Source: Lysobacterales bacterium (GTDB lineage: Bacteria; Pseudomonadota; Gammaproteobacteria; Xanthomonadales; SZUA-36). Taken from it: a stretch of DNA of 64,000 nucleotides. The position numbers and the translations under genes were made by a program. The number at the start of each line of letters is the position of its first letter. Position 1 is the first letter of the stretch. This document shows positions 1 through 64,000 of the stretch, one piece after another. The notes below the pieces were generated by a model. That model was not told the DNA's origin, searched no databases, and saw only the letters and a list, made by a program, of their open reading frames with translations. Location: positions 62,001 through 126,000 of the forward strand of contig JABDLD010000064.1 in NCBI GenBank assembly GCA_013001885.1. The letters run 5' to 3'.

Positions 1-218
1 CCTAGGATCATGACCGCGATGATCGAGAGCACCGCGTTGGATGCAAATCCATCAAACAGGTCGGAAGCAGGAACCAGGTTGGTCAGGCCAATGACGACCA
101 TGACCAGGATGGCCGCGATATCGACTCTCACCAGCTCGGATACGAACAACCCGATCGTCGCGGAAAGAATCAGCAGAACCAGAATCATATCGGCCGAAAG
201 TGTGAGTCCGGTTTCCAT
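1..218 (-). CDS. SLC13-family permease, N-terminal fragment
   Basis: Only the first 72 codons are in the window; the rest lies beyond the left edge. The visible residues form three hydrophobic segments (about 9-27, 33-48 and 60-72), with a 'VRVDIAA' stretch typical of the first helices of SLC13/DASS-type anion permeases, which move dicarboxylates, sulfate or similar anions across the inner membrane. The ATG at 218 follows an AGGAG ribosome site and starts 19 nt after the trmB stop on the same strand, so the two are probably co-transcribed. Family assignment rests on a short fragment; the substrate cannot be inferred. Confidence 0.6.
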   Translation of the reverse strand, partial: METGLTLSADMILVLLILSATIGLFVSELVRVDIAAILVMVVIGLTNLVPASDLFDGFASNAVLSIIAVMIL

Positions 219-237
219 CTACTCGCTGATCTCCTGC

Positions 238-960
238 TCAGGCGATACGCCTGAATACCAGGTCGAAAACGCCGTGTCCGAGGCGCTCGCCCCGCTTTTC
301 GTACTTGGTCGCCGGACGCCATTCGGGTTTTGGAACAGCCCCGCCGTCGGGCGCAAAATTTTCAAAATCACCGCTATTGTGCATCACTTCGAGGATATGT
401 TCAGAATACGGTTCCCAATCCGTGGCCAGGTGCAGTATGCCACCGGACTGCATTTTCTCCGCCAGCAAGGCAATGAAAGGCGGCTGGATCAAACGCCTCT
501 TGTGGTGTCTTTTTTTCGGCCAGGGATCGGGGAAATAAATTCTTACGCCGGCAAGGGTTCGCGAAAGAATCCGATGGCGCAGCAATTCAACCGCATCTTC
601 ACGGGCAATCCGAACATTGGCGAGCCCATGTTCTTCAATTTTAAGCAGCAGGTGTCCAATGCCGGGCTTGTGCACTTCGACCGCGAGGAAATTCTCATCC
701 GGGCGTGCGGCGGCCATTTGCCAGGTCGCCTCACCGTTACCGAAGCCGATCTCCATGATGACCGGGTGGTCATTGGAAAATATCGCTTTCAGGTCCAGGG
801 GCTCCGAAGCCTCGGCAATGCCGTAAAGCGGCCATAACTCGTTGAGCGCGCGCTTCTGCCCCTCGGTCAACCGGCCCGCACGCAACACGAAACTACGCAC
901 GTGACGCCTGCTTTCGTCCGCATTCCGGGACTTTTGCTGTTCCGTGGAAACGTTGACCAT
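238..960 (-). CDS. trmB: tRNA (guanine-N7)-methyltransferase TrmB
   Basis: TrmB uses S-adenosylmethionine to methylate N7 of G46 in the variable loop of several tRNAs in the cytoplasm. The 240-residue protein has the SAM-binding motif EIGFGNG (residues 70-76), the family signature FPDPWPKKRHHKRR (143-156) and the downstream LATDWEPY segment. The frame stays open to a TTG at 1005, but the ATG at 960 (or 966) fits the family length and has a GAG a few bases upstream. It is divergent from yqgE, with 62 bp between the starts, and followed on the same strand by the permease at 218. Confidence 0.93.
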   Translation of the reverse strand: MVNVSTEQQKSRNADESRRHVRSFVLRAGRLTEGQKRALNELWPLYGIAEASEPLDLKAIFSNDHPVIMEIGFGNGEATWQMAAARPDENFLAVEVHKPGIGHLLLKIEEHGLANVRIAREDAVELLRHRILSRTLAGVRIYFPDPWPKKRHHKRRLIQPPFIALLAEKMQSGGILHLATDWEPYSEHILEVMHNSGDFENFAPDGGAVPKPEWRPATKYEKRGERLGHGVFDLVFRRIA

Positions 961-1022
961 GATCATCTCATTGTAGCAAGCGCTACTTGAAAAATGTTCC
1001 TCCAACGCCCAATCTGGACATC

Positions 1023-1604
1023 ATGAGTGAACAATCGAACACGGCACCCGAAGGCTACCTTGAACGCCAGATGTTGATCGCAATGCCCGGCATGCTGGAT
1101 GCAAATTTTGCCGGCAGTGTCACGCTACTCTGCCAGCACAACGAGGCCGGCGCTATCGGTATCACCATTAACCGCCTGTCCAACTTCACCCTGGGGGAGA
1201 TTTTTTCCCAGCTGCAAATTGATTGCCGTGACGACATCACCCGCAACCTGCCTGTCCTCGAGGGCGGCCCGGTCGCTCCCGACCGCGGATTCGTGCTGCA
1301 CAGCCCGACAGAGGGCTACGAATCCAGCATGGAAGTCGGGCAGGAAATTATGGTGACAACCTCCCGTGACGTGCTCGCAGACATTGCCGCGGGATCCGGG
1401 CCGGACAAATTCGTCGTCGCCCTGGGATACGCCGGATGGGGCGGCGGTCAACTGGAGGGCGAAATGCTGGCCAACGCCTGGCTCTCCGTTTCAGCTGACA
1501 CCGACATCATCTTCGACCTGCCGCTTCCAAGCCGATTCGATCAGGCGCTCGGGCGCCTGGGTATCAAGATCGATCAGCTGCTGCCGGACGCCGGCCATGC
1601 CTGA
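1023..1604 (+). CDS. yqgE: YqgE/AlgH family protein
   Basis: A 193-residue cytosolic protein of the UPF0301 (YqgE/AlgH) family. It opens with a stretch characteristic of the family (LIAMPGMLD) and has a central GGPV motif. The molecular function is unknown; in Pseudomonas the homologue AlgH was linked to alginate regulation. The next gene, ruvX, starts 8 nt before this stop; the yqgE-ruvX pair is conserved in gammaproteobacteria. Start chosen at the ATG giving MSEQSN, because the residues before it are not family-like. Confidence 0.9.
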   Translation: MSEQSNTAPEGYLERQMLIAMPGMLDANFAGSVTLLCQHNEAGAIGITINRLSNFTLGEIFSQLQIDCRDDITRNLPVLEGGPVAPDRGFVLHSPTEGYESSMEVGQEIMVTTSRDVLADIAAGSGPDKFVVALGYAGWGGGQLEGEMLANAWLSVSADTDIIFDLPLPSRFDQALGRLGIKIDQLLPDAGHA

Positions 1605-2034
1605 ACCCGCTTCACGCAGCGGTTACATCATGGGGTTCGATTTTGGATTTCGACGCATAGGCGTCGCCGTCGGCCAGACAACCACGCACACCGCAAGCTG
1701 CCTGGAGACTGTGAGCCATGGGCAACAGCCGGACTGGGCGGCGATTGACCGCCTGGTCGGAGATTGGAAACCCGCCGTTTTGGTAGTCGGTTTACCGCTT
1801 GGCGCCGACGGCGAGGAAACGGACATGTCCCGGGCAGCCCGTCACTTCGGTGAAACACTTCGTTCCCGTTATCACCTGGATGTCGAATACGCCGACGAGC
1901 GGCTGACCTCCCAGGCTGCCGGCAGCCGTTTTGCAGAGCAGAGGTCCAGCGGTAACCTGCGGCGCAAGGATGCAGGCAAGCTGGACGCGATGGCCGCCCG
2001 GATCATCCTTGAAAACTGGTTGCAGGATGACTGA
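1597..2034 (+). CDS. ruvX: RuvX/YqgF pre-16S rRNA nuclease, putative Holliday junction resolvase
   Basis: RuvX (YqgF) is an RNase H-fold nuclease implicated in maturation of the 5' end of 16S rRNA and, by homology, in Holliday junction resolution. The 145-residue protein has the metal-binding acidic residues expected of the fold: Asp15 in GFDFG, the Glu in ADERLTS and the Asp in KLDAMAA. The ATG at 1597 overlaps the yqgE stop by 8 nt; the ATG at 1630 would remove a few residues before the first catalytic strand and is less likely. Its own stop overlaps the next start by 8 nt, so the genes are tightly coupled. Confidence 0.92.
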   Translation: MPEPASRSGYIMGFDFGFRRIGVAVGQTTTHTASCLETVSHGQQPDWAAIDRLVGDWKPAVLVVGLPLGADGEETDMSRAARHFGETLRSRYHLDVEYADERLTSQAAGSRFAEQRSSGNLRRKDAGKLDAMAARIILENWLQDD

Positions 2035-2539
2035 TGTCTTCGGGTTTCCTCCGCTTAGCCGGCCGGATGCACGGATCCTCATTCTGGGCAGCATGCCCGG
2101 TCGCGAGTCCCTGGCCAGGCAGCGCTACTACGCCCATCCAAGGAACGCATTCTGGCCGATCATGAGTGAGCTGTTTGCCCTGGCCGCAAGCGATTACGGG
2201 CTGCGGGCGAGTCAACTGACCCGAAAAGGCGTTGCCGTCTGGGATGTTCTGAAAACCTGCCACCGGACGGGTAGCCTTGACTCCAACATAAGTGACCGCT
2301 CCATGGTGACCAATGACTTCCGGATTTTCTTCGCTGAACACCCGGCGGTTTGCCGCGTGTTTTTCAATGGCGCCAAGGCTGAATCCGTTTACCGTAAGCA
2401 CGTGCTGCCGGGTCTGGGCGGCGGGCCTGACCGGCTGATGCTTCAGCGCCTTCCCTCAACCAGCCCGGCACATGCAGGCATGACTCTTGCTGAGAAAAAA
2501 TCTGCGTGGCGAGTCATGCTTGACGACGGAGTAAAATGA
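2027..2539 (+). CDS. DNA-deoxyinosine glycosylase (uracil-DNA glycosylase superfamily)
   Basis: A 170-residue protein of the uracil-DNA glycosylase superfamily, closest to the bacterial hypoxanthine/deoxyinosine glycosylase branch, which removes deaminated bases to start base excision repair. Visible signatures are GSMPGRESL near residue 20, YYAHPRNAFW, VWDVLK, FFNGAKAE and, near the C-terminus, LPSTSPAH, whose Ser/His region forms the active-site loop in this superfamily. The ATG at 2027 overlaps the ruvX stop. It sits between ruvX and a LOG-family gene with almost no gaps, so it is part of the same transcription unit. Confidence 0.85.
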   Translation: MTDVFGFPPLSRPDARILILGSMPGRESLARQRYYAHPRNAFWPIMSELFALAASDYGLRASQLTRKGVAVWDVLKTCHRTGSLDSNISDRSMVTNDFRIFFAEHPAVCRVFFNGAKAESVYRKHVLPGLGGGPDRLMLQRLPSTSPAHAGMTLAEKKSAWRVMLDDGVK

Positions 2540-2543
2540 CATC

Positions 2544-3125
2544 ATGAAGCGGATATGTGTTTACTGCGGTTCGAACCCGGGCCGGCTACCGGTTTTTCGG
2601 GAAGCGGCGCGACAGCTGGGGCGGGAATTGGCCGAACGCGGGCACGGGCTGGTCTATGGCGGCGCGAGTGTCGGTGTGATGGGTGCTGTAGCCGATGCCG
2701 TTCTGGAACACGGTGGAGAAGCCATCGGCGTGATCCCCCGGAGCCTGGCGACCAGGGAGGTCGCGCATGACGCACTCGACCAGCTGATCGTGGTCGAGTC
2801 GATGCATCAGCGCAAAGCAAGAATGGCAGAACTTTCAGATGGTTTCATTGCGCTTCCGGGCGGTTGGGGAACCATCGAAGAAATTTTCGAAATGCTCACC
2901 TGGGCTCAGCTTGGATTTCATGAAAAGCCCTGCGGGTTGCTGAACGTCGCTTCGTATTATGACCACCTGTTCAAATTTCTCGAGCAGGCTATCGCAGAAA
3001 AGTTCGTCAGAGAGGAATACCGGCCGATGATCATGATGGAGCAAAGCGCTGTTACCCTGCTTGACCGGTTTTCCTCGTACCGCGCACCCAAAGTCAAGAA
3101 GTGGCTTGGCCCGGAGGAAACGTGA
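2544..3125 (+). CDS. LOG family nucleotide 5'-monophosphate phosphoribohydrolase
   Basis: A 193-residue TIGR00730-type Rossmann-fold protein. Homologues hydrolyse the N-glycosidic bond of nucleoside monophosphates; the best known make active cytokinins, and bacterial ones may act on purine or pyrimidine monophosphates. The opening ICVYCGSNPG, the MHQRK segment and the hallmark PGGWGTIEE (equivalent to PGGxGTxxE) are all present. It starts 4 nt after the glycosylase stop, and its stop overlaps a GTG start of the next gene by 4 nt. The substrate in this organism is not known. Confidence 0.88.
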   Translation: MKRICVYCGSNPGRLPVFREAARQLGRELAERGHGLVYGGASVGVMGAVADAVLEHGGEAIGVIPRSLATREVAHDALDQLIVVESMHQRKARMAELSDGFIALPGGWGTIEEIFEMLTWAQLGFHEKPCGLLNVASYYDHLFKFLEQAIAEKFVREEYRPMIMMEQSAVTLLDRFSSYRAPKVKKWLGPEET

Positions 3126-3568
3126 TTCGTGTCCGCATGATCGACCACGTCGTTCTGCGCACGGACAACGTCGGTGGAATGGTGGATTTTTATTCCAGGG
3201 TGCTCGGCTGCGAAGTCGAACGCACGATGCCCCCAGAGACCGGCCTCATCCAGCTGCGTGCCGGAGCGTCACTGATCGACATCGTGGCAATAGACAGCAG
3301 CCTGGGCCGCGCCGGCGGCGGTCCACCGACCCGCACAGAGAACACAATGGATCATTTTTGCCTGCAGATTGAATCCATCAGCGAAGAAAAACTGCTCGAC
3401 TGGTTACAGTCAGTGGGTGTGGAACACAGCGAATTCGCGGTCCGCTACGGGGCGGAAGGATTCGGGCCCTCCGTCTACGTAAAGGATCCGGACGGTAATA
3501 CGGTCGAGTTGAGATGCGAATCCCCTACTCGACGCCAAACCCCGTCTCAAAGCGCCACGTGCGGGTGA
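3122..3568 (+). CDS. VOC (glyoxalase/bleomycin resistance) family protein
   Basis: A 148-residue vicinal-oxygen-chelate protein. It has the opening strand MIDHVVLRT with a metal-ligand-type His, a central MDHFCLQI repeat of that strand and the C-terminal VKDPDGNTVEL motif. Members bind a divalent metal and act as dioxygenases, isomerases or resistance proteins; the reaction here cannot be inferred. A GTG at 3122 overlaps the preceding TGA as GTGA, giving coupled translation; an ATG at 3137 is the alternative. Its 3' end overlaps the convergent TonB-like gene by 44 bp. Confidence 0.82.
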   Translation: MIRVRMIDHVVLRTDNVGGMVDFYSRVLGCEVERTMPPETGLIQLRAGASLIDIVAIDSSLGRAGGGPPTRTENTMDHFCLQIESISEEKLLDWLQSVGVEHSEFAVRYGAEGFGPSVYVKDPDGNTVELRCESPTRRQTPSQSATCG

Positions 3569-4391
3569 TGTGCAGAACGTCGACGTGCTCCCGGATATTA
3601 TCCGGCAACGGCGAATAGGGTGCGGCCAGCTGAACGATCCTGATCGCGGCCTGATCAATTTCAGTGAAGCCCGAACTGCGCTTGACGTCAATGCTTTCGA
3701 CCGTACCGTTTTGATGAATACCCACCGTAAGTATAAGGTCCCCGTGCAGCTTTTTTCGTCGCAATTCGGTGGGGTAATTCATGTTGCCAATCCGCTCCAC
3801 TTTCGACACCCACGCGCTCATATAACTGGCAAATTCGTATTTTCTGGTATTGGCTGAGATGAACTCACGCCTCGGCAAACTCGATTTCCACTGACGCTGC
3901 CGGCTGACCTCCGGTTGCAGACTGGCCATTTCCATACTCTGTTGCATCAGGTCGGAAGCGTTGGGCTGCTCGGATTCTGGCTGTTCAACCGCTGTCGGAA
4001 GCAGGCTGGGTTCAGCGGCATTTTCCAGCGCAATGATTTCGCGCACATCCACTTCAGGCGCCGGAGTCTGGGCTGCCGCCTGCTGCATATCCTGGCCCTC
4101 AGACGGCACCGGAAGCTGACCGCTGACCTCCTCCGAAGGACGAACTTTTTCCGTCGTTTCACCGCCGCCTTTCTGCGACGCCTGCGCCAGGTAGTCCGCC
4201 TGCTCCGGCTCGCTCTCGGAGCGCCATTGAACGAGCACGACATCCAGGGTATCTGCCAGCCGAGGCAACGGGTTCAGCGATACACCAAAGTGAATACCGA
4301 AAAGCAGCACCGCGTGGAGCGCGACCGCGAGCACCAGAAAGAGCATGAACCGGTCTTGCGTCCAGGACGTGTATGGAGCAGATTTCAGCAT
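3525..4391 (-). CDS. TonB C-terminal domain protein (TonB3-like energy transducer)
   Basis: A 288-residue inner-membrane protein with an N-terminal helix at about 14-35, a long Pro/Gln/Glu-rich periplasmic spacer and a C-terminal TonB fold from about residue 200, including YPTELRRKKLHGDL and GFTEIDQAA. TonB proteins transmit proton-motive energy from ExbB/ExbD to outer-membrane receptors; no exbB or exbD is nearby. The gene follows gshB with a 7-nt overlap. In Pseudomonas aeruginosa the gene in this position is tonB3, reported to be needed for twitching motility, which fits the divergent Pil-Chp operon. The link to motility here is inference from gene order. Confidence 0.8.
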   Translation of the reverse strand: MLKSAPYTSWTQDRFMLFLVLAVALHAVLLFGIHFGVSLNPLPRLADTLDVVLVQWRSESEPEQADYLAQASQKGGGETTEKVRPSEEVSGQLPVPSEGQDMQQAAAQTPAPEVDVREIIALENAAEPSLLPTAVEQPESEQPNASDLMQQSMEMASLQPEVSRQRQWKSSLPRREFISANTRKYEFASYMSAWVSKVERIGNMNYPTELRRKKLHGDLILTVGIHQNGTVESIDVKRSSGFTEIDQAAIRIVQLAAPYSPLPDNIREHVDVLHITRTWRFETGFGVE

Positions 4392-5356
4392 TGAGCTTCG
4401 AGCGCGTCGAACATCTCGCCGGCGATATTCAGACCAAACTCTGAATCGAGCTCGCGAATACAGGTCGGGCTGGTCACGTTGATTTCGGTCAGCCAGTCAC
4501 CGATCACATCGAGACCGGCAAAAACAATGCCGCGCCGCTTGAGTTCAGGTGCAACCTGTTCGCAGATCCAGTAGTCACGCTCGGTCAACGGCACGCCTTT
4601 ACCGGTCCCGCCCTTGGCCAGGTTGCCCCGAAAATCACCGGCGCCCGGGATACGCGCCAGCGCGTAGGGCACCGGCTCCCCGTTGACCACCAGGATGCGC
4701 TTGTCGCCCTGGGTGATCTCTGGAATATAGCGTTGGACCATGACCAGATCTCTGTCTTTCGACGTTATGGTTTCCAGTATCACGTTCAGATTGGGATCAT
4801 CCGGCTGAACCCTGAAAATCGACTCTCCGCCCATTCCGTCCAGCGGCTTGACGACCGACAAACCCTGCTCCTTGACGAATGCCTTGATTTCACCCGAGCT
4901 GCGCGTAATCAGGGCCGGCACGCAGCACTGTGGAAATTGCGTAATAAAACACTTCTCATTGGCATCGCGCAGCGCCTGCGGCCGGTTTACAACGGTTACA
5001 CCCGCATCCTCCGCCAGATCCAGCACGTACGTGGTGTAAACGTAATCCATGTTGAACGGGGGGTCTTTTCGCATCAACAGAATGGTCAGGCTTGATAACT
5101 CGAGATTTTCCGGGTCACCCAAAGTGAACCAGTCATCCCGGTTGTCCCTGACCGACAAGGTCCGCATATGGCCCAGCGCGACACCATCCCTGATCGTCAG
5201 ATCGGATGGCTCCATGTACCAGATTTCGTGGCCGCGGCGCTGTGCTTCCAGCAACATGGCGAAGGTCGAGTCCTTGTACGTACTGATTCCGGAAATCGGA
5301 TCCATGATCACACCGGTCCGCGTGACTCGTGCGCCATCTTTTTGAGCTTCGGTCAT
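4385..5356 (-). CDS. gshB: Glutathione synthetase
   Basis: GshB joins gamma-glutamylcysteine and glycine using ATP to complete glutathione synthesis in the cytosol. The 323-residue protein matches the usual prokaryotic length (E. coli 316) and shows the N-terminal MDPISGISTYKDS region, the ATP-grasp segment VVKPLDGMGGES and the C-terminal EINVTSPT motif. It is transcribed away from pilG across an AT-rich 239-bp gap and runs into the TonB-like gene with a 7-nt overlap. Confidence 0.95.
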   Translation of the reverse strand: MTEAQKDGARVTRTGVIMDPISGISTYKDSTFAMLLEAQRRGHEIWYMEPSDLTIRDGVALGHMRTLSVRDNRDDWFTLGDPENLELSSLTILLMRKDPPFNMDYVYTTYVLDLAEDAGVTVVNRPQALRDANEKCFITQFPQCCVPALITRSSGEIKAFVKEQGLSVVKPLDGMGGESIFRVQPDDPNLNVILETITSKDRDLVMVQRYIPEITQGDKRILVVNGEPVPYALARIPGAGDFRGNLAKGGTGKGVPLTERDYWICEQVAPELKRRGIVFAGLDVIGDWLTEINVTSPTCIRELDSEFGLNIAGEMFDALEAQC

Positions 5357-5595
5357 AACACCTTCCTTGATTCCGAGCTGAATGAGTCCTTTTATTATCG
5401 GATTTGCGTGGCTGGTATTCCAGCATTCTTTTGCAGTATATATCTTAGCTTTTTTACATAAGCTCTTGTTACTACTGGAAACTGAAGACGAAAGTGGTAG
5501 ACTAGAACGTCCCGGACGAATAGAATCGGAGGGGAAGTGTTCATGTGTAGGCGCAAAAATACGCCTGTATCAGATGAGAAACCAGGGATGGATTT
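5357..5595 (-). promoter_or_regulatory. Divergent promoter region between gshB and the Pil-Chp operon
   Basis: This 239-bp gap separates divergent gshB and pilG and is clearly more AT-rich than its surroundings around 5420-5480. A short inverted repeat, GCTGG-TATT-CCAGC, lies at 5411-5424. On the minus strand a TATACT hexamer near 5440 resembles a -10 box, but no good -35 partner is visible. I see no convincing sigma70 or sigma54 site for pilG, so the position of promoters inside the gap stays open. Confidence 0.4.
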
Positions 5596-6012
5596 ATGAC
5601 TGAAGAACACACTGCAGGGAAGATGAACGGCGCCGCCGCAAAATCACCCATACGAATTCTGGTTGTCGACGACAGCTCCACTATCAGGCGCTCAGCCGAA
5701 ACCATGCTGACCACGGAGGGTTACGACGTGGTCACGGCGGAGAACGGTTTCGAAGCCCTGTCCATGGTGGCCCGGCACAATCCGGACCTGATTTTCGTCG
5801 ACATCATGATGCCCAGGCTGGACGGTTACCAGACCTGCGCTATCATCAAGAATAACGCCCAGTACCGGTCCACACCGGTCGTGATGCTCACCAGCAAAGA
5901 CGGACTCTTTGACCAGGCGCGAGGGCGCGTGGTGGGATCTGACCTCTATCTCACAAAGCCATTTACCAAAGAGGAGTTACTGGCAGCAGTGGCCCAGCAT
6001 GCGGCCGCCTGA
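5596..6012 (+). CDS. pilG: PilG-like single-domain response regulator
   Basis: A 138-residue CheY-like receiver domain with no output domain. The acidic pair Asp25/Asp26, phospho-acceptor Asp69 in FVDIMMP and Lys121 in LTKPF are all present, so it should be phosphorylatable. PilG homologues are phosphorylated by ChpA and promote type IV pilus extension. It starts with ATG behind AGGGATGG and is the first gene of the operon that continues with pilI, pilJ and chpA. Position next to gshB matches Pseudomonas. The second receiver gene, pilH, which follows pilG in Pseudomonas, is absent. Confidence 0.9.
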   Translation: MTEEHTAGKMNGAAAKSPIRILVVDDSSTIRRSAETMLTTEGYDVVTAENGFEALSMVARHNPDLIFVDIMMPRLDGYQTCAIIKNNAQYRSTPVVMLTSKDGLFDQARGRVVGSDLYLTKPFTKEELLAAVAQHAAA

Positions 6013-6062
6013 TCCGGTTTGAAAACAGCCAAGTTCCACAAACAGGGAAAGTGAAGGGACGA

Positions 6063-6611
6063 ATGACAGCGAACGGTAAAAATACTGCGTTTGCAAAGCT
6101 GCTCGAATATGAGAAGCGCAGCACGCACTTCTCACCTGGTGCACGCAGCGGTAGCGGGCCCTCCGAGGAATGGAGCGGCGTGACATTCAGCGTCGGCAAT
6201 ATCCGGATGACCTGCAATATCGATCGCATCGGCGAAATACTCCCCTGTCCGCAACCAACCCCCGTTCCGGGCGCCAAGCCCTGGATCATCGGGCTGGCAA
6301 ATGTTCGCGGAGAGCTGCTTACGGTCGTGGACCTGGCCTGGTTCCTGACCGGAATCAGAACCCCGCTTACCGCCCGTAACCGGCTGTTGGCCACCAGTCT
6401 GAACAAAGCGCCGATCGGATTGCTGATTGACGAGGTGTTCGGGCAGCGGCATTTTTTGGACAGCGACGCGGTGCCGGCTGAACTCGAAGAAGACTCTTTC
6501 CTGGGTGAGGTCGTAAGCAAGCAACACAACCTGGGCAACGAGACCTGGCAGGAGCTGAACCTCGATCAACTTTTTAATTCAGCGGAGTTTCTGAATGGCG
6601 CGGCGGAATAA
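6063..6611 (+). CDS. pilI: PilI-like CheW adaptor protein
   Basis: A 182-residue CheW-domain protein that should couple the PilJ receptor to the ChpA kinase. The CheW fold begins around residue 40 with WSGVTFSVG and includes the typical [14 protein letters not shown] segment. The ATG at 6063 is preceded by AAGGGA and is preferred over the GTG at 6051. It follows pilG by 50 nt and precedes pilJ in the order known from Pseudomonas and Xanthomonas type IV pilus chemotaxis clusters. Confidence 0.86.
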
Positions 6612-6654
6612 ATCACGGCCAGGCAAAGGCCGTTCGCGTCAGGGAGGCTTCCTG

Positions 6655-8736
6655 ATGAGGCGAGATAAAGGGCAAAAGAACATGACATCGACCAATTTCA
6701 AGCCCGCTACACAACAAAAGTCCGGGCGTCTGTACGCGATGGTCGGATTCCTGGTCCTGCTGCTGACTTTTGTGGCCGTTACTTTTTTCCTGATCACCAA
6801 GGAAAGCCGCAACGAGCAGGAGTGGATCAGGCTGTCTACTGATCTCCAGGTACATTCCCAACAATTGGCAAAATCAGCCGCAGAGGCCGTTGAGGGAAAC
6901 AATGCCGCTTTCGTTCAGCTCGGAGACTCTGCCGGCATTATTGCCGACGCCGTGGCCACGCTGAAAAATGGCGACTCACTGCGCTCTTTGCCTCCCCTTC
7001 CCGGCAATATGACCGAGACCCTGTCCGGGCTGGATAAAGTCTGGTTGCGGATGGAGGTGAACGCAAACAGCATTCTTGACCGCGAAGAACTGGTTCTGGA
7101 TCTCGCTGAAGCAAGCAAGTCTTTCATCAATGTCATTCCTGAGATACAGGATCTCACGGATGAGGCTGTGCGGGAGCTGACCAAGAGCGGAGCACCCAGT
7201 AACCAGATGTTCGTGGCCGGACGGCAACTGGTATTGTCCGACCGGATTCTGCGCCATCTGAAAGAAATGTTGAGGGGCGGATCCGGATCTGTCGCCGCCG
7301 CTGACAGTTTCGCCCAGGAAATTACTTTCTTTGAGCAGACCATGGATGCGCTGCTCAAGGGCAGTCGCAGCGTGGGCGTTGAACAGGTTAAAAACCCGGC
7401 GGCCGCCAGGGCGCTGAACAAGGCGCGGAAGATCTATGACGATGCGCGGCCGCAGCTGGACACCGTGCTGTCGTCTTCCAGCGACATCCTTGCCGTTCGC
7501 GGCGCCGCGGATGAATTGTTCGTGGACAGTCTGGATCTGTTCAATTACTCACGCCGCGTAGCCGATGATGTGCTCCACCGTTCGGGAACGCGCCCGTGGC
7601 CCTCGTTGTGGTCCGGCTCAGTTGCGCTGATCGTGATCCTGGTCGCCATTGCGCTGATGGTAAGAGCGTTTCTGAGCACTGAGAGGCGCCGGGCGATCGA
7701 AGCCGGCATGCAGAACCAGAAAAACCAGCAGGCCATCATGCGCCTGCTGGACGAAATGAGCTCGCTCGCAGACGGCGACCTCACGGTAAAAGCAACGGTC
7801 ACCGACGACATGACGGGCGCGATTGCAGATTCAGTCAATTTTGCCGTCGAACAACTGCGTGAGCTGGTCACCGGCATCAATATCACCGCGCAAACCGTTT
7901 CCGAATCTGCCAACGATACGATGGCCACAACCGGAAAGCTTGCAATTGCTTCCAGCCAGCAGGCTGAACAGGTCCGCGAAGCCACCGACACGATCAACGA
8001 AATGGCGGAATCCTTCGACGGCATGGCGGCACGCTCTCGCGAATCGAGCGAGGTCGCACAACGCTCCGTCGCGATCGCCCACAACGGTTCGCAAAGGGTG
8101 CAGCAAACCATCAAAGGCATGGACACTATCCGCGACCAGATCCAGGAAACCTCCAAGCGCATCAAGCGGCTGGGGGAATCTTCCCAGGAAATCGGCGATA
8201 TCGTAGAGCTGATTAATGGAATCGCCGAGCAAACCAATATTCTTGCGCTCAACGCCGCCATCCAGTCCGCCTCGGCTGGCGGGGCCGGGCGGGGATTTGC
8301 GGTCGTTGCGGACGAAGTGCAGCGCCTTGCTGAACGCGCCACCAACGCCACGCGTCGTATCGAGATGCTGGTGCAAAACATTCAGGCCGACACTTCAGAG
8401 GCGGTGGTTTCAATGGAATCAACCACTTCCGAAGTGGTCGCAGGCGCCGAAAAAGCGGAAGACGCGGGCGAGGCGCTACAGCGAATCGAGTCCGTGTCGA
8501 AGGATTTGTCCAAGCTGATCGAAGAGATATCCCAAGAAGCCCAATCCCAGTCGGAAACGGCAACCCGGATTGCGGAGCAGATGAACAGCATCAGGGATGT
8601 GTCGATCCAAACATCTGAAGGCAGTGATCAAACGGCGCAATCCATGGGTAAACTCGCCGACCTGGTCCATAAGCTTCGGGAGTCCGTCGCCGATTTCAAA
8701 CTGCCGAATACCGAGGATCGCGGAAATGATGCTTGA
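6655..8736 (+). CDS. pilJ: PilJ-like methyl-accepting chemotaxis protein
   Basis: A 693-residue inner-membrane chemoreceptor (P. aeruginosa PilJ is about 680). Helices at about 29-47 and 317-341 bracket a large periplasmic region of the PilJ N-terminal type, followed by a HAMP-like linker and a signalling hairpin whose tip, [14 protein letters not shown], lies near residues 523-536. [18 protein letters not shown] follows. The ATG at 6655 has AGGGAGG 7 nt upstream; an ATG at 6595 inside pilI is open but has no such site. Its stop overlaps the chpA start. No cheR-like pilK gene follows, so adaptation by methylation is uncertain. Confidence 0.9.
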
Positions 8737-11700
8737 AGGCTCCAACAGCAGTTCGGCAATCAAGTGGGTCCGCGAGGATCTGGACGAATGCCTTGCGAAC
8801 GTCAGGGAGCACCTGGAAGCATTTGCTGACAACATGTCTCAGCGTGATCCGCTGATCGCAGTGCAGGAGGAGCTCGAGCAGCTCAATCTCACTTTTCTGA
8901 CGATGGAACAGAGCGGCGCCAGCATCCTGACCGATGAGATGATCGCTGTCGGCGGCCATATGCTGCACAACGGAAATGCAAATTGTGAGGAATCGCTCAA
9001 TGCGCTGACCGATGCTGTTATCGTACTGCCCTCCTACCTGGACCGGCTCCAGGCCGGTCACGAAGACCTGCCGATCCTGCTTTTACCTACCCTGAATGAG
9101 CTCAGGGCGACCTATGATGAAAAACTGATGTCGGAGGGCTCTCTGTTTGCTCCCGAGCTTGATGTCATTGTTCCTGAACTCAGCGGCAGTGAAGCGGATG
9201 CGATTGCAACATCCGATTTCGATGCCTTTGCCCGGCGTATTCGCAGCCAGTACCAGGGCGCCCTCCTTGGTTGGTTGAAAGAGCAATCCAAAAATGACCT
9301 GATTCTGCCCATGCAGGAAGTTTGCCGGACGCTGTACATACGCCTGGGCCGCAACGAACTGCGGCGCTTGTGGTGGATCGCCGAAATGGCTATGCGCGGA
9401 CTGCGTGACGGCGCTATTGATAATGATCTGCCGCTGCGGCGCCTTTTCGCCCGACTCGATCTCTCTCTGAAAACCATGGCGGAGCACGGCGAGAAAGGGC
9501 TTTCTTCCGACACGATCACCGCACTGTCCCGCGCCTTGCTTTTCTATGCGGCGCAGGCGCGACCGGGCAGTAAAGGCACCGACCTTCTGCGTGAACGGTT
9601 CAAGCTCGAAGAGCTGATTCCGGATCGTGACGCCCTGCTGCGGGCACGCGGCGCCGTCACCGGAAGAGACGCCGGGCTGTTCCAGTCGATCGGTGATGCC
9701 GTGCGTGAAGAGTTGAGCCAGGTCAAAGACACGCTGGATATGGAGCTGCGAACCGGGCGCGTCGACGCGGAGCAACGCGACCACAGCAAGAATTCTTTAC
9801 GCCAACTGGCGGATACTCTGAATATGCTCAATTTGCCGGTTCCGGCAAGAGCGGTTGAAGACCTGCTGCCGGCGCTGGAAAGCACCGACGGCGTGACCAA
9901 CATGGACCTTGATTCACCGCTGCTGGCGCTGGCGCAAAAACTGCTCGAGGTCGAGGCCATTCTCGATACCCACATTCGCTTGCTCGGCGAGCCGGTCGAG
10001 GCGGAAAAAGGCAGTGACTTGATTTCTCTGCCGCCGCAGGAGCTGAGGCACATATTCAGCCAAATGCTGGATGAGTGCGTCAGCGACCTGCATGAAGTAC
10101 AGGAAGCCGTCAGGAAACGTCTCGGCGGCGAGGCGGAGGCGGATTATCTGCGGCCGCTGGAGCGTATCTCGGGGGCGCTTGGCGTCGCCTCGCTGCAAGA
10201 GATTGCCAGCCTGACCAACAAGCTCGGGCGTGTTTTGAACGCATCCCTGGGAGCACTCGGTAAGAGCGAACAAAACCAGGTCGAAAATCTCGACGCGATA
10301 ACGGACGCGATCGCCGCACTCGAACTTTACCTCGCCGGTTGCCGCGATGAACAAAACAGCAGCCTGCAGTTCATCGAAATAATGCAGCAGAGGCTCGACG
10401 GCCTTGCGGAAGCCAGCTCGAGCGGCGAGCCGGTTCCGGCAACGACCATCGTGCTTCCGGAGAGGCCGGAACCGCCGCCAGCGGCCAGTCCGACTGTATC
10501 GGCTCCCGCAGCCGGCGCGCCTGACATTGACCCGGCGATGCTGGGCATATTCCTCGAGGAGTTTGATTCGGTGCGCGGCCAGCTTCGACAGAATTTTGCT
10601 GCATGGATGGATAACCCGGAAGACGAGAAGGTCGCTACCGAGATCAGGAGAGGGTTTCACACCCTCAAAGGCAGCGGCCGCATGGTGGGTGCCGTTGAAA
10701 TCGGTGATTTTTCCTGGCGCATCGAGGAACTGCTGAACAAATTCCTGGAGAATCGGATTTCGTTCAGCCAGGCGGTAGGCGATACGATCAGCCTGGCGAT
10801 TGCGTCGCTCGATGACCTGCGTGCGCGCCTGCTCGGCGAAGACAGCGAGCTTGAAGAGTCCGGCATCAAGAGCCTTGGCAATTATGCAAGACTGCTGGCC
10901 GGAGGAACGGTTCCCAACCCGAAAAAACTTCAGGGCGCCCTGCCGGCCTCTTTGCTCAGCCGTATCGGTACACAGGCTGATCTGGCCGGGCCTCCGCCTG
11001 CACAAACTCCGGATGAATCACCGTCCGGCGAGGAGACGCCACCGGCACCGGATGGGGATCCGGCCCTGCAGGAAATCATGGTCACTGAAATCCGAGACTG
11101 CGTTGCCGATCTGAAAACTTTTGTAGAGGGCCTTGCCGCCGATGCAAAACAGCCCGTCTCGCGTGACCTGGTGCGCGCTGTGCATACGCTGGCCGGGACT
11201 TTCGCCATGGCGCCCGTCGGCCAGGAAAGCAAAGTCGCCCGGGCACTGGAAGGCTACCTGGAAACGCGCATTGACAACGACCGGCCCGCTTCAGAAGCAG
11301 CCGTGACGGCTGCCCAGACCTGTCTGCACCGGTTCCAGCAGCGGCTGTATATTCTCGAGCAGGGCCACAGCCCCGGCTATCCGCTTGATGATGAAGAATT
11401 GCTGAGCGAACTCGCCGGGCTCGCAACCCCCGATGCACAGATCACGCCGGAAAAAGCGCCTGCGACTGATGCTCCTGAATCGGCTGCCGAGCAAAAACCG
11501 GAAGAGAAAGCTGTACCGCAGGAAGATACACAGCAGGAAGCTGGCGCCATCAAGATCGAGAAAGGCAGCATCATTTCCATCTTCCTCGAGGAAGCCGTGG
11601 AGGTACTGGAACGCTGCGATACGCTGCTCAACACCTGGCGTGACAAGCTTTCAGATCGCAAGCTGGTGCAGAACCTGCAACGGGAGATCCATACATTCAA

Positions 11701-14038
11701 GGGCGGCGCCCGCATGGCCGGCCTGGAGGGGCTTGGCGACCTCAGCCACGCCATGGAGACACTTCTCGAGCACATCGCTTCGAATCGGCTGGAGGCCACG
11801 GTTGCGGCCGTCCAGGCCCTGGAAGAGGGCTGCGACAGGCTGAACATCTGGGTTGAGCAACTGCAATCCGGAACTTTGCCGCAAACCGGCGATGCGCTGG
11901 AACGATTCGACCAGAAAACCGGGGCGCTGCACCTGCCGCAGACGGGCGAGTCGCTCGTAACTGATGAAGCGGTCGAGACGCTGGCCGCAGAAACGGAAAG
12001 CACCGACGTCGCATCTGAAGCGAAAACTCCGGCAGAAGCTCCGCAGCCACCCATTTCCGAAAAAGGGTCAACTGCTAAAGAGCCGCCGGTGCCCGCACCC
12101 AAACGGCGCGCCCGCAAAAAGACACCGGGGCGACGGCAACAGGAACGCGTCTTCAGAGACATCGAGGACCGTCCGATATCTGCGGGAGAAGACTCGGTTT
12201 CCGGATCTCAGATCCGGGTCGCTGCCGACCTGATGGACAAGCTGGTCAATTACTCCAGCGAGATCAGTATTTACCGTTCGAGGCTGGAACAACAGCTCGG
12301 CCACGTGCGTTACAACCTGAAAGAAGTCGATGTCACCGTGCAAAGGCTGAAAGAACAGCTGCGCAAGATGGACATGGAAAGCGAGGCGCAGATGATGTCC
12401 CGCTACCAAAAAGCGTCGACCAAGAACACGACCGAGTTCGATCCGCTGGAATTGGATCGCTTTTCCAACATGCAGCAACTTTCCCGGGCCCTGGCCGAGT
12501 CGGTCAGCGACCTGCTCAACCTGCATGAAATGCTCGACGATTCGGTTCGCCAGGCAGAAAGCCTCCTGACCCAGCAGTCCCGGGTCAGTACGGAAATGCA
12601 GGAAGGCCTGATGCAGACGCGGATGACTCCTTTCGGCAGCGCCGCGCCGCGGCTGCGCCGGGTCGTTCGGGCCGCCGCTGCAGAGACAGGAAAGCTTGCG
12701 CGGCTGCAGCTGCGCATGGCAGGTTCCAGCGACCAGCTCGATCGCAACGTACTGGAGCGCATCACTGCGCCGCTCGAGCACATGTTGCGCAACGCGATCG
12801 CACACGGAATCGAAATACCGAAAGTGCGGCGCAAGGCGAAAAAAGCCGAGGAAGGCAACATCACGGTCACCGTTGAAGCTGAGGCTACCGAATTCGTGAT
12901 ACGGGTTGAAGACGACGGCGCCGGCGTCAACCTGGATGCAATACGCAAGCGGGCGGTTGAACGCGGCTTGATGGATAAAGATGAGGATCTCGACAGGCAT
13001 CAATTGATGCAGTTCATCCGCAAGAGCGGATTTTCCACCTCCGATACGGTAACCGGCCTGGCCGGGCGCGGCGTCGGCATGGACGTGGTCAACAGTGAGA
13101 TCAAGCAAATCGGCGGCTCGATGGAGATCGACTCCGAGCCTGGCAAGGGTACCTGTTTCACCATCCGTATCCCGTTCAGCCTGGCCGTGATGCAGGCCAT
13201 TGCGGTGAATGTCGGTGACCGTGTATTCCAGGTCCCGCTAAACAGTGTCGCCGGCGTGACCCGCCTTTCGCCATCCGAATACGCGGCCCTATTGAAAAGT
13301 GAGACACCGACCTGTCAGTTCGCCGGAGAAGATTTTGCGTTGCTCGAACTCGAGCCGCTGCTGGATGCGCCTCCGTTACCGCTCGACAGCGGCAATGTCT
13401 CCCTGCTGATGATTCGCGCAGGCGACCACCAGGCGGCGTTCCGGGTGGCCGGCCTGCAGGGCCACCAGGAAGTCGTGGTCAAGCCCGTTGGCCCGCAAAT
13501 CAGCAGCATCCCCGGAATCCTCGGCGGCACTATCGGAGCTGACGGCCAGGTCATGATCATTCTCGACATGGGGCCAATCATTCGCCGCGGGCTGGAACGG
13601 GCCGAGCAGCCTCCGGAAGTGGTCGAGGAGCCGAAAGAAGTCACCCGGCAGCCGCTGGTCATGGTGGTGGACGACTCGATTACGATGCGCAAGGTAACCT
13701 CGCGCGTACTGGATAATCACTCCATCGAGGTGATGACTGCACAGGACGGTATCGATGCCATCGAGCAGCTGCGCGACCGGGTTCCGGACCTGATGCTGCT
13801 CGACATCGAAATGCCGCGAATGGACGGTTACGAATTGCTCGAGCACGTTCGGGCCGATGCGCGCTTACGGCATGTTCCTATCGTGATGATCACTTCGCGG
13901 GCAGGCCAGAAACACCGCAGAAAGGCGAGGGAAGCGGGCGCGAACGGATATCTCACCAAACCGTACCAGGAACCGGAACTGGTAGAAAAGGTAAGCGAAA
14001 TGCTGGACATTGATTTAATTCCCAGAAGGTCGGACTGA
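8726..14038 (+). CDS. chpA: ChpA/PilL-like hybrid histidine kinase with several Hpt domains
   Basis: A 1770-residue CheA-type kinase for twitching motility. From the N-terminus: a long helical region probably related to FimL (1-600), Hpt domains with His645 ([11 protein letters not shown]), His820 ([10 protein letters not shown], lacking the usual Lys) and His989 ([11 protein letters not shown]), a Pro/Glu linker, a dimerisation helix pair, the ATPase domain (N-box LRNAIAHG near 1352, GRGVGMDVV near 1446), a CheW-like domain, and a receiver from about 1642 with Asp1693 as phospho-acceptor. P. aeruginosa ChpA is about 2470 residues with eight transfer sites, so this version is shorter. The ATG at 8726 overlaps the pilJ stop by 11 nt. 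Confidence 0.92.
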
Positions 14039-14039
14039 T

Positions 14040-14585
14040 ATGGCCAGGCAAACCAGGACCCGAAAAAAGGTCGGCGCGAAGAAAGTGCTGCGCCGATCCG
14101 GCAAAAGCCCGGAAATTCACTGCATGCTGATTCCGGCTGATATGGAAACGCTGATCCTTCCTATCACGGCCATGGTCGAAGTCATTGACTTCAGCGTACC
14201 TCAGGCCATGGAAGGAGCGCCGCCCTGGCTGCTCGGACAAATCGATTGGGAAAGCCGGCAGGTTCCGGTATTCAGCTTCGGCGCGCTCATCAACGGATCG
14301 GATGCCGGTGAAGTCTCCGAGCGGTCGAAGATCATGATACTCAAGTCACTCTCAGACTCGGCCCGGCTGCCTTATCTCGGGCTGCTGCTGGCAGACCTTC
14401 CGCGGCCCACAACGATCAAGGAGAGCACGCTGGTAGAAACGGGGGACGAGAAAAAATCCCTGGGGGTGTTCAGCCGGGTAACGATCGAGGACCAGCAAGC
14501 CATTATTCCCGACCTGGACCGCCTCACACACCTGGTCACACATGCCACCTTCGGCGCGCTGCCCATCACTCAGCTGGACAGCTAG
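14040..14585 (+). CDS. ChpC-like CheW domain protein
   Basis: A 181-residue protein whose fold matches CheW: CMLIPADMETLILPITAM at the start, then WLLGQIDWESRQVPVFSF. It has a basic N-terminal tail of about 20 residues. Placed one base after the chpA stop (TGATATG), it occupies the position of chpC in other Pil-Chp clusters, where it is thought to feed extra receptors into the kinase. No CheB-like chpB lies between. Its 3' end overlaps the convergent rsmE by 4 bp. Confidence 0.78.
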   Translation: MARQTRTRKKVGAKKVLRRSGKSPEIHCMLIPADMETLILPITAMVEVIDFSVPQAMEGAPPWLLGQIDWESRQVPVFSFGALINGSDAGEVSERSKIMILKSLSDSARLPYLGLLLADLPRPTTIKESTLVETGDEKKSLGVFSRVTIEDQQAIIPDLDRLTHLVTHATFGALPITQLDS

Positions 14586-15310
14586 CCAAGATCGCCGGCC
14601 AGCGCCTGCACGATCGCAACAGCCGCCGGCGCCGCCGTTTCGGTTCTCAATATCCTTGGACCCAGGCTCACGAGCTGCATACCGCGGGACTGCATCAACA
14701 ACTGTTCGGCCTCGCTGAATCCGCCTTCCGGGCCAATCAGGACCTGGACGGTTCGCCCCAGTGGCGCCCTGGCCAGAGGTTCCGGAGCCCCGGGTGCAAG
14801 CACCAGGCTCAAACCGGTGGCTGGCCTGGCCAACAGCTCTTCCAGGTCCAGCGGTTCATGCACCTGCGGAATTACGGCGCGTCCGCTTTGTTCACACGCT
14901 GAGATGACAACACCCTGCCAATGCGCGAGTCGTTTCGCCAGCTTGCTTTGATCCAGCCTGACCTCGACCCGCTCGCTGATCAGGGGCTGAAAAGCGCTCG
15001 CGCCAAGTTCGGTGCATTTCTGAAGGGTCTGATCCATACGCTCTCCCCGGCTTAGCGCCTGGACGACGGTGATCCCGACGGCAGATTCGGCAGCCGCCGG
15101 CAAGCGGCTAAACAGCCTGAGACTGATTTCCTTCCGGTCGGCCCGCACCACCTCGGCCGCGTAGTCCCGGCCGTCGCCATTGAAAAGCACAACGGTCTGG
15201 CCGGCGTTAACGCGCAGCACCCGGGCAAGGTAATGGGCGTTTCCCCCTTCGAGGATCAGCTCACGTCCAGACTCGAGCGCCTGCGGGGTATAAACACGAT
15301 GTATACGCAC
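14582..15310 (-). CDS. rsmE: 16S rRNA (uracil1498-N3)-methyltransferase RsmE
   Basis: RsmE methylates N3 of U1498 in 16S rRNA of the 30S subunit using SAM. The 242-residue protein has the N-terminal PUA-like region (RVYTP, HYLARVLRV) and the SPOUT knot motifs VLIGPEGGFS and LGPRILRTETA. Length and motifs are standard. It is divergent from the next gene by only 41 bp and convergent with the chpC-like gene. In many relatives rsmE sits beside gshB; here the Pil-Chp operon separates them. Confidence 0.94.
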   Translation of the reverse strand: MRIHRVYTPQALESGRELILEGGNAHYLARVLRVNAGQTVVLFNGDGRDYAAEVVRADRKEISLRLFSRLPAAAESAVGITVVQALSRGERMDQTLQKCTELGASAFQPLISERVEVRLDQSKLAKRLAHWQGVVISACEQSGRAVIPQVHEPLDLEELLARPATGLSLVLAPGAPEPLARAPLGRTVQVLIGPEGGFSEAEQLLMQSRGMQLVSLGPRILRTETAAPAAVAIVQALAGDLG

Positions 15311-15351
15311 TTTGATATCATTCCCTATCTTTAACCAGGCTGCAAAATGTA

Positions 15352-16113
15352 ATGGAATCTTTTTTGAAGTCTGCGCTGGCGGCAGCGCGCGCAGCGTCAG
15401 TCGAAATCCTGCGTTTTTACCGCGGTGATTTCGAAGTGGAGCTCAAGGCTGACCAGACACCGGTGACAGTGGCGGACCGAAGAGCTGAAGAGATCATCCG
15501 CGGGATGCTGCTGGCGGATTTTCCGGATCACGGCTTCTTCGGGGAAGAAGGCGGCATGCAGCACGAAGACGCCGATTACCTGTGGCTGGTTGACCCCATC
15601 GACGGAACCAAGAGCTTTGTCGGCGGCTATGGCATGTTCTCCACCCAGATAGCCTTGATGCACCGGAACCGCCTCGTGTTGGGGGTATCCTCCGCCCCCG
15701 CCGCCGGTGAGGTAGCCTGGGCCAGCCGGGGCTTGGGCGCCATGCTGGATGGTGTTCCGATGCGAGTCAGCGCCAAAACTTCGCTGGCCGAAGCATCGGT
15801 CTCAACCGGCAACCTTCAATCAATGGCACGCTCAGCCCAATGGGCCAACCTCGGAAGAATTTTTGCGCAGGTAAACAGAACAAGGGGTTATGGCGACTAC
15901 TACCACTATCATCGCCTGGCCGCCGGCCAACTGGACGCGGTGATCGAGTCAGATGTCAACATCCTCGACATTGCCGCCCTCAGTGTGATCGTTGAAGAAG
16001 CGGGAGGCGTATTCACCGATCTCGAAGGCCACGCGCCCGGCCTGCGGACGACCTCCGTTCTTGCTGCCGCGCCCGGCCTTCACGGCCAGCTGCTGGATTT
16101 GCTCAATGAATAA
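15352..16113 (+). CDS. Inositol-monophosphatase family phosphatase (possible histidinol-phosphatase HisN)
   Basis: A 253-residue lithium-sensitive-phosphatase fold enzyme. Metal ligands are visible as Glu65-Glu66 in FGEEGG, Asp81 and Asp84 in DPIDGTKSF, and the late Asp in NILDIAA. Such enzymes dephosphorylate inositol monophosphate, histidinol phosphate or related small substrates; the sequence looks more like HisN-type than SuhB-type, but this is not decisive. The stop overlaps the nudE start by 8 nt. A second family member, cysQ, lies two genes downstream. Confidence 0.82.
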   Translation: MESFLKSALAAARAASVEILRFYRGDFEVELKADQTPVTVADRRAEEIIRGMLLADFPDHGFFGEEGGMQHEDADYLWLVDPIDGTKSFVGGYGMFSTQIALMHRNRLVLGVSSAPAAGEVAWASRGLGAMLDGVPMRVSAKTSLAEASVSTGNLQSMARSAQWANLGRIFAQVNRTRGYGDYYHYHRLAAGQLDAVIESDVNILDIAALSVIVEEAGGVFTDLEGHAPGLRTTSVLAAAPGLHGQLLDLLNE

Positions 16114-16666
16114 AGAAAAAACGTTACCTCTGGTCCATAGCCGGCAAGATCGCGATGCGCGGGAAATGTACCGGATAGAACAAATCGACCTGGAATTTTC
16201 AAACGGCGAGCGCCGTTTGTACTACCGAATGAAAACCCGCGGGCTTGGTGCGGTCATCATCGTCCCGATGCTGGACGATAAAACGGTGCTGCTGGCGCGC
16301 GAGTATGCCGCGGGACTGCATCACTACGAGGTTGGATTGCCAAAAGGCCGCCTGGAGGAAGACGAGTCGATTCTCGATGCAGCGCAGCGCGAATTAAAGG
16401 AAGAAATAGGCTACGGCGCCAGGAACCTCGAAATCCTGACCAAGCTCAGCCTGGCTCCGGGGTATATGACCCACATTACGCACATCGTCCTCGCGCGTGA
16501 CCTCTATCCAGAAAAGCTGGAAGGGGATGAGCCGGAAGAGCTCGAGGTCGTGCCCTGGCAGATCTCTGATCTGACCTCACTGACCGATCGGGAGGACTGC
16601 ACCGAAGGAAGAACCATCGCCGCCCTGTATATCGCCAGGGACTATCTAAGGAAGGAGAGTAACTAA
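16106..16666 (+). CDS. nudE: ADP compounds hydrolase NudE
   Basis: A 186-residue Nudix hydrolase that in E. coli cleaves ADP-ribose, NADH, Ap3A and other ADP-containing metabolites. The Nudix box is complete at GLPKGRLEEDESI...RELKEEIGY, and the N-terminal region includes the FSNGERRLYYRM strand pair. The start ATG lies inside the end of the preceding gene, and the TAA overlaps the cysQ ATG by one base (TAATG). The nudE-cysQ pair is common in gammaproteobacteria and fits nucleotide-waste clearance. Confidence 0.92.
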   Translation: MNKEKTLPLVHSRQDRDAREMYRIEQIDLEFSNGERRLYYRMKTRGLGAVIIVPMLDDKTVLLAREYAAGLHHYEVGLPKGRLEEDESILDAAQRELKEEIGYGARNLEILTKLSLAPGYMTHITHIVLARDLYPEKLEGDEPEELEVVPWQISDLTSLTDREDCTEGRTIAALYIARDYLRKESN

Positions 16667-17493
16667 TGACTGAAAGCGACCTGGGCGTATTTGCCGAAGC
16701 CATTGCGGAAATTGCCGTTGAAGCGGGAAAAGCGATCATTGAAATTTACAAGCAGGATTTCGAAGTCACCCAGAAAGACGACGAATCTCCGCTGACACAG
16801 GCAGACCTGGCCAGCAATCGCATCATTTGCGACGCCCTCGCCCACCTGACTCCCGACACGCCCATCCTGTCCGAGGAATCCTCCGATATCGACTGGGACG
16901 CGCGGGCGGACTGGACGCAATACTGGCTGGTCGATCCGCTGGACGGCACCAAGGAATTCATTGACCGCAACGGTGAGTTCACCGTGAACATCGCGCTGAT
17001 CCGCTATCACAGCCCCATCCTGGGCGTCGTTCACGTCCCGGTCACCGGAACCACCTATACCGGCCTGGTAGGTAAATGGGCCAGCCGCCACGACAAGGGC
17101 GGAGCGATGGAACATATCCGCATTCGTAAACCGTGTGCCGACCCGGTAGTGGTGGTCGGCAGCCGCTCTCATGCCAATCCAAAGCTGCAGGAATTTCTGG
17201 ACAGAATCGGAGACCACGAACTGGTAAGCATGGGCAGCTCGCTCAAGTTCTGTCTGTTGGCGGAGGGCAAAGCCGATTTCTATCCCCGTCTCGGCCCCAC
17301 CTCGGAGTGGGACACAGCTGCGGCACACGCAGTTGTCCTCGCCGCCGGCGGAAAGATCATTACGCTGGATGGAAAGCCCTTGCGCTACAACCTTAAAAAG
17401 TCCCTGCTGAACCCGGAATTCCTTGTAATAGCGGATTCCAGCAGGGATTGGCTAAGTCTGTTTTCAGATTACAGGAGCAAACGTCAATCTTGA
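16666..17493 (+). CDS. cysQ: 3'(2'),5'-bisphosphate nucleotidase CysQ
   Basis: CysQ removes 3'-phosphoadenosine 5'-phosphate formed during sulfate assimilation, giving AMP. The 275-residue enzyme has the magnesium/lithium site residues Glu70-Glu71 (SEESS), Asp90 and Asp93 in DPLDGTKEF, and the late SEWDTAAAHAV motif. It is coupled to nudE by a one-base overlap and is the last gene of the three-gene unit; a promoter and terminator for the next unit follow directly. Confidence 0.93.
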   Translation: MTESDLGVFAEAIAEIAVEAGKAIIEIYKQDFEVTQKDDESPLTQADLASNRIICDALAHLTPDTPILSEESSDIDWDARADWTQYWLVDPLDGTKEFIDRNGEFTVNIALIRYHSPILGVVHVPVTGTTYTGLVGKWASRHDKGGAMEHIRIRKPCADPVVVVGSRSHANPKLQEFLDRIGDHELVSMGSSLKFCLLAEGKADFYPRLGPTSEWDTAAAHAVVLAAGGKIITLDGKPLRYNLKKSLLNPEFLVIADSSRDWLSLFSDYRSKRQS

Positions 17494-17519
17494 CGGGATC
17501 GGCCTTGAGCGTGTATAAA
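17490..17519 (+). promoter_or_regulatory. Putative sigma70 promoter at the end of cysQ
   Basis: TTGACG at 17490-17495 and TATAAA at 17514-17519 are separated by 18 bp, each matching five of six consensus bases. The -35 box overlaps the last codons of cysQ. Transcription would start near 17526, just before an AT-rich leader and a strong hairpin terminator, so it could make a short RNA or drive the DUF6776-erpA unit by read-through. Confidence 0.5.
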
Positions 17520-17525
17520 CTTACC

Positions 17526-17618
17526 AGTTCTGGGGTCTTGCCAAATAACGATAACTATAATCTTCGAATAATAATCAGAACGTGCAGGGAATAAGCGGCT
17601 TCGGCCGCTTTTTTGTTT
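17526..17618 (+). ncRNA. Candidate short terminated RNA or attenuated leader
   Basis: If the promoter at 17490 is used, the transcript would be about 90 nt, ending at the hairpin at 17593-17618. GTTCTG at 17527-17532 can pair with CAGAAC at 17576-17581, closing an AT-rich loop, and the terminator stem follows 11 nt later. No match to a known RNA family was recognised. It could be a small RNA or an untranslated leader of the following operon. A perfect TATAAT at 17556-17561 has no good -35 partner. Confidence 0.3.
17593..17618 (+). terminator. Intrinsic terminator directly before a start codon
   Basis: A 7-bp stem, AAGCGGC/GCCGCTT (17593-17599 with 17604-17610), closed by the extra-stable TTCG loop, runs into a T-rich tail (TTTTTTGTTTT). 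The next gene's ATG is at 17620, directly after the tail. Confidence 0.8.
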
Positions 17619-17619
17619 T

Positions 17620-18324
17620 ATGCGAAATTTCAATCTGAAAAAACCCGGGTTCATCGAAGCCATGGTTGTGACCGTCGTGGTTGCCGCCAGCCTGTTTTTT
17701 GTTGTCTGGCACCTGGCCACCACCCGGATCGTTCCGGAGACCGAGGACCTGCAGGGACAGGTGGGATTTTTGTCGGGCGAACTGGCCGTATTGAAAAAGC
17801 GCATGGAGCAGACCCAGGCCCGGCAGGTGGTGCTGGAGCAGGAAACCGAAGTTTTGCGCCAGGCCAACCGGCTGCTGCGGGAGCACGAAAGCGAGCGCCA
17901 GGCCGAAATGGGCAGCCTGCAGTCGGAACTGGACTTTTTCCGCAGACTCGCAGGTACCGGTGGCACCCAGTCCGGACTGGATATCTACCGGGTAGAAATT
18001 TCGGCCACCGATTCGGACCGGGTGTTCCGGTTCGTCCTGACACTCACGCAGAATATAAGGCGCGCGTCCATTATCAGCGGCCAGGCCCGGATTGAAGTCG
18101 AGGGCACGATGGATGATCGCCCCGAAAAGCTTGCCTGGTCTCAAATCAGCGACCCGGAGACACCGAAGCCGGCGTTCCGGTTCAAATATTTCCAGCAGCT
18201 CGAAGGTTACTTGACCCTGCCCGGCGGTTTCAGCCCGACACGGCTTCTGATCACGCTGGAATCTGAAGGACAGCGCAAGCCTGCCAGCCGGGGTTATAAT
18301 TGGAGTCAGTTGGAGAATCATTGA
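17620..18324 (+). CDS. DUF6776-like membrane-anchored coiled-coil protein
   Basis: A 234-residue protein with a short basic N-terminus, one membrane helix at about 15-35, a coiled coil rich in Glu, Gln and Leu from about 40 to 110, and a C-terminal beta-rich domain. It resembles the uncharacterised family found near erpA in Pseudomonas (DUF6776); function unknown. The membrane helix suggests a periplasmic domain attached to the inner membrane. The ATG at 17620 follows the terminator T-run and has no ribosome site; the ATG at 17662 would cut off the basic tail before the helix. erpA starts 31 nt after its stop. Confidence 0.68.
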
Positions 18325-18355
18325 ATTTACAGCCGACTGGCACCATAGTGAACCG

Positions 18356-18727
18356 ATGGAAACGTTGACCGACCTGCCCACCTTCAACGACAACCCGATG
18401 CCCGGCATCGTGTTCACGGACGCTGCTGCCCGAAAGGTCCAGGAGTTGATCCTGGAGGAAGGCAATCCGGACCTCAAATTGAGAGTCTATATCTCCGGCG
18501 GCGGTTGTTCGGGATTCCAGTACGGGTTTTCATTTGACGAAGAGCAGGCTGACGACGATATCGCCGTGGAAAATGACGGCGTCACCTTGTTGATCGACCC
18601 GCTCAGTTTCCAATACCTCATGGGCGCTGAAGTAGATTATTCCGAGAGCCTTCAGGGGGCGCAGTTCATCATTCGCAATCCCAATGCAAGCACCACCTGC
18701 GGGTGCGGCTCGTCCTTTTCTGTCTAA
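18356..18727 (+). CDS. erpA: Iron-sulfur cluster insertion protein ErpA
   Basis: A 123-residue A-type carrier that hands [4Fe-4S] or [2Fe-2S] clusters to apoproteins such as the isoprenoid enzymes IspG and IspH. The three ligand cysteines are present: Cys51 in [12 protein letters not shown], and Cys115 and Cys117 in TCGCGSSF near the C-terminus. There is a short N-terminal extension before the usual [10 protein letters not shown] start of the fold. It is followed 3 nt later by the GTG of nudC. Confidence 0.95.
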
Positions 18728-18730
18728 CCG

Positions 18731-19741
18731 GTGGCCCAACCCGACCTGAGCATTGACCGGGTCACCCGTTCACGACGCAATCTTTTTGCCTCCGTCAGGC
18801 TCGACCGCCTGGCTGAATACCGAGACGATGAATCGTGGGTCGAACAGGCTTTGAATTCAAACCGGGCGCGCTTTGTGCCTCTGTGGCGCAACCGCAGTCT
18901 GCTCTCGGTCTCCGCCGAAGGACAAACCGCCGTTTACCTTAAACCCGGCGAACTGGATCAGCCGGACAGCATTCAATCCCCTACACTGCTCGGCACCGAC
19001 GGCAAACGTTACTTTTTCGCCGTATCCATCAATGACCGGCAACAGGAACAGGTGCTTGCCAGCCACCCAGAGGCTCAATTCATTGATCTGCGCGTCGCTT
19101 CCGTTGATATGGACACCAAGCATGCGGGCGTGCTCGCTTACGCCAAGGCCCTGCATTACTGGCAATACCGCCACGCGTTCTGTGGCATCTGTGGGAGCCC
19201 GAACAAGCTGGAATCCGCCGGGCACAAACTGGTATGCAGCGACCCGAATTGCGGTCGGCAATCCTTTCCAAGAATCGACCCGGCGATCATCGTGCTTGTC
19301 ACACAGGGCGACGCCTGTCTTCTGGGGCGCAATGCCAGCTGGCCAGCAAAACGGTTTTCCACCCTGGCCGGTTTCGTCGAGCCCGGCGAAAGCCTGGAAG
19401 ATGCCGTCGTCAGGGAAGTGTTTGAAGAGGCACAGGTGCGGTTGAAATCTATCGTGTATGTTTCCTCCCAACCCTGGCCGTTCCCCTCCTCGGCCATGTG
19501 CGGGTTTTACGCAGAAGCCGAAAATCGCGAAAGCAGTTCAACCGACGAGATGGAAGAGATTATCTGGCTGTCTGCCGCCGAGATGACAGCCGCTATTTTG
19601 AAGGACGAAATCCGGCTGCCGCCCCCGGTTTCAATTGCGTTCCAGCTGATCGCAGACTGGTACCAGCGCCAGTGCGGGGCCGACCTGGGCTCGCTCACGC
19701 GTAAGGCAGGTGGCTGGCTGGGCCGGAAAGGCATAAAATAG
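18731..19741 (+). CDS. nudC: NAD(H) pyrophosphatase / RNA decapping hydrolase NudC
   Basis: NudC hydrolyses NADH and removes NAD caps from RNA 5' ends. The 336-residue protein has a zinc site with Cys151, Cys154, Cys169 and Cys174, a Nudix box from about residue 214 (GFVEPGESLEDAVV then REVFEEA), and the NudC hallmark SQPWPFPSS near residue 247. The spacing of the second zinc pair is four residues rather than two. It starts with GTG 3 nt after erpA and ends 4 nt before ampE. Confidence 0.93.
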   Translation: MAQPDLSIDRVTRSRRNLFASVRLDRLAEYRDDESWVEQALNSNRARFVPLWRNRSLLSVSAEGQTAVYLKPGELDQPDSIQSPTLLGTDGKRYFFAVSINDRQQEQVLASHPEAQFIDLRVASVDMDTKHAGVLAYAKALHYWQYRHAFCGICGSPNKLESAGHKLVCSDPNCGRQSFPRIDPAIIVLVTQGDACLLGRNASWPAKRFSTLAGFVEPGESLEDAVVREVFEEAQVRLKSIVYVSSQPWPFPSSAMCGFYAEAENRESSSTDEMEEIIWLSAAEMTAAILKDEIRLPPPVSIAFQLIADWYQRQCGADLGSLTRKAGGWLGRKGIK

Positions 19742-19745
19742 CAGC

Positions 19746-20627
19746 ATGACCATTATCGCGATCCTCCTGGCTTTTGGACTGTGCCACTTCGTGCGGGAAC
19801 TCGGCCGTTTCCGAAAAAGACACTGGCTGACCGGCTGGGTGGATTTCAGTAACGACGCATTCGGCAAGTTGCCGCTCTGGCAGGACGTACTCGGCTTCAT
19901 CGTAATCATTGCCGTGCCGGTTCTGATCCTGTTGCTGATCAACGAATTGTTGGTCTCGGCGCTTGGAATTACGGGCTCTTTCCTGCTGGCGCTGGTCGTG
20001 TTGGTATACAGCTTCGGTCCGCGCGACCTCGATACGGACGTGGCAGGGATCGTTGAAGCTGAGAGCGACGAAGACCGTGCCGCCGCCATGGAGCGCCTGT
20101 TGCGCAAGCCGATTCCGGAGGATCCGGAAGAAGCTCGAGCCGCGGCCGTCGAGTCGGTATTTCGCGAGGCGTTAAGACGCTGGTTTGGCATTATTTTCTG
20201 GTTTGCCGTCCTGGGAATCGTCGGCGCCTTTCTCTATCGCATTGTCGACTGGCTGGTTCACGAGGATCATAAGTTAACCGACGAACAAATCGGTTTATTC
20301 ATCCGGCTGCAGCAGATAATGGACTGGCCGGCCGCCCAGTTGATGACGCTTTCGCTGGCGATTGCGACCGACTTTGACTCTGTTTTTGCCGCGTGGAAGC
20401 AATTCCATGACGAGCAGGGGCACGGCCTGTTTGAAGGGGACAACGGCTTTCTTCTCTCCAGCGCCTGCAACATTGTGCTGACCGGCCATGCCGCACGTGA
20501 CGGTTACGCGGATCAGCTCGAAGGACCCATGACCTGTCTGCAGCAAGCCATGGATCTCACCTGGAGAATCCTTGGCGTCTGGTTGACCGTACTGGCATTG
20601 CTGCTCCTGATTGGCGTCATTGTCTGA
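19746..20627 (+). CDS. ampE: AmpE-like inner-membrane signalling modulator
   Basis: A 293-residue multi-pass membrane protein resembling AmpE (E. coli 284), which is related to the CobD/CbiB cobalamin biosynthesis family and is encoded with ampD in many bacteria, where it is thought to modulate beta-lactamase induction. Hydrophobic segments lie near 1-12, 45-65, 68-90, 145-165 and 272-292, with a cytoplasmic loop rich in Asp and Glu. The characteristic HFVRELGRFRK start and the YSFGPRDLD motif are visible. No ampD is in the window. The TGA overlaps a possible CTG start of the next gene. Confidence 0.78.
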   Translation: MTIIAILLAFGLCHFVRELGRFRKRHWLTGWVDFSNDAFGKLPLWQDVLGFIVIIAVPVLILLLINELLVSALGITGSFLLALVVLVYSFGPRDLDTDVAGIVEAESDEDRAAAMERLLRKPIPEDPEEARAAAVESVFREALRRWFGIIFWFAVLGIVGAFLYRIVDWLVHEDHKLTDEQIGLFIRLQQIMDWPAAQLMTLSLAIATDFDSVFAAWKQFHDEQGHGLFEGDNGFLLSSACNIVLTGHAARDGYADQLEGPMTCLQQAMDLTWRILGVWLTVLALLLLIGVIV

Positions 20628-21544
20628 TTAACGGGTTCGGCGCCATCAGACCGGGACTCTTTCTCGCGATCCTTCTGCTGGCCTGCGCCCCGGCCTCTGC
20701 CGCAGCTGTAATCTCTCTCACCCAGGCTAATGGCTCTACGCTGGACCTTGCGGCGCCTGCCGCAAGGATCGTGACACTCTCGCCGCACCTGTCTGAGCTG
20801 GCCTTTGCTGCAGGAGCTGGAGAAAGACTGATCGCCACGGTGGAGTTCAGTGACTTCCCGCCCCCGGCCCGGGAAGTTCCGCGCATCGGGGATGCGTTCA
20901 GGCTGGATGTTGAGCGCATTGCCACACTGAGCCCGGACCTCGTGATTGCCTGGGACTCAGGAAATCCCCGGGCGGCCGTCGAGCAGTTGCGCTCCCTCGG
21001 CATCAACGTCTGGTCTGTTGAAATTCGCTCGCCCGCCGAAATCGCCGATGTGCTGGAGCTTGTCGGTAAGGCAGCAGGAAGCGCCGGGACTGCCAAAACC
21101 AGGGCGGAGCTCGTGCGCCGGCGGCTCGATCACCTGAAACGGCAATACCGGAACGTCATCACGCTGGATTATTTTTACCAGGTGGGCGCCCGGCCTCTGT
21201 TCACACTGAACGGCAGTCACCTGGTCAGCCAGGGCCTGCGACTTTGCGGCGGTAACAACGTGTTCGACCAGGAACCCGGCCTCGCTTTCCAGGTCAGCTA
21301 CGAATCGGTGATCGTCGCCAACCCGGATGCACTGTTTGCTCCTTACTCAAAAGGCGGCGAGAACCCTCTTTCAACCTGGCGTGAATGGCCCGCCATGCGG
21401 GCGGTGCGAAATGACGCCCTGTTCCTGCTGCCGGCTGACGGCATCAGCCAGGCGACACCGCGGTTTTTGGATTCGCTGGAGATTGCCTGTAAGCTGTTGC
21501 ACCAATTGCGCAAGCGAAGGAATGATGAACAGCCCTCTGATTGA
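20624..21544 (+). CDS. BtuF-like cobalamin-binding protein (helical backbone metal receptor)
   Basis: A periplasmic binding protein of the BtuF/FhuD type; such proteins deliver cobalamin, haem or siderophores to an ABC importer. The mature fold starts with RIVTLSPHLSELAFA and includes a DYFYQVG segment and a long backbone helix. A clear signal peptide (LFLAILLLACAPASA) is encoded upstream, but no ATG, GTG or TTG is in frame ahead of it. The nearest initiator is CTG at 20624, overlapping the ampE TGA as CTGA. The conventional GTG at 20771 would remove the signal peptide and the first strand. The matching permease and ATPase genes are not adjacent. The ATG of DUF819 overlaps its end. Confidence 0.75.
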   Translation: MINGFGAIRPGLFLAILLLACAPASAAAVISLTQANGSTLDLAAPAARIVTLSPHLSELAFAAGAGERLIATVEFSDFPPPAREVPRIGDAFRLDVERIATLSPDLVIAWDSGNPRAAVEQLRSLGINVWSVEIRSPAEIADVLELVGKAAGSAGTAKTRAELVRRRLDHLKRQYRNVITLDYFYQVGARPLFTLNGSHLVSQGLRLCGGNNVFDQEPGLAFQVSYESVIVANPDALFAPYSKGGENPLSTWREWPAMRAVRNDALFLLPADGISQATPRFLDSLEIACKLLHQLRKRRNDEQPSD

Positions 21545-22745
21545 TTCACCCGTTGGGGTCATGGCCGTGCTCGTGGCGGTTGTCAGCTTCTGGTTCTGGC
21601 TGGAGAAGAAAAGCGGCTGGAAGATTTTCGATTTCCTGCCGCCCCTGATATTCATCTATGCCACACCCGTGTTGCTTTCCAACAGTGGGCTGATCCCCTT
21701 CGAGAACGGGGCCTACGATTTTCTGCGCCATTACGGATTACCCATTTTCATTTGCCTGATGCTACTGAAAGTAGATGTGCTGAGCGCAGTCCGAATCATG
21801 GGTAAAGGCGTGTTCGTCATGCTGATAGGCACCATGGGCGTTGTACTGGGCGGCATTCTCGCCTTCGCCCTGGGCCAGGCGATCACAACACCCGACTGGT
21901 TCCCGTTGCGATTCCCGTTGCCGCCCGACAGCTGGAAGGCCTTTGGCACGTTGGCCGGCAGCTGGATTGGCGGCACCGGCAACATGACGGCCGCTCATGC
22001 CGCACTGGATGGCTCGGGCAATGACATGACCATGGCCGCCGCGGCAGACCAGATGGTCTACCTGATCTGGCTGCCCCTGTTGCTTGGTTCGCGGGCTTTT
22101 GCAAAAAAATTCAACCGCTGGATGCGGGTTCCGGCGAACCGGCTGGAGCTGATGGACCGCGCAGCGGCGGCTCATGAGCACTCGGAGCAGGCTCCGAAGA
22201 TGATCCAGCTTTTGTACCTTGCATTGATCGCGCTGGGATTTACCTGGATATCACTGGAATTGTCCGAAGTGCTGCCGCCCGTCGCCATCGGCGGCGCGAC
22301 TGTGATCAGTGCCAGCACCTGGCTCATCCTGCTGGTAACCACCCTCGCCCTGGCGGCTTCCGCCACACCTGCGAGAAAATTGCCGGCCGCCCACCCGATC
22401 GCGATGGCGATCATCTACGTTTATGTGGCGCGTATCGGCGCCACCATGGATCTGAGCAACGCCAGCCTGGAGACCATGGGTGCGTTCGTCGCCATGTGCT
22501 ACGTGTGGATTTTCATTCACGGAATTTTCATTCTTGCCGGCGCCTGGCTGTTCCGCGTGGACGTGCATACCCTGGCCATTGCATCAGCCGCCAATATCGG
22601 CGGCGCCGCGTCCGCGCCTATCGTCGCCGCCCATCACCGCGAATCGCTGGTTCCGGCTTCGATCCTGATGGCGATGATCGGCTATGCGCTGGGGAATTAC
22701 CTCGCCATTCTCACCGGGCGGCTGGGACAGTTACTGTTCAGCTAG
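21525..22745 (+). CDS. DUF819 family membrane protein
   Basis: A 406-residue protein with about ten hydrophobic segments and the conserved GTLAGSWIGGTGNM and SAANIGGAASAP motifs of DUF819, a family with a permease-like fold and no assigned substrate. The ATG at 21525 is preceded by AAGGA and lies inside the end of the binding-protein gene; an ATG one codon earlier is the alternative. The neighbouring binding protein raises the idea of uptake, but DUF819 proteins are not ABC permeases and this is only context. Confidence 0.87.
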   Translation: MNSPLIDSPVGVMAVLVAVVSFWFWLEKKSGWKIFDFLPPLIFIYATPVLLSNSGLIPFENGAYDFLRHYGLPIFICLMLLKVDVLSAVRIMGKGVFVMLIGTMGVVLGGILAFALGQAITTPDWFPLRFPLPPDSWKAFGTLAGSWIGGTGNMTAAHAALDGSGNDMTMAAAADQMVYLIWLPLLLGSRAFAKKFNRWMRVPANRLELMDRAAAAHEHSEQAPKMIQLLYLALIALGFTWISLELSEVLPPVAIGGATVISASTWLILLVTTLALAASATPARKLPAAHPIAMAIIYVYVARIGATMDLSNASLETMGAFVAMCYVWIFIHGIFILAGAWLFRVDVHTLAIASAANIGGAASAPIVAAHHRESLVPASILMAMIGYALGNYLAILTGRLGQLLFS

Positions 22746-22780
22746 CCTGACCCATTCAAACCACTTTTTCGGAGTTCCAA

Positions 22781-24055
22781 ATGAAGCGAGTCGTTATCTC
22801 TGTGTTTTTGATTACCGCATGCCTTTCGGCTTATGCCGACAGCACCGTGCTCGAATGCGCGAGGCTAATCGATGTTGAAAACGGCGAGGTGCTCAAAAAC
22901 CGGCAAATCCTGGTTGAAGGCAACCGAATTGCAGCGGTAGGCAAAACCGTTGATGCCGAGGAGAATGCTGAGCGGATCGCCCTGGACACCTGCCTGCCCG
23001 GGTTGATGGATATGCATGTGCACCTGGATGGCGAGTTGTCCCGTGACGGCTACATCAAGCGCTTCCAGAAGAATCCGGCCGACCTGGCTCTGACCGCCGC
23101 CCACTACGGTCAGTTGACCCTGCAGGCCGGCTTTACGACCGTTCGTAACCCCGGCGATTCGTTCAACGTGACCGTTGCTTTGCGCAACGCAATCAACAGC
23201 GGAATCACTTCCGGCCCCCGCATCCACACGGCAGCCAAGACCATAGCGACCACCGGCGGACATGGCGATCCCAGTAACGGCTACCGACATGACCTGGCGG
23301 GTGACCCGGGACCGGCAGAAGGTGTCGTTAACGGTGTCGAGGACGCGCGCAAAGCCGTGCGTCAGCGCTACAAGGACGGCGCCGACCTGATCAAGATTAC
23401 CGCCACCGGCGGTGTGCTCAGTCTGGCCAAGAGCGGGCAAAACCCGCAATTTACCGCGGAAGAACTGGAGGCTGTGGTGCAGACCGCGAACGATTACGGC
23501 ATGCATGTGGCGGCGCATTCACACGGCGCCGAAGGCATGAAGCGCGCCATCCTTGCCGGGGTCACGACAATCGAACACGGGACCTTCATGGATGACGAAA
23601 TCATCGGCTTGATGAAAGAGCGCGGCACCTACTACGTACCGACCATTTCCGCCGGCCGGTTCGTGGCGGAAAAAGCCGGCGAAGAAGGTTACTTTCCCGA
23701 CGTAGTCAGGCCCAAGGCAGCCTCCGTCGGACCCCAGATCCAGGCGACATTCGCCAAGGCATACGCCAGCGGTGTCACGATTGCGTTCGGTACGGATGCA
23801 GGCGTATCTCCCCACGGTGCCAATGCGCTGGAGTTCGTTTTCATGGTGGAGGCTGGCATGCCCGAGATGGAGGCCATTCAGTCCGCGACCGTGACCCCTT
23901 CCATACTGCTGGGCGTGGAGGATCAATTGGGCAGTATCAGGCCCGGCAAACTGGCCGATATCGTTGCCGTCGTTGGCGACCCTACTGAGGATATCTCGGC
24001 CCTGAGCCAGGTGGCATTCGTCATGAAAGACGGGGAAATTTACCGTAACCAGTGA
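22781..24055 (+). CDS. Secreted amidohydrolase family protein
   Basis: A 424-residue metal-dependent hydrolase with an N-terminal signal peptide ([16 protein letters not shown]), so it acts in the periplasm. The metal ligands of the superfamily are seen in [10 protein letters not shown], the carbamylatable Lys region [26 protein letters not shown] and [11 protein letters not shown]. Close relatives hydrolyse Xaa-Pro dipeptides, imidazolonepropionate or carbamate-like substrates; the true substrate is unknown. It begins 35 nt after DUF819 with GGAG upstream and is followed by nnrU after 68 nt. Confidence 0.87.
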
Positions 24056-24123
24056 ACAAATTTCACGCCGGAAGCCATTTGGACGTAAACTGAAAACCGG
24101 TCCCGTAAGCGCAGGATAAAGCC

Positions 24124-24687
24124 ATGACAAAACTTTTACTGGGTGTTCTTCTCTGGAGTGTCATCCATTTCATCCCTGCGGTAGCCGCTGATTTCAGAAA
24201 AAGCGTAATCGCAAAGATAGGGGAGCAGCCGTATAAAGGAATCTTCGCGCTGTTCATGGTGCTGGCTCTCTACCTGATCATTTCCGGTTGGAAGTCAACG
24301 ATTCCCGAAAGCATGTATCTGCCGCCCGCGTGGGGCCGGCACGCAACCGCGCTGCTGGTCCTGATCAGTTTCTTCCTTTTTATCGCGCCGTACCATGCCA
24401 CGAATCTGAAGCGGTTTTTACGACATCCGCAACTTTCCGGCGTTTTCCTCTGGGGTATTGCCCATCTGCTCGCCAATGGCGAGGGGCGTTCAATCGTACT
24501 GTTCGGGGGTCTGTCTGTCTGGGCCGTGATTGAAATCCTGTTGCTCAATCGGCGAGATGGCGGCTGGATCAAACCGGACCGCGTGCCGCCGAAAAAAGAC
24601 ATCATCCTCGTCGTGGCCGGCCTGGTGTCCTATCTCGTCATCGCATTTGCGCACGAGTGGCTGTTCGGCTTTTCGCCATTTGCCTGA
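24124..24687 (+). CDS. NnrU family membrane protein
   Basis: A 187-residue inner-membrane protein of the NnrU/MAPEG-like family with five hydrophobic segments and the family motifs LWSVIHFIPA and GIAHLLANGE. NnrU was first found in nitrite/NO respiration gene clusters, and related proteins occur in terpene metabolism, but no denitrification gene lies here, so a role in NO metabolism is not supported. It is followed closely by a VOC gene. Confidence 0.87.
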   Translation: MTKLLLGVLLWSVIHFIPAVAADFRKSVIAKIGEQPYKGIFALFMVLALYLIISGWKSTIPESMYLPPAWGRHATALLVLISFFLFIAPYHATNLKRFLRHPQLSGVFLWGIAHLLANGEGRSIVLFGGLSVWAVIEILLLNRRDGGWIKPDRVPPKKDIILVVAGLVSYLVIAFAHEWLFGFSPFA

Positions 24688-24702
24688 TCAAGGAGATTTG
24701 AA

Positions 24703-25083
24703 ATGATTGGATACGTTACTCTTGGCACCAACGACCTGCAGCGCGCCGTTGCCTTTTACGACGAACTGCTGTCCGTAATGGGTGCAGGCCGTTTCATGGA
24801 GGTCGAGGACATTTTTGTCGCCTGGGCGGTCACGCCGGATAAGCCCGGTTTGTCCGTCACCAAACCATTTGACGGCAATGCGGCGACGCCGGGTAATGGA
24901 ACCATGGTGGCGCTGGCGGTTGATTCAAAGGAGATGGTTCATAAAGTGTACGACAAGGCCATCGAACTGGGCGGCGCCGATGAAGGCCCAGCCGGGCCGC
25001 GCAGTGATGCATTCTATGCCGGTTACTTTCGCGATCTGGACGGCAACAAGCTGAATGTATTCTGCCTGACGACTCCCGAATGA
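24703..25083 (+). CDS. VOC (glyoxalase-like) family protein
   Basis: A 126-residue protein with the paired beta-alpha-beta-beta-beta modules of the VOC family: an opening IGYVTLGTNDLQRAVAFYDEL and a closing YFRDLDGNKLNVF. The position of the first metal-ligand His is occupied by Tyr (IGYVTL), as in many glyoxalase-like proteins without proven activity. An AGGAG site precedes the ATG. It is the last gene of the plus-strand run and is convergent with TspO. Distinct from the VOC protein at 3122. Confidence 0.82.
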   Translation: MIGYVTLGTNDLQRAVAFYDELLSVMGAGRFMEVEDIFVAWAVTPDKPGLSVTKPFDGNAATPGNGTMVALAVDSKEMVHKVYDKAIELGGADEGPAGPRSDAFYAGYFRDLDGNKLNVFCLTTPE

Positions 25084-25110
25084 CCGGACGCGCGCAGCCG
25101 CACTGCGCCG

Positions 25111-25599
25111 TCAGCTCAGAAACCCAGCCAGCGCGCCGCCGTTGACCGTCCAGACCGCCAGGTTGAGAACAAGAAGAAACAGGACCCAGCCCAGGTAGGG
25201 AACCATCAGGTAGGCTGCCGGGCGCGACAGGCGGCTGAAAGCTCTGATGCACAGAATGGCGGCCCCGGTTGCCAGCAGCAGCACCGGCAGCGCCCAGCCG
25301 GGCCGGTGCAGGCCAAAGAACAGGGCCGACCAAGCGATATTCAGAACCAGCAGAAGCACCCACCACGCCAGCGCACCCAGGCGGGCGTAATGCTCCGTGA
25401 GCCATATTTTCCAGGCGGCGGCCGCCATAAAAATATAAATCAAGGCCCAAATCACGGCATAAAGCCAGCCCGGCGGCGCCATGGAAGGCCGCCGCATGGT
25501 TACGTAATACCATTCACCGGCTTCGAACGAGGAGCCGGCCAGCGAAGCCACAACCACCAGCAGCAGAAACGCGGCTAATGAGAAATACCTGTATATCAT
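25111..25599 (-). CDS. TspO/MBR family tryptophan-rich protein
   Basis: A 162-residue membrane protein with five predicted helices and many Trp residues, matching the TspO/translocator protein family that binds porphyrins and affects tetrapyrrole and stress responses. The motif APPGWLYAVIWALIY at about 41-55 corresponds to the conserved PPxxxxxxVW stretch between helices 1 and 2. It is the third gene of a minus-strand unit after the HAD phosphatase (33 nt away). Confidence 0.86.
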   Translation of the reverse strand: MIYRYFSLAAFLLLVVVASLAGSSFEAGEWYYVTMRRPSMAPPGWLYAVIWALIYIFMAAAAWKIWLTEHYARLGALAWWVLLLVLNIAWSALFFGLHRPGWALPVLLLATGAAILCIRAFSRLSRPAAYLMVPYLGWVLFLLVLNLAVWTVNGGALAGFLS

Positions 25600-25632
25600 T
25601 CGTTGTTTTCCTGGCGAGACATGACCATTGGA

Positions 25633-26298
25633 CTACTCTGCCCTCATCCGGTTCATCAATAGAGGAGCGATGTCCTTCGAATGCCCGACCAGGTGGTCGG
25701 GCCGGGCCGAGATCAACTCGTTCCTGGAACCGAATCCATAAGTCACCGCGATCGCAGACATCCGGTTTGCCCTTGCGCCCAAAATATCCTGGTCCCGGTC
25801 GCCGATCATCAGTGACTGGGACGGATCGAGATCAAATTTTCTTAAAGCGTGCGCGATGATACGGGTCTTGTCACGGCGCTCGGGGCCCATCGATGCGCCC
25901 GCAATACCTTCAAAATGGTTACGGAGCTGCAAGTCCGCAAGCACCTTGCCGGCGATCGGCGTGGGCTTGACCGTGGCGATGAACAGCCGGTAACCCCCCT
26001 GGCCCAGGTGCGAGAGCATCTCGTGAACACTGTCATATACTTCCGTTCCGGCCTGTGCCAGATCATCATAGTGCTCGCGGTAGTGGCCAATCGCTGAGGC
26101 CGTCTGCGCCGGCGTCAAGCTGAACACATCGCGAAATATGTCCAGCAGAGGCTTCCCGATCAGAGTCCTTACCTGCACTTCCCGGTCCGGAACCGCGCCG
26201 GTCTGTTGCAGCGCATACTCGATGCAGGTGCTGATCGTCCGGCTGCTGTCGACCAGCGTTCCGTCAAGATCGAACAGCACATTGCGGACGTTGTTCAC
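25633..26298 (-). CDS. HAD-family phosphatase (phosphoglycolate phosphatase-like)
   Basis: A 221-residue haloacid dehalogenase hydrolase. The nucleophile motif DLDGTLVDS is near the N-terminus (catalytic Asp residues 9 and 11), a cap domain follows, and the C-terminal motifs KTRIIAHAL and MIGDRDQDILGA hold the Lys and acidic metal ligands. Gph/PpaX-like; the substrate is not determined. The GTG at 26298 overlaps the upstream TGA as GTGA, giving coupling to the CoA-transferase gene. Confidence 0.85.
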   Translation of the reverse strand: MNNVRNVLFDLDGTLVDSSRTISTCIEYALQQTGAVPDREVQVRTLIGKPLLDIFRDVFSLTPAQTASAIGHYREHYDDLAQAGTEVYDSVHEMLSHLGQGGYRLFIATVKPTPIAGKVLADLQLRNHFEGIAGASMGPERRDKTRIIAHALRKFDLDPSQSLMIGDRDQDILGARANRMSAIAVTYGFGSRNELISARPDHLVGHSKDIAPLLMNRMRAE

Positions 26299-27410
26299 CC
26301 GGGATTTCTTCCGTGGCCCGGCCGCCCGGCACCCCAATCATCCAGAACGGCGTCGAGGTCGGATCCCGGCTGATGCGGCGCAAAGGCAATTTCCGGTTGG
26401 GTCCTGCTGAAACGAGGCGCCGGAGCCGGCTGAGTCAGTCCGCCAACTTCGACATAGGTCTGACGCGCCTGGTTGTGCGGATGTTGCGGCGCTTCCCTGA
26501 AGTCCAGAACCGGGGCGAAACAAACGTCAGTTCCCTCCAGTAATTCGCACCATTCATCCCTGCTTCGGGTTTTGAAAACTGCTTCCAGCCCGGCTTTCAT
26601 TTCGGGCCAGCGCCGCACGTCGTTCTGGCCGCCGAAGTCTTCCTCGCTCAAACCTGCTTTTTCCAGCAACAGGGCGTAGAACTGCGGTTCGATTGAACCA
26701 ATGGATACGTACTGGGAGTCGCTGGTTTCATACACGTCATAAAAATGAGCACCGCTGTCCAGCAGGTTGCTCCCGCGAGGCGCACTCCACCGGCCCTGGG
26801 CTTCAAGCGAGTGAAACAGAGTCATCAACAGCGCCGAACCATCGGTCATCGCCGCATCGACCACCTGTCCTTTGCCGGACGCTCGTGCCTCCAGCAGAGC
26901 GCTGACCATGCCCAGCGCCAGCAACATGGCTCCGCCTCCAAAATCACCCACCAGGTTCAGTGGCGGGACCGGCTTCTCGCCTTTCCTGCCAATCGCGTGC
27001 AGCACGCCGGTCAAAGAAATGTAGTTGATGTCGTGACCTGCAGCCTGCGACAACGGCCCGTATTGGCCCCAGCCGGTCATGCGCCCATAAGTCAGAGCGG
27101 GATTGGCCGCCATGCATTCGTCCGGACCCAGATGCAGCTTCTCCATCACACCCGGACGAAACCCTTCGAACAGGGCGTCGGCCCTGGAGACCAGGTCCAG
27201 AAACAATTTCCGATCGCCGGGGGACTTCAGGTCAAGCACGATGGACCGCTTTCCGCGGCGCGTACAATCTGTGGCGGGATCCAGGGCGGGCGGCGCTTCA
27301 CGATCAACGCACACCACATCAGCGCCCAGGTCCGCGAACAGCATGCCGCAAAAAGGACCCGGACCCAGCGCCGACACTTCAATGATTTTCAACCCCTTCA
27401 GCGGACCCAT
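26295..27410 (-). CDS. CaiB/BaiF CoA-transferase family protein (alpha-methylacyl-CoA racemase-like)
   Basis: A 371-residue class III CoA-transferase-fold protein. The opening GLKIIEVSALGPGPFCGM, the FEGFRPGVMEKL segment and especially GHDINYISLTG match alpha-methylacyl-CoA racemases, where the Asp of this motif is a catalytic acid/base. Such enzymes invert the 2-methyl centre of branched acyl-CoAs so they can enter beta-oxidation. This would fit the beta-oxidation genes at 30810-35368, although they are on the opposite strand and separate. The protein starts at 27410 and faces rubrerythrin across 262 bp. Confidence 0.86.
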   Translation of the reverse strand: MGPLKGLKIIEVSALGPGPFCGMLFADLGADVVCVDREAPPALDPATDCTRRGKRSIVLDLKSPGDRKLFLDLVSRADALFEGFRPGVMEKLHLGPDECMAANPALTYGRMTGWGQYGPLSQAAGHDINYISLTGVLHAIGRKGEKPVPPLNLVGDFGGGAMLLALGMVSALLEARASGKGQVVDAAMTDGSALLMTLFHSLEAQGRWSAPRGSNLLDSGAHFYDVYETSDSQYVSIGSIEPQFYALLLEKAGLSEEDFGGQNDVRRWPEMKAGLEAVFKTRSRDEWCELLEGTDVCFAPVLDFREAPQHPHNQARQTYVEVGGLTQPAPAPRFSRTQPEIAFAPHQPGSDLDAVLDDWGAGRPGHGRNPG

Positions 27411-27672
27411 GTTGTCTGTCTCAACTCACGTTGCGTTCGCGCCCTTCCCGTTGAGGCGCCCTCAGATCCTGATTCAGGACTCTGGTTGATCATATAGTTT
27501 GAGGCACCCCCAGTGGAAGGAAAAGATCCCTGGACCGGAGAAACAAACTGACCCTGATCATTGAACAAGTCTATTGGCCTTATCAGAAAATACTATTTCA
27601 ACTATAAAGATGGGAGGTCTATTCTTCCAAGACACGTCCGTGTATTCCCAATCGAAAGGAGGTACGAACATC
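27411..27672 (+). promoter_or_regulatory. Divergent intergenic region before rubrerythrin, with a palindrome
   Basis: This 262-bp gap lies between the minus-strand racemase-like gene and rubrerythrin and becomes AT-rich from 27540 to 27620. A 13-bp palindrome, TCCTGA-T-TCAGGA, lies at 27467-27479, nearer the minus gene. Rubrerythrin has a strong AAGGAGGT site ahead of its ATG. A short run of codons upstream and in frame with rubrerythrin (from 27574) is not conserved-looking. No promoter pair could be fixed. Confidence 0.4.
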
Positions 27673-28089
27673 ATGGCACTTAAAGGCACGCAGACCGAAC
27701 AGAATCTCAAAGACGCATTCGCAGGAGAATCACAGGCCAACCGGCGTTACCTGTATTTCGCCCAACGTGCTGATGTTGAAGGTTACAACGACGTCTCCAC
27801 CGTTTTCCGTTCCACCGCCGAAGGTGAGACGGGCCATGCTCACGGCCACCTGGAGTACCTCGAAGAAGCAGGCGATCCCGCCACCGGCCTTCCGATCGGC
27901 CCAACTGCCGACAACCTCAAGGCAGCCATTGCCGGTGAGACCCATGAGTACACCGACATGTATCCGGGCATGGCCCGCACAGCTCGGGATGAGGGATTCG
28001 ATGAAATCGCCGACTGGTTCGAGACCCTGGCAAAGGCTGAGCGTTCACACGCCAACCGCTTCCAGAAAGCTCTGGACGAATTGGACTGA
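27673..28089 (+). CDS. Rubrerythrin, single ferritin-like domain
   Basis: A 138-residue four-helix di-iron protein. Glu and His ligands are visible in [30 protein letters not shown] and [10 protein letters not shown], the pattern of rubrerythrins that reduce hydrogen peroxide. The C-terminal rubredoxin domain of classical rubrerythrin is missing, so electrons must come from another protein. It starts at the ATG following AAGGAGGT. A 12-bp hairpin separates it from the iron-sulfur protein gene; the two and DUF3501 make a recurring cassette. Confidence 0.92.
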
Positions 28090-28099
28090 ATTCTGACGC

Positions 28100-28125
28100 C
28101 CGGCCGCGAAGCTCTTCGCGGCCGG
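28100..28125 (+). other. Perfect 12-bp hairpin between rubrerythrin and the iron-sulfur gene
   Basis: CCGGCCGCGAAG (28100-28111) pairs perfectly with CTTCGCGGCCGG (28114-28125) around a two-base CT, so in practice an 11-bp stem with a four-base loop. There is no T-run after it, so it is not a classical terminator. A role in stabilising the rubrerythrin message or separating expression levels within the operon is inferred from position. Confidence 0.7.
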
Positions 28126-28153
28126 AAGTTGCCTGAAAACTAGGAGCAACACC

Positions 28154-29479
28154 ATGCGAGAAGGCAGTCTCGAGGCCCCAACACGCCACGCGCTGGATTG
28201 GACCAATCCTGAATTTTACGACGAAGAAAAGCTTCTGGCGGAAATGGAGCGCATCTTCGACATATGCCATGGCTGCAGGCGTTGCGTGTCCCTGTGCGAC
28301 GCATACCCCACGCTTTTCGATCTCGTTGACGAGTCCAGCACCATGGAGGTCGACGGTGTAGCGAAGGAAGAATACTGGAAAGTGGTCGACCAGTGCTTCA
28401 TGTGCGACCTGTGCTACCAGACCAAATGTCCCTATGTGCCGCCACACGAGTGGAACCTCGACTTTCCCCACGTCATGCTGCGGGCGAAGGCCGTTCAATT
28501 CAAGAAAGGCGAACGCAAACTGAGCCACCGGTTGATCAGCAACACGAAAATCCAGGGTAGTGTGGGCACGCTCCCGGTGGTCGGCAGCATGATAAACGCC
28601 AGTAACCGCAGTAAGACCGTGCGCAAGGTTATGGCGAAAATGATGGACCTGCATCCCGAGGCCCATCTGCCGGAATTCCATTCCAATACGCTGCGTAAAC
28701 GCGACAGGGGTCGCCAACCCGCCGGAGTAGAAACGAAAGAAGCCGGCCCGACGACCGGCAAGGTCGCTTTGTTCGCGACCTGTTATTGCAACGTGAACAC
28801 TCCCGACGTTGGCCAGGATCTGATCCGGGTTTTCGAACATAACGGTATCCCGGTGCGCCTGACCGAAAAAGAGGAATGCTGCGGCATGCCCAAACTGGAA
28901 CAGGGCGATTTGGAAACGGTCGACAAATACCGAAAAACGAATATCCCGGAACTGGTACGTTTAATTGACGAGGGTTTTGATATTGTTGCCGGCATTCCCT
29001 CCTGTGTGCTGATGTTCAAACAAGAACTGCCGCTGATGTACCCGGATGATCCGGATGTACTGAAAGTGAAACAGCATATGTACGATCCGTTCGAATACCT
29101 GGCCCACCGTCACAAAGCCGGCTTGCTGAACACAGAGTTCAAACAATCCCTGGGCAAAGTGGTCTGGCAGGTCCCCTGCCACCAGCGTGTGCAGAACATA
29201 GGCCCCAAAACCCGGGATATTCTGGCCCTGGTGCCCGATACGACCGTGCAAATGATCGAACGCTGCTCCGGGCACGACGGCACCTACGGGGTGCGCGCAG
29301 GCACATTTGAAAAGTCGCAGAAAATTTCCAGACCTGTTGTTAACCGCGTAAAGAAAATGGAACCGGACTACCTGGTGTCAGACTGCCCGATGGCCGCTGA
29401 CCAGATCGCCAATCAGCTGGAACTGGAGCACCAGGAACGGAATCCCTTGTCACTCTTGCGAAAAGCTTACGGAATTTGA
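28154..29479 (+). CDS. GlpC/HdrB-like iron-sulfur oxidoreductase
   Basis: A 441-residue protein with two N-terminal CxxCxxCxxxC-type ferredoxin motifs (CHGCRRCVSLC near 39 and CFMCDLC..KC near 81) for two [4Fe-4S] clusters, then two CCG-type cysteine-rich domains (CYCN, EECCGMPKL, CHQRVQNIG, CSGHDGTYG). This layout is shared with GlpC and the catalytic subunit of heterodisulfide reductase. It likely moves electrons between a donor pool and an unknown partner; the rubrerythrin beside it is an attractive acceptor, but that is inference. AGGAGC lies upstream of the ATG. Confidence 0.87.
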   Translation: MREGSLEAPTRHALDWTNPEFYDEEKLLAEMERIFDICHGCRRCVSLCDAYPTLFDLVDESSTMEVDGVAKEEYWKVVDQCFMCDLCYQTKCPYVPPHEWNLDFPHVMLRAKAVQFKKGERKLSHRLISNTKIQGSVGTLPVVGSMINASNRSKTVRKVMAKMMDLHPEAHLPEFHSNTLRKRDRGRQPAGVETKEAGPTTGKVALFATCYCNVNTPDVGQDLIRVFEHNGIPVRLTEKEECCGMPKLEQGDLETVDKYRKTNIPELVRLIDEGFDIVAGIPSCVLMFKQELPLMYPDDPDVLKVKQHMYDPFEYLAHRHKAGLLNTEFKQSLGKVVWQVPCHQRVQNIGPKTRDILALVPDTTVQMIERCSGHDGTYGVRAGTFEKSQKISRPVVNRVKKMEPDYLVSDCPMAADQIANQLELEHQERNPLSLLRKAYGI

Positions 29480-29482
29480 TTG

Positions 29483-30079
29483 ATGGAACATATGACGATG
29501 CACAAATTAACCCGGAAAGACCTGATGAGCCTGGAGAATTATTCGGAGCAGCGCTCCGAATTCAGGACGCGTGTCCTGGAGCATAAAAAACATCGCCGGG
29601 TCGATGTGGGTCCAAACCTTACGCTCTATTTCGAAGACCGGCTGACCATCCAGTACCAGGTGCAGGAGATGCTGAGGATCGAAAAGATCTTTGAATCTGC
29701 GGGTATCGAAGAAGAGCTCAGCGCCTACAATCCGCTGATTCCGGACGGCAGCAACCTGAAATGCACCGCCATGCTGGAGTTTGCCGACGTTGATGTGCGC
29801 CGCGACCGACTCGCTCAGCTGGTGGGCATCGAGCACCTGGTGTGGCTGCAGGTAGAAGGCCACGACAAGGTTTTTGCCATCTCGAACGAAGACCTCGAAC
29901 GCTCCACCGATGAAAAGACGTCGGCCGTCCACTTCATGCGCTTCGAGCTCACCGACCCCATGAAACAGTCACTCCGCTCCGGAGCAGGCTTGTTTTTCGG
30001 AAGTGAACACGCCGGATACCCTTATACCACCGAGGTTCCAACCGCAACGCAAAACGCATTGCTGAACGACCTGGAGTGA
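29483..30079 (+). CDS. DUF3501 family protein
   Basis: A 198-residue cytosolic protein of DUF3501. The start LTRKDLMSLENY, the RRVDVGPNLTLYFEDR segment, MLRIEKIF and the SAVHFMRFELT region are characteristic. No function is known; it co-occurs with the rubrerythrin and GlpC-like genes in proteobacteria. The ATG at 29483 begins 4 nt after the upstream stop; the ATG at 29492 is also possible. It ends before a TetR regulator that starts the next unit. Confidence 0.88.
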   Translation: MEHMTMHKLTRKDLMSLENYSEQRSEFRTRVLEHKKHRRVDVGPNLTLYFEDRLTIQYQVQEMLRIEKIFESAGIEEELSAYNPLIPDGSNLKCTAMLEFADVDVRRDRLAQLVGIEHLVWLQVEGHDKVFAISNEDLERSTDEKTSAVHFMRFELTDPMKQSLRSGAGLFFGSEHAGYPYTTEVPTATQNALLNDLE

Positions 30080-30099
30080 CAGAAACCTGGACGAATCGT

Positions 30100-30144
30100 T
30101 TGACTTGAACCGTGCGCCTGATAAACTTGCTTGTTACCAACAAG
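30100..30144 (+). promoter_or_regulatory. Putative promoter and TetR operator
   Basis: A possible -35 (TTGACT, 30100-30105) and -10 (TAAACT, 30122-30127, spacing 16) are followed by the perfect inverted repeat CTTGTT-ACC-AACAAG at 30130-30144. Its size and place just upstream of the TetR gene fit an autorepressor site. The repeat lies inside the 5' part of the open frame that begins at GTG 30112, which argues that translation really starts at 30157. Confidence 0.55.
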
Positions 30145-30156
30145 TATTTTAAACGA

Positions 30157-30813
30157 ATGCCGCAACCTGCATCAGCCAAAAAGCCATCCAACCTGCCCCG
30201 CACGCAGGCAGAACGCACTGCGCTGGCTGAATCCCGGATGGTCAAGGCCGCTGTCAACCTGCTCAATAGCGCCGGAATCCAGGGCACCACCCTAGTCGCG
30301 ATTGGCGAAATGGCGGGCTACAGCCGCGGACTCGCCACCCATCATTTTGGCTCCAAGGCCGGCTTGTTCAGAACGGTTTTAAAACGCGTTTCCGCCGCGT
30401 GGAACGAAGAGCTGGTCAGTAATCTCAAGGGTAAGACAGGGTTGCAGGCCGTTACGACCGCCATCGATTCCCACCTGGCCCATGCCCTGCAGTATCCGGA
30501 AAACATCCGCGCCCAGAATATCCTGTGGGGCGCTGCGCTGGATCCGTCCTCCGAATTCAAACCGAACGTAACCGAATTCATGAGAATTCAACGGGAATCC
30601 GTCGCGGCCTGGATCAGGGGCGGGCAGGCCGCTGGGGAAATTGGCAGGAATATTAACGCCGAGCGAATCGCCGAACAGTTTTACGGCGGCCTGATCGGCA
30701 TCAACAGTCAGTGGCTGGTCAGTCCGGATTTCGATCTGGCAGCAGCCTATGAAGATTTCAAGCACAACATGGTGCGCCTTTTGAGCGCCACGCAATCAGA
30801 GGAAAGGTTATGA
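30157..30813 (+). CDS. TetR/AcrR family transcriptional regulator
   Basis: A 218-residue one-component repressor. The N-terminal helix-turn-helix spans about residues 40-70 (TTLVAIGEMAGYSRG, then ATHHFGSKAGLF) and the rest is the ligand-binding helical domain. Its gene is coupled to a thiolase gene through an ATGA overlap and heads the fatty-acid beta-oxidation genes, so it probably senses an acyl-CoA or fatty acid and represses this operon. Start chosen at the ATG (MPQPASAKK) because an operator-like repeat lies upstream of it. Confidence 0.86.
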   Translation: MPQPASAKKPSNLPRTQAERTALAESRMVKAAVNLLNSAGIQGTTLVAIGEMAGYSRGLATHHFGSKAGLFRTVLKRVSAAWNEELVSNLKGKTGLQAVTTAIDSHLAHALQYPENIRAQNILWGAALDPSSEFKPNVTEFMRIQRESVAAWIRGGQAAGEIGRNINAERIAEQFYGGLIGINSQWLVSPDFDLAAAYEDFKHNMVRLLSATQSEERL

Positions 30814-32018
30814 CCGAAGCATTCATCTTTGACCACGTCAGGTCCCCCAGGGGACGGGGAAAACAGGGCGGCAGCCTCAATTCGATTACCCCCATCAACC
30901 TGGCCACGCAGATCCTGTCCGCCTTACGCGAGCGTAATAATCTGGACACGTCCATTCTGGACGACATTATTCTAGGTTGCGTTTCACCCGTGGGCGAACA
31001 AGGCGCCAACATTGCGCGCGTCGCGGCCATCACCGCCGATTACGCAGAGAGCGTGCCGGGCAAGCAGATCAACCGCTTCTGCGCCTCGGCGCTGGAAGCC
31101 GTGAATTCTGCAGCCACGCAGGTCATGTCCGGCATGTCGGAAGCCGTCATCGGCGGCGGCATCGAGTGCATGTCGCGCGTACCGATGGGTTCGGACGGCG
31201 GCGCCATGGCGATCGATCCGCAAACCGCCTACCACGCCCATTTTGCGCCCCAGGGCATCGGCGCGGACCTGATCGCCACCCTTAATGGCTTTTCCCGGGA
31301 GGACGTCGACGCCTACGCGGTTACCAGCCAGCAACGGGCGGCGCATGCCTGGAAAAACGGCTATTTCGAAAATTCCATTATGCCGGTCGTCGATCATGTC
31401 GGCGAGGTGCTGCTCGATCACGATGAGACCGTACGGGGCGATGCCAGCATGGAATCGCTGGCAAGTTTGAACCCGGCCTTTGCCGCCATGGGCGACCAGG
31501 CCGGTTTTGACGACGTTGTGATTCAGAAATACCCGGAAGTTGAAGCCATCAACCACGTACATACCGCCGGCAACTCCAGCGGAATTGTTGATGGAGCCTC
31601 CGTGGTGCTGGTAGGCAGCGCCGAAGCGGGCAGGAAAATGGGGCTGAAGCCCCGAGCGCGTATCCGCTCTTTCGCCTCGATTGGCAGCGAGCCCACAATC
31701 ATGCTGACGGGCCCTGCCCCGGCCTCGCTGAAAGCGCTGAAGCTGGCCGGAATGGATACGCAGGACATCGATCTTTACGAGTTGAACGAGGCGTTCGCCT
31801 CGGTGGTTTTGCTGTACATGAAGCTGCTTCATATTCCGCACGACAAGATCAACGTCAACGGCGGCGCAATCGCCATGGGCCATCCGCTGGGCGCCACCGG
31901 AGCCGTTGTGCTGGGAACCCTGCTGGACGAAATGGAGCGCCGTGACCTGTCGACAGGCCTGGTAACGCTCTGCATCGGAGCGGGTATGGGCACCGCCACC
32001 ATCATCGAACGCGTATAA
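30810..32018 (+). CDS. Acetyl-CoA C-acyltransferase (3-ketoacyl-CoA thiolase)
   Basis: A 402-residue thiolase that cleaves 3-ketoacyl-CoA with CoA to release acetyl-CoA. The acyl-accepting Cys91 (RFCASAL), His358 (MGHPLGATG) and Cys388 (CIGAGMG) form the classical catalytic set. It follows the TetR gene by ATGA overlap and precedes a FadB/J-like gene by 12 nt; together they complete the last three steps of the spiral. FadA- and FadI-type thiolases are not separated by motifs alone. Confidence 0.92.
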
Positions 32019-32030
32019 AGGAATCATTCA

Positions 32031-34172
32031 ATGAACAACACCATTCAATACGCCGTCGACACGGACGGCATCGCTCTTCTGACCATCGACCTTCCCGGTA
32101 TGCCGATGAACGTTTTGACACCGGAGCTGATGGAGGATCTCGCCACGCTGACGGCAAAGGCGGCCGCTGATGAAAGCGTAAAAGGCATCGTTCTGACGTC
32201 AGGCAAAAAGGCGTTCATTGCCGGCGCCGACATCAAGGACATGGTGACCGCTTACGACCGCGGAATCTCCCACAAAGAGGCTGCGGAATTCAGCTACAAG
32301 CTGAACGAAACGCTGCGCAAAATTGAAACTTGCGGTAAACCGGTGGCCGTTGCGATCAACGGGCTGGCGCTGGGCGGCGGACTGGAAGTCTGCCTGGCGG
32401 GGCACTACCGGGTCCTGGCCAACGACACGGGCGCGGTCCTGGGCTTCCCAGAAGTCAATATCGGCCTGTTGCCGGGCGCCGGCGGAACCCAGCGAACGCC
32501 GCGCCTGATCGGATTCCGCAACGCGGCGACCATGATTCTGCAGTGCAAGAACCAGAAACCTGAAAAAGCGCTGGAAATGGGTCTCGTGCACGAGCTAGCA
32601 CCGGTTGCCGAGGTCGTGGAACGGGCCAGGTCCTGGGTTCTGGAAAAAGGCGGATTTGAGCAGCCATGGGACAAGAAAGGCTTCAGGTTCCCCGGGGGCG
32701 GGCTGGCGAGCCCGGCCACGGCGCAAACGTTCATGGGCGGCAACGCGCTGCTGGCGAAAGCCACCAAGCACAACTACCCGGCTCCGATCGCAGCCCAGTC
32801 GGCCATTTTCGAGGGGTGCGCCACGTCCTTCGACGCCGGCCTGAGAATCGAATCTCAGTATTTCGGTTCGCTGCTCGCGGGGCCGGTTGCGCGCAACATG
32901 ATGCGCAGTCTTTTTGTCAACAAAGGCAAAGCCGACAAACTGGCGCGCCGGCCGCAAGGTGTCGAGAAATCCCAGGTCAGGAAGCTGGGTATCCTCGGCG
33001 CAGGTATGATGGGCGCCGGGATTGCTTACGTTTCTGCCAGGGCCGGTATGCAGGTCATTTTGCTGGATACCTCCCAGGAGTCCGCAGAGCGCGGCAAAGC
33101 CTATTCGGAAAGCCTTCTGAAAAAGGCAATCGAGCGCGGCTACTCCACCGAAGAGAAGGCGGCGGCGCTGCTTGGCCTGATCACGCCTACAACGAATTAC
33201 CATGAACTTCAGGGCTGCGACCTGGTGATTGAGGCCGTATTTGAAAGTGTTGAAATCAAGGCGGACGTGACCACCAAAACCGAGGCCGTGGTTCCTGAAA
33301 ACTGCGTTTTCGCCAGCAACACGTCCACGCTGCCGATCACCGGACTGGCCAAGGCCTCAGAACGACCGGAGCAATTTATCGGCCTGCATTTCTTCTCGCC
33401 GGTGGACAAGATGCCCCTGGTGGAGATCATCCTGGGTGAGAAAACCAACGACGAGACAATTGCCCGCAGCCTGGACTACATCCAGCAGATTCGCAAAACG
33501 CCGATCGTGGTCAACGACAGTCGCGGCTTCTACACCAGCCGGGTGTTCAGTACGTTCACGGCCGAAGGCATCACCATGCTCGCTGAGGGCGTCAAGCCGG
33601 CCCTGATTGAAAATACGGCCAAAATGGCCGGCATGCCGGTTGGTCCTCTGGCCGTCACCGATGAAGTGACGCTGGAACTGGCCTACAAGATAGGTAAGGA
33701 AACGGCTGCGCAACTGGGCCGGAAATACCCTTCCGACCTGAGCCAGGAAGTCATTCAGAAAATGGTCGAAGTGCTGGACCGGAGAGGCAAGCGCTTCGGA
33801 AAAGGGTTCTACGATTATCCCGAAGGCGCAAAAAAACACCTGTGGTCTGGCCTGGCGGAACAGTTCCCCGTCGCGGACAAGCAGCCCGAGGTGGATGAGT
33901 TGAAGCACCGTCTCCTGATGATTCAGGCGCTGGAGACAGCGCGTTGCTTCGAAGAAGGCGTGTTAACCCATGCCGAGGACGGTGATATCGGATCGATCTT
34001 TGGCTGGGGTTTCCCGCCCTACACCGGCGGCACGCTCTCCTATATCGACACGATGGGAATCCAAACGTTTGTCGCAGAGTGCGACCGCATGGCGGCAAGC
34101 TACGGTGAGCGCTTCACGGTTTCTTCGTGGCTGCGCGATCGTGCGGAAAAGAACCAGCCCTTCTACGGCTGA
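32031..34172 (+). CDS. Bifunctional enoyl-CoA hydratase / 3-hydroxyacyl-CoA dehydrogenase (FadB/FadJ-like)
   Basis: A 713-residue trifunctional-type alpha subunit. The N-terminal crotonase domain has oxyanion motif GGGLEVC with Glu119 and [11 protein letters not shown] with Glu141 (the two acid/base residues). The NAD-binding fold starts with [12 protein letters not shown] and its catalytic His453 is in [11 protein letters not shown]. It performs hydration and oxidation before the thiolase acts; FadB/FadA-type complexes are known from E. coli. Length is close to FadJ (714). Confidence 0.94.
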
Positions 34173-34201
34173 CCTATTCAACCAATTAAGGAAACAGCGT
34201 T

Positions 34202-35368
34202 ATGAAACGCCTGATATTTGACGAAGACCACGAGATGTTTCGCGACTCGGTGCGCAAGTTCATGCAAGCCGAAGTGGCTCCCCACGTGGAACGGTGGAGG
34301 GAGCAGGGCATCTGCGACAAGGACGCCTTCGTCAAAGCCGGCGAACAGGGTTTGCTGTGCATGTGGGTCGATGAGAAATACGGCGGCCTCGGCATCGAAG
34401 ACTTTCGTTTTGAACAGATCGTCATCGAGGAGACGATGCGCCATGGCGATCTTTCGCTGTTCCTGACGCTTCACAGCCGGCTGGTTGCGCCTTACATCGG
34501 CCACCTGGGCAGCGAGGCGCTGAAGGAGCGCCTGTTGCCCCGATGCGTCAGCGGAGAAACGATCCTGGGTGTCGCCATGACGGAGCCCGGTGCCGGCAGT
34601 GACCTGGCCGGCATCAAATCGCGCGCGACGCGCGACGGCGACAACTGGATCATCAACGGTTCAAAGACCTACATTTCCAACGGCATCAACGGAGGAGCAT
34701 TCGTGGTGGCGGCCAGGACCGTTCCCGACAAGCCCCACGGCATTGGTTTGTTCGTCGTTGAAGAAGGCATGCCGGGCTTTAGCCGCGGCCGCAACCTGAG
34801 CAAAATGGGTTTGAAGGCCCAGGATACGGCCGAACTGTTTTTCGAGAACGTCCGCGTACCGGCGGAAAACGTGCTGGGTGATCCCGAAAAAGGCTTTTAC
34901 AGCCTGATGCATTTCCTGGCCGAGGAACGTCTGATCAGCGCATGCCAGGCCGTTGCGCATGGCCAGATTGCCTTCGACATCACGATGGATTACATACTGG
35001 AACGAAAGGCATTTGGCAGACCCATCGCCGCGTTTCAGAACAGCCGATTCAAAATGGCCGAGATGCGGACAGGGTTGGATGTTACTCAAACCTTTATCGA
35101 CCAGTGCGTAATGCTCCACCTGGCAGGAGAGTTGAGCGCTGACCTCGCTGCGGAGGCCAAGTACCACGCGACAGAGCTTGAGTCTAAGGTGATGGATGAG
35201 TGCGTCCAGCTGCACGGCGGCGCAGGCTATATGAGCGAATACCGGATCTCACACATGTTTGCGGACGCCCGTGTATCCCGGATCTACGCCGGCAGTACCG
35301 AAATAATGAAAGAAATCATTGCCCGCAGTATCGGGCTGGATGAGAGAAAACTGTTGAGCAGTGGCTAA
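34202..35368 (+). CDS. Acyl-CoA dehydrogenase, long-chain-like
   Basis: A 388-residue flavoprotein that oxidises acyl-CoA to trans-2-enoyl-CoA, passing electrons to an electron-transfer flavoprotein. Motifs include MTEPGAGSDLAG, the helix VQLHGGAGYMSE and IYAGSTEIMKEI near residue 361. At the position where most members carry the catalytic Glu (YEG), this protein has Ala (YAG), as long-chain and isovaleryl-type enzymes do, so the base probably comes from an EERL-type Glu near 240. It ends the beta-oxidation unit. Confidence 0.9.
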   Translation: MKRLIFDEDHEMFRDSVRKFMQAEVAPHVERWREQGICDKDAFVKAGEQGLLCMWVDEKYGGLGIEDFRFEQIVIEETMRHGDLSLFLTLHSRLVAPYIGHLGSEALKERLLPRCVSGETILGVAMTEPGAGSDLAGIKSRATRDGDNWIINGSKTYISNGINGGAFVVAARTVPDKPHGIGLFVVEEGMPGFSRGRNLSKMGLKAQDTAELFFENVRVPAENVLGDPEKGFYSLMHFLAEERLISACQAVAHGQIAFDITMDYILERKAFGRPIAAFQNSRFKMAEMRTGLDVTQTFIDQCVMLHLAGELSADLAAEAKYHATELESKVMDECVQLHGGAGYMSEYRISHMFADARVSRIYAGSTEIMKEIIARSIGLDERKLLSSG

Positions 35369-35389
35369 ATTGGAATCGCGGCTATGCAA

Positions 35390-35788
35390 TCAATCCCGCG
35401 GCAACTCCGGATAGGTTTTCCAGAGCATGTACTCCACAGCGGCGGAAACTTTTTCTTCCGTCAACTCGCTGTGGCCGCCTTTTTCAGGCATTTCGAGATA
35501 GCCCGCGTTGGCGTGGTCGGACAAAACGGCCGTCCATAAATCGGAGCGTCCGGACCAGGCAGACTGATCCCCGATGACCGGTGCGTCGCCCTCTCCCCGG
35601 ACATGGCAGGAAGCGCACGCGGCCTCGAAAGTCTCTCGGCCGGTAACCAGCTGATCTTCTCGCCAGGATTCGGCGCGAACACTCTCAGGAGCCGCGGCCG
35701 GGGGCTGCAATACGTCTTCACCGCTCCTGGAACAGGCGAATAACAGACCCAGGGCAGCAGGTATAAAAAGCAGTTGTGCACGATTCAT
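35390..35788 (-). CDS. c-type cytochrome, putative lipoprotein
   Basis: A 132-residue exported cytochrome c. The signal peptide ends at LGLLFAC, a probable lipoprotein box, so it may be lipid-anchored. The haem motif CASCH at about residue 58 is followed by an Met-containing MPEKGG and a C-terminal helix VEYMLWK, as in cytochrome c5. Electron partners are not identified. It is convergent with the acyl-CoA dehydrogenase gene. GTG at 35794 is an alternative start. Confidence 0.83.
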   Translation of the reverse strand: MNRAQLLFIPAALGLLFACSRSGEDVLQPPAAAPESVRAESWREDQLVTGRETFEAACASCHVRGEGDAPVIGDQSAWSGRSDLWTAVLSDHANAGYLEMPEKGGHSELTEEKVSAAVEYMLWKTYPELPRD

Positions 35789-35947
35789 TGGCACGGCCTC
35801 GCATGGCGGTTTATCACTTCACTGAACCTATGATATCACTCCGGAAGAAGTGCCACTTGCCGTGCATGGACCCGGACGCAACAGGGTGCGATAATCCATG
35901 CTGAGCATCCGTTCTGGCGCACTGAACCGCAACAAGAGACGACCCTC
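35789..35947 (+). promoter_or_regulatory. Divergent intergenic region before the acyltransferase
   Basis: A 159-bp gap between the cytochrome and acyltransferase genes. A small perfect repeat, AAGTG-C-CACTT, lies near 35848-35858, and no clear sigma70 boxes could be placed. It contains no ATG, GTG or TTG in the acyltransferase frame. Confidence 0.3.
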
Positions 35948-36862
35948 ATTTCCAAGTTCGCACTAGCTGTTAAAACGATCAAAGGCGCGACAGCGCTGCT
36001 GGCCATTTCAATCAGCACCATCGTTCTGACCACGCTGCTGTGCATCCTTGCGATCGGCAAGTTTTTGGCTCCGACAAAACGCTTTCGCAGTTGGATGCGA
36101 AAAATACTGGCCGGCCTGGCGGAAACCTGGATATCGATCAACAACGGCATCCTCTCGCTGTACAGGAACACACGGTGGGATATTGAAATTCCAGACCAGC
36201 TGAATCCGAGAGGTTGTTACCTCGTGAGCAGCAACCACCAGTCCTGGGTGGATATCCTGGTGATGCAACGTTGCTTCAATCGACGGCTCCCGTTCTTCCG
36301 CTTTTTCATCAAGAGCCAGATGTTCTGGGTGCCGTTTCTGGGTATCGCGTGGTGGGCGCTGGACATGCCTTTCATGCGGCGCCACTCCAGGGAGAAAGTG
36401 GCCCGCCAGCCGGAACTGAAAGGCCGGGATCTCGAAAACGCCCGCAAGGCCTGTGAAAAGTTCCGGACGATTCCCGTGGCGATGACCAATTTTCCGGAAG
36501 GGACCCGATTTTCTATCGCCAAGCGAGACAGCAAAAACAGTCCTTACAAAAACCTTCTCATTCCCAGGATTGGCGGGCTCGGGCAGGTGCTTTACGCGCT
36601 TGGAAACGAATTGGACGCTTTGATCGATGTGACCATCGTCTATCCGGAAGCCAGGAAAAGCGGAAAAGCACCGACGTTCTGGCAACTGCTGACAGGTGAA
36701 ATCCCGGAAATTATCGTTCGGGCGGAACGCAGGGAAATCCCGGCGGAATTACTGGGAAGAAACTTCAGGACTGACCATGCGTTCCGCGCTGAGCTGGAGA
36801 CATGGATCAGCCAGATATGGCGAGAAAAGGACGGACTGATATCGAAACTTCTGGCGTCCTGA
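35948..36862 (+). CDS. Membrane-anchored lysophospholipid acyltransferase (PlsC-like)
   Basis: A protein of the LPLAT superfamily that transfers acyl chains to lysophosphatidic acid or a similar acceptor. The catalytic motif NHQSWVD (HxxxxD) and the acceptor motif FPEGTRFS are clear. An N-terminal membrane helix (TALLAISISTIVLTTLLCILAI) is encoded in frame from about 35987, but the first standard start codon is TTG at 36065, after that helix. An ATT at 35948 with AAGAGA upstream would give a 304-residue protein like family members with an amino-terminal helix. Standard-start prediction gives 265 residues; I favour the longer form with moderate confidence. Confidence 0.72.
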   Translation: MSKFALAVKTIKGATALLAISISTIVLTTLLCILAIGKFLAPTKRFRSWMRKILAGLAETWISINNGILSLYRNTRWDIEIPDQLNPRGCYLVSSNHQSWVDILVMQRCFNRRLPFFRFFIKSQMFWVPFLGIAWWALDMPFMRRHSREKVARQPELKGRDLENARKACEKFRTIPVAMTNFPEGTRFSIAKRDSKNSPYKNLLIPRIGGLGQVLYALGNELDALIDVTIVYPEARKSGKAPTFWQLLTGEIPEIIVRAERREIPAELLGRNFRTDHAFRAELETWISQIWREKDGLISKLLAS

Positions 36863-36869
36863 TTCCCAA

Positions 36870-37667
36870 TCAAAGCACCCCGGCGATCAACGCCAGTCCA
36901 ACGCCGAACAGCAATATCCCGACCAGTGTCTGGATACTTCGCATGGTGACTTTGTGCAGGTAGCGCTTGCCGAGCAGCACCCCGCAGAACGCAGACAAAG
37001 CGCCGGTGATGATCAGCGGCCAGGCGCTGAACTCATTCAACGAGTATCCGGCGCCGGCGAACAGCGCGATGTAAACGGCTATTCGCGTCAGGTCGACCAG
37101 GAATCCAATCACTGCATTGCTGCCCACGAAGCGTTCCGTCGTCAGCCCGGCTTTGGCCAGGAACGCCGAACGAAGAGCGCCCTGGTGCCCGGAGAGGCCG
37201 CCAAAAAATCCGGATAACAGGCCGCCCAGCGGCAGGTAGCGGCGGTCAAACTCGAGTTTTCGAAACCGCGGCAGCAATTCGAATAAGGCAAATCCAATCA
37301 TCAGAAAACCGATCATCAGCTTGACCGGCGTCACCTCGGAGACCACATCGTCGTTGACCGCAATGTCCATGCTTTCGCTGAGGTCAGCGAGCCACCCGAG
37401 CAGCAAGGCGCCGGCTATTGCAGCGACTATTGCAGTCACTCCAAACTTGATCACAACCTCGCGATCCGCGTGTCGTCCCAGCAACGATACCTTGAAAACG
37501 TTGTTGGCGCCGTGCACCAGTGCCGTGGCCACAACGGCCATTTCGACCGGAAAGAACAGCGCAAACACGGGCAGCATCAAGGTGCCCAGGCCGAAGCCGG
37601 AATACATCGTCAGTCCAGCGGCAAGAAATGCGGACAGACCGACGATTATGAAATCAAAACCTGCCAT
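36870..37667 (-). CDS. Sulfite exporter TauE/SafE family permease
   Basis: A 265-residue multi-pass inner-membrane protein of the TauE/SafE family, whose members export sulfite, sulfoacetate or other organic anions. The repeated membrane segments and the internal GGLLSGFFGGLSGHQGALR motif fit the family. The start chosen, MAGFDFIIVGLS, is near the family start; an upstream extension (to 37742) looks random. It is the last of four minus-strand genes (tyrS, Nudix, M19, this) with short gaps. The substrate is not known. Confidence 0.85.
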   Translation of the reverse strand: MAGFDFIIVGLSAFLAAGLTMYSGFGLGTLMLPVFALFFPVEMAVVATALVHGANNVFKVSLLGRHADREVVIKFGVTAIVAAIAGALLLGWLADLSESMDIAVNDDVVSEVTPVKLMIGFLMIGFALFELLPRFRKLEFDRRYLPLGGLLSGFFGGLSGHQGALRSAFLAKAGLTTERFVGSNAVIGFLVDLTRIAVYIALFAGAGYSLNEFSAWPLIITGALSAFCGVLLGKRYLHKVTMRSIQTLVGILLFGVGLALIAGVL

Positions 37668-37671
37668 ACTG

Positions 37672-38913
37672 TTAGTGGGCTCTGGCCACGGCCGATTCAC
37701 CCGAACTTTCGCGGGAATAGACTTCAGCGGCACGCCACACACGCATCAGGTTGCCGCCCATGATCTTTGCAATGTCCTCTACAGTAAATTCGAGTTTCAA
37801 CAACGCCTCGACCAGGTTGGGATAGTCCGCGACGTCCTTCATGCCGACCGGGAGGCTGTCACCGACACCATCGAAATCGGAACCAATTCCCACGTGGTCG
37901 ATTCCCGCCAGGTCAATCACGTGCTGGAAGTGGGTCACGACGTCGCTGAGCGTTGCGTAGGGAAAAACATGCTGGTCGCGGTAGTCGTCTGAAAACCGTT
38001 CCGATTCTTCGCCTTCTTCATCGAAACCGTTGGCTTCGAGAAATGCGGTTCGGGCCGCATCCCTACGGTCGTACCATTCCCGGGCCTCCTGGGTCAGGAA
38101 GCTCGAACCAAAGTTGATCTGAACGACACCGCCCTTTGCAGCCATCGCCCGGATCATTTCGTCGCTCATGTTGCGCTCGAATCCAGGAGTAAAATGGCGC
38201 GCGGAAGAATGGGATGCGATAAGCGGCACGTTCGACAATTCCAGCACCTGCCAGAACGCCTCGTCGGACACATGGGATATGTCAATCATGATGCCCTGGC
38301 GGTTCATCTCCACCACGACTTCCTTGCCAAAAGGACTCAACCCCTGCCATTGGCGCTCCTCATCATAGGAAGAATCAGAGATGTGGTTGCTCAGCGAGTG
38401 CGTCAGCGTGATGTAGCTGATGCCGCGGCGTTTGAAAAACGCGATGTTCTCCAGTTTTCCCTCCAGCGGCGAGCCGTTTTCCATACCCATTGCGAGCGCG
38501 ATCAATCCGCTTTGAGCGGCTTCCGCCGCTGCACTGCTGGTCTTTGCCAGCGCGAATTTTTCCGGGGCGCGGCCCACCAGTGCTTCGACGCTGTCGATCA
38601 ACGTGTTAGCCGTTTGAAAACTGGTGCCTGCCTGTTCTGATTCAGCCGGGGTATAGATCGACATGAAAGGTACGTTCAGGCCGCCGGTTTGGGCCCTGGG
38701 GTAATCAAAATCACCTTCCCGTGTCGCGCCGGTCACATCTTCCCATTGCTCCTCCAGGCGGTACGGCACATCGACATGCGTATCGACCAACAGGTGCTTC
38801 TGCACGATGGCGCGGGCCAGCGCGGCCGGATCGGCCTGGCTGACCCCGGCCGTTGCCGTTGCGGCCGAAAGGCCCAACAGGGCCGCCAGTCCAAATGATG
38901 ATTTCAGATTCAT
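37672..38913 (-). CDS. Secreted membrane dipeptidase (peptidase family M19)
   Basis: A 413-residue renal-dipeptidase-like zinc enzyme with an N-terminal signal peptide (FGLAALLGLSAATATA), acting in the periplasm or at the surface on dipeptides, possibly with D-residues. Metal ligands are visible in VDTHVDV, GMENG, DISHVSDE, IASHSSAR and GIGSDFDG. The ATG at 38913 has GGAGA upstream; the frame is open to 39195, but that part overlaps the Nudix gene in another frame and looks random. It is between Nudix and TauE. Confidence 0.9.
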   Translation of the reverse strand: MNLKSSFGLAALLGLSAATATAGVSQADPAALARAIVQKHLLVDTHVDVPYRLEEQWEDVTGATREGDFDYPRAQTGGLNVPFMSIYTPAESEQAGTSFQTANTLIDSVEALVGRAPEKFALAKTSSAAAEAAQSGLIALAMGMENGSPLEGKLENIAFFKRRGISYITLTHSLSNHISDSSYDEERQWQGLSPFGKEVVVEMNRQGIMIDISHVSDEAFWQVLELSNVPLIASHSSARHFTPGFERNMSDEMIRAMAAKGGVVQINFGSSFLTQEAREWYDRRDAARTAFLEANGFDEEGEESERFSDDYRDQHVFPYATLSDVVTHFQHVIDLAGIDHVGIGSDFDGVGDSLPVGMKDVADYPNLVEALLKLEFTVEDIAKIMGGNLMRVWRAAEVYSRESSGESAVARAH

Positions 38914-38917
38914 CAGG

Positions 38918-39427
38918 TTATCTCCAGGACTCCATGCGCCCATCTGTTTGTATCGCGTAATCCACCATGCGGTCACCGTCAAAAATCCAGCGCGTCTGAA
39001 AGCGTTCACCCCGAACAACCATCGGCAGCCAGTACTTGTCGTCTTCCCACATCCGGTCGTAAGGAATTTCATCCAGCCGCGTCCACAGGGGGGCGGCCTC
39101 GCGGGTCTCTGTCGGCACGCCCTCGAAATCCCGGGTTCGGTAGACCCAGACGTGAATGGAGTAGCCGTCGACGAACTGGAACCGATGCTGGCCACAGTAC
39201 TCCAGGTTGTCTACGGTGATTTCGAGCTCTTCGCGGCATTCCCTGATCGCGGCAGCCTCGGGGGACTCACCCGGATCGACCTTGCCGCCGGGGCCGTTGA
39301 CTTTTCCCTTGCCCAGCCCGGTTTTCTTGTCTATCAACAGAACTTCGTCATCGCGAAAAACGAAAACCAGCGTCGCCGGGTCCTTGGCTTCCCATTGATC
39401 CCAATCGATGTCGGTTAGACAGTTCAT
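38918..39427 (-). CDS. Nudix hydrolase (8-oxo-dGTP diphosphatase-like)
   Basis: A 169-residue MutT-type protein. The Nudix box is complete: [11 protein letters not shown] then [11 protein letters not shown]. The protein resembles MTH1-like diphosphatases that sanitise oxidised purine nucleotides, including a [13 protein letters not shown] segment. Its ATG overlaps the tyrS stop by 4 nt (ATGA), so it is translated with the synthetase. The exact substrate was not determined. Confidence 0.88.
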
Positions 39428-40623
39428 ACAACGCTGACGTTGCAGAATTTGCGCTTGCCCACCTGCAAAATTCCGGTAAACCCGGGCTCCAGCCGCAGGC
39501 TGCGGTCCGAAATCTTTTCCCCGTCGATTTTGACACCGCCCTGCTGGATCATGCGGAATGCTTCGGAGTTACTCGTCGTTAGCCCACACTGGCTGAGGGC
39601 GGCAGCTATGCCAATACCCTCTCCCCCGGTCTGCAGCGTCTGCCCCGGAATATCCTCCGGCATCTGCCCCTGCTGAAAACGCGAGATAAATTCTTCGCGG
39701 GCGGCAACGGCCGCATCAGCTCCGTGAAAACGCTCCACCAGCTCTTCACAGAGCAGGAATTTGATATCCCGCGGGTTGCGCCCGCCGACGGCGTCAGCTT
39801 TCAAATCGGCAATTTCCTGGTTGCTGCGGAAACTCAGCAGATCAAAATAGCGCCACATCAATTCGTCACTGATCGACATCAGCTTGCCGAACATTTCCCC
39901 CGGCGGCTCGGTAATCCCCACGTAGTTGTCAAGCGACTTGGACATTTTCTGCACCCCGTCGAGCCCTTCGAGCAAAGGCAGGGTTATGATGACCTGGGGG
40001 GGCTGGCCGTGATGCTGCTGTAAATGGCGGCCGACGTGAAGATTGAATTTCTGGTCCGTTCCGCCCATTTCCACGTCGCATTCCAGCATCACGGAATCGT
40101 ACCCCTGAGCCAACGGGTAGAGAAATTCGTGAATGGCAATGGGCTGATTGTTCTTGAATCGTGACTCGAAGTCATCCCGCTCCAGCATGCGGGCGACCGT
40201 GTAAGTCGCAGCCAGACGCACCATGCCGTCGGAACCGAGCTCGCCCAGCCACTCAGAATTGAACCGGACCTCGGTTTGATCCGGATCCAGGATTTTGTAC
40301 ACCTGCCGGGCGTAAGTGTCGGCATTTTCCTGGACCTGTTCCGGAGTCAAAGCCTTGCGCGTGACGTTCTTGCCCGTGGGATCGCCGATCAATCCGGTGA
40401 AATCGCCGATCAGGAAGATCACTTTGTGGCCCAGATCCTGGAATTGGCGCATTTTGTTGATGATCACGGTATGACCGATGTGCAGGTCGGGAGCGGTCGG
40501 ATCAAAACCTACTTTTACCCGCAGAGGCCGCCCGAGTTCGAGGCGTTCTTCCAGTTCTTCAGGCTTGGTAATCTCATCCGTTCCCCGGGCGATCAGCTCG
40601 AGGGCGTTTTTTATGTCTGTCAT
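39424..40623 (-). CDS. tyrS: Tyrosyl-tRNA synthetase
   Basis: Class I synthetase charging tRNA-Tyr. The 399-residue protein has the ATP-binding HIGHT motif, KMSKS in QKMSKSLDN, and a C-terminal S4 RNA-binding domain ([12 protein letters not shown]). Length matches the TyrZ-like or standard bacterial group (about 400). It is divergent from the mepM-like gene, as in Pseudomonas, and is the first gene of the minus-strand unit. Confidence 0.95.
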
Positions 40624-40664
40624 ACCGGCTATCCAACAGCGAATCCGGCATTTTACAACAAAGA

Positions 40665-40693
40665 TTGACCCAGTTGCGGGCTGTCAGTAAGGT
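40665..40693 (+). promoter_or_regulatory. Putative promoter for the M23 peptidase gene
   Basis: TTGACC (40665-40670) and TAAGGT (40688-40693) are spaced 17 bp in the 114-bp divergent region with tyrS. The -35 box is good and the -10 box weak. On the minus strand a TAAAAT at about 40650 could serve tyrS, but no matching -35 was found. Confidence 0.35.
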
Positions 40694-40737
40694 AATCACG
40701 CCTGAACCAGCAATGGAAGGCGTTGTCTGTAACCGTC

Positions 40738-42096
40738 ATGGGAAGACCGGGCTTGATACCAAGAATACGTCAGAAGCTTCATGACGAGAATCACTGGCTT
40801 ACGCGCCGGAGACTGGCCGTTTTCGGCGTCACCCTGATCGTCGTTGGGATATTGCTGGGGCTGTTTGAGTCCAGCGATGAAGCGACCCGGGAGAGCCGTC
40901 CGGCCGTCATTGATATTCCCCTGCCCGACCGGACCCTTCAAAAAGACGGAGATCCCGAGGACCAAAGCCGCTCCAGCGGCCAACGAGCCCGGGATCCGGA
41001 CATTGACTGGGAGAGTGTCACGGTAAAACGAGGGCAAACCCTCGACGCAATTTTCAGGCAACAGGAACTTCCCATCGGCTTGCTGCATGAAATCCTGGCG
41101 CTCAACCAGGAAACCAAGGGGCTGACCCGAATCCGACCGGGCGATGTGTTCGACTTCCGGACCGGGCCCGAAGGCGATTTCCGGCAAATGCGCTACGCGC
41201 TCGATGATTCCCGCTATCTGTTCGTGCGGCAGGAAGGCGGCAGCCTCGGCGTCGAAATCCAGCAGCGCGAAATCTTTTCCGAAGTGGCCGAGGCCGAGGG
41301 GGTCATCGAATCCTCCCTGTTCCTGTCCGGTAAAGAGGCCGGATTGAGTGACTCCATGATTATGAAGCTGGCCAATATTTTTGGCTGGGACATCGACTTC
41401 GTGCTGGATATCCGCGAAGGCGACCAATTCATGCTCGTGTACGAAAAACTCTATCGCGATGGCGAATATCTGCGCGAAGGCAAGATTCTCGCTGCCACCT
41501 TCTTCAACCAGGGACAAAGATACCAGGCCATCTTTTTTGAGCAGGGGGATATTGCCGGTTACTTCGCGCCAGACGGGCGAAACATGCGCAAAGCTTTCCT
41601 GCGGGCGCCGCTGAATTTCGCCTACATCAGTTCTGGATTCAACCCGAAACGCAGGCACCCGGTACTGAAACGCATTCGGCCGCATAACGGCATCGATTAT
41701 TACGCCCCCAGGGGCACGCCGGTCTATGCTGCCGGGGACGGTACCGTTACCCGTTCCGACTATTCCCGGTCCAATGGACACCACGTCTTCATCAAGCACG
41801 CCAACAGCATCGAGACGAAATACCTGCATTTCACAAGGCGGGCGGTCAAAAAGGGACAAAAGGTCAAACAGGGCCAGACGATCGGTTACGTCGGCTCGAC
41901 CGGGCTGGCGACCGGACCGCATTTGCATTATGAATTTGTAGTGAATGGCGTCCACCGCAACCCGAGAACCGTCCCACTGCCCAAGGTCGAGCCGCTGCAG
42001 GGGGCTGTGCTCAGCGCTTTCCAGGCACAGGCAGCACCGATGTTGACGCAGTTAAGCCGAATGGAATCCGCCTCTCTTTACGCGAGCCGGGAGTGA
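40738..42096 (+). CDS. Peptidoglycan DD-metalloendopeptidase, M23 family (MepM-like)
   Basis: A 452-residue zinc enzyme that cleaves peptide cross-links in murein. One membrane helix lies near the N-terminus (AVFGVTLIVVGILLGLF), then an OapA/LysM-like domain (TVKRGQTLDAIF) and the M23 domain with metal motifs HNGIDYYAP and HLHYEF. The start at ATG 40738 is preferred; a TTG lies 15 nt earlier. The anmK start overlaps its stop as GTGA. Order matches the tyrS-mepM-anmK neighbourhood of Pseudomonas. Confidence 0.92.
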   Translation: MGRPGLIPRIRQKLHDENHWLTRRRLAVFGVTLIVVGILLGLFESSDEATRESRPAVIDIPLPDRTLQKDGDPEDQSRSSGQRARDPDIDWESVTVKRGQTLDAIFRQQELPIGLLHEILALNQETKGLTRIRPGDVFDFRTGPEGDFRQMRYALDDSRYLFVRQEGGSLGVEIQQREIFSEVAEAEGVIESSLFLSGKEAGLSDSMIMKLANIFGWDIDFVLDIREGDQFMLVYEKLYRDGEYLREGKILAATFFNQGQRYQAIFFEQGDIAGYFAPDGRNMRKAFLRAPLNFAYISSGFNPKRRHPVLKRIRPHNGIDYYAPRGTPVYAAGDGTVTRSDYSRSNGHHVFIKHANSIETKYLHFTRRAVKKGQKVKQGQTIGYVGSTGLATGPHLHYEFVVNGVHRNPRTVPLPKVEPLQGAVLSAFQAQAAPMLTQLSRMESASLYASRE

Positions 42097-43226
42097 AAAA
42101 GGGGCGCTTTATCGGCATGATTTCCGGCACCAGCCGTGATGGAGCCGACGCCGCGCTGGTCCGATTCGAAAGCCACCACGCCGAAATAGAGGCGGCGGTC
42201 TGCATACCCTACTCTGCCGAACTGACACGGTCTCTGGACCGCCTGATCCGGGCCGGACAACGCCCCGATGCATCACTGCAAAAACAGCTGGATATCCAAC
42301 TCGCAGATCACTTCAGCGAAACGGTCCGGCAGTTGCTTGATCAAACGGACGTCAACCCATCGGAGGTCACGGCCATCGGCTCGCACGGCCAGACCGTCTG
42401 GCACCACCCGGAGGGTCCCGAACCCGAGTCGATCCAGCTGGGCAGCCCCGAACTCATCGCGGAGAAAACCGGAATCGTGACCGTGGGCGATTTTCGCCGT
42501 GCTGATATCGAGGCGGGCGGTCAAGGTGCGCCACTTGCACCATTGCTCCACCTGGCCCTGTTCAGGCCGGCTGCAACCAAGAGTCCGGTCACTCGCGTGG
42601 TGCTGAACCTTGGCGGCATCGCCAACATATCTGTGCTTGACCGTGCCGGCGCCGTTTCCGGCTACGACACCGGTCCCGCCAATTGCCTGCTGGACGCCTG
42701 GATTCATAAGTCCCGCGCAGAACGCTTCGACAAGGACGGCGCGTGGGCAGCCGGCGGAACCATATTGCCGGTTCTGCTGCAACAGATGCTGGCCGATCCG
42801 TACTTCAGGCAACCGCCACCCAAAAGCACCGGCATTGAGTACTTCAACCTGGCGTGGCTGGCGCAACATCAACCGGACCAGTACCGTCCGGGCGACGTGC
42901 AGGCCTCGCTGGCGGAACTGACTGCAATCACCGTTGCCGAATCGGTTCGAGGCCACACCCCCGAAGACCTCCTGGTCTGCGGCGGCGGAGTTCATAACGC
43001 CTGGCTCATGAGCCGGCTGGAGAATCACCTGCAAGGAGTCCCGATCAGGTCCACGGCCGAATTCGGACTCGATCCCGATTGGGTCGAAGCGGTGCTGTTT
43101 GCCTGGCTGGCGCGGGAACGCCTGGCGAACCGGCCGCAGGCAACCCGCGACATTACGGGTGCAAGCGGCCCGGTTTTGCTCGGGGTCATTGCAAATCCTC
43201 CGCGCAGCGAACCCGCCTTGGGCTAA
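42093..43226 (+). CDS. anmK: Anhydro-N-acetylmuramic acid kinase
   Basis: AnmK phosphorylates and opens 1,6-anhydro-N-acetylmuramic acid recovered from the wall, feeding recycling. The 377-residue protein has MISGTSRDGADAAL, TVGDFRRADIEAGGQGAPL and NLGGIANI, all typical, and a C-terminal CGGGVHN motif. GTG overlapping the upstream TGA is the start; a following ATG would be the alternative. It lies between a wall peptidase and the membrane genes yccF and DUF924. Confidence 0.93.
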   Translation: MKKGRFIGMISGTSRDGADAALVRFESHHAEIEAAVCIPYSAELTRSLDRLIRAGQRPDASLQKQLDIQLADHFSETVRQLLDQTDVNPSEVTAIGSHGQTVWHHPEGPEPESIQLGSPELIAEKTGIVTVGDFRRADIEAGGQGAPLAPLLHLALFRPAATKSPVTRVVLNLGGIANISVLDRAGAVSGYDTGPANCLLDAWIHKSRAERFDKDGAWAAGGTILPVLLQQMLADPYFRQPPPKSTGIEYFNLAWLAQHQPDQYRPGDVQASLAELTAITVAESVRGHTPEDLLVCGGGVHNAWLMSRLENHLQGVPIRSTAEFGLDPDWVEAVLFAWLARERLANRPQATRDITGASGPVLLGVIANPPRSEPALG

Positions 43227-43235
43227 AATAACAAG

Positions 43236-43613
43236 ATGAACCTGTTGCTCAATCTCATCTGGCTTATCCTCGGCGGTTTTATCGTCGTCATCGCCTACCT
43301 GCTGGGCGGGCTGCTGCTTTGCATCACTATCATCGGCATACCTTTTGGAATCCAGTGTTTCAAGCTGGCTGGTCTCGCCCTCGCGCCCTTCGGCCGCGAG
43401 GTGCGCGAAAAAGAACCGCCCAGCGGAGCCGTGGCCGTCATCATGAATATCATCTGGATCATTCTTCCCGGACTCGAGCTGGCTGTTTTCCACCTGATCA
43501 TGGCCTTGCTTTTCGCCATTACCATTATTGGGCTGCCGATAGCTTCTCAACACCTGAAAATGACCCGGCTTGCGTTGATCCCGTTCGGTTTCCAGGTCAG
43601 GGACATGGCTTGA
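43236..43613 (+). CDS. YccF domain-containing inner-membrane protein
   Basis: A 125-residue protein with two copies of the YccF domain, each with two close hydrophobic helices; the repeated ITIIGIPFGIQCFKLA and ITIIGLPIASQHLKM segments near 30-45 and 95-110 show the duplication. Function unknown. It starts 9 nt after anmK and ends with TGATG, overlapping the DUF924 start by one base. Confidence 0.88.
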   Translation: MNLLLNLIWLILGGFIVVIAYLLGGLLLCITIIGIPFGIQCFKLAGLALAPFGREVREKEPPSGAVAVIMNIIWIILPGLELAVFHLIMALLFAITIIGLPIASQHLKMTRLALIPFGFQVRDMA

Positions 43614-44221
43614 TGCCTCAGCATCCCTGGGCGGAATTGATCAGCACCTGGTTTGCCGAAACCCTGGATGATGATTCTGCCGTCCCTGCACGAATGAAGT
43701 GGTGGTTTTCAGCCGACAAGGGTCGCGACGCCGAATTGGCTGCGCGCTTCAGCGGCCTGGTGGAACAATGCGCGCAGGGTAAAATGTACCGGTGGCTGGA
43801 AGAGCCGGAAGGAAGGCTGGGCCTGATCCTGGCCCTGGACCAGTTACCCCGTAATTTGTTTCGGGGAACGCCTCGGGCCTTCGCTTACGATTCCCACGGC
43901 GCAGCCCTTTGCCTGGCCGCGGCCCACACCGGAGAGGACCGCGAACTGAAACCCGTCCAGAGAGCCTTTCTGTATATGCCGCTGCAGCATTTCGAAGATC
44001 CACAGGCGCAGAATGCAGGCGTCGCTCTTTATCAACAATTGGCTGAGGAGAACCCCGGACGTCCGATATTTGCCGAGGGATTTCTGTCCTACGCCAGGCA
44101 GCATCGCGACATCATCGCCCGTTTCGGACGTTTCCCTCATCGCAACAAAATTCTGGGCCGAAAAAATACGGCCGGGGAAGCCGAATACCTGACTCGGGGC
44201 GCCCCCACTTTTGGACAATAG
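43613..44221 (+). CDS. DUF924 family protein
   Basis: A 202-residue cytosolic helical protein with the DUF924 hallmark LALDQLPRNLFRGTPRAFAYD and FLYMPLQHFED. The fold resembles TPR-like repeats; no function is established. The ATG overlaps the yccF stop (TGATG), which argues against longer upstream frames. The next gene begins 3 nt after its stop. Confidence 0.87.
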   Translation: MPQHPWAELISTWFAETLDDDSAVPARMKWWFSADKGRDAELAARFSGLVEQCAQGKMYRWLEEPEGRLGLILALDQLPRNLFRGTPRAFAYDSHGAALCLAAAHTGEDRELKPVQRAFLYMPLQHFEDPQAQNAGVALYQQLAEENPGRPIFAEGFLSYARQHRDIIARFGRFPHRNKILGRKNTAGEAEYLTRGAPTFGQ

Positions 44222-44224
44222 AAG

Positions 44225-45700
44225 ATGAAGAAAGCACTTTTCACTACTTTTCTGGCAGTGGTCGTTATCGCCGCCGTACTGATCTACCGGGCCGGCGCTA
44301 CATTTGAAGACCGCCAGTTGGAACCGGCCGCCGGCCTGACGACGGTCGCCATCGACGAAAGCCTTGCCATTGAACGGTTCGCCGGGGCGCTGCGCATCCC
44401 AACGGTTTCTTTTGATGACCGCAGCAACTTTGACGCCGCCGCTTTTCGGGACTTCAAAAGCTTTCTGGAAGCCTCCTACCCCCTGGTCGACAGCCGGGCG
44501 CAGCTCACGGTGATCAATGACTACAGCCTGGTTTATCACCTGCCCGGCTCCGACCCATCACTGAAGCCCGTTCTGTTCATGGGCCACATGGACGTTGTGC
44601 CGATCGAGGAAATCACCCGCTCGGAATGGTCCTATCCGCCGTTCGGCGGCACCGTTGCAGACGGCATCATCTGGGGGCGAGGCAGTGTGGATGACAAATT
44701 CACCGTCATCGCGCTGATGGAGGCGATGGAGCAACTGTTGTCCGAAAACATCCAGCCGGAGCGTTCCATTTACCTGGCTTTCGGGCATGACGAGGAAGTC
44801 GGAGGCAAGGATGGCGCCGCAAAAGTCGCCGAGTACTTCGAACAAAAGGGCATCACCTTCGACTACGTGATGGACGAGGGCGGCGCCGTGCTGGAAGGCA
44901 TGATGGAAGGGCTGGACCGGCCGGTCGCCATCATTGGCGTGTCTGAAAAAGGCTATGTAAACCTGGTACTGACCGTCAAGGCGCCGGGCGGGCATTCCTC
45001 GCAGCCGCCCCGGCAGACGGCGGTCGGCATCCTGAGCCGGGCCATCGTGGCGGTCGAAGACAGCCCGTTTCCAGCCAGGCTGGATTACATCTATCCGACT
45101 TTCGAAGCGCTCGGCGCAGAGATGCCGTTCAGCAATCGACTGGCGATGGCCAACCTGTGGCTGCTGTCCCCGCTGGTCAAAAGCGTCATGCTGAAAAACA
45201 AGGATGACGCACCCGGGATCAGGACCACCACCGCGGCCACGATGGTCAGCGGCAGCCCGAAGTCCAACATCCTGCCTACCCGGGCTACGGCCGTGATCAA
45301 CTTCAGGATTCTGCCGGGAGACAGCGTTGAGTCGGTGACAAATCGTGTGATCGAACTGATCGATGATGAACGGGTGACAGTAACCGCCGAATACGGTGTC
45401 AATCCCTCGCCCGTCTCGCCCACTGATTCACGCGGGTTCGAGTTGATCGCGCAAACCATTCGCGGCATGGATGACTCTATCCTGGTGGCGCCCTACATGG
45501 TGCGCGGCGGAACGGACGCAAAGTATTTCTATTCAGTATCGCCGAACGTGTACCGTTTCATGATGCTCAGGATCGATCCGACGACCATCGGTTACCTGCA
45601 CGGGATCGATGAGCACGTGGCCGCCGAGGACTACCTCGAAGCGATCCGTTTTTACTACCACCTGATCCACCTTTCGATCAGCAACAGGAAAAGCTTATGA
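44225..45700 (+). CDS. M20 family metallopeptidase, membrane-anchored (carboxypeptidase S-like)
   Basis: A 491-residue di-zinc peptidase with a short N-terminal helix that would anchor it in the inner membrane. Metal ligands are visible in MGHMDVVP, GRGSVDDK (bridging Asp), GHDEEVGG, MDEGG and GIDEHV. CPS1-like enzymes release C-terminal residues from peptides or N-acyl amino acids. Translation is coupled by ATGA overlap to an opine-dehydrogenase-like gene, suggesting linked handling of amino-acid conjugates. Confidence 0.88.
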   Translation: MKKALFTTFLAVVVIAAVLIYRAGATFEDRQLEPAAGLTTVAIDESLAIERFAGALRIPTVSFDDRSNFDAAAFRDFKSFLEASYPLVDSRAQLTVINDYSLVYHLPGSDPSLKPVLFMGHMDVVPIEEITRSEWSYPPFGGTVADGIIWGRGSVDDKFTVIALMEAMEQLLSENIQPERSIYLAFGHDEEVGGKDGAAKVAEYFEQKGITFDYVMDEGGAVLEGMMEGLDRPVAIIGVSEKGYVNLVLTVKAPGGHSSQPPRQTAVGILSRAIVAVEDSPFPARLDYIYPTFEALGAEMPFSNRLAMANLWLLSPLVKSVMLKNKDDAPGIRTTTAATMVSGSPKSNILPTRATAVINFRILPGDSVESVTNRVIELIDDERVTVTAEYGVNPSPVSPTDSRGFELIAQTIRGMDDSILVAPYMVRGGTDAKYFYSVSPNVYRFMMLRIDPTTIGYLHGIDEHVAAEDYLEAIRFYYHLIHLSISNRKSL

Positions 45701-46770
45701 ACATCACCGTACTGGGGGCCGGAGCCGGCGGAACCACGGTTGCGTTCGACTGCGCCGCTCACGGACATGAAGTTCGCCTTTTTGACTTCCCGCAATTTCC
45801 CGCGAACATAGCCGCGGTTGAAAATCAGGGCGGCATCTACGCTGAGGGCGACATTTCAGGCTTCAGCGCTATCGCATACGCCGGCCATGACATCGAACGC
45901 GCGCTGGAAAATGCGGAATTGGTTTACGTCGTCGGGCCTGCCTTCAGCACCGGGCCATTTGGAGAAGCGGTTGCCGGCAAGTTGCGGGCGGGGCAGACCG
46001 TCGTGGTCACGCCCGGTTCCTGCGGCGGCGCGCTGGCCTTCAAACAGGCTGCCGGCCTGGCCGTCGAGGATGACTCGATACGCGTGGCCGAAACGCACAC
46101 CCTGCATTACGCCGTGCGCCTGACCCAACCCGGCCGCGTCCACGTGTTTCTCAAACTCAAAGCCGGAAACCTGCTGGCAGCGCTGCCAGGCAGCCAGACG
46201 GCGAACATCCTGCAGATGATTGCCGACGTGTATCCGACCATGGAGCCGGCGAAAAACGTGATTCAGACCAGCCTGCAAAACGCCAATCCGGTCATTCATC
46301 CTGCCGTCAGCCTGTGCAATTCCGCACGCATTGAAGGCCCGGACGATTTTCTTTTCTACGAGGAAGGCGTGACTGACTCAGTGGGCAGGATCATCGAAGC
46401 GGTTGATCGCGAACGGATAGCGATTGGCAAACGGCTGGAAATCGAAATCTTCTCGGATCCGGAAATGGGAATGCGCCAGGGTTACATGCTCGAGAACAAT
46501 TACGGCTCGGGTTACCGGAAGGCACCCGGTTTTCTGGGGATCACTGCCCAGCCGCAACTGGACCATCGCTATATCAACGAGGATGTCGGGTACGGACTCG
46601 TCTTCATGTCACGACTCGGCGAGCAGGTGGGGGTTGAGACCCCGACCATCGACAGCATCATCCAGTTCGCCTCGGTGCTGATGAACCGCGACTACGCCGG
46701 GGAAGCGTTGCGCACGCCCGCGTCGCTGGGGATCGGGGACCTGACAACTGAGCAGATTGCGGGCCTTTAG
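45697..46770 (+). CDS. Octopine/nopaline dehydrogenase family NAD(P)-dependent protein
   Basis: A 357-residue oxidoreductase. The N-terminal Rossmann fold has GAGAGG near residues 7-12, and the C-terminal catalytic domain has NPVIHPAVSL (conserved His of the family). Known members couple amino acids and keto acids reductively or do related ketopantoate-type reductions; the true substrates are unknown. The ATG overlaps the M20 peptidase stop (ATGA). Confidence 0.83.
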   Translation: MNITVLGAGAGGTTVAFDCAAHGHEVRLFDFPQFPANIAAVENQGGIYAEGDISGFSAIAYAGHDIERALENAELVYVVGPAFSTGPFGEAVAGKLRAGQTVVVTPGSCGGALAFKQAAGLAVEDDSIRVAETHTLHYAVRLTQPGRVHVFLKLKAGNLLAALPGSQTANILQMIADVYPTMEPAKNVIQTSLQNANPVIHPAVSLCNSARIEGPDDFLFYEEGVTDSVGRIIEAVDRERIAIGKRLEIEIFSDPEMGMRQGYMLENNYGSGYRKAPGFLGITAQPQLDHRYINEDVGYGLVFMSRLGEQVGVETPTIDSIIQFASVLMNRDYAGEALRTPASLGIGDLTTEQIAGL

Positions 46771-46785
46771 GGACAGGGAGTCGAC

Positions 46786-47067
46786 GTGGACTTGAAAATT
46801 CTGGGAGTTGTTTTTATCACCGTTTTTATCGCCGAAATGGCGGATAAAACCCAGCTGGTCACCCTATTGTTCGCTTCGGATAAAGACGTCAGTAAATGGA
46901 CCGTCTTTTTCGGATCCGCTTCGGCGCTCGTTCTAACCAGTGCAATAGGGGTGGCCGCGGGTTCGATTCTTTCACAAGCGGTTAACGTCAAGACAATGTC
47001 GATCATCGCCGGAACCGGTTTCGTGTTGATCGGTATATGGACGCTATACCATGGACTCCAGCAGTGA
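46786..47067 (+). CDS. TMEM165/GDT1 family protein, half-size
   Basis: A 93-residue membrane protein with three hydrophobic helices and one copy of the family's acidic motif, here EMADKTQL (usual ExGDKS/T form). Full-size members have two such halves and carry calcium or manganese cations in exchange for protons. A single half must pair with another copy, or with a different half gene that is not visible here. GTG start, 15 nt after the upstream stop. Confidence 0.8.
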   Translation: MDLKILGVVFITVFIAEMADKTQLVTLLFASDKDVSKWTVFFGSASALVLTSAIGVAAGSILSQAVNVKTMSIIAGTGFVLIGIWTLYHGLQQ

Positions 47068-48380
47068 CAAAAAAAACGGGCCGCAACGATCCCTGGTCCC
47101 AGGCCAAAAGGCTGGCGGCCCGGACACCTGAGTCACGCAATCGTTACGTAGACTTTCTGCGCGCCGTATCCATCTGCGCTGTCGTATTCGGCCATTGGCT
47201 GATGGCTGCGCCGTATGTGGATGAGAGCGGTATCCATATCACGAGCATGCTGGAGCATCAGCAATGGACCCGCTGGCTGACCTGGGCGTTCCAGGTGATG
47301 CCGGTATTCTTCCTTGTTGGCGGATATTCCAACAGCATTTCCTGGCAGTCGGCACTCGGCAAAGGCCGAACCTACAGCGAATGGCTGCAGGTCAGGCTCC
47401 AGCGACTGATTGGGCCCGTTCTCCCCCTGATCGTCATGTGGATCTTCCTGGCAGCCGGCGCCCAGTGGCTTGGCATGCGTCCCGAAATGGCGAAGGTGGC
47501 CTCCCAGATGGCCCTGATACCCATCTGGTTCCTCGCTGTGTACGTGATCGTAGTGGTCCTGGTACCGTTTACCTTCGCGGCCTGGCAAAAATACCGTTTT
47601 TGGTCGTTCGGAATACTTGTCATCGCTGCCGCGATCGATGATTACCTGTTCTTTGCGGCGGACCTCACCTCAGCGGGATGGCTCAACTACGCGTTCGTCT
47701 GGCTGGCGGTCCACCAGCTGGGTTATGCCTGGCGTGACGGATTCATGGCGGGACCGAAACTGGGACTGGCCTGGGTCATCGGCGGCGGCGCTGTTTTAAT
47801 CGGGCTGACTGCATTCGGGCCTTACCCGATCAGCATGGTCAGCGTGCCCGGCCAGGAAATCAGCAACTCCCTGCCGCCCAAACTCTCCATGCTCACTTTG
47901 GGTATCGCACAGTGCGGGCTGCTGCTGTCCATCGAAAACCCCATGCGGCGCTGGCTCAGCCGGATTACACCCTGGACCGCCGTGGTACTCATCAACAGCA
48001 TGATCATGACCGTATTCCTGTGGCACCTGACGGCCTCCACCCTGGCCATTGGCGGCGCGATGCTGTTCAACGATATCGGCTTGACAGTGCAGCCAGGAAG
48101 CGGGACCTGGTGGGCGTTGCGTCCGGTCTGGATTTTCGTTTACCTGCTCGCCCTGCTGCCGTTCGCGCTCGGATTCGGCCGCTTTGAGCGCAGCGCTGCC
48201 GGAACGCAGATCCATTCATCGGGAAGACTGGTCGCGGGGGCGGTCCTGGCCTGCGCCGGACTGGCCTCACTGGCCCTGAACGGTGTCGTTGGCGGCCAGT
48301 GGCTCGGATTACAGGCCGGGGCGCTGATCCTGCCCTTCGCGGGAGCCCTGTTGGCGGGAATCAATCCGCTTAGAAAATAA
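47064..48380 (+). CDS. Acyltransferase family 3-like membrane protein
   Basis: A 438-residue protein with about ten hydrophobic helices and the opening motif FLRAVSICAVVFGHW, which holds the Arg-x10-His pattern of the acyltransferase 3 family. Such enzymes acetylate or acylate sugars, lipids or peptides of the envelope. The GTG at 47064 overlaps the GDT1 stop by 4 nt (GTGA); an ATG at 47037 inside that gene is possible but less likely. It is the last gene of the plus-strand run; the target is not known. Confidence 0.8.
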   Translation: MTKKTGRNDPWSQAKRLAARTPESRNRYVDFLRAVSICAVVFGHWLMAAPYVDESGIHITSMLEHQQWTRWLTWAFQVMPVFFLVGGYSNSISWQSALGKGRTYSEWLQVRLQRLIGPVLPLIVMWIFLAAGAQWLGMRPEMAKVASQMALIPIWFLAVYVIVVVLVPFTFAAWQKYRFWSFGILVIAAAIDDYLFFAADLTSAGWLNYAFVWLAVHQLGYAWRDGFMAGPKLGLAWVIGGGAVLIGLTAFGPYPISMVSVPGQEISNSLPPKLSMLTLGIAQCGLLLSIENPMRRWLSRITPWTAVVLINSMIMTVFLWHLTASTLAIGGAMLFNDIGLTVQPGSGTWWALRPVWIFVYLLALLPFALGFGRFERSAAGTQIHSSGRLVAGAVLACAGLASLALNGVVGGQWLGLQAGALILPFAGALLAGINPLRK

Positions 48381-48388
48381 ATTCGGCT

Positions 48389-49630
48389 CTATTCCCTGTT
48401 CCAGGGCGCCACCTTTAACAGCATCAGCATGCCGGGAATCGCCACGGCGGTGCAGACCAGGAAGAAGCTCGTGTAGCCCATCCACTCGATTAGAAAGCCG
48501 GTCGAGGCATTCGCAAACGTCCGTGGAATCACAACGATACTGGAAAACAGCGCAAACTGGGTGGCGGTAAACGCACGGCTGGTTTCACGCGCCAGGTAGG
48601 CGGTGAGAGCGACCGTGCCCATCCCTACGCCAAGGTATTCACCGCTGACCACGAGAAAAAGACCCGTGGGGCTGTGGCCGACCGTGCTCAACCAGACGAA
48701 ACCGAGGATCGTCAGAATCTGCACGAAACCAAAAATCCACAATGCGCGATTGATGCTCAGCTTGAGCATTGCGATGCCGGCAATCACAGATCCTGCGATC
48801 GAAGCCCATAACGCGGAAAATTTCGCTATCGTGCCGATTTCAGTGAGGCTGAACCCCATGTCGATATAAAAGGGCGTCGCCAGAGCGACCGCCATATTGT
48901 CACCCAGCTTGTACAGCAGGATGAAAGCCAGTACGGCCATGGCCGGGCCCAGCCCGTCCCGGCTGAAAAATTCACGAAAGGGTTCGACCACGGCTTCGCG
49001 GAGGGTGTGGGGCGCCAGCGTATCGTCACTGACTTCACGAATCACCAGGGTCATCACAATACCAATGGTCATGAACACTGCGGTCACCCAGAACACGGTC
49101 GACCACGCAAAATGATCGGCCAGGATCAACGCGAGCGATCCGGGTACCAGTGCCGACAACCGGTATGCATTAATGTGAATCGAAGTGCCGGTTCCAAGCT
49201 CGTCATCATCGAGCAGTTCCCTGCGGTAGGCGTCGATGACGATATCCTGGCTGGCCGAAAAAAATGAAATGGTGAACACCGTGGCCAGGATCGGAAACAG
49301 CGACTCCGTTGGATTGAACAACCCGAGCATGCCGATGGTAATCAGCAACACGATCTGGGTAATCAAAGCCCAGCCTCGCCGGCGGCCCAGGAACGGGGGT
49401 TTGTAGCGGTCCATCAACGGCGACCAGATGAACTTCCAGGTGTAGGGAATCGTCATCAGGCTGAACAGCCCGATGGTCGCCAGGTCGATGCCTTCGGTCC
49501 GTAGCCAGGCCGGGACCAGGGAAATCAGAACCCACAACGGCATGCCGGAAGTGAAGCCCAGGAACACGCAGGTGAGCATTCTGCGGCTGAGCAGAATTTC
49601 CTTCCAGTTACGTTGTTCTGCCTGGATCAC
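48389..49630 (-). CDS. AmpG-like MFS muropeptide permease
   Basis: A 413-residue major facilitator with 12 predicted helices. The start RRMLTCVFLGFTSGMPLWVL, the segment FIWSPLMDRY and SASQDIVIDAYRRELL are typical of AmpG, which imports GlcNAc-anhydromuropeptides for recycling and thereby affects beta-lactamase control. Shorter than E. coli AmpG (491), lacking the C-terminal extra helices. It starts 4 nt after the exonuclease III-type gene. anmK in the same window supports the recycling theme. Confidence 0.83.
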   Translation of the reverse strand: MIQAEQRNWKEILLSRRMLTCVFLGFTSGMPLWVLISLVPAWLRTEGIDLATIGLFSLMTIPYTWKFIWSPLMDRYKPPFLGRRRGWALITQIVLLITIGMLGLFNPTESLFPILATVFTISFFSASQDIVIDAYRRELLDDDELGTGTSIHINAYRLSALVPGSLALILADHFAWSTVFWVTAVFMTIGIVMTLVIREVSDDTLAPHTLREAVVEPFREFFSRDGLGPAMAVLAFILLYKLGDNMAVALATPFYIDMGFSLTEIGTIAKFSALWASIAGSVIAGIAMLKLSINRALWIFGFVQILTILGFVWLSTVGHSPTGLFLVVSGEYLGVGMGTVALTAYLARETSRAFTATQFALFSSIVVIPRTFANASTGFLIEWMGYTSFFLVCTAVAIPGMLMLLKVAPWNRE

Positions 49631-49634
49631 GGGA

Positions 49635-50420
49635 TTATTCCCTGCCGGGGAACTCCATGTCGTAATCCATGATCAGCGGCGCATGGTCCGAAAAGCGTTC
49701 GTCCCTGTAAATTTCGGCCCGGGTCACCTTACCGGCTATGGCGGGCGTGGTGACTTGGTAATCAATTCGCCAACCCGTGTTGTTGGCCCACGCCTGGCCC
49801 CGGTTCGACCACCAGGTGTATTGCTCCTCGCGGGGATCAATCGCGCGGAACGCATCCGTCATGCCGACATCGCCGAACAGTTCATCCATCCAGGCCCGCT
49901 CTTCGGGCAGGAATCCGGAGTTTTTCTGATTGCCCCGCCAGTTCTTGATGTCGATTTTCCGGTGCGCGATATTCCAGTCGCCGCAAATAACGTAATGGCG
50001 GCCGTCGCGGGCCCACTCGGCCAGCCGCGGTTGCAGAAAGTCCATGCACTGGTATTTGATCTGCTGCCGTTCCTCCTTCGAGGAGCCGGAAGGCAGGTAA
50101 AGCGAAATGACGGAAAGATCGCCAAAATCCGCCTGCAGCCAGCGTCCTTCGATGTCCATGACGTCCCAACCCAGGCCGTAATGTACGCGGCTGGGCTGAT
50201 GGCGGGTGTAAATCGCCACGCCGCTGTAGCCCTTCTTGACCGCATCGTGGTAGTAAACGTGATAACCCGGCGGAAAGAAATGCCGGTCGATCAACTGCGG
50301 GTGCTGTGCCTTGGTTTCCTGGACGCAAACCACATCGGCATCCTGCCGGTGCATCCACTCAAAGAAGCCTTTTTTTGCAGCAGCCCGGATGCCGTTGGCA
50401 TTCAGTGTAATAATCCGCAT
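49635..50420 (-). CDS. Exonuclease III family protein (XthA/Crc-like)
   Basis: A 261-residue endonuclease/exonuclease/phosphatase-fold protein. Residues matching the exonuclease III active site are present: the Glu in VCVQETKAQ, the Tyr in SLYLPSG, Asp and Asn in GDWNIAH, Asp in WRIDYQV and the SDHAPL motif. It lies divergent from pyrE as crc does in Pseudomonas, where the homologue lost nuclease activity and co-represses translation with Hfq. Here the catalytic set looks intact, so either role is possible. Start MRIITLNANG at 50420. Confidence 0.85.
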   Translation of the reverse strand: MRIITLNANGIRAAAKKGFFEWMHRQDADVVCVQETKAQHPQLIDRHFFPPGYHVYYHDAVKKGYSGVAIYTRHQPSRVHYGLGWDVMDIEGRWLQADFGDLSVISLYLPSGSSKEERQQIKYQCMDFLQPRLAEWARDGRHYVICGDWNIAHRKIDIKNWRGNQKNSGFLPEERAWMDELFGDVGMTDAFRAIDPREEQYTWWSNRGQAWANNTGWRIDYQVTTPAIAGKVTRAEIYRDERFSDHAPLIMDYDMEFPGRE

Positions 50421-50551
50421 CCTGAAGCACTCCGGAAAAGGTCGTTTCAACAACGGGCCAGCATAGCAAAACGATCACGGTATGGGGCGCGCAATTTTTA
50501 TTCTTTAGCGCTTTTTTGGCATACTGGACACTCGCTGGAAAGGATTCTTTG
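50421..50551 (+). promoter_or_regulatory. Divergent intergenic region between the XthA/Crc-like gene and pyrE
   Basis: A 131-bp gap between divergent genes, AT-rich around 50490-50520. No convincing promoter pair was placed. An AAGGA site at 50540-50544 sits 7 nt before the pyrE GTG and decides that start. Confidence 0.4.
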
Positions 50552-51199
50552 GTGAAAGATTATAAAAGCAGGTTTTTCGAGCTTGCCCTCAGGAAGGGAA
50601 ATCTCAGTTTTGGCAACTTCACGCTCAAGTCAGGGCGCGTCAGTCCGTATTTTTTCAACGCCGGCGGATTCGATGACGGCGCCTCCCTGGCCGAGCTCGC
50701 CCGCTGCTATGCCGAATCGATCGTGGATTCCGGAGTGCCCTTCGACATGTTGTTCGGGCCGGCCTACAAGGGTATCCCCCTGGCTGCCGCGACAGCCGTT
50801 GCGTTGAATGAACATCATGGCTTCAATGTGCCGTACGCATTCAACCGCAAAGAGGCCAAGGACCACGGCGAAGGCGGGATGCTCGTCGGCGCAAGTTTGA
50901 CCGGCAGGGTGCTGATCATTGACGACGTGATTTCTGCCGGAACCTCGGTGCGCGAGTCCATTTCCATTATCTCGGCCGCCGGCGCGGAAACAGCCGGTAT
51001 TGCCATTGCGCTCGACCGCCAGGAGAGGGGCAGCGGCGAACTGTCCGCCGCGCAGGAGGTCCACAGTGAGTACGGGATACCGTGCATCGCAATTGCCGGT
51101 CTGGACGACCTGATCCGTTTTCTGGAATCCGCGTCCATTGAAAATATCGATCTGAATGCCATCCAACACTATCGGAACCGTTATGGAACTCAAACCTAA
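50552..51199 (+). CDS. pyrE: Orotate phosphoribosyltransferase
   Basis: PyrE joins orotate and PRPP to form OMP in pyrimidine synthesis. The 215-residue protein shows [35 protein letters not shown] and the PRPP motif [13 protein letters not shown]. The GTG behind AAGGA gives the family length (E. coli 213); upstream ATG would add 12 residues not seen in the family. The DUF4124 gene begins 17 nt before its stop. Confidence 0.95.
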
Positions 51200-51860
51200 A
51201 TTGCAAATTCTGTCTTTTTTCGCCACGGCCATTTTGCTGGCCGGACCATTGAGCGCCGCCGAAGTCTATCGCTGGGTAGACGAGAAAGGCGAAGTTCATT
51301 ACAGCGAGACTTTGCCACCCGATTTCGAGGACAAGGGGCACGATGTGCTCAACCGCAGTGGAATTGTGGTCGATGAAGACATGAAGCTGACCCCCGAGCC
51401 CCCGCCGCCGCCTAGCAAGGAAGACCGCCAGGAGTTACCTCGGGACAAGTCCGGCCTGCCCCGCCCGAAAGCACTTTACTCGGAGGCGGAGCTGCAGAGG
51501 CGGATGGACAATTTCCTGATGCTGCGTTACGAGTCCGAACAGGAAATAATCGATGCGATGAACGTCGAGATCAAGCAGCTCGCCTATGACCGGCGCCTGC
51601 TGGAAACCACCAGGAACAGCATGCAGGATTCCTACCGGGGCGAGATCCGGCAGGCAGCCAACAGGCAAAGGTCCGGTGAAACGGTCGATCAGAAAACGTT
51701 CAATGAGATTGACAAGCTCCGATCCGGGCTTGCGAGTAACGAATCTGAACTCAACAGTCTGATTGCACGCGAACAGTCGATCCGGGATGAGTTTGGGGCA
51801 CAGCTGGAGCGCTACCAAACCCTGGAAAAGGAATGGGCTGAGGAAACCGGGGATAGCTGA
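51183..51860 (+). CDS. DUF4124 domain-containing exported protein
   Basis: A 225-residue exported protein. A signal peptide ([16 protein letters not shown]) is followed by the short DUF4124 domain ([19 protein letters not shown]), a Pro-rich linker and a helical coiled-coil rich in Glu, Gln and Arg. Function unknown; likely envelope. It overlaps pyrE by 17 nt and precedes the DUF3426 gene by 7 nt. Confidence 0.87.
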
Positions 51861-51867
51861 GAAAGGC

Positions 51868-52626
51868 GTGTATACACGTTGCCCAGGGTGCCATGCGGCT
51901 CACGCTCTTAACGCCAGCCTGCTGGCCCAGGGCGGCGGCACGTACCGTTGCGGCAAGTGCCAGAAAGTGAGTAACGCTCTGGATGCCCTGTTCGATGAAT
52001 ATCCCGCCGCCGGAGACCGCCCGACCGCTGCCGGCGACCTGCCGGTTCTTGGTGCACCCATCGACCTGGATCAGGCGCGCGAGGCACGGTTGAACCCGGA
52101 AGAAGCCGCACTGACCGGTGACGCCGAAAGTACCACTCGGCCCCGTGCCCGCAGCGTACTGGTGCGAGTGTCATGGGTTATTTTGGCCATCGCCATAGCG
52201 GTTGTGGTGATCTTCAAATGGGCCGAGTTCCAGCAGCAACCGTTGCTGGATACGCCCGCCGTGAAATCCCTGATGATCCGACTCGGTTTGCGAGAACCGC
52301 CCCCGGCGACGGTTTTCCGCGACGTGGACCAGATCTTCCTGGTCAGCCGGGAACTCAAGTCGCATCCCTCCCAGGATGACATGCTTCGCCTCACGGCCAC
52401 CCTGGTGAACCGCGCCGGAACGGCGCAGCCCTACCCCGACCTCGAGATCATTTTGCTCGACGCCCGTGGCGGTGAAGTCAGCCGCAGCCGGTTTGCGCCA
52501 TCGGACTACCTGGCAGAAGGCTCATCGAAAAATTCGGGCATGACTCCACAGGCTTATCTGCCTCTGATACTGGACCTGCCGGACCCGGGTCGCGAGGCAG
52601 TCGGATTCGAGTTGAATTTCGAGTAG
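51868..52626 (+). CDS. Zinc-ribbon DUF3426 membrane protein
   Basis: A 252-residue protein with an N-terminal MJ0042-type zinc ribbon (CPGCHAAHALN then CGKCQKV), an acidic linker, one membrane helix at about residues 97-115, and a C-terminal beta-rich DUF3426 domain outside. Function unknown. It precedes fis in many gammaproteobacteria, where prmA and dusB are also near; they are missing here. The GTG start right after GAGAAAGG is the only codon giving the zinc ribbon intact. Confidence 0.85.
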   Translation: MYTRCPGCHAAHALNASLLAQGGGTYRCGKCQKVSNALDALFDEYPAAGDRPTAAGDLPVLGAPIDLDQAREARLNPEEAALTGDAESTTRPRARSVLVRVSWVILAIAIAVVVIFKWAEFQQQPLLDTPAVKSLMIRLGLREPPPATVFRDVDQIFLVSRELKSHPSQDDMLRLTATLVNRAGTAQPYPDLEIILLDARGGEVSRSRFAPSDYLAEGSSKNSGMTPQAYLPLILDLPDPGREAVGFELNFE

Positions 52627-52756
52627 GCGGGCTTACGCGCCGCAAACGGGAGCAGGGACACAAAGCTCCTTATTTACCGGCGCAATTTACCCGGGCGTTG
52701 TGGTAGGGTTACAGCTTCCGATCACGCACCAGAATGACAGGTCGAAATACAAGAAG

Positions 52757-53047
52757 ATGACCACGGAAAAGCCTAAAAAGTCTGCCGAAGAAGCGGATCT
52801 GCCAACTCCTCTGAGACACAATGTTCAACAAGCCATCCGGCAGTACCTCGAGGACATGGGCCAGTCTGAACCCGAGAGCCTGTACCGCACGCTGATGGCC
52901 CAGGTCGAGCCGCCCCTGATCGAGGAAGTCCTGCGTTTCACCCAGGGCAACCAGTCAAAAACGGCGAAAATACTCGGAATGACCCGAAACACTCTTCGAA
53001 GCAAACTCAACCGTTACGACATTCCTGTACGGAATGGGAATTACTGA
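52757..53047 (+). CDS. fis: DNA-binding protein Fis
   Basis: A 96-residue nucleoid protein that bends DNA and regulates rRNA, recombination and growth-phase genes. The C-terminal helix-turn-helix NQSKTAKILGMTRNTLRSKL is typical, and the N-terminal region forms the dimer. Start chosen at the ATG giving MTTEKPKK; the frame is open further upstream, but the family length is 98. It is followed 9 nt later by purH. The 130 bp upstream contain no obvious promoter. Confidence 0.93.
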   Translation: MTTEKPKKSAEEADLPTPLRHNVQQAIRQYLEDMGQSEPESLYRTLMAQVEPPLIEEVLRFTQGNQSKTAKILGMTRNTLRSKLNRYDIPVRNGNY

Positions 53048-53056
53048 CAAAACAAG

Positions 53057-54631
53057 ATGAACAACACTCCTGATTCTCCAAGCGCCCTGGCACTGATCAG
53101 CGTTTCGGATAAAACCGGCATTATCGAATTTGCAACCCGTCTTTCACGGATAGGCTTTGGCCTTATCAGCACGGGCGGCACCGCAAAAGCGCTGGCCGAT
53201 GCGGGGCTGCCGGTCACAGAAGTCTCGGATTACACGGGCTTTCCGGAAATCATGGGCGGCCGTGTAAAAACGCTCCACCCCAGGATTCACGGCGGGTTGT
53301 TGGGCCGGGAAGGCGTTGATGAAAGCGTTATGTCCGAGCAGGACATCCCGCGCATCGACATCGCCGTGATCAACCTGTACCCGTTTGAATCGGTCACCGG
53401 GAAACCCGATTGCCGGTTTGAGGACGCCATTGAAAATATCGATATCGGAGGGCCGGCCATGGTCCGGTCGGCGGCGAAAAATTTCGACGCCGTGGCCATA
53501 GTAACCAGCCCGGACCAGTACGATGGCGTGTTGGCAAAGCTGCAGTCCGGAGGCGGAAAACTGGACCAGGCCACCCGGCACGAGTTGGCAGTCGCGGCGT
53601 TCAACCGGATTGCCCAGTACGACGCGGCTATTAGCAATTACCTGTCTTCCCGGACGCCCGACGGGGACGTGTCGCCTTTTCCCGGCCAGGCAAACGCCTG
53701 TTTCACCAAGGTTGCCGACTTGCGCTACGGCGAGAATCCGCACCAGCAGGCCGCCTGGTACCGTGACATCCACCCCGCTCCGGGCAGCCTGGCGAACGCC
53801 CGCCAGCACCAGGGCAAGGAGCTTTCTTACAACAACATTGCCGACGCTGATGCCGCATGGGAATGCGTGCGCCAGTTTGACGGCACCGCCTGCGCCATCA
53901 TCAAGCACGCCAACCCCTGTGGCGTGGCTGTCGCCGGCACTCCCGCCGAGGCTTACGACCTGGCTTTTGCAACTGATCCGACCTCCGCGTTCGGCGGCAT
54001 TATTGCATTCAACCAGCCGCTGGATGCGCAGACTGCGTCCGGCATTGCCGAAAGACAGTTTCTGGAAGTCCTTATAGCACCGGCTTTTGAGCCGGCCGCG
54101 CTCGATGTGTTGGCTGCGAAAAAAAACGTCCGGGTGCTCGAGATTCCGGTCGGGGCGCCAACGCGCCAGCAGGAGGCCAAGCGCATCGGCAGCGGTCTGC
54201 TGATCCAGACTTCTGACTTCAAACCGCTGACCAGGGATATGTGCCGGGTGGTCTCAAAAAGGCAGCCGGATGAGCAACAGTGGCTGGATTTGCTGTTTGC
54301 CTGGAAAGTGGCCCGAATGGTGAAATCGAACGCGATCGTATATGTCGCGGGCGGGCGCACGGTAGGCATCGGCGCGGGCCAGATGAGCCGGGTGGACTCA
54401 GCGCGGATCGGGCGCTGGAAAGCAGAGGACGCCGGTCTGCCGATACAGGGCGCGGTGATGTCATCCGACGCTTTCTTTCCGTTTCGGGACGGAATAGACA
54501 CCGCTGGCGAAGCGGGTATTGCCGCAGTGATCCAACCGGGCGGATCAATGCGGGACGACGAAGTGATCGCAGCGGCCGATGAACACGGCATGGCAATGGT
54601 ATTCACGGGTATCCGGCATTTCAGGCACTGA
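53057..54631 (+). CDS. purH: Bifunctional AICAR formyltransferase / IMP cyclohydrolase
   Basis: PurH performs the last two steps of IMP synthesis. The 524-residue protein has the N-terminal MGS-like cyclohydrolase domain ([16 protein letters not shown]) and the formyltransferase domain, with active-site motif [12 protein letters not shown] and late [13 protein letters not shown]. Start and length match the family. The TGA overlaps the purD ATG by one base. Confidence 0.96.
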
Positions 54632-55932
54632 TGATGAGAGTAATGATAGTTGGCAGCGGCGGACGCGAACACGCACTCGCCTGGCAGGCGGTTCGATCGG
54701 CAAATGTCGACAAGGTGTTCGCGGCACCGGGTAATGCCGGAACCGCGGGCGAACCCGGCGTCGAAAACGTGGCCATTCCCGTCAGTGATCTTGACGGACT
54801 GGTCGGGTTTGCCCGGGAGCAGGGTGTCGATCTGACGATCGTGGGCCCCGAGGACCCATTGGTGAACGGCATCGTGGATCGGTTTGGTGCGGCGGGCCTC
54901 AACTGCTTTGGACCGTCTGCGGCGGCCGCGCAACTGGAAGGCTCCAAATCTTTCGCCAAGGATTTCATGTCCCGCCACGGTATTCCGACCGCGGCCTATG
55001 GAAAGTTCACCGAAGTCGGACCGGCAATCGAGTTCATTCGCAAACAGGGTGCACCCATCGTTGTCAAGGCCGACGGACTGGCCGCAGGAAAGGGCGTAAT
55101 CATCGCCGAAACCACCACACGGGCCGAGGCAGCCGTGCTGGATATGCTCGCCGGGAACGCGTTTGGCGAAGCGGGCCACCGGGTCGTGATTGAAGAATTT
55201 CTGGTGGGCGAAGAAGCGAGTTTCATTGTCATGGCCGATGGCAAAAACATCCTGCCGCTGGCGACCTCGCAGGACCACAAAGCCAGGGACGACGGCGACA
55301 CGGGCCCCAACACGGGCGGAATGGGCGCTTACTCTCCTGCCCCGGTGGTCGATGATGCGATGCATCTCCGCGTGATGGACGAGGTCATCCGTCCGACCGT
55401 CGAAGGCATGGCGTCCGATGGCGCGCCTTTCAGCGGATTTCTGTATGCAGGTCTGATGATTTCCCCGGACGGCAACCCCAGGGTCCTGGAATACAATGTC
55501 CGCTTTGGCGACCCCGAAACCCAGCCGATCCTGATGCGCCTGCAGTCCAGCCTGCCTGAGCTTTGCCTGGCGGCGGTGCGGGGGCGGCTTGATCGTGAGC
55601 GGCCAGTTTGGGATCCGCGCGCCTCTCTCGGTGTTGTCATGGCGGCCGGCGGCTACCCGGGAGACTACGCCAAAGGACACCTGATCTCCGGGCTGGACAA
55701 TGACTTCCCCGGGCACGTTAAGGTTTTTCATGCCGGCACGGCCCTGAGCGATCAGGGTGTGGTCACCTCCGGAGGCCGCGTACTGTGCGTTTGCGCACTC
55801 GGCCGGGACGTTACAGAAGCCCAGGCAGAGGCCTACCGTGCAGTCCGGAAAATTCACTGGGACGGTTCCTTCACCCGCTCGGACATAGGCTACCGGGCCG
55901 TTGCGCGGGAGTTGGGAAACGAGAACCCATAA
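54631..55932 (+). CDS. purD: Phosphoribosylamine-glycine ligase
   Basis: PurD (GAR synthetase) joins phosphoribosylamine and glycine using ATP early in purine synthesis. The 433-residue protein starts with MIVGSGGREHALAW and has the ATP-grasp motifs KADGLAAGKGVI and EYNVRFGDPETQ. Coupled to purH (TGATG) and immediately followed by uvrD; the pairing with purH is common in gammaproteobacteria. Confidence 0.96.
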   Translation: MMRVMIVGSGGREHALAWQAVRSANVDKVFAAPGNAGTAGEPGVENVAIPVSDLDGLVGFAREQGVDLTIVGPEDPLVNGIVDRFGAAGLNCFGPSAAAAQLEGSKSFAKDFMSRHGIPTAAYGKFTEVGPAIEFIRKQGAPIVVKADGLAAGKGVIIAETTTRAEAAVLDMLAGNAFGEAGHRVVIEEFLVGEEASFIVMADGKNILPLATSQDHKARDDGDTGPNTGGMGAYSPAPVVDDAMHLRVMDEVIRPTVEGMASDGAPFSGFLYAGLMISPDGNPRVLEYNVRFGDPETQPILMRLQSSLPELCLAAVRGRLDRERPVWDPRASLGVVMAAGGYPGDYAKGHLISGLDNDFPGHVKVFHAGTALSDQGVVTSGGRVLCVCALGRDVTEAQAEAYRAVRKIHWDGSFTRSDIGYRAVARELGNENP

Positions 55933-58110
55933 ATGGATGTCTCGCACCTGCTGGACGAGCTCAACGAAGCACAGCGGGAAGCTGTCACGGCCGAAGATGG
56001 CCACATTCTCGTGCTGGCCGGCGCGGGCAGCGGTAAGACCCGTGTGCTGGTCCATCGGCTTGCCTGGCTGATACAGGTCGGCCACGTTTCTCCCCTGGGC
56101 GTGCTGGCGGTCACGTTCACCAACAAGGCGGCCGGCGAGATGCGCGAAAGGGCCGGCAATCTGCTCCAGGTCTCGACCCGCCCCCTGTGGATCGGCACCT
56201 TTCACGGCATCGCGCACCGCCTGCTCCGAATGCACTGGAAAGAGGCCGGCCTGCCCGAAGAGTTCCAGATTCTCGATTCCGAAGATCAGCAACGCCTGTT
56301 GCGCCGCATCATCCGCGATGAAGGCATGGACGAGGCGCACTGGCCGGCAAGGCAGGCACAGTGGTTCATCAATGCGCGCAAGGATGAAGGTGAGCGGCCC
56401 CAGCATATTGAACACATGGATCACCCCGTCACCTCCACCTGGGTCCACATTTACCGGCGTTACCAGGATTATTGCAGCCGCGGCGGACTGGTTGACTTCG
56501 CTGAACTGTTGTTGCGGGCCCATGAACTCTGGCTCGAAAACCCGGGCCTGCTCGATCATTACCGTAAACGGCTGCAGCACCTTTTGATCGATGAATTCCA
56601 GGACACCAACGCGATTCAGTATGCCTGGATCAGAATGCTGGCCGGTGACAGCGGGCGGGTGTTCGTCGTCGGCGATGACGATCAGTCCATCTACGGCTGG
56701 CGCGGCGCGAAAGTGGAGAACGTCCGGCATTTCGTCAGGGACTTTCCGGAAGTCAGAACGGTTCGCCTGGAACAAAACTATCGCTCGACCGGCAACATTC
56801 TTGATGCCGCCAACGCCTTGATTGCCCATAACCAGTCGCGGATGGGAAAAAAACTGTGGACCGAGGGCGAAAGCGGCCGGTTGTTGCAGCTATATACGGC
56901 TTACAACGAGCAGGACGAAGCCCGTTTCGTTACCGACCAGATTCAGCAGTGGCTCGACAGCGGCCGGCGGGCAGACCACTGCGCCATTTTGTACCGGACT
57001 TCGGCGCAGTCACGCCTATTCGAAGAGTATCTGCTGCGCAACAGCATCCCTTACCGCGTCTATGGCGGACAGCGCTTTTTCGAACGCACCGAAGTCAAGG
57101 ACGCCCTGGCCTATTTACGCCTGCTGCGCAACCCGAACGACGATTCGGCGCTGGAACGGGTGATCAACAAGCCGACCCGCGCCATCGGCGAAAAAACGGT
57201 TTCTGTGCTGCGGCTGCAGGCGCGTGAAAGCGGACTGACTTTGTGGCAGGCCACCCATGAGTGTCTCTCCCAGGGTATTTTCGCAACGCGGGCCGGCACG
57301 GCCGTTTCTGCTTTCGTAAAGCTGATCGAAAGCATGCGTGAGCGGATGAAGGACTGGACCCTGGGAAACCAGATGCAGGGGGTAATCGATGAAAGCAACC
57401 TGGCGGCGCATTATGAAAAGGAACCCCAGGAGCGTATGGAAACACGCATGGAAAACCTGAAGGAACTGGTCAATGCGGCGGATTCCTTCGTTATTCCGCA
57501 GGAGGACGCGGACACCGGGCTGACCGAACTGCAGTCTTTCCTGAGTCACGCCGCGCTGGAAGCCGGCGAAACCCAGGGCGAGCGCTGGGATGACTGCGTG
57601 CAGCTGATGACGTTGCATTCTGCGAAGGGACTCGAGTTTCCGCTGGTGTTCATGGTCGGCATGGAAGACGGCCTGTTTCCACACCAGCGGTCGGTTGAAG
57701 ACGCCAGCGGCCGTCTCGAGGAAGAACGCCGGCTGTGCTACGTGGGAATGACCCGCGCACGGGAGCAGTTGTATCTCTGCTACGCGGAGGTCCGGCGCAT
57801 GCACGGCTCGGAGAATTACTGCCGTCCCTCGCGTTTTATCGATGAGATGCCCGCAAAATTCCTTGAGGAAATCAGACCACGCACCTCCAGCCGGCAGCCC
57901 TGGGTAGCGGCCGCTCCGTCCGCTTCCACCGGCCGGGCCGATGCGGCATGGCCGTTCAAGCTGGGGCAAACCGTGATGCACCCGAAATTCGGCGAGGGCG
58001 CCGTCATGGCCTTCGAAGGATCGGGCGAGCATACCCGAGTGCACGTCAATTTTATTGATGTCGGCGCGAAGTGGCTGGTGCTGGCCTACGCCAACCTGAA
58101 GGCGGCGTAG
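55933..58110 (+). CDS. uvrD: DNA helicase II UvrD
   Basis: A 725-residue superfamily 1A 3'-5' helicase used in nucleotide excision and mismatch repair. The Walker A motif LAGAGSGKT is near residue 31, Walker B-type DEFQDTNAIQ near 223, the QxxR motif region DDDQSIYGWRGA near 247, and the YVGMTRAREQLYL helicase motif near 600. The C-terminal basic VMHPKFGEGAVMAF region separates UvrD from Rep. Its ATG directly follows the purD TAA. Confidence 0.94.
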   Translation: MDVSHLLDELNEAQREAVTAEDGHILVLAGAGSGKTRVLVHRLAWLIQVGHVSPLGVLAVTFTNKAAGEMRERAGNLLQVSTRPLWIGTFHGIAHRLLRMHWKEAGLPEEFQILDSEDQQRLLRRIIRDEGMDEAHWPARQAQWFINARKDEGERPQHIEHMDHPVTSTWVHIYRRYQDYCSRGGLVDFAELLLRAHELWLENPGLLDHYRKRLQHLLIDEFQDTNAIQYAWIRMLAGDSGRVFVVGDDDQSIYGWRGAKVENVRHFVRDFPEVRTVRLEQNYRSTGNILDAANALIAHNQSRMGKKLWTEGESGRLLQLYTAYNEQDEARFVTDQIQQWLDSGRRADHCAILYRTSAQSRLFEEYLLRNSIPYRVYGGQRFFERTEVKDALAYLRLLRNPNDDSALERVINKPTRAIGEKTVSVLRLQARESGLTLWQATHECLSQGIFATRAGTAVSAFVKLIESMRERMKDWTLGNQMQGVIDESNLAAHYEKEPQERMETRMENLKELVNAADSFVIPQEDADTGLTELQSFLSHAALEAGETQGERWDDCVQLMTLHSAKGLEFPLVFMVGMEDGLFPHQRSVEDASGRLEEERRLCYVGMTRAREQLYLCYAEVRRMHGSENYCRPSRFIDEMPAKFLEEIRPRTSSRQPWVAAAPSASTGRADAAWPFKLGQTVMHPKFGEGAVMAFEGSGEHTRVHVNFIDVGAKWLVLAYANLKAA

Positions 58111-58120
58111 CGGAGCTCCT

Positions 58121-59011
58121 TTGACTGCGCCGCGGGAAATACTGCTCGAGACCAGCCAGGGCCGGCTCGCAGGCCTGGAATGGCGGCGGGATCATGCGCC
58201 GCGGGTTTTGTGCCTGCACGGCTGGCTGGATAATGCGGCCTCCTTCATTCCGCTGTCTGAACACCTGGGCCAGCTGGATCTCGTCGCGCTGGATCTACCC
58301 GGCCACGGCCTGTCCGAACACCGGCACCCGACGGCCCGGTATCATTTCATTGACTACCTGTTCAACGTCGATGCGGCACTCGAATCACTGGGCTGGAAGG
58401 ACTGCCACCTCTTGGGCCATTCACTGGGCGCGGCCATCTCCGCGGTTTACAGCGCCGGTGCTCCCGAGCGCGTCCGCAGCATCGTGCTGCTTGATTCCAT
58501 GGGCCCGGTCTCGGACACAGCAGAAGGAACCGCCGACCGCTTGCGGCGCAGCCTGGTGAAAAACCGCCGCGGCGCCAGCAAGGTCCGGCACTTCGACTCC
58601 ATCGACCAGATGGTCCAGGCCCGCCGGACGGTTTCGGGAATGTCCGAGACGGCGGCCCGGTTGATTTGCACCCGGGCTGCACGCCAAGTGAACGGGCATT
58701 TTGAATGGCGCAGCGATCCGGCTCTGAACTGGGTGTCATCGATCATAATGACCGATGAACAGGCACTCGACCTGATCAAACATGTCAAGGCTCCCGCCCT
58801 GACGCTTACCGCTACTGAGGAATCTCCCTGGTCATCCCGCGCCAAGCTGGAACAGCGCAAGCGGGCGATGTCCCATGCACGGCACGAAACGCTGCGGGGT
58901 CATCATCATTTCCACATGGACGCTCCTGGCGAGATCGCAGAAACCGTCCAGCAATTTATCATCGAAAACGACCAACCCCCACAAAGAGACAGCAATGAAC
59001 AAGCCGACTGA
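58121..59011 (+). CDS. Alpha/beta hydrolase family protein
   Basis: A 296-residue serine hydrolase with an oxyanion motif LHGWLDN near residue 32, nucleophile elbow GHSLGAA near 99 and a late GHHHFHMD with the probable catalytic His. The acyl group cleaved is not known. The start is a TTG behind GGAG, 10 nt after uvrD; the last 17 nt overlap pyrF. Confidence 0.84.
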   Translation: MTAPREILLETSQGRLAGLEWRRDHAPRVLCLHGWLDNAASFIPLSEHLGQLDLVALDLPGHGLSEHRHPTARYHFIDYLFNVDAALESLGWKDCHLLGHSLGAAISAVYSAGAPERVRSIVLLDSMGPVSDTAEGTADRLRRSLVKNRRGASKVRHFDSIDQMVQARRTVSGMSETAARLICTRAARQVNGHFEWRSDPALNWVSSIIMTDEQALDLIKHVKAPALTLTATEESPWSSRAKLEQRKRAMSHARHETLRGHHHFHMDAPGEIAETVQQFIIENDQPPQRDSNEQAD

Positions 59012-59735
59012 TTCACTGATCAAAACCGCTATTCCTGCGAGGGAACGACTGATCTTCGCGCTGGATGTCCCGGATCTTGACCGGGCAAGACATCTGGTGG
59101 AAACGCTGGACGACTCGGTGGTTTTCTACAAACTGGGCCTGGAATTCTTCCTGTCCGGGCACTATTTCGAACTGGCCGCTGAACTCAGGGAGCGGGGCAA
59201 GAAAATATTCGCCGACCTGAAGTTGTTCGACATTCCCGCCACGGTTGCGTCGGCTGTCCGCCAACTGGCGAAGCACGATGTAGATTTTTGCACGGTGCAT
59301 GGAAACGACAGCATGCTCAAAGCAGCCGCAGCCGCCAAGGGCGAAATGAAAATACTGGCCGTCACCGCCCTGACCAGCCTGGACCAGGGTGACCTGACGG
59401 ACCTCGGTTTCCAGTGCGACGCGAGAACACTGGTATTGTCCCGCGCCCGCCGCGCCCTGGCGCTGGGTTGTGACGGCGTCGTTTCATCCGGACTTGAAGT
59501 CGCCGCGCTGCGCGAGTCGGTCGACCACGCACTGATTACGGTATGCCCGGGCATCCGCCCGGTCTTCAATGATGAGGACCCGGCCGGTGACGACCAGCAG
59601 AGGGTCTCGACGCCCGGCCGCGCCATTTCAACCGGCGCCGACTACCTGGTCGTCGGGCGCCCGATCCGTGATGCCGACAATCCGAAAGAGGCCGCCGAAG
59701 CGATTCAGGATCAGATTGCCTCTGTGCTGTCCTGA
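58995..59735 (+). CDS. pyrF: Orotidine 5'-phosphate decarboxylase
   Basis: PyrF converts OMP to UMP, the last step of pyrimidine synthesis. The 246-residue TIM-barrel protein has the catalytic ADLKLFDIPATV (Asp-Lys-x-x-Asp) motif and a late TPGRAISTGADYLVVGR phosphate-binding segment. The start is the ATG giving MNKPTDSL; a 17-nt overlap with the upstream hydrolase couples them. pyrE is at the far end of the same plus-strand run. Confidence 0.95.
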   Translation: MNKPTDSLIKTAIPARERLIFALDVPDLDRARHLVETLDDSVVFYKLGLEFFLSGHYFELAAELRERGKKIFADLKLFDIPATVASAVRQLAKHDVDFCTVHGNDSMLKAAAAAKGEMKILAVTALTSLDQGDLTDLGFQCDARTLVLSRARRALALGCDGVVSSGLEVAALRESVDHALITVCPGIRPVFNDEDPAGDDQQRVSTPGRAISTGADYLVVGRPIRDADNPKEAAEAIQDQIASVLS

Positions 59736-59754
59736 GCACGCCGTCATTTAGGGG

Positions 59755-59783
59755 TTGCAAAAGCTAATATTCTGCATTACGAT
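59755..59783 (+). promoter_or_regulatory. Possible promoter of the plsB leader
   Basis: TTGCAA (59755-59760) and TACGAT (59778-59783) are 17 bp apart in an AT-rich stretch directly after pyrF. Each box has four consensus bases. It would give a leader of about 190 nt for plsB, including two hairpins. Confidence 0.35.
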
Positions 59784-59803
59784 ACGCCCGTAACCTCATA
59801 ATA

Positions 59804-59848
59804 ATGAATGAAAACAGATTGGTGACACTAGCAATAATATCTAACTAA
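59804..59848 (+). other. Possible 14-residue leader peptide frame
   Basis: An ATG at 59804 begins a short frame (MNENRLVTLAIISN, then TAA) between the possible promoter and the two hairpins before plsB. There is no clear ribosome site and no run of one residue type, so a ribosome-sensing leader is speculative. Confidence 0.15.
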
Positions 59849-59866
59849 ACCATCTTTACGATCCTC

Positions 59867-59918
59867 TCCGGCTCTGCCGGATTTCCGGGCGGGTGCACTA
59901 CCAGCCCGGATTTTTTTT
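59867..59918 (+). terminator. Twin hairpin and terminator upstream of plsB
   Basis: TCCGGC-TCT-GCCGGA at 59867-59881 precedes a second hairpin with arms TCCGGGC (59884-59890) and GCCCGGA (59904-59910) followed by eight T residues. The second is a good intrinsic terminator. Arms of the two stems share TCCGG/CCGGA, so alternative pairings are possible, as in an attenuator. Confidence 0.75.
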
Positions 59919-59924
59919 GCGCGT

Positions 59925-59939
59925 TTCATTTAGAATGAA
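59925..59939 (+). promoter_or_regulatory. Inverted repeat upstream of plsB
   Basis: TTCATT-TAG-AATGAA is a perfect repeat with 6-bp arms, 40 bp before the plsB ATG and just after the terminator. It could be an operator or part of a promoter; no known protein site was recognised. Confidence 0.35.
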
Positions 59940-59978
59940 TGGGCTGACGGCCACAACCGGGTCGATGGAAACCGCCGC

Positions 59979-62489
59979 ATGAGTACCGAAAGTCCAGATA
60001 TCGGATTTTTTGCCAGGCTGAAGTTACAGTGGTTCCTGTTCCTGAGGGCTACCATCGGCCTGTGGGTCAAGGCGAATGTGCTTCCCAGGCCTTTCAGTGA
60101 TCTGCAGATAGATCTCGAAAAGCCGGTCTATTACATCATTGATTCCTACGCACTGTCCTCCCTGCTGATACTGGATCGCTCTTGTGAAGAGAACAACCTG
60201 CCGAGGCCGTTGTGGCCGATGGAGCTGCAAAGCGGCGATGAACCTCGTTCCTACCTTGCATTGCGGCGCAAGAAGGGTCTGATCATCCGCCGCACCGAAG
60301 TACGCAGCCATTCCGAAACACTGAAGCGCCTGGTTGAAAAAGTGTGCGACGGGCAGGAGGAGGACATCAACCTGGTTCCGGTGACCGTGCTGATCGGGCG
60401 GGCTCCGGACAAGGAAACCGGGCTGGCGAAAATCTTTTTCACGGAGTCATGGGATATCGGCGGCAGGATCTGGCGTTTCATCAATTCGCTGGTCAACGGC
60501 CGGCACACGATGGTCCAGTTCAGCAATCCGATCTCGCTGAGGGAGCTGGCTGACGAGGGCCGCGGCGCGCCCCGCAGCCTGCGGAAGGTTTCGAGGATTT
60601 TGCGGGTGCATTTCCAGCGTGTCCGCAGCGCAGCGATCGGGCCCGATCTGTCGCACCGGCGAACCGTTGTCGAAGCTGTTCTGCGCAGCCCGGAAGTCAG
60701 GGCGGCCATTGCTGAGCAGGCGCGAAAAGAAAAAATCAGCGTGCAAAAAGCGGAGCGGCAGGGCCGCAGTTTCGCCTTTGAGATCGCAGCAAACTATTCC
60801 TACGCGTTTGTCAGGGTAGCCTCGTTCGCCCTCACCTGGTTCTGGAACAGGATTTACGACGGCGTGGAGCTGCAGCATTTTCGCAAGTTCCAGCAACTGG
60901 CCCCGAATTACGAAATTATTTACGTGCCCTGTCACCGCAGCCACATCGACTACCTGCTGTTTTCCTATTTCGTTTACCACAACGGGCTGGTGCCGCCGCA
61001 CATCGCGGCCGGTGTTAACCTGAATCTGCCGATCGTAGGGCGGTTCTTACGTAAAGGCGGCGCTTTTTTCCTGCGCCGCAGTTTCCGTTCACAAAAACTC
61101 TACTCAGCCGTGTTTCACGAGTACCTGGCCCGCATCCTGTCAAACGGCACATCAATTGAATATTTCGTCGAAGGCACGCGCAGCCGAACCGGCCGGTTAT
61201 TGCAACCCAAGGGTGGAATGCTGGCAATGACCGTGCGCAGCTATATTCGCAGCCCGGTTCGCCCCGTCATGTTCCAGCCCATCTACGTCGGATACGAAAA
61301 GCTCGTGGAGGGAAATAGTTATACGGCCGAACTGTCGGGCAGGAAAAAGAAGTCCGAGTCCCTGGGAGATCTGTTCAAAGTATTCGGCGTACTGAAAAAA
61401 CGCTACGGCAAAGTGCACGTGAGTTTCGCTGAACCTGTGTTGCTGGACGAGCTACTGGACCGCACCGAACCGCAGTGGCGGGAAAATACGGCCGGTTCGG
61501 ACGATCGGCCGACCTGGCTGAACCCCCTGGTCGATGAGCTGGGACAGGAAATCATGACCGGAATAAACGAAGCGGCACACGTGAATACCGTGAATCTGCT
61601 GGCCGTGATATTGCTCACCACTCGTAAACTGGCGATGGGCCGCGCCGAACTGCTGGATCAGCTGGAACTGTATCTCGACCTGTTGAGCCGCTGCCGTTAC
61701 TCCGAGCGAATCACCTATACCGAAAAATCCGCCACGAAAATTGTCAGCTATGGAATCGAACTCGGCATCATTGAAAACCGTGAGCATCCATTAGGAGACA
61801 TCGTCGCCATTGTGCCGGCCCAATCTATTTTGCTGACCTATTTTCGCAACAATGTCTCGCACCTGGTCGCGGTGCCTTCGCTTATCGCAAGCTGTTTCCT
61901 CAACCGCAGCGCTATTGAGCCGGAATTGCTACAGCGCATCGCCCTGGCGCTTTTTCCATTCCTGAAAAACGAGCTGTTTCTGCCGTGGGATGAAGCAGGG
62001 TTTATCCAGGCGATCGATGACCATATCGAGTGGCTTGTGCAGCATGAACTCCTGACCAAAAGTGAGAAGGACGGAGTGCTGCGGCGCCCGCACGGCGGTT
62101 CGCTTAAGGAACAGCAGCTGCGGGTCATGGGGCATGCGCTTTTGCAGACTTTTGAGCGGTATTACATCACGGTTGCCATCCTCGCCAGGAACGGCTCTGG
62201 CACGATGACCCGCGGTGAGCTGGAGCGGCTGTGCTTTCTGACAGCCCAGAGGATGTCACAGCTCAACGAGTTCGCCGCTCCGGAGTTTTCCGATCAGCAC
62301 CTGTTCAGGCAATTCATCGCCCTGTTGCGTGAAGCCGGGATACTGCGTACGAACGAGGAAGAAAAACTCGAATTCAATGAAATGATTCAGCAACTCAGCA
62401 ATGACGCCAAGTACATCTTAAGCCGGGAAATACGTCACGGAATCCTGCGCGCCGCCCAACAGGCCATCAAGCATCCAGATCAGGAATGA
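59979..62489 (+). CDS. plsB: Glycerol-3-phosphate 1-O-acyltransferase PlsB
   Basis: PlsB makes lysophosphatidic acid from glycerol-3-phosphate and acyl-CoA or acyl-ACP at the inner membrane, the first step of phospholipid synthesis. The 836-residue protein has catalytic HRSHID (His319, Asp324), acceptor motif FVEGTRSRTGR near 395 and the long N- and C-terminal regions of PlsB (E. coli 807). It is preceded by a hairpin-rich leader. Its 3' end overlaps the YdcH-like gene on the other strand by 23 bp. Confidence 0.95.
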   Translation: MSTESPDIGFFARLKLQWFLFLRATIGLWVKANVLPRPFSDLQIDLEKPVYYIIDSYALSSLLILDRSCEENNLPRPLWPMELQSGDEPRSYLALRRKKGLIIRRTEVRSHSETLKRLVEKVCDGQEEDINLVPVTVLIGRAPDKETGLAKIFFTESWDIGGRIWRFINSLVNGRHTMVQFSNPISLRELADEGRGAPRSLRKVSRILRVHFQRVRSAAIGPDLSHRRTVVEAVLRSPEVRAAIAEQARKEKISVQKAERQGRSFAFEIAANYSYAFVRVASFALTWFWNRIYDGVELQHFRKFQQLAPNYEIIYVPCHRSHIDYLLFSYFVYHNGLVPPHIAAGVNLNLPIVGRFLRKGGAFFLRRSFRSQKLYSAVFHEYLARILSNGTSIEYFVEGTRSRTGRLLQPKGGMLAMTVRSYIRSPVRPVMFQPIYVGYEKLVEGNSYTAELSGRKKKSESLGDLFKVFGVLKKRYGKVHVSFAEPVLLDELLDRTEPQWRENTAGSDDRPTWLNPLVDELGQEIMTGINEAAHVNTVNLLAVILLTTRKLAMGRAELLDQLELYLDLLSRCRYSERITYTEKSATKIVSYGIELGIIENREHPLGDIVAIVPAQSILLTYFRNNVSHLVAVPSLIASCFLNRSAIEPELLQRIALALFPFLKNELFLPWDEAGFIQAIDDHIEWLVQHELLTKSEKDGVLRRPHGGSLKEQQLRVMGHALLQTFERYYITVAILARNGSGTMTRGELERLCFLTAQRMSQLNEFAAPEFSDQHLFRQFIALLREAGILRTNEEEKLEFNEMIQQLSNDAKYILSREIRHGILRAAQQAIKHPDQE

Positions 62490-62664
62490 GTCGGGATTCC
62501 AGGTAGGCCATCCAGTCCTTCAGTTTCAGTTTGCGCTTCTTCATGCGCCTTACCCGCAACTGGTCCACGGCAGGATCTTCAGACAGGCGCATGATCGCTT
62601 CATCGAGGTCTCGATGTTCCTCTTTCAACTCCGCAATCAGGTTGACGATCTCGCCCGGATCCAT
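62467..62664 (-). CDS. YdcH/DUF465 family small protein
   Basis: A small helical protein of about 65 residues with the family pattern LKEEHRDLDEAI and a basic RMKKRKLKLKDWMAYLE helix; function unknown. Start at ATG 62664 is chosen by homology; a GTG at 62679 would add five residues and neither has a clear ribosome site. It is divergent from ttcA with 53 bp between and overlaps the plsB end. Confidence 0.8.
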   Translation of the reverse strand: MDPGEIVNLIAELKEEHRDLDEAIMRLSEDPAVDQLRVRRMKKRKLKLKDWMAYLESRLIPDLDA

Positions 62665-62717
62665 GTCGTTATTGTTCACGTTACAAGGATAGTACAGATT
62701 TGACGTAAAATGCGCGG

Positions 62718-63578
62718 ATGAATGCTGCAAAAGAACGATATTCGCTCAATAAGCTGACTAAGCGGCTACAAAGAAACACCGGGCGCGCCATTGCTGATTT
62801 CAACATGATCGGAGAAGGCGACCGCATCATGGTATGCCTTTCAGGCGGCAAAGACTCATTCACCATGCTGGATATTCTGCTGGAGCTGCAGAGACGGGCG
62901 CCCGTGCAGTTCGAATTGCTGGCGGTGAACCTCGACCAGAAACAGCCGGGTTTTCCGGAACATGTGCTGCCTGAATACGCGAAGCAGGTCGGTGTGCCAT
63001 TTCACGTGATTCAGCAGGATACTTACAGCGTGGTCAAGCGGGTCATACCGGAGGGAAAGACGACCTGCGGCCTGTGTTCGCGCCTGCGCCGCGGTGCCCT
63101 GTACCGGTTCGCCGGTGAGAATGGCATTACACGCATTGCGCTGGGCCATCACCGGGACGACATTATCGAGACGCTGTTTCTGAACCTGTTCCACGGCGGA
63201 CGGCTGAAAGCCATGCCCCCTAAACTGCTATCCGACGACGGCAGGCATGTGATCATTCGTCCACTGGCTTATTGCAGCGAACAGGACATTAAACGCTATG
63301 CCGCCATCCGGGACTTTCCCGTCATTCCCTGCAACCTGTGCGGCTCACAGCCTAACCTTCAGCGCCAGGCGACCAAGGAAATGCTGGCCGTCTGGAAAAA
63401 GACGCACCCCGGCCGGATCGAGAACATATTTCGCGCCATCGGGAATGTTTCGCCGTCACAGCTCGCGGATCGTGAGCTGTTCGACTTCATCAACCTCGGA
63501 AAAGAGAAACCATGGACAGAAGAAAATTTGTCACCGCCGCAGGTGTTGCCGGTCTCGCCGGAACGGCAGGTCTGTTAA
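62718..63578 (+). CDS. ttcA: tRNA 2-thiocytidine(32) synthetase TtcA
   Basis: TtcA adds sulfur to C32 of tRNA using a [4Fe-4S] cluster and ATP. The 286-residue protein has the PP-loop SGGKDS (residues 42-47) and two CxxC pairs, Cys117/Cys120 (TCGLCSRL) and Cys205/Cys208 (CNLCGS). The last 23 residues (from about TEENLSPPQ) are unlike the family; they arise because the frame runs 67 nt into the next gene. Confidence 0.93.
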
Positions 63579-64000
63579 CAGCTTGCGGAAAGCAAAGCGG
63601 CGCCGTTGATTGCGCTGGTAATGACGCGGGATCCGCGGGTGAAACGATCGAGTGGAAAATGGTGACGACCTGGCCGCGGGATTTTCCGGGGCTGGGGACC
63701 GGCGCCAGCTACCTGGCCAGAACCATCGGTGAAATGAGTGGAGGCCGGTTAACGGTAAAGGTCTATGGGGGTAATGAACTCGTGCCTCCGTTCGAAGTTT
63801 TCGACGCCGTGCAGCGCGGAACCGCGGAAATGGGGCACGGCGGCGCCTACTACTGGAAAGGCAAGATTCCGGCTTCGCTTTATTTCTCCGGCGTTCCGTT
63901 CAGCATGACGGCAAGCGAAATGATGGGCTGGTTTTACTACGGGGGCGGAATGGAGCTGTACCATGAGGCCTATGCGCCGTTCGGTGTTATCCCTTACCCC
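63512..64000 (+). CDS. TRAP transporter substrate-binding protein DctP-like, 5' part
   Basis: The first 163 residues of a periplasmic solute receptor; the rest lies beyond the right edge. The N-terminus begins [11 protein letters not shown], a twin-arginine signal, and continues to a lipobox-like LLTACGK, so it may be exported folded and lipid-anchored. [16 protein letters not shown] and [17 protein letters not shown] are typical of the DctP/TakP (7TMR-like alpha-keto acid) branch. The start ATG, behind AAAAGAG, lies 67 nt inside ttcA in another frame. Substrate unknown. Confidence 0.85.

Follow-up and report, generated by a model that had tools for sequence, protein, structure and literature searches.

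A rubrerythrin, RFO and DUF3501 operon with two promoter classes, probably encoding a peroxide-inducible peroxidase

The three co-linear genes at 27673-30079 on the + strand of the window, by which we mean the whole 64 kb stretch of DNA analysed here, form an operon of a kind that is known but has been little studied, in which a rubrerythrin without a rubredoxin domain (RBR) adjoins a COG0247/CCG iron-sulfur protein (RFO), which in turn adjoins a DUF3501 protein (Table 1). We think it probable that the operon encodes a peroxide-inducible peroxidase in which RFO stands in place of rubredoxin and DUF3501 serves as a cofactor-free adaptor. The gene content is that of the aerobic-type rubrerythrin system, whose association was published by Cardenas 2016 (PMC5114695), where the Fe-S protein was named RFO and the rubrerythrin termed "aerobic-type", and was described in the mitochondria of Andalucia by Gray 2020 (PMC7050145). 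The association itself is thus already in print, although the initial annotation had called its biochemistry undescribed; the latter appears still to hold, since no biochemistry of this system was found in the accessible parts of the open-licence literature. The new detail consists of two promoter classes, a signature at the second metal site of RFO and an intercistronic hairpin, none of which was found in the same partly accessible open-licence literature, with subscription journals outside its scope.

Table 1. Features of the RBR-RFO-DUF3501 locus (positions in the window).
Feature	Position	Strand	Description
OxyR-type operator (predicted)	27560-27596	.	ATAG-n7-CTAT-n7-ATAG-n7-CTAT, 13/16 positions; begins 113 nt 5' of RBR start codon
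RBR	27673-28089	+	138 aa, aerobic-type rubrerythrin without rubredoxin domain; Pfam PF02915 2e-29
Stem-loop in RBR-RFO gap	28100-28125	+	12-bp perfect stem
RFO (Fe-S/CCG protein)	28154-29479	+	441 aa; PF02754 8.6e-16
DUF3501	29492-30079	+	195 aa from ATG 29492; TTG 29480 = alternative start; PF12007 1.1e-69

Conservation of the gene trio

The open reading frames and Pfam matches agree with the three genes and families first assigned to this locus, including the absence of the rubredoxin part from the rubrerythrin. The genes are separated by gaps of 64 nt (RBR-RFO) and 12 nt (RFO-DUF3501). In a survey of 299 Pseudomonadota genomes, each of the three families occurs in the same 17, the window's own genome among them, and in all 17 the genes are co-linear in the order RBR-RFO-DUF3501, so that the trio is not a product of chance. 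Scores across the 299 genomes fall from 327 bits for the lowest RFO member to 138 for the next sequence, and from 248 to 162 bits for RBR. The same order was found in 70 of 80 further DUF3501 loci (RBR being partly readable in one of the 70); these are the best-scoring 80 of 588 loci, and hence mostly beta- and gammaproteobacterial. Six of the 80 are interrupted by contig ends, and four are true exceptions, RBR being present in the genomes of all four. The recurrence in proteobacteria stated in the initial annotation is therefore borne out as strict co-occurrence, and frequent separation of the genes was looked for and not seen in the 299 genomes. Our survey covers Pseudomonadota, and the state in other phyla and in archaea is taken from Cardenas 2016.

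RFO was not found without an aerobic-type RBR in any of the 299 genomes. It is nevertheless not indispensable, since in at least one genome (L168) RBR and DUF3501 are present and RFO was not found, and Cardenas 2016 (PMC5114695), as far as its text was accessible, lists 25 genomes of this kind. A single-domain RBR, 58% identical, occurs without partner genes in genome G247, and RFO and DUF3501 are naturally fused in 5 of 38 Nitrosomonadaceae matches.

No conserved fourth gene accompanies the trio in 97 loci, where the next recurrent family is present in 16; a neighbour cluster spanning 56 loci is made up, at least for the most part, of ORFs lying antisense to the three genes (58 of 82 examined). 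In favour of an electron-bifurcating module, raised in the initial annotation, is that CCG proteins partner the bifurcating HdrA in methanogens, but with no flavin-binding domain found in the three proteins at E 0.001 and no conserved fourth gene, we reject it as highly improbable. A wider conserved operon was likewise rejected, the window neighbours (CoA-transferase, TetR, thiolase and others) being absent from the 28 largest neighbour families listed, as judged by first residues. So was mobile or viral carriage: DUF3501 occurs on four plasmid records, all of them Burkholderia replicons of 2.4-3.5 Mb, one of which was examined and has the whole trio, and the 19 IMG/VR contigs with DUF3501 perhaps represent host flank.

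Promoter boxes and the intercistronic hairpin

The sequence upstream of RBR in the window was scored against ATAG-n7-CTAT-n7-ATAG-n7-CTAT, which we take to be the OxyR operator consensus. No other site in the 64 kb window scores as high as the resulting box (13/16), the next reaching 11/16; for the intergenic stretch of 260 nt, p is 0.002 when compared with first-order Markov resamples rather than exact shuffles. Such sites number 3 genome-wide, as against 4 for a reversed control pattern, and support for the window box thus comes from its position and from other RBR promoters. Since the box was first spotted by eye in the window, it is the other 85 promoters that test it.

Either an OxyR-type box or a second element, the palindrome TTAGA-N5-TCTAA, is present in 74 of 86 RBR promoters, with both together being rare and 12 having neither at the thresholds used; in the 80 further loci, the starts of both RBR and RFO were placed from profile matches. 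By comparison, either box is present in 29 of 870 control promoters; these precede ORFs called mechanically, which include spurious ones and have a higher G+C content (mean 0.58 vs 0.52). With controls matched in G+C the figure is 25 of 460, and with recurrent genes as controls it is 7 of 203; p-values carry no correction for relatedness. The palindrome (9 or 10 of 10 positions) occurs in 42 of the 86, a count whose contrast lies with the controls only, because the motif was spotted within these promoters themselves. When similar promoters were removed, 83 were left, of which 18 have the OxyR-type box (at least 13) and 41 the palindrome (at least 9).

The genes flanking the trio include regulators and peroxide-defence enzymes. 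Among the 97 loci, an oxyR-like gene lies beside it in at least 7, a catalase gene in at least 2, ahpC-ahpF in at least 1 and an Irr-like gene in at least 2 (L028 and L125), these being lower bounds because the genes were picked by eye and then tested. Those oxyR-like genes to which NCBIfam was applied score 229-298 bits, under the cut-off of 329; the one in the window's own genome scores 298 bits, the next sequence there 69. Peroxide- or iron-sensing regulators would usually control the operon, for which the promoter data are strong genomic support.

The palindrome presumably resembles Irr/Fur-family boxes. Its presence in 42 promoters, and the Irr-like genes at L028 and L125, would fit an operon that manages iron, with RBR as a ferroxidase or iron buffer and RFO and DUF3501 reducing or moving the metal. 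We regard such a role as unlikely, however, because RBR is a small four-helix protein and no cage former, and because the other large promoter class is OxyR-type, with oxyR-like, catalase and ahpCF neighbours. Published expression data also speak against it: in the accessible parts of the reports, BPSS1837-1839 of B. pseudomallei, the putative counterparts of the trio, rise together by about 3.3 on a log scale after 100 uM H2O2, with induction depending also on sigma E (PMC4175613), and H2O2 likewise induces the rubrerythrin cluster of Sulfolobus (PMC2739297). Together with the co-occurrence, promoter boxes and neighbouring genes, this induction gives good support to the original proposal of a dedicated peroxide-reducing module.

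The gap between RBR and RFO is enriched in hairpins, with 46 of 76 gaps having one as against 13 of 119 controls, which were uncleaned, unlike the promoter controls; the hairpin was first seen in the window. Folding of the window region (28087-28156) gives a z-score of -4.7, but z-scores across the gaps are modest alone (mean -1.7; 25 of 84 below -2), and counting stems separates gaps from controls more clearly.

The three proteins and the altered metal site of RFO

RBR scores 240-245 bits against four rubrerythrins of solved structure (140-169 residues), 176-179 bits against sulerythrin, which likewise has no rubredoxin, and about 106 against classical 1b71. With sulerythrin and the classical rubrerythrins it shares the di-iron four-helix domain. 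Classical rubrerythrins carry a C-terminal rubredoxin, as P0001 and P0002 do, whereas RBR has none and falls short of the classical equivalog NF045767 (141.6 bits; cut-off 200). Across the 17 genomes 81 of 138 residues are invariant, among them E19, E52, H55, E89, E92, E123 and H126, which we take to be the di-iron ligands.

RFO had been described as carrying two [4Fe-4S] motifs and two CCG domains. The ferredoxin motifs are recognisable by eye (C38/41/44/48, CX2CX2CX3C; C81/84/87/92, CX2CX2CX4C), with Pfam matches at or under cut-off (22.2 of 22.2; 23.8 of 27), and the CCG match falls in two stretches. The second CCG domain, however, is one in fold only: the CC pair is found in 0 of 94 sequences, and the last cysteine of its CxxC is replaced by A, G or S, site 2 in the window reading CSGH and C-P-M-A. 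These changes are accompanied by strict conservation, with 15 cysteines invariant in 94/94 sequences and C342, H343, C371, H374 and C411 likewise. Of five possible cysteines per site, RFO has four at site 1, where the first Cys of CxxC is missing and C284 takes the position of the second Cys in the HdrB CxxC, and three at site 2.

GlpC is the closest curated family, related to RFO over its whole length (hhalign probability 100) and with the same site-1 pattern, but all nine aligned GlpC-like relatives keep both CCG and the last cysteine of site 2 (as CxTC), and RFO stays under both GlpC equivalog cut-offs (152.4 of 279.9 for TIGR03379; 221.3 of 278 for NF008369). The predicted fold of L216, a Nitrosomonadaceae RFO-DUF3501 fusion and thus a protein other than that of the window, matches LutA (Z 24.8) and HdrB (Z 19.5-20.0), in both cases through chains that span just the CCG part, and EtfD of Mycobacterium smegmatis (9ojn; Z 22.0, rmsd 3.9, 367 residues).

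According to the part of PMC13083937 available, EtfD has two ferredoxin-type and two CCG domains, as RFO does, and the second Cys of CC is replaced at one CCG site, by Thr in EtfD and Ser in RFO. In EtfD this change lies at the site of a linear [3Fe-4S] cluster, in the first CCG domain rather than the second, and the cluster has four Cys ligands, whereas site 2 of RFO offers three and a nearby His. EtfD also has a membrane domain with heme b, which RFO does not: of EtfD, only residues 242-750 are aligned with the L216 model, and the window protein, at 441 aa, aligns along GlpC. We tentatively propose that the second CCG domain of RFO may mirror the first of EtfD, with either a linear [3Fe-4S] cluster or a cluster whose ligands are three Cys and His374 or His343, and that RFO might be a soluble, oxygen-adapted wire that supplies rubrerythrin with electrons drawn from flavoproteins (ETF) or the quinol pool. 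The resulting aerobic peroxidase system would use neither heme nor thiols and would have been inherited by mitochondria as well.

The kinship with GlpC and HdrB could instead mean that RFO is an HdrB-kind disulfide reductase acting on a thiol partner, with RBR merely co-regulated, and C284 aligns with what is the bridging cysteine in Hdr (PMC13083937, as available). Hdr, though, uses two full CxnCCGxmCx2C sites, which RFO does not keep: at site 1 the first Cys of CxxC is missing, and site 2 has neither the CC pair nor the bridging last cysteine. As RFO is also never apart from aerobic-type RBR in the 299 genomes, we consider a disulfide reductase quite improbable.

The DUF3501 model (pLDDT 95.8) matches 3fjv closely (Z 27.3, rmsd 1.2, 189 residues); other matches reach only Z 6.7 or less, many being beta-sandwiches by name, perhaps a common arrangement, and no function was drawn from the fold. 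No cysteine occupies an invariant or nearly invariant column among 89 sequences. The alignment used for the DUF3501 rows may still contain strays, some of which appeared when those rows were aligned locally. In the RFO-DUF3501 fusion model (pTM 0.70) the linker is disordered (pLDDT < 50), and because domain placement there is uncertain, no interface backs an adaptor role.

A model for peroxide reduction

On our preferred reading, that of a peroxide-inducible peroxidase, a rise in peroxide would lead OxyR, or in other genomes an Irr/PerR-type regulator from the Fur family, to turn on the single operon. The stem-loop 3' of RBR would probably leave RBR in excess over RFO and DUF3501. At the di-iron site of RBR, H2O2 would be reduced to water with electrons supplied by RFO, a soluble relative of the EtfD, GlpC and HdrB electron-wire proteins that may take over the role of the rubredoxin built into classical rubrerythrins, and DUF3501, without a cofactor of its own, could be the adaptor joining RFO to RBR.

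This aerobic peroxide defence is broadly spread and is thought, in the portion of Gray 2020 available (PMC7050145), to date back to the ancestral mitochondrion. The altered metal site of RFO provides a testable feature of the partner protein, and with this signature the electron source of a rubredoxin-less rubrerythrin becomes testable on one protein.

The cassette and its distribution

A rubrerythrin lacking its rubredoxin domain had been described in the initial annotation, and the Pfam search bears this out; the closest solved structures to this protein (RBR) are rubrerythrins of 140-169 residues. The Fe-S/CCG protein (RFO) follows after a gap of 64 nt, and a second gap of 12 nt separates RFO from DUF3501. 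The two ferredoxin-type cysteine motifs of RFO appear in Pfam only at or below cut-off, and DUF3501 matches 3fjv, whose structure is solved but whose function is unassigned. None of the TetR and fatty-acid-oxidation genes that lie 3' of the trio in the window was recognised in the 28 biggest families of neighbours at the surveyed loci.

Features of the cassette and of other parts of the window
Feature	Position	Strand	Remarks
Methyl-accepting-type protein, then 1813-aa CheA-like protein	6595-14038		by eye; several Hpt parts and a receiver domain in the CheA-like protein
Adjoining inositol-monophosphatase-like pair	15352-17493		by eye; second CysQ-like
OxyR-type box	27560-27596		13/16 positions, best in window
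RBR	27673-28089	+	rubrerythrin without rubredoxin
Stem-loop	28100-28125		12-bp, between RBR and RFO
RFO	28154-29479	+	two CCG stretches (Pfam)
DUF3501	29492-30079	+	alternative start TTG 29480; family match 1e-69
TetR regulator, then thiolase, 3-hydroxyacyl-CoA dehydrogenase, acyl-CoA dehydrogenase	30112-35368		3' of trio; genes after TetR by eye (fatty acid oxidation)

The supposition that the three genes recur together held up in a set of 299 Pseudomonadota genomes that includes the one the window comes from. DUF3501 is present in 17, and the identical 17 carry RFO (all at least 327 bits; next match 138) and an aerobic-type RBR (all at least 248 bits; next 162), in the order RBR-RFO-DUF3501 on one strand in every case. 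Identity to the window proteins in the other 16 is 80-88% for RBR, 36-62% for RFO and 36-56% for DUF3501. With an E-value limit of 0.001, 75 of the 299 genomes have RBR-like matches; two from outside the 17 were read to the end, and both have rubredoxin. The rubrerythrin behind the 162-bit match (L051, genome G247) has a single domain, shares 58% identity with the window RBR and comes from a genome that carries neither RFO nor DUF3501.

Eighty further DUF3501 loci, the best-scoring of 588, comprise 69 whole trios, one trio with RBR partly unreadable, six cut by contig ends and four exceptions. In two of these (L114, L157) RBR is encoded at another place in the genome; in a third (L163) RBR and DUF3501 are neighbours, with RFO and another RBR encoded away from them; in Arenimonas malthae (L168) RBR and DUF3501 adjoin, and RFO was not found in the genome. 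DUF3501 also occurs on 19 IMG/VR contigs (L233-L251), perhaps as provirus host flank or host DNA.

The association is already known, since it has been described in a count over 4461 genomes (Cardenas 2016, PMC5114695), in protist mitochondria (Gray 2020, PMC7050145), in Sideroxydans, where the cluster adjoins oxyR (PMC7852563), and in Acidihalobacter (PMC7760498). Cardenas 2016, the source of the name RFO and of the "aerobic-type" label for the RBR lineage, reports all three genes in 185 genomes, RBR and DUF3501 only in 25, DUF3501 and RFO unassociated with RBR in one, and DUF3501 alone in one.

Regulation of the trio

Published data link such genes to peroxide. With 100 uM H2O2, bpss1837, 1838 and 1839 (hypothetical, ferredoxin, rubrerythrin) rose by 3.37, 3.31 and 3.36 on a log scale; they are reported beside KatB, AhpC and KatG in the H2O2 response, and their expression is reduced in a sigma E mutant (PMC4175613). 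They are likely the trio, because 3fjv is a DUF3501 protein of the same strain. In Sulfolobus, the rubrerythrin SSO2642 and its neighbours SSO2643 (annotated glpC), SSO2644 and SSO2645 were H2O2-induced by microarray (PMC2739297).

The OxyR-type site of the window, taken alone, proves little, because three sites in the whole genome reach 13/16 for this pattern and four for its reversed control. The argument for regulation is carried instead by the other RBR promoters. Among 86 upstream stretches of 300 nt, the pattern reaches at least 13 in 20 and at least 11 in 36, against 0.04% and 5% of Markov sequences. A second motif, TTAGA-N5-TCTAA, which resembles Fur-family boxes of the Irr/PerR type, is perfect in 33 and matches at 9 or 10 of 10 positions in 42, where 0.7 are expected. 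At thresholds of 11 and 9, either motif is found in 74/86 promoters, neither in 12, and both together in 4 (Fisher about 1e-9, promoter kinship ignored). Control stretches from the same loci (n=870; mechanical ORFs of higher G+C than the RBR promoters) gave 23 OxyR-type sites, 6 palindromes and 29 with either; the last figure was 25/460 in controls of like G+C and 7/203 in genes of recurrent families. PMC3413700 reports Irr boxes in the vicinity of mbfA and of a rubrerythrin-like gene whose product is not RBR.

Neighbouring genes fit these motif classes. At least seven of the 97 loci (the 17 genomes and the 80 further loci) have an oxyR-like gene, six upstream and one downstream of the trio; the five scored by NCBIfam were all best matched to OxyR, all under cut-off, and the remaining two (L102, L154) are LysR type by Pfam only. 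Catalase adjoins the trio in at least two of the 97 loci (L025, L163), ahpC with ahpF in one (L020), and Irr-like genes in two, that of L028 exceeding the Irr cut-offs. In the window genome one gene is clearly oxyR-like (298 bits against a cut-off of 329, with 69 for the next match), and there is a single PF00141 peroxidase (contig C45, 3-1340, running to the contig end); no PF00199 catalase was found there.

The RBR-RFO stem-loop, a strong one in the window, recurs across genomes in position and not in sequence. A perfect stem of at least 8 bp is present in 48/84 RBR-RFO gaps against 2% of Markov sequences and, for gaps of 40-200 nt, in 46/76 against 13/119 other same-strand gaps (Fisher 2e-13). 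It starts a median of 19.5 nt past the RBR stop, and at least four T within the next eight nt follow it in 19/48, the window stem having no such run. Read plainly, this is a putative leaky terminator or mRNA-protecting hairpin that would leave RBR in excess.

Cluster ligands of RFO and the place of DUF3501

RFO is related to GlpC along its whole length, yet falls under GlpC cut-offs. Fifteen cysteines are present in 94/94 RFO sequences (C38, C41, C44, C48; C81, C84, C87, C92; C210, C242, C243, C284; C342, C371, C411). Position 372, in the second CCG domain, is Ser in 92, Ala in two and Cys in none, and position 414 is Ala, Gly or Ser, whereas nine of nine GlpC-like relatives (L081-L089; four scored, all four over a GlpC cut-off) have CCG and CxTC at this site. 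H343 and H374 are invariant. At the first site, the residue aligned with HdrB's bridging Cys is C284, and the first Cys of the CxxC is missing in RFO.

A naturally occurring fusion of RFO with DUF3501 (L216), as modelled by AlphaFold (pLDDT 88, pTM 0.70), matches LutA (Z 24.8), EtfD (Z 22.0 over 367 residues) and HdrB (Z 19.5-20.0). In EtfD, Thr replaces the second Cys of the first CCG domain, where four cysteines bind a linear [3Fe-4S] cluster; the other cluster is noncubane with a His ligand and is called non-catalytic by the authors, who propose that EtfD may be suited to air because its clusters are fully coordinated and shielded (PMC13083937). The passages of that paper available to us mention neither rubrerythrin nor GlpC. 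The change in RFO is similar, but it is Cys to Ser and lies in the second domain, where only three cysteines remain, as opposed to four on the EtfD cluster; a histidine or other ligand would therefore be needed to complete a cluster there. In our reading RFO probably carries electrons and is not a disulfide reductase, and it may hold a linear cluster like that of EtfD.

The window DUF3501 model (pLDDT 95.8) has a fold equal to that of 3fjv. The 19 residues invariant in 89 sequences include no cysteine, and no cofactor role is suggested. DUF3501 still adjoins RBR in loci that lack RFO or have it at a distance, and it is fused to RFO in 5/38 Nitrosomonadaceae hits (L214, L215, L216, L218, L225), with a linker that is disordered in the model of one fusion; together these arrangements suggest an adaptor between RBR and RFO. 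The window cassette is an ordinary member of a known system, and the new regulatory and cluster-ligand evidence makes the electron path of the RBR system testable.
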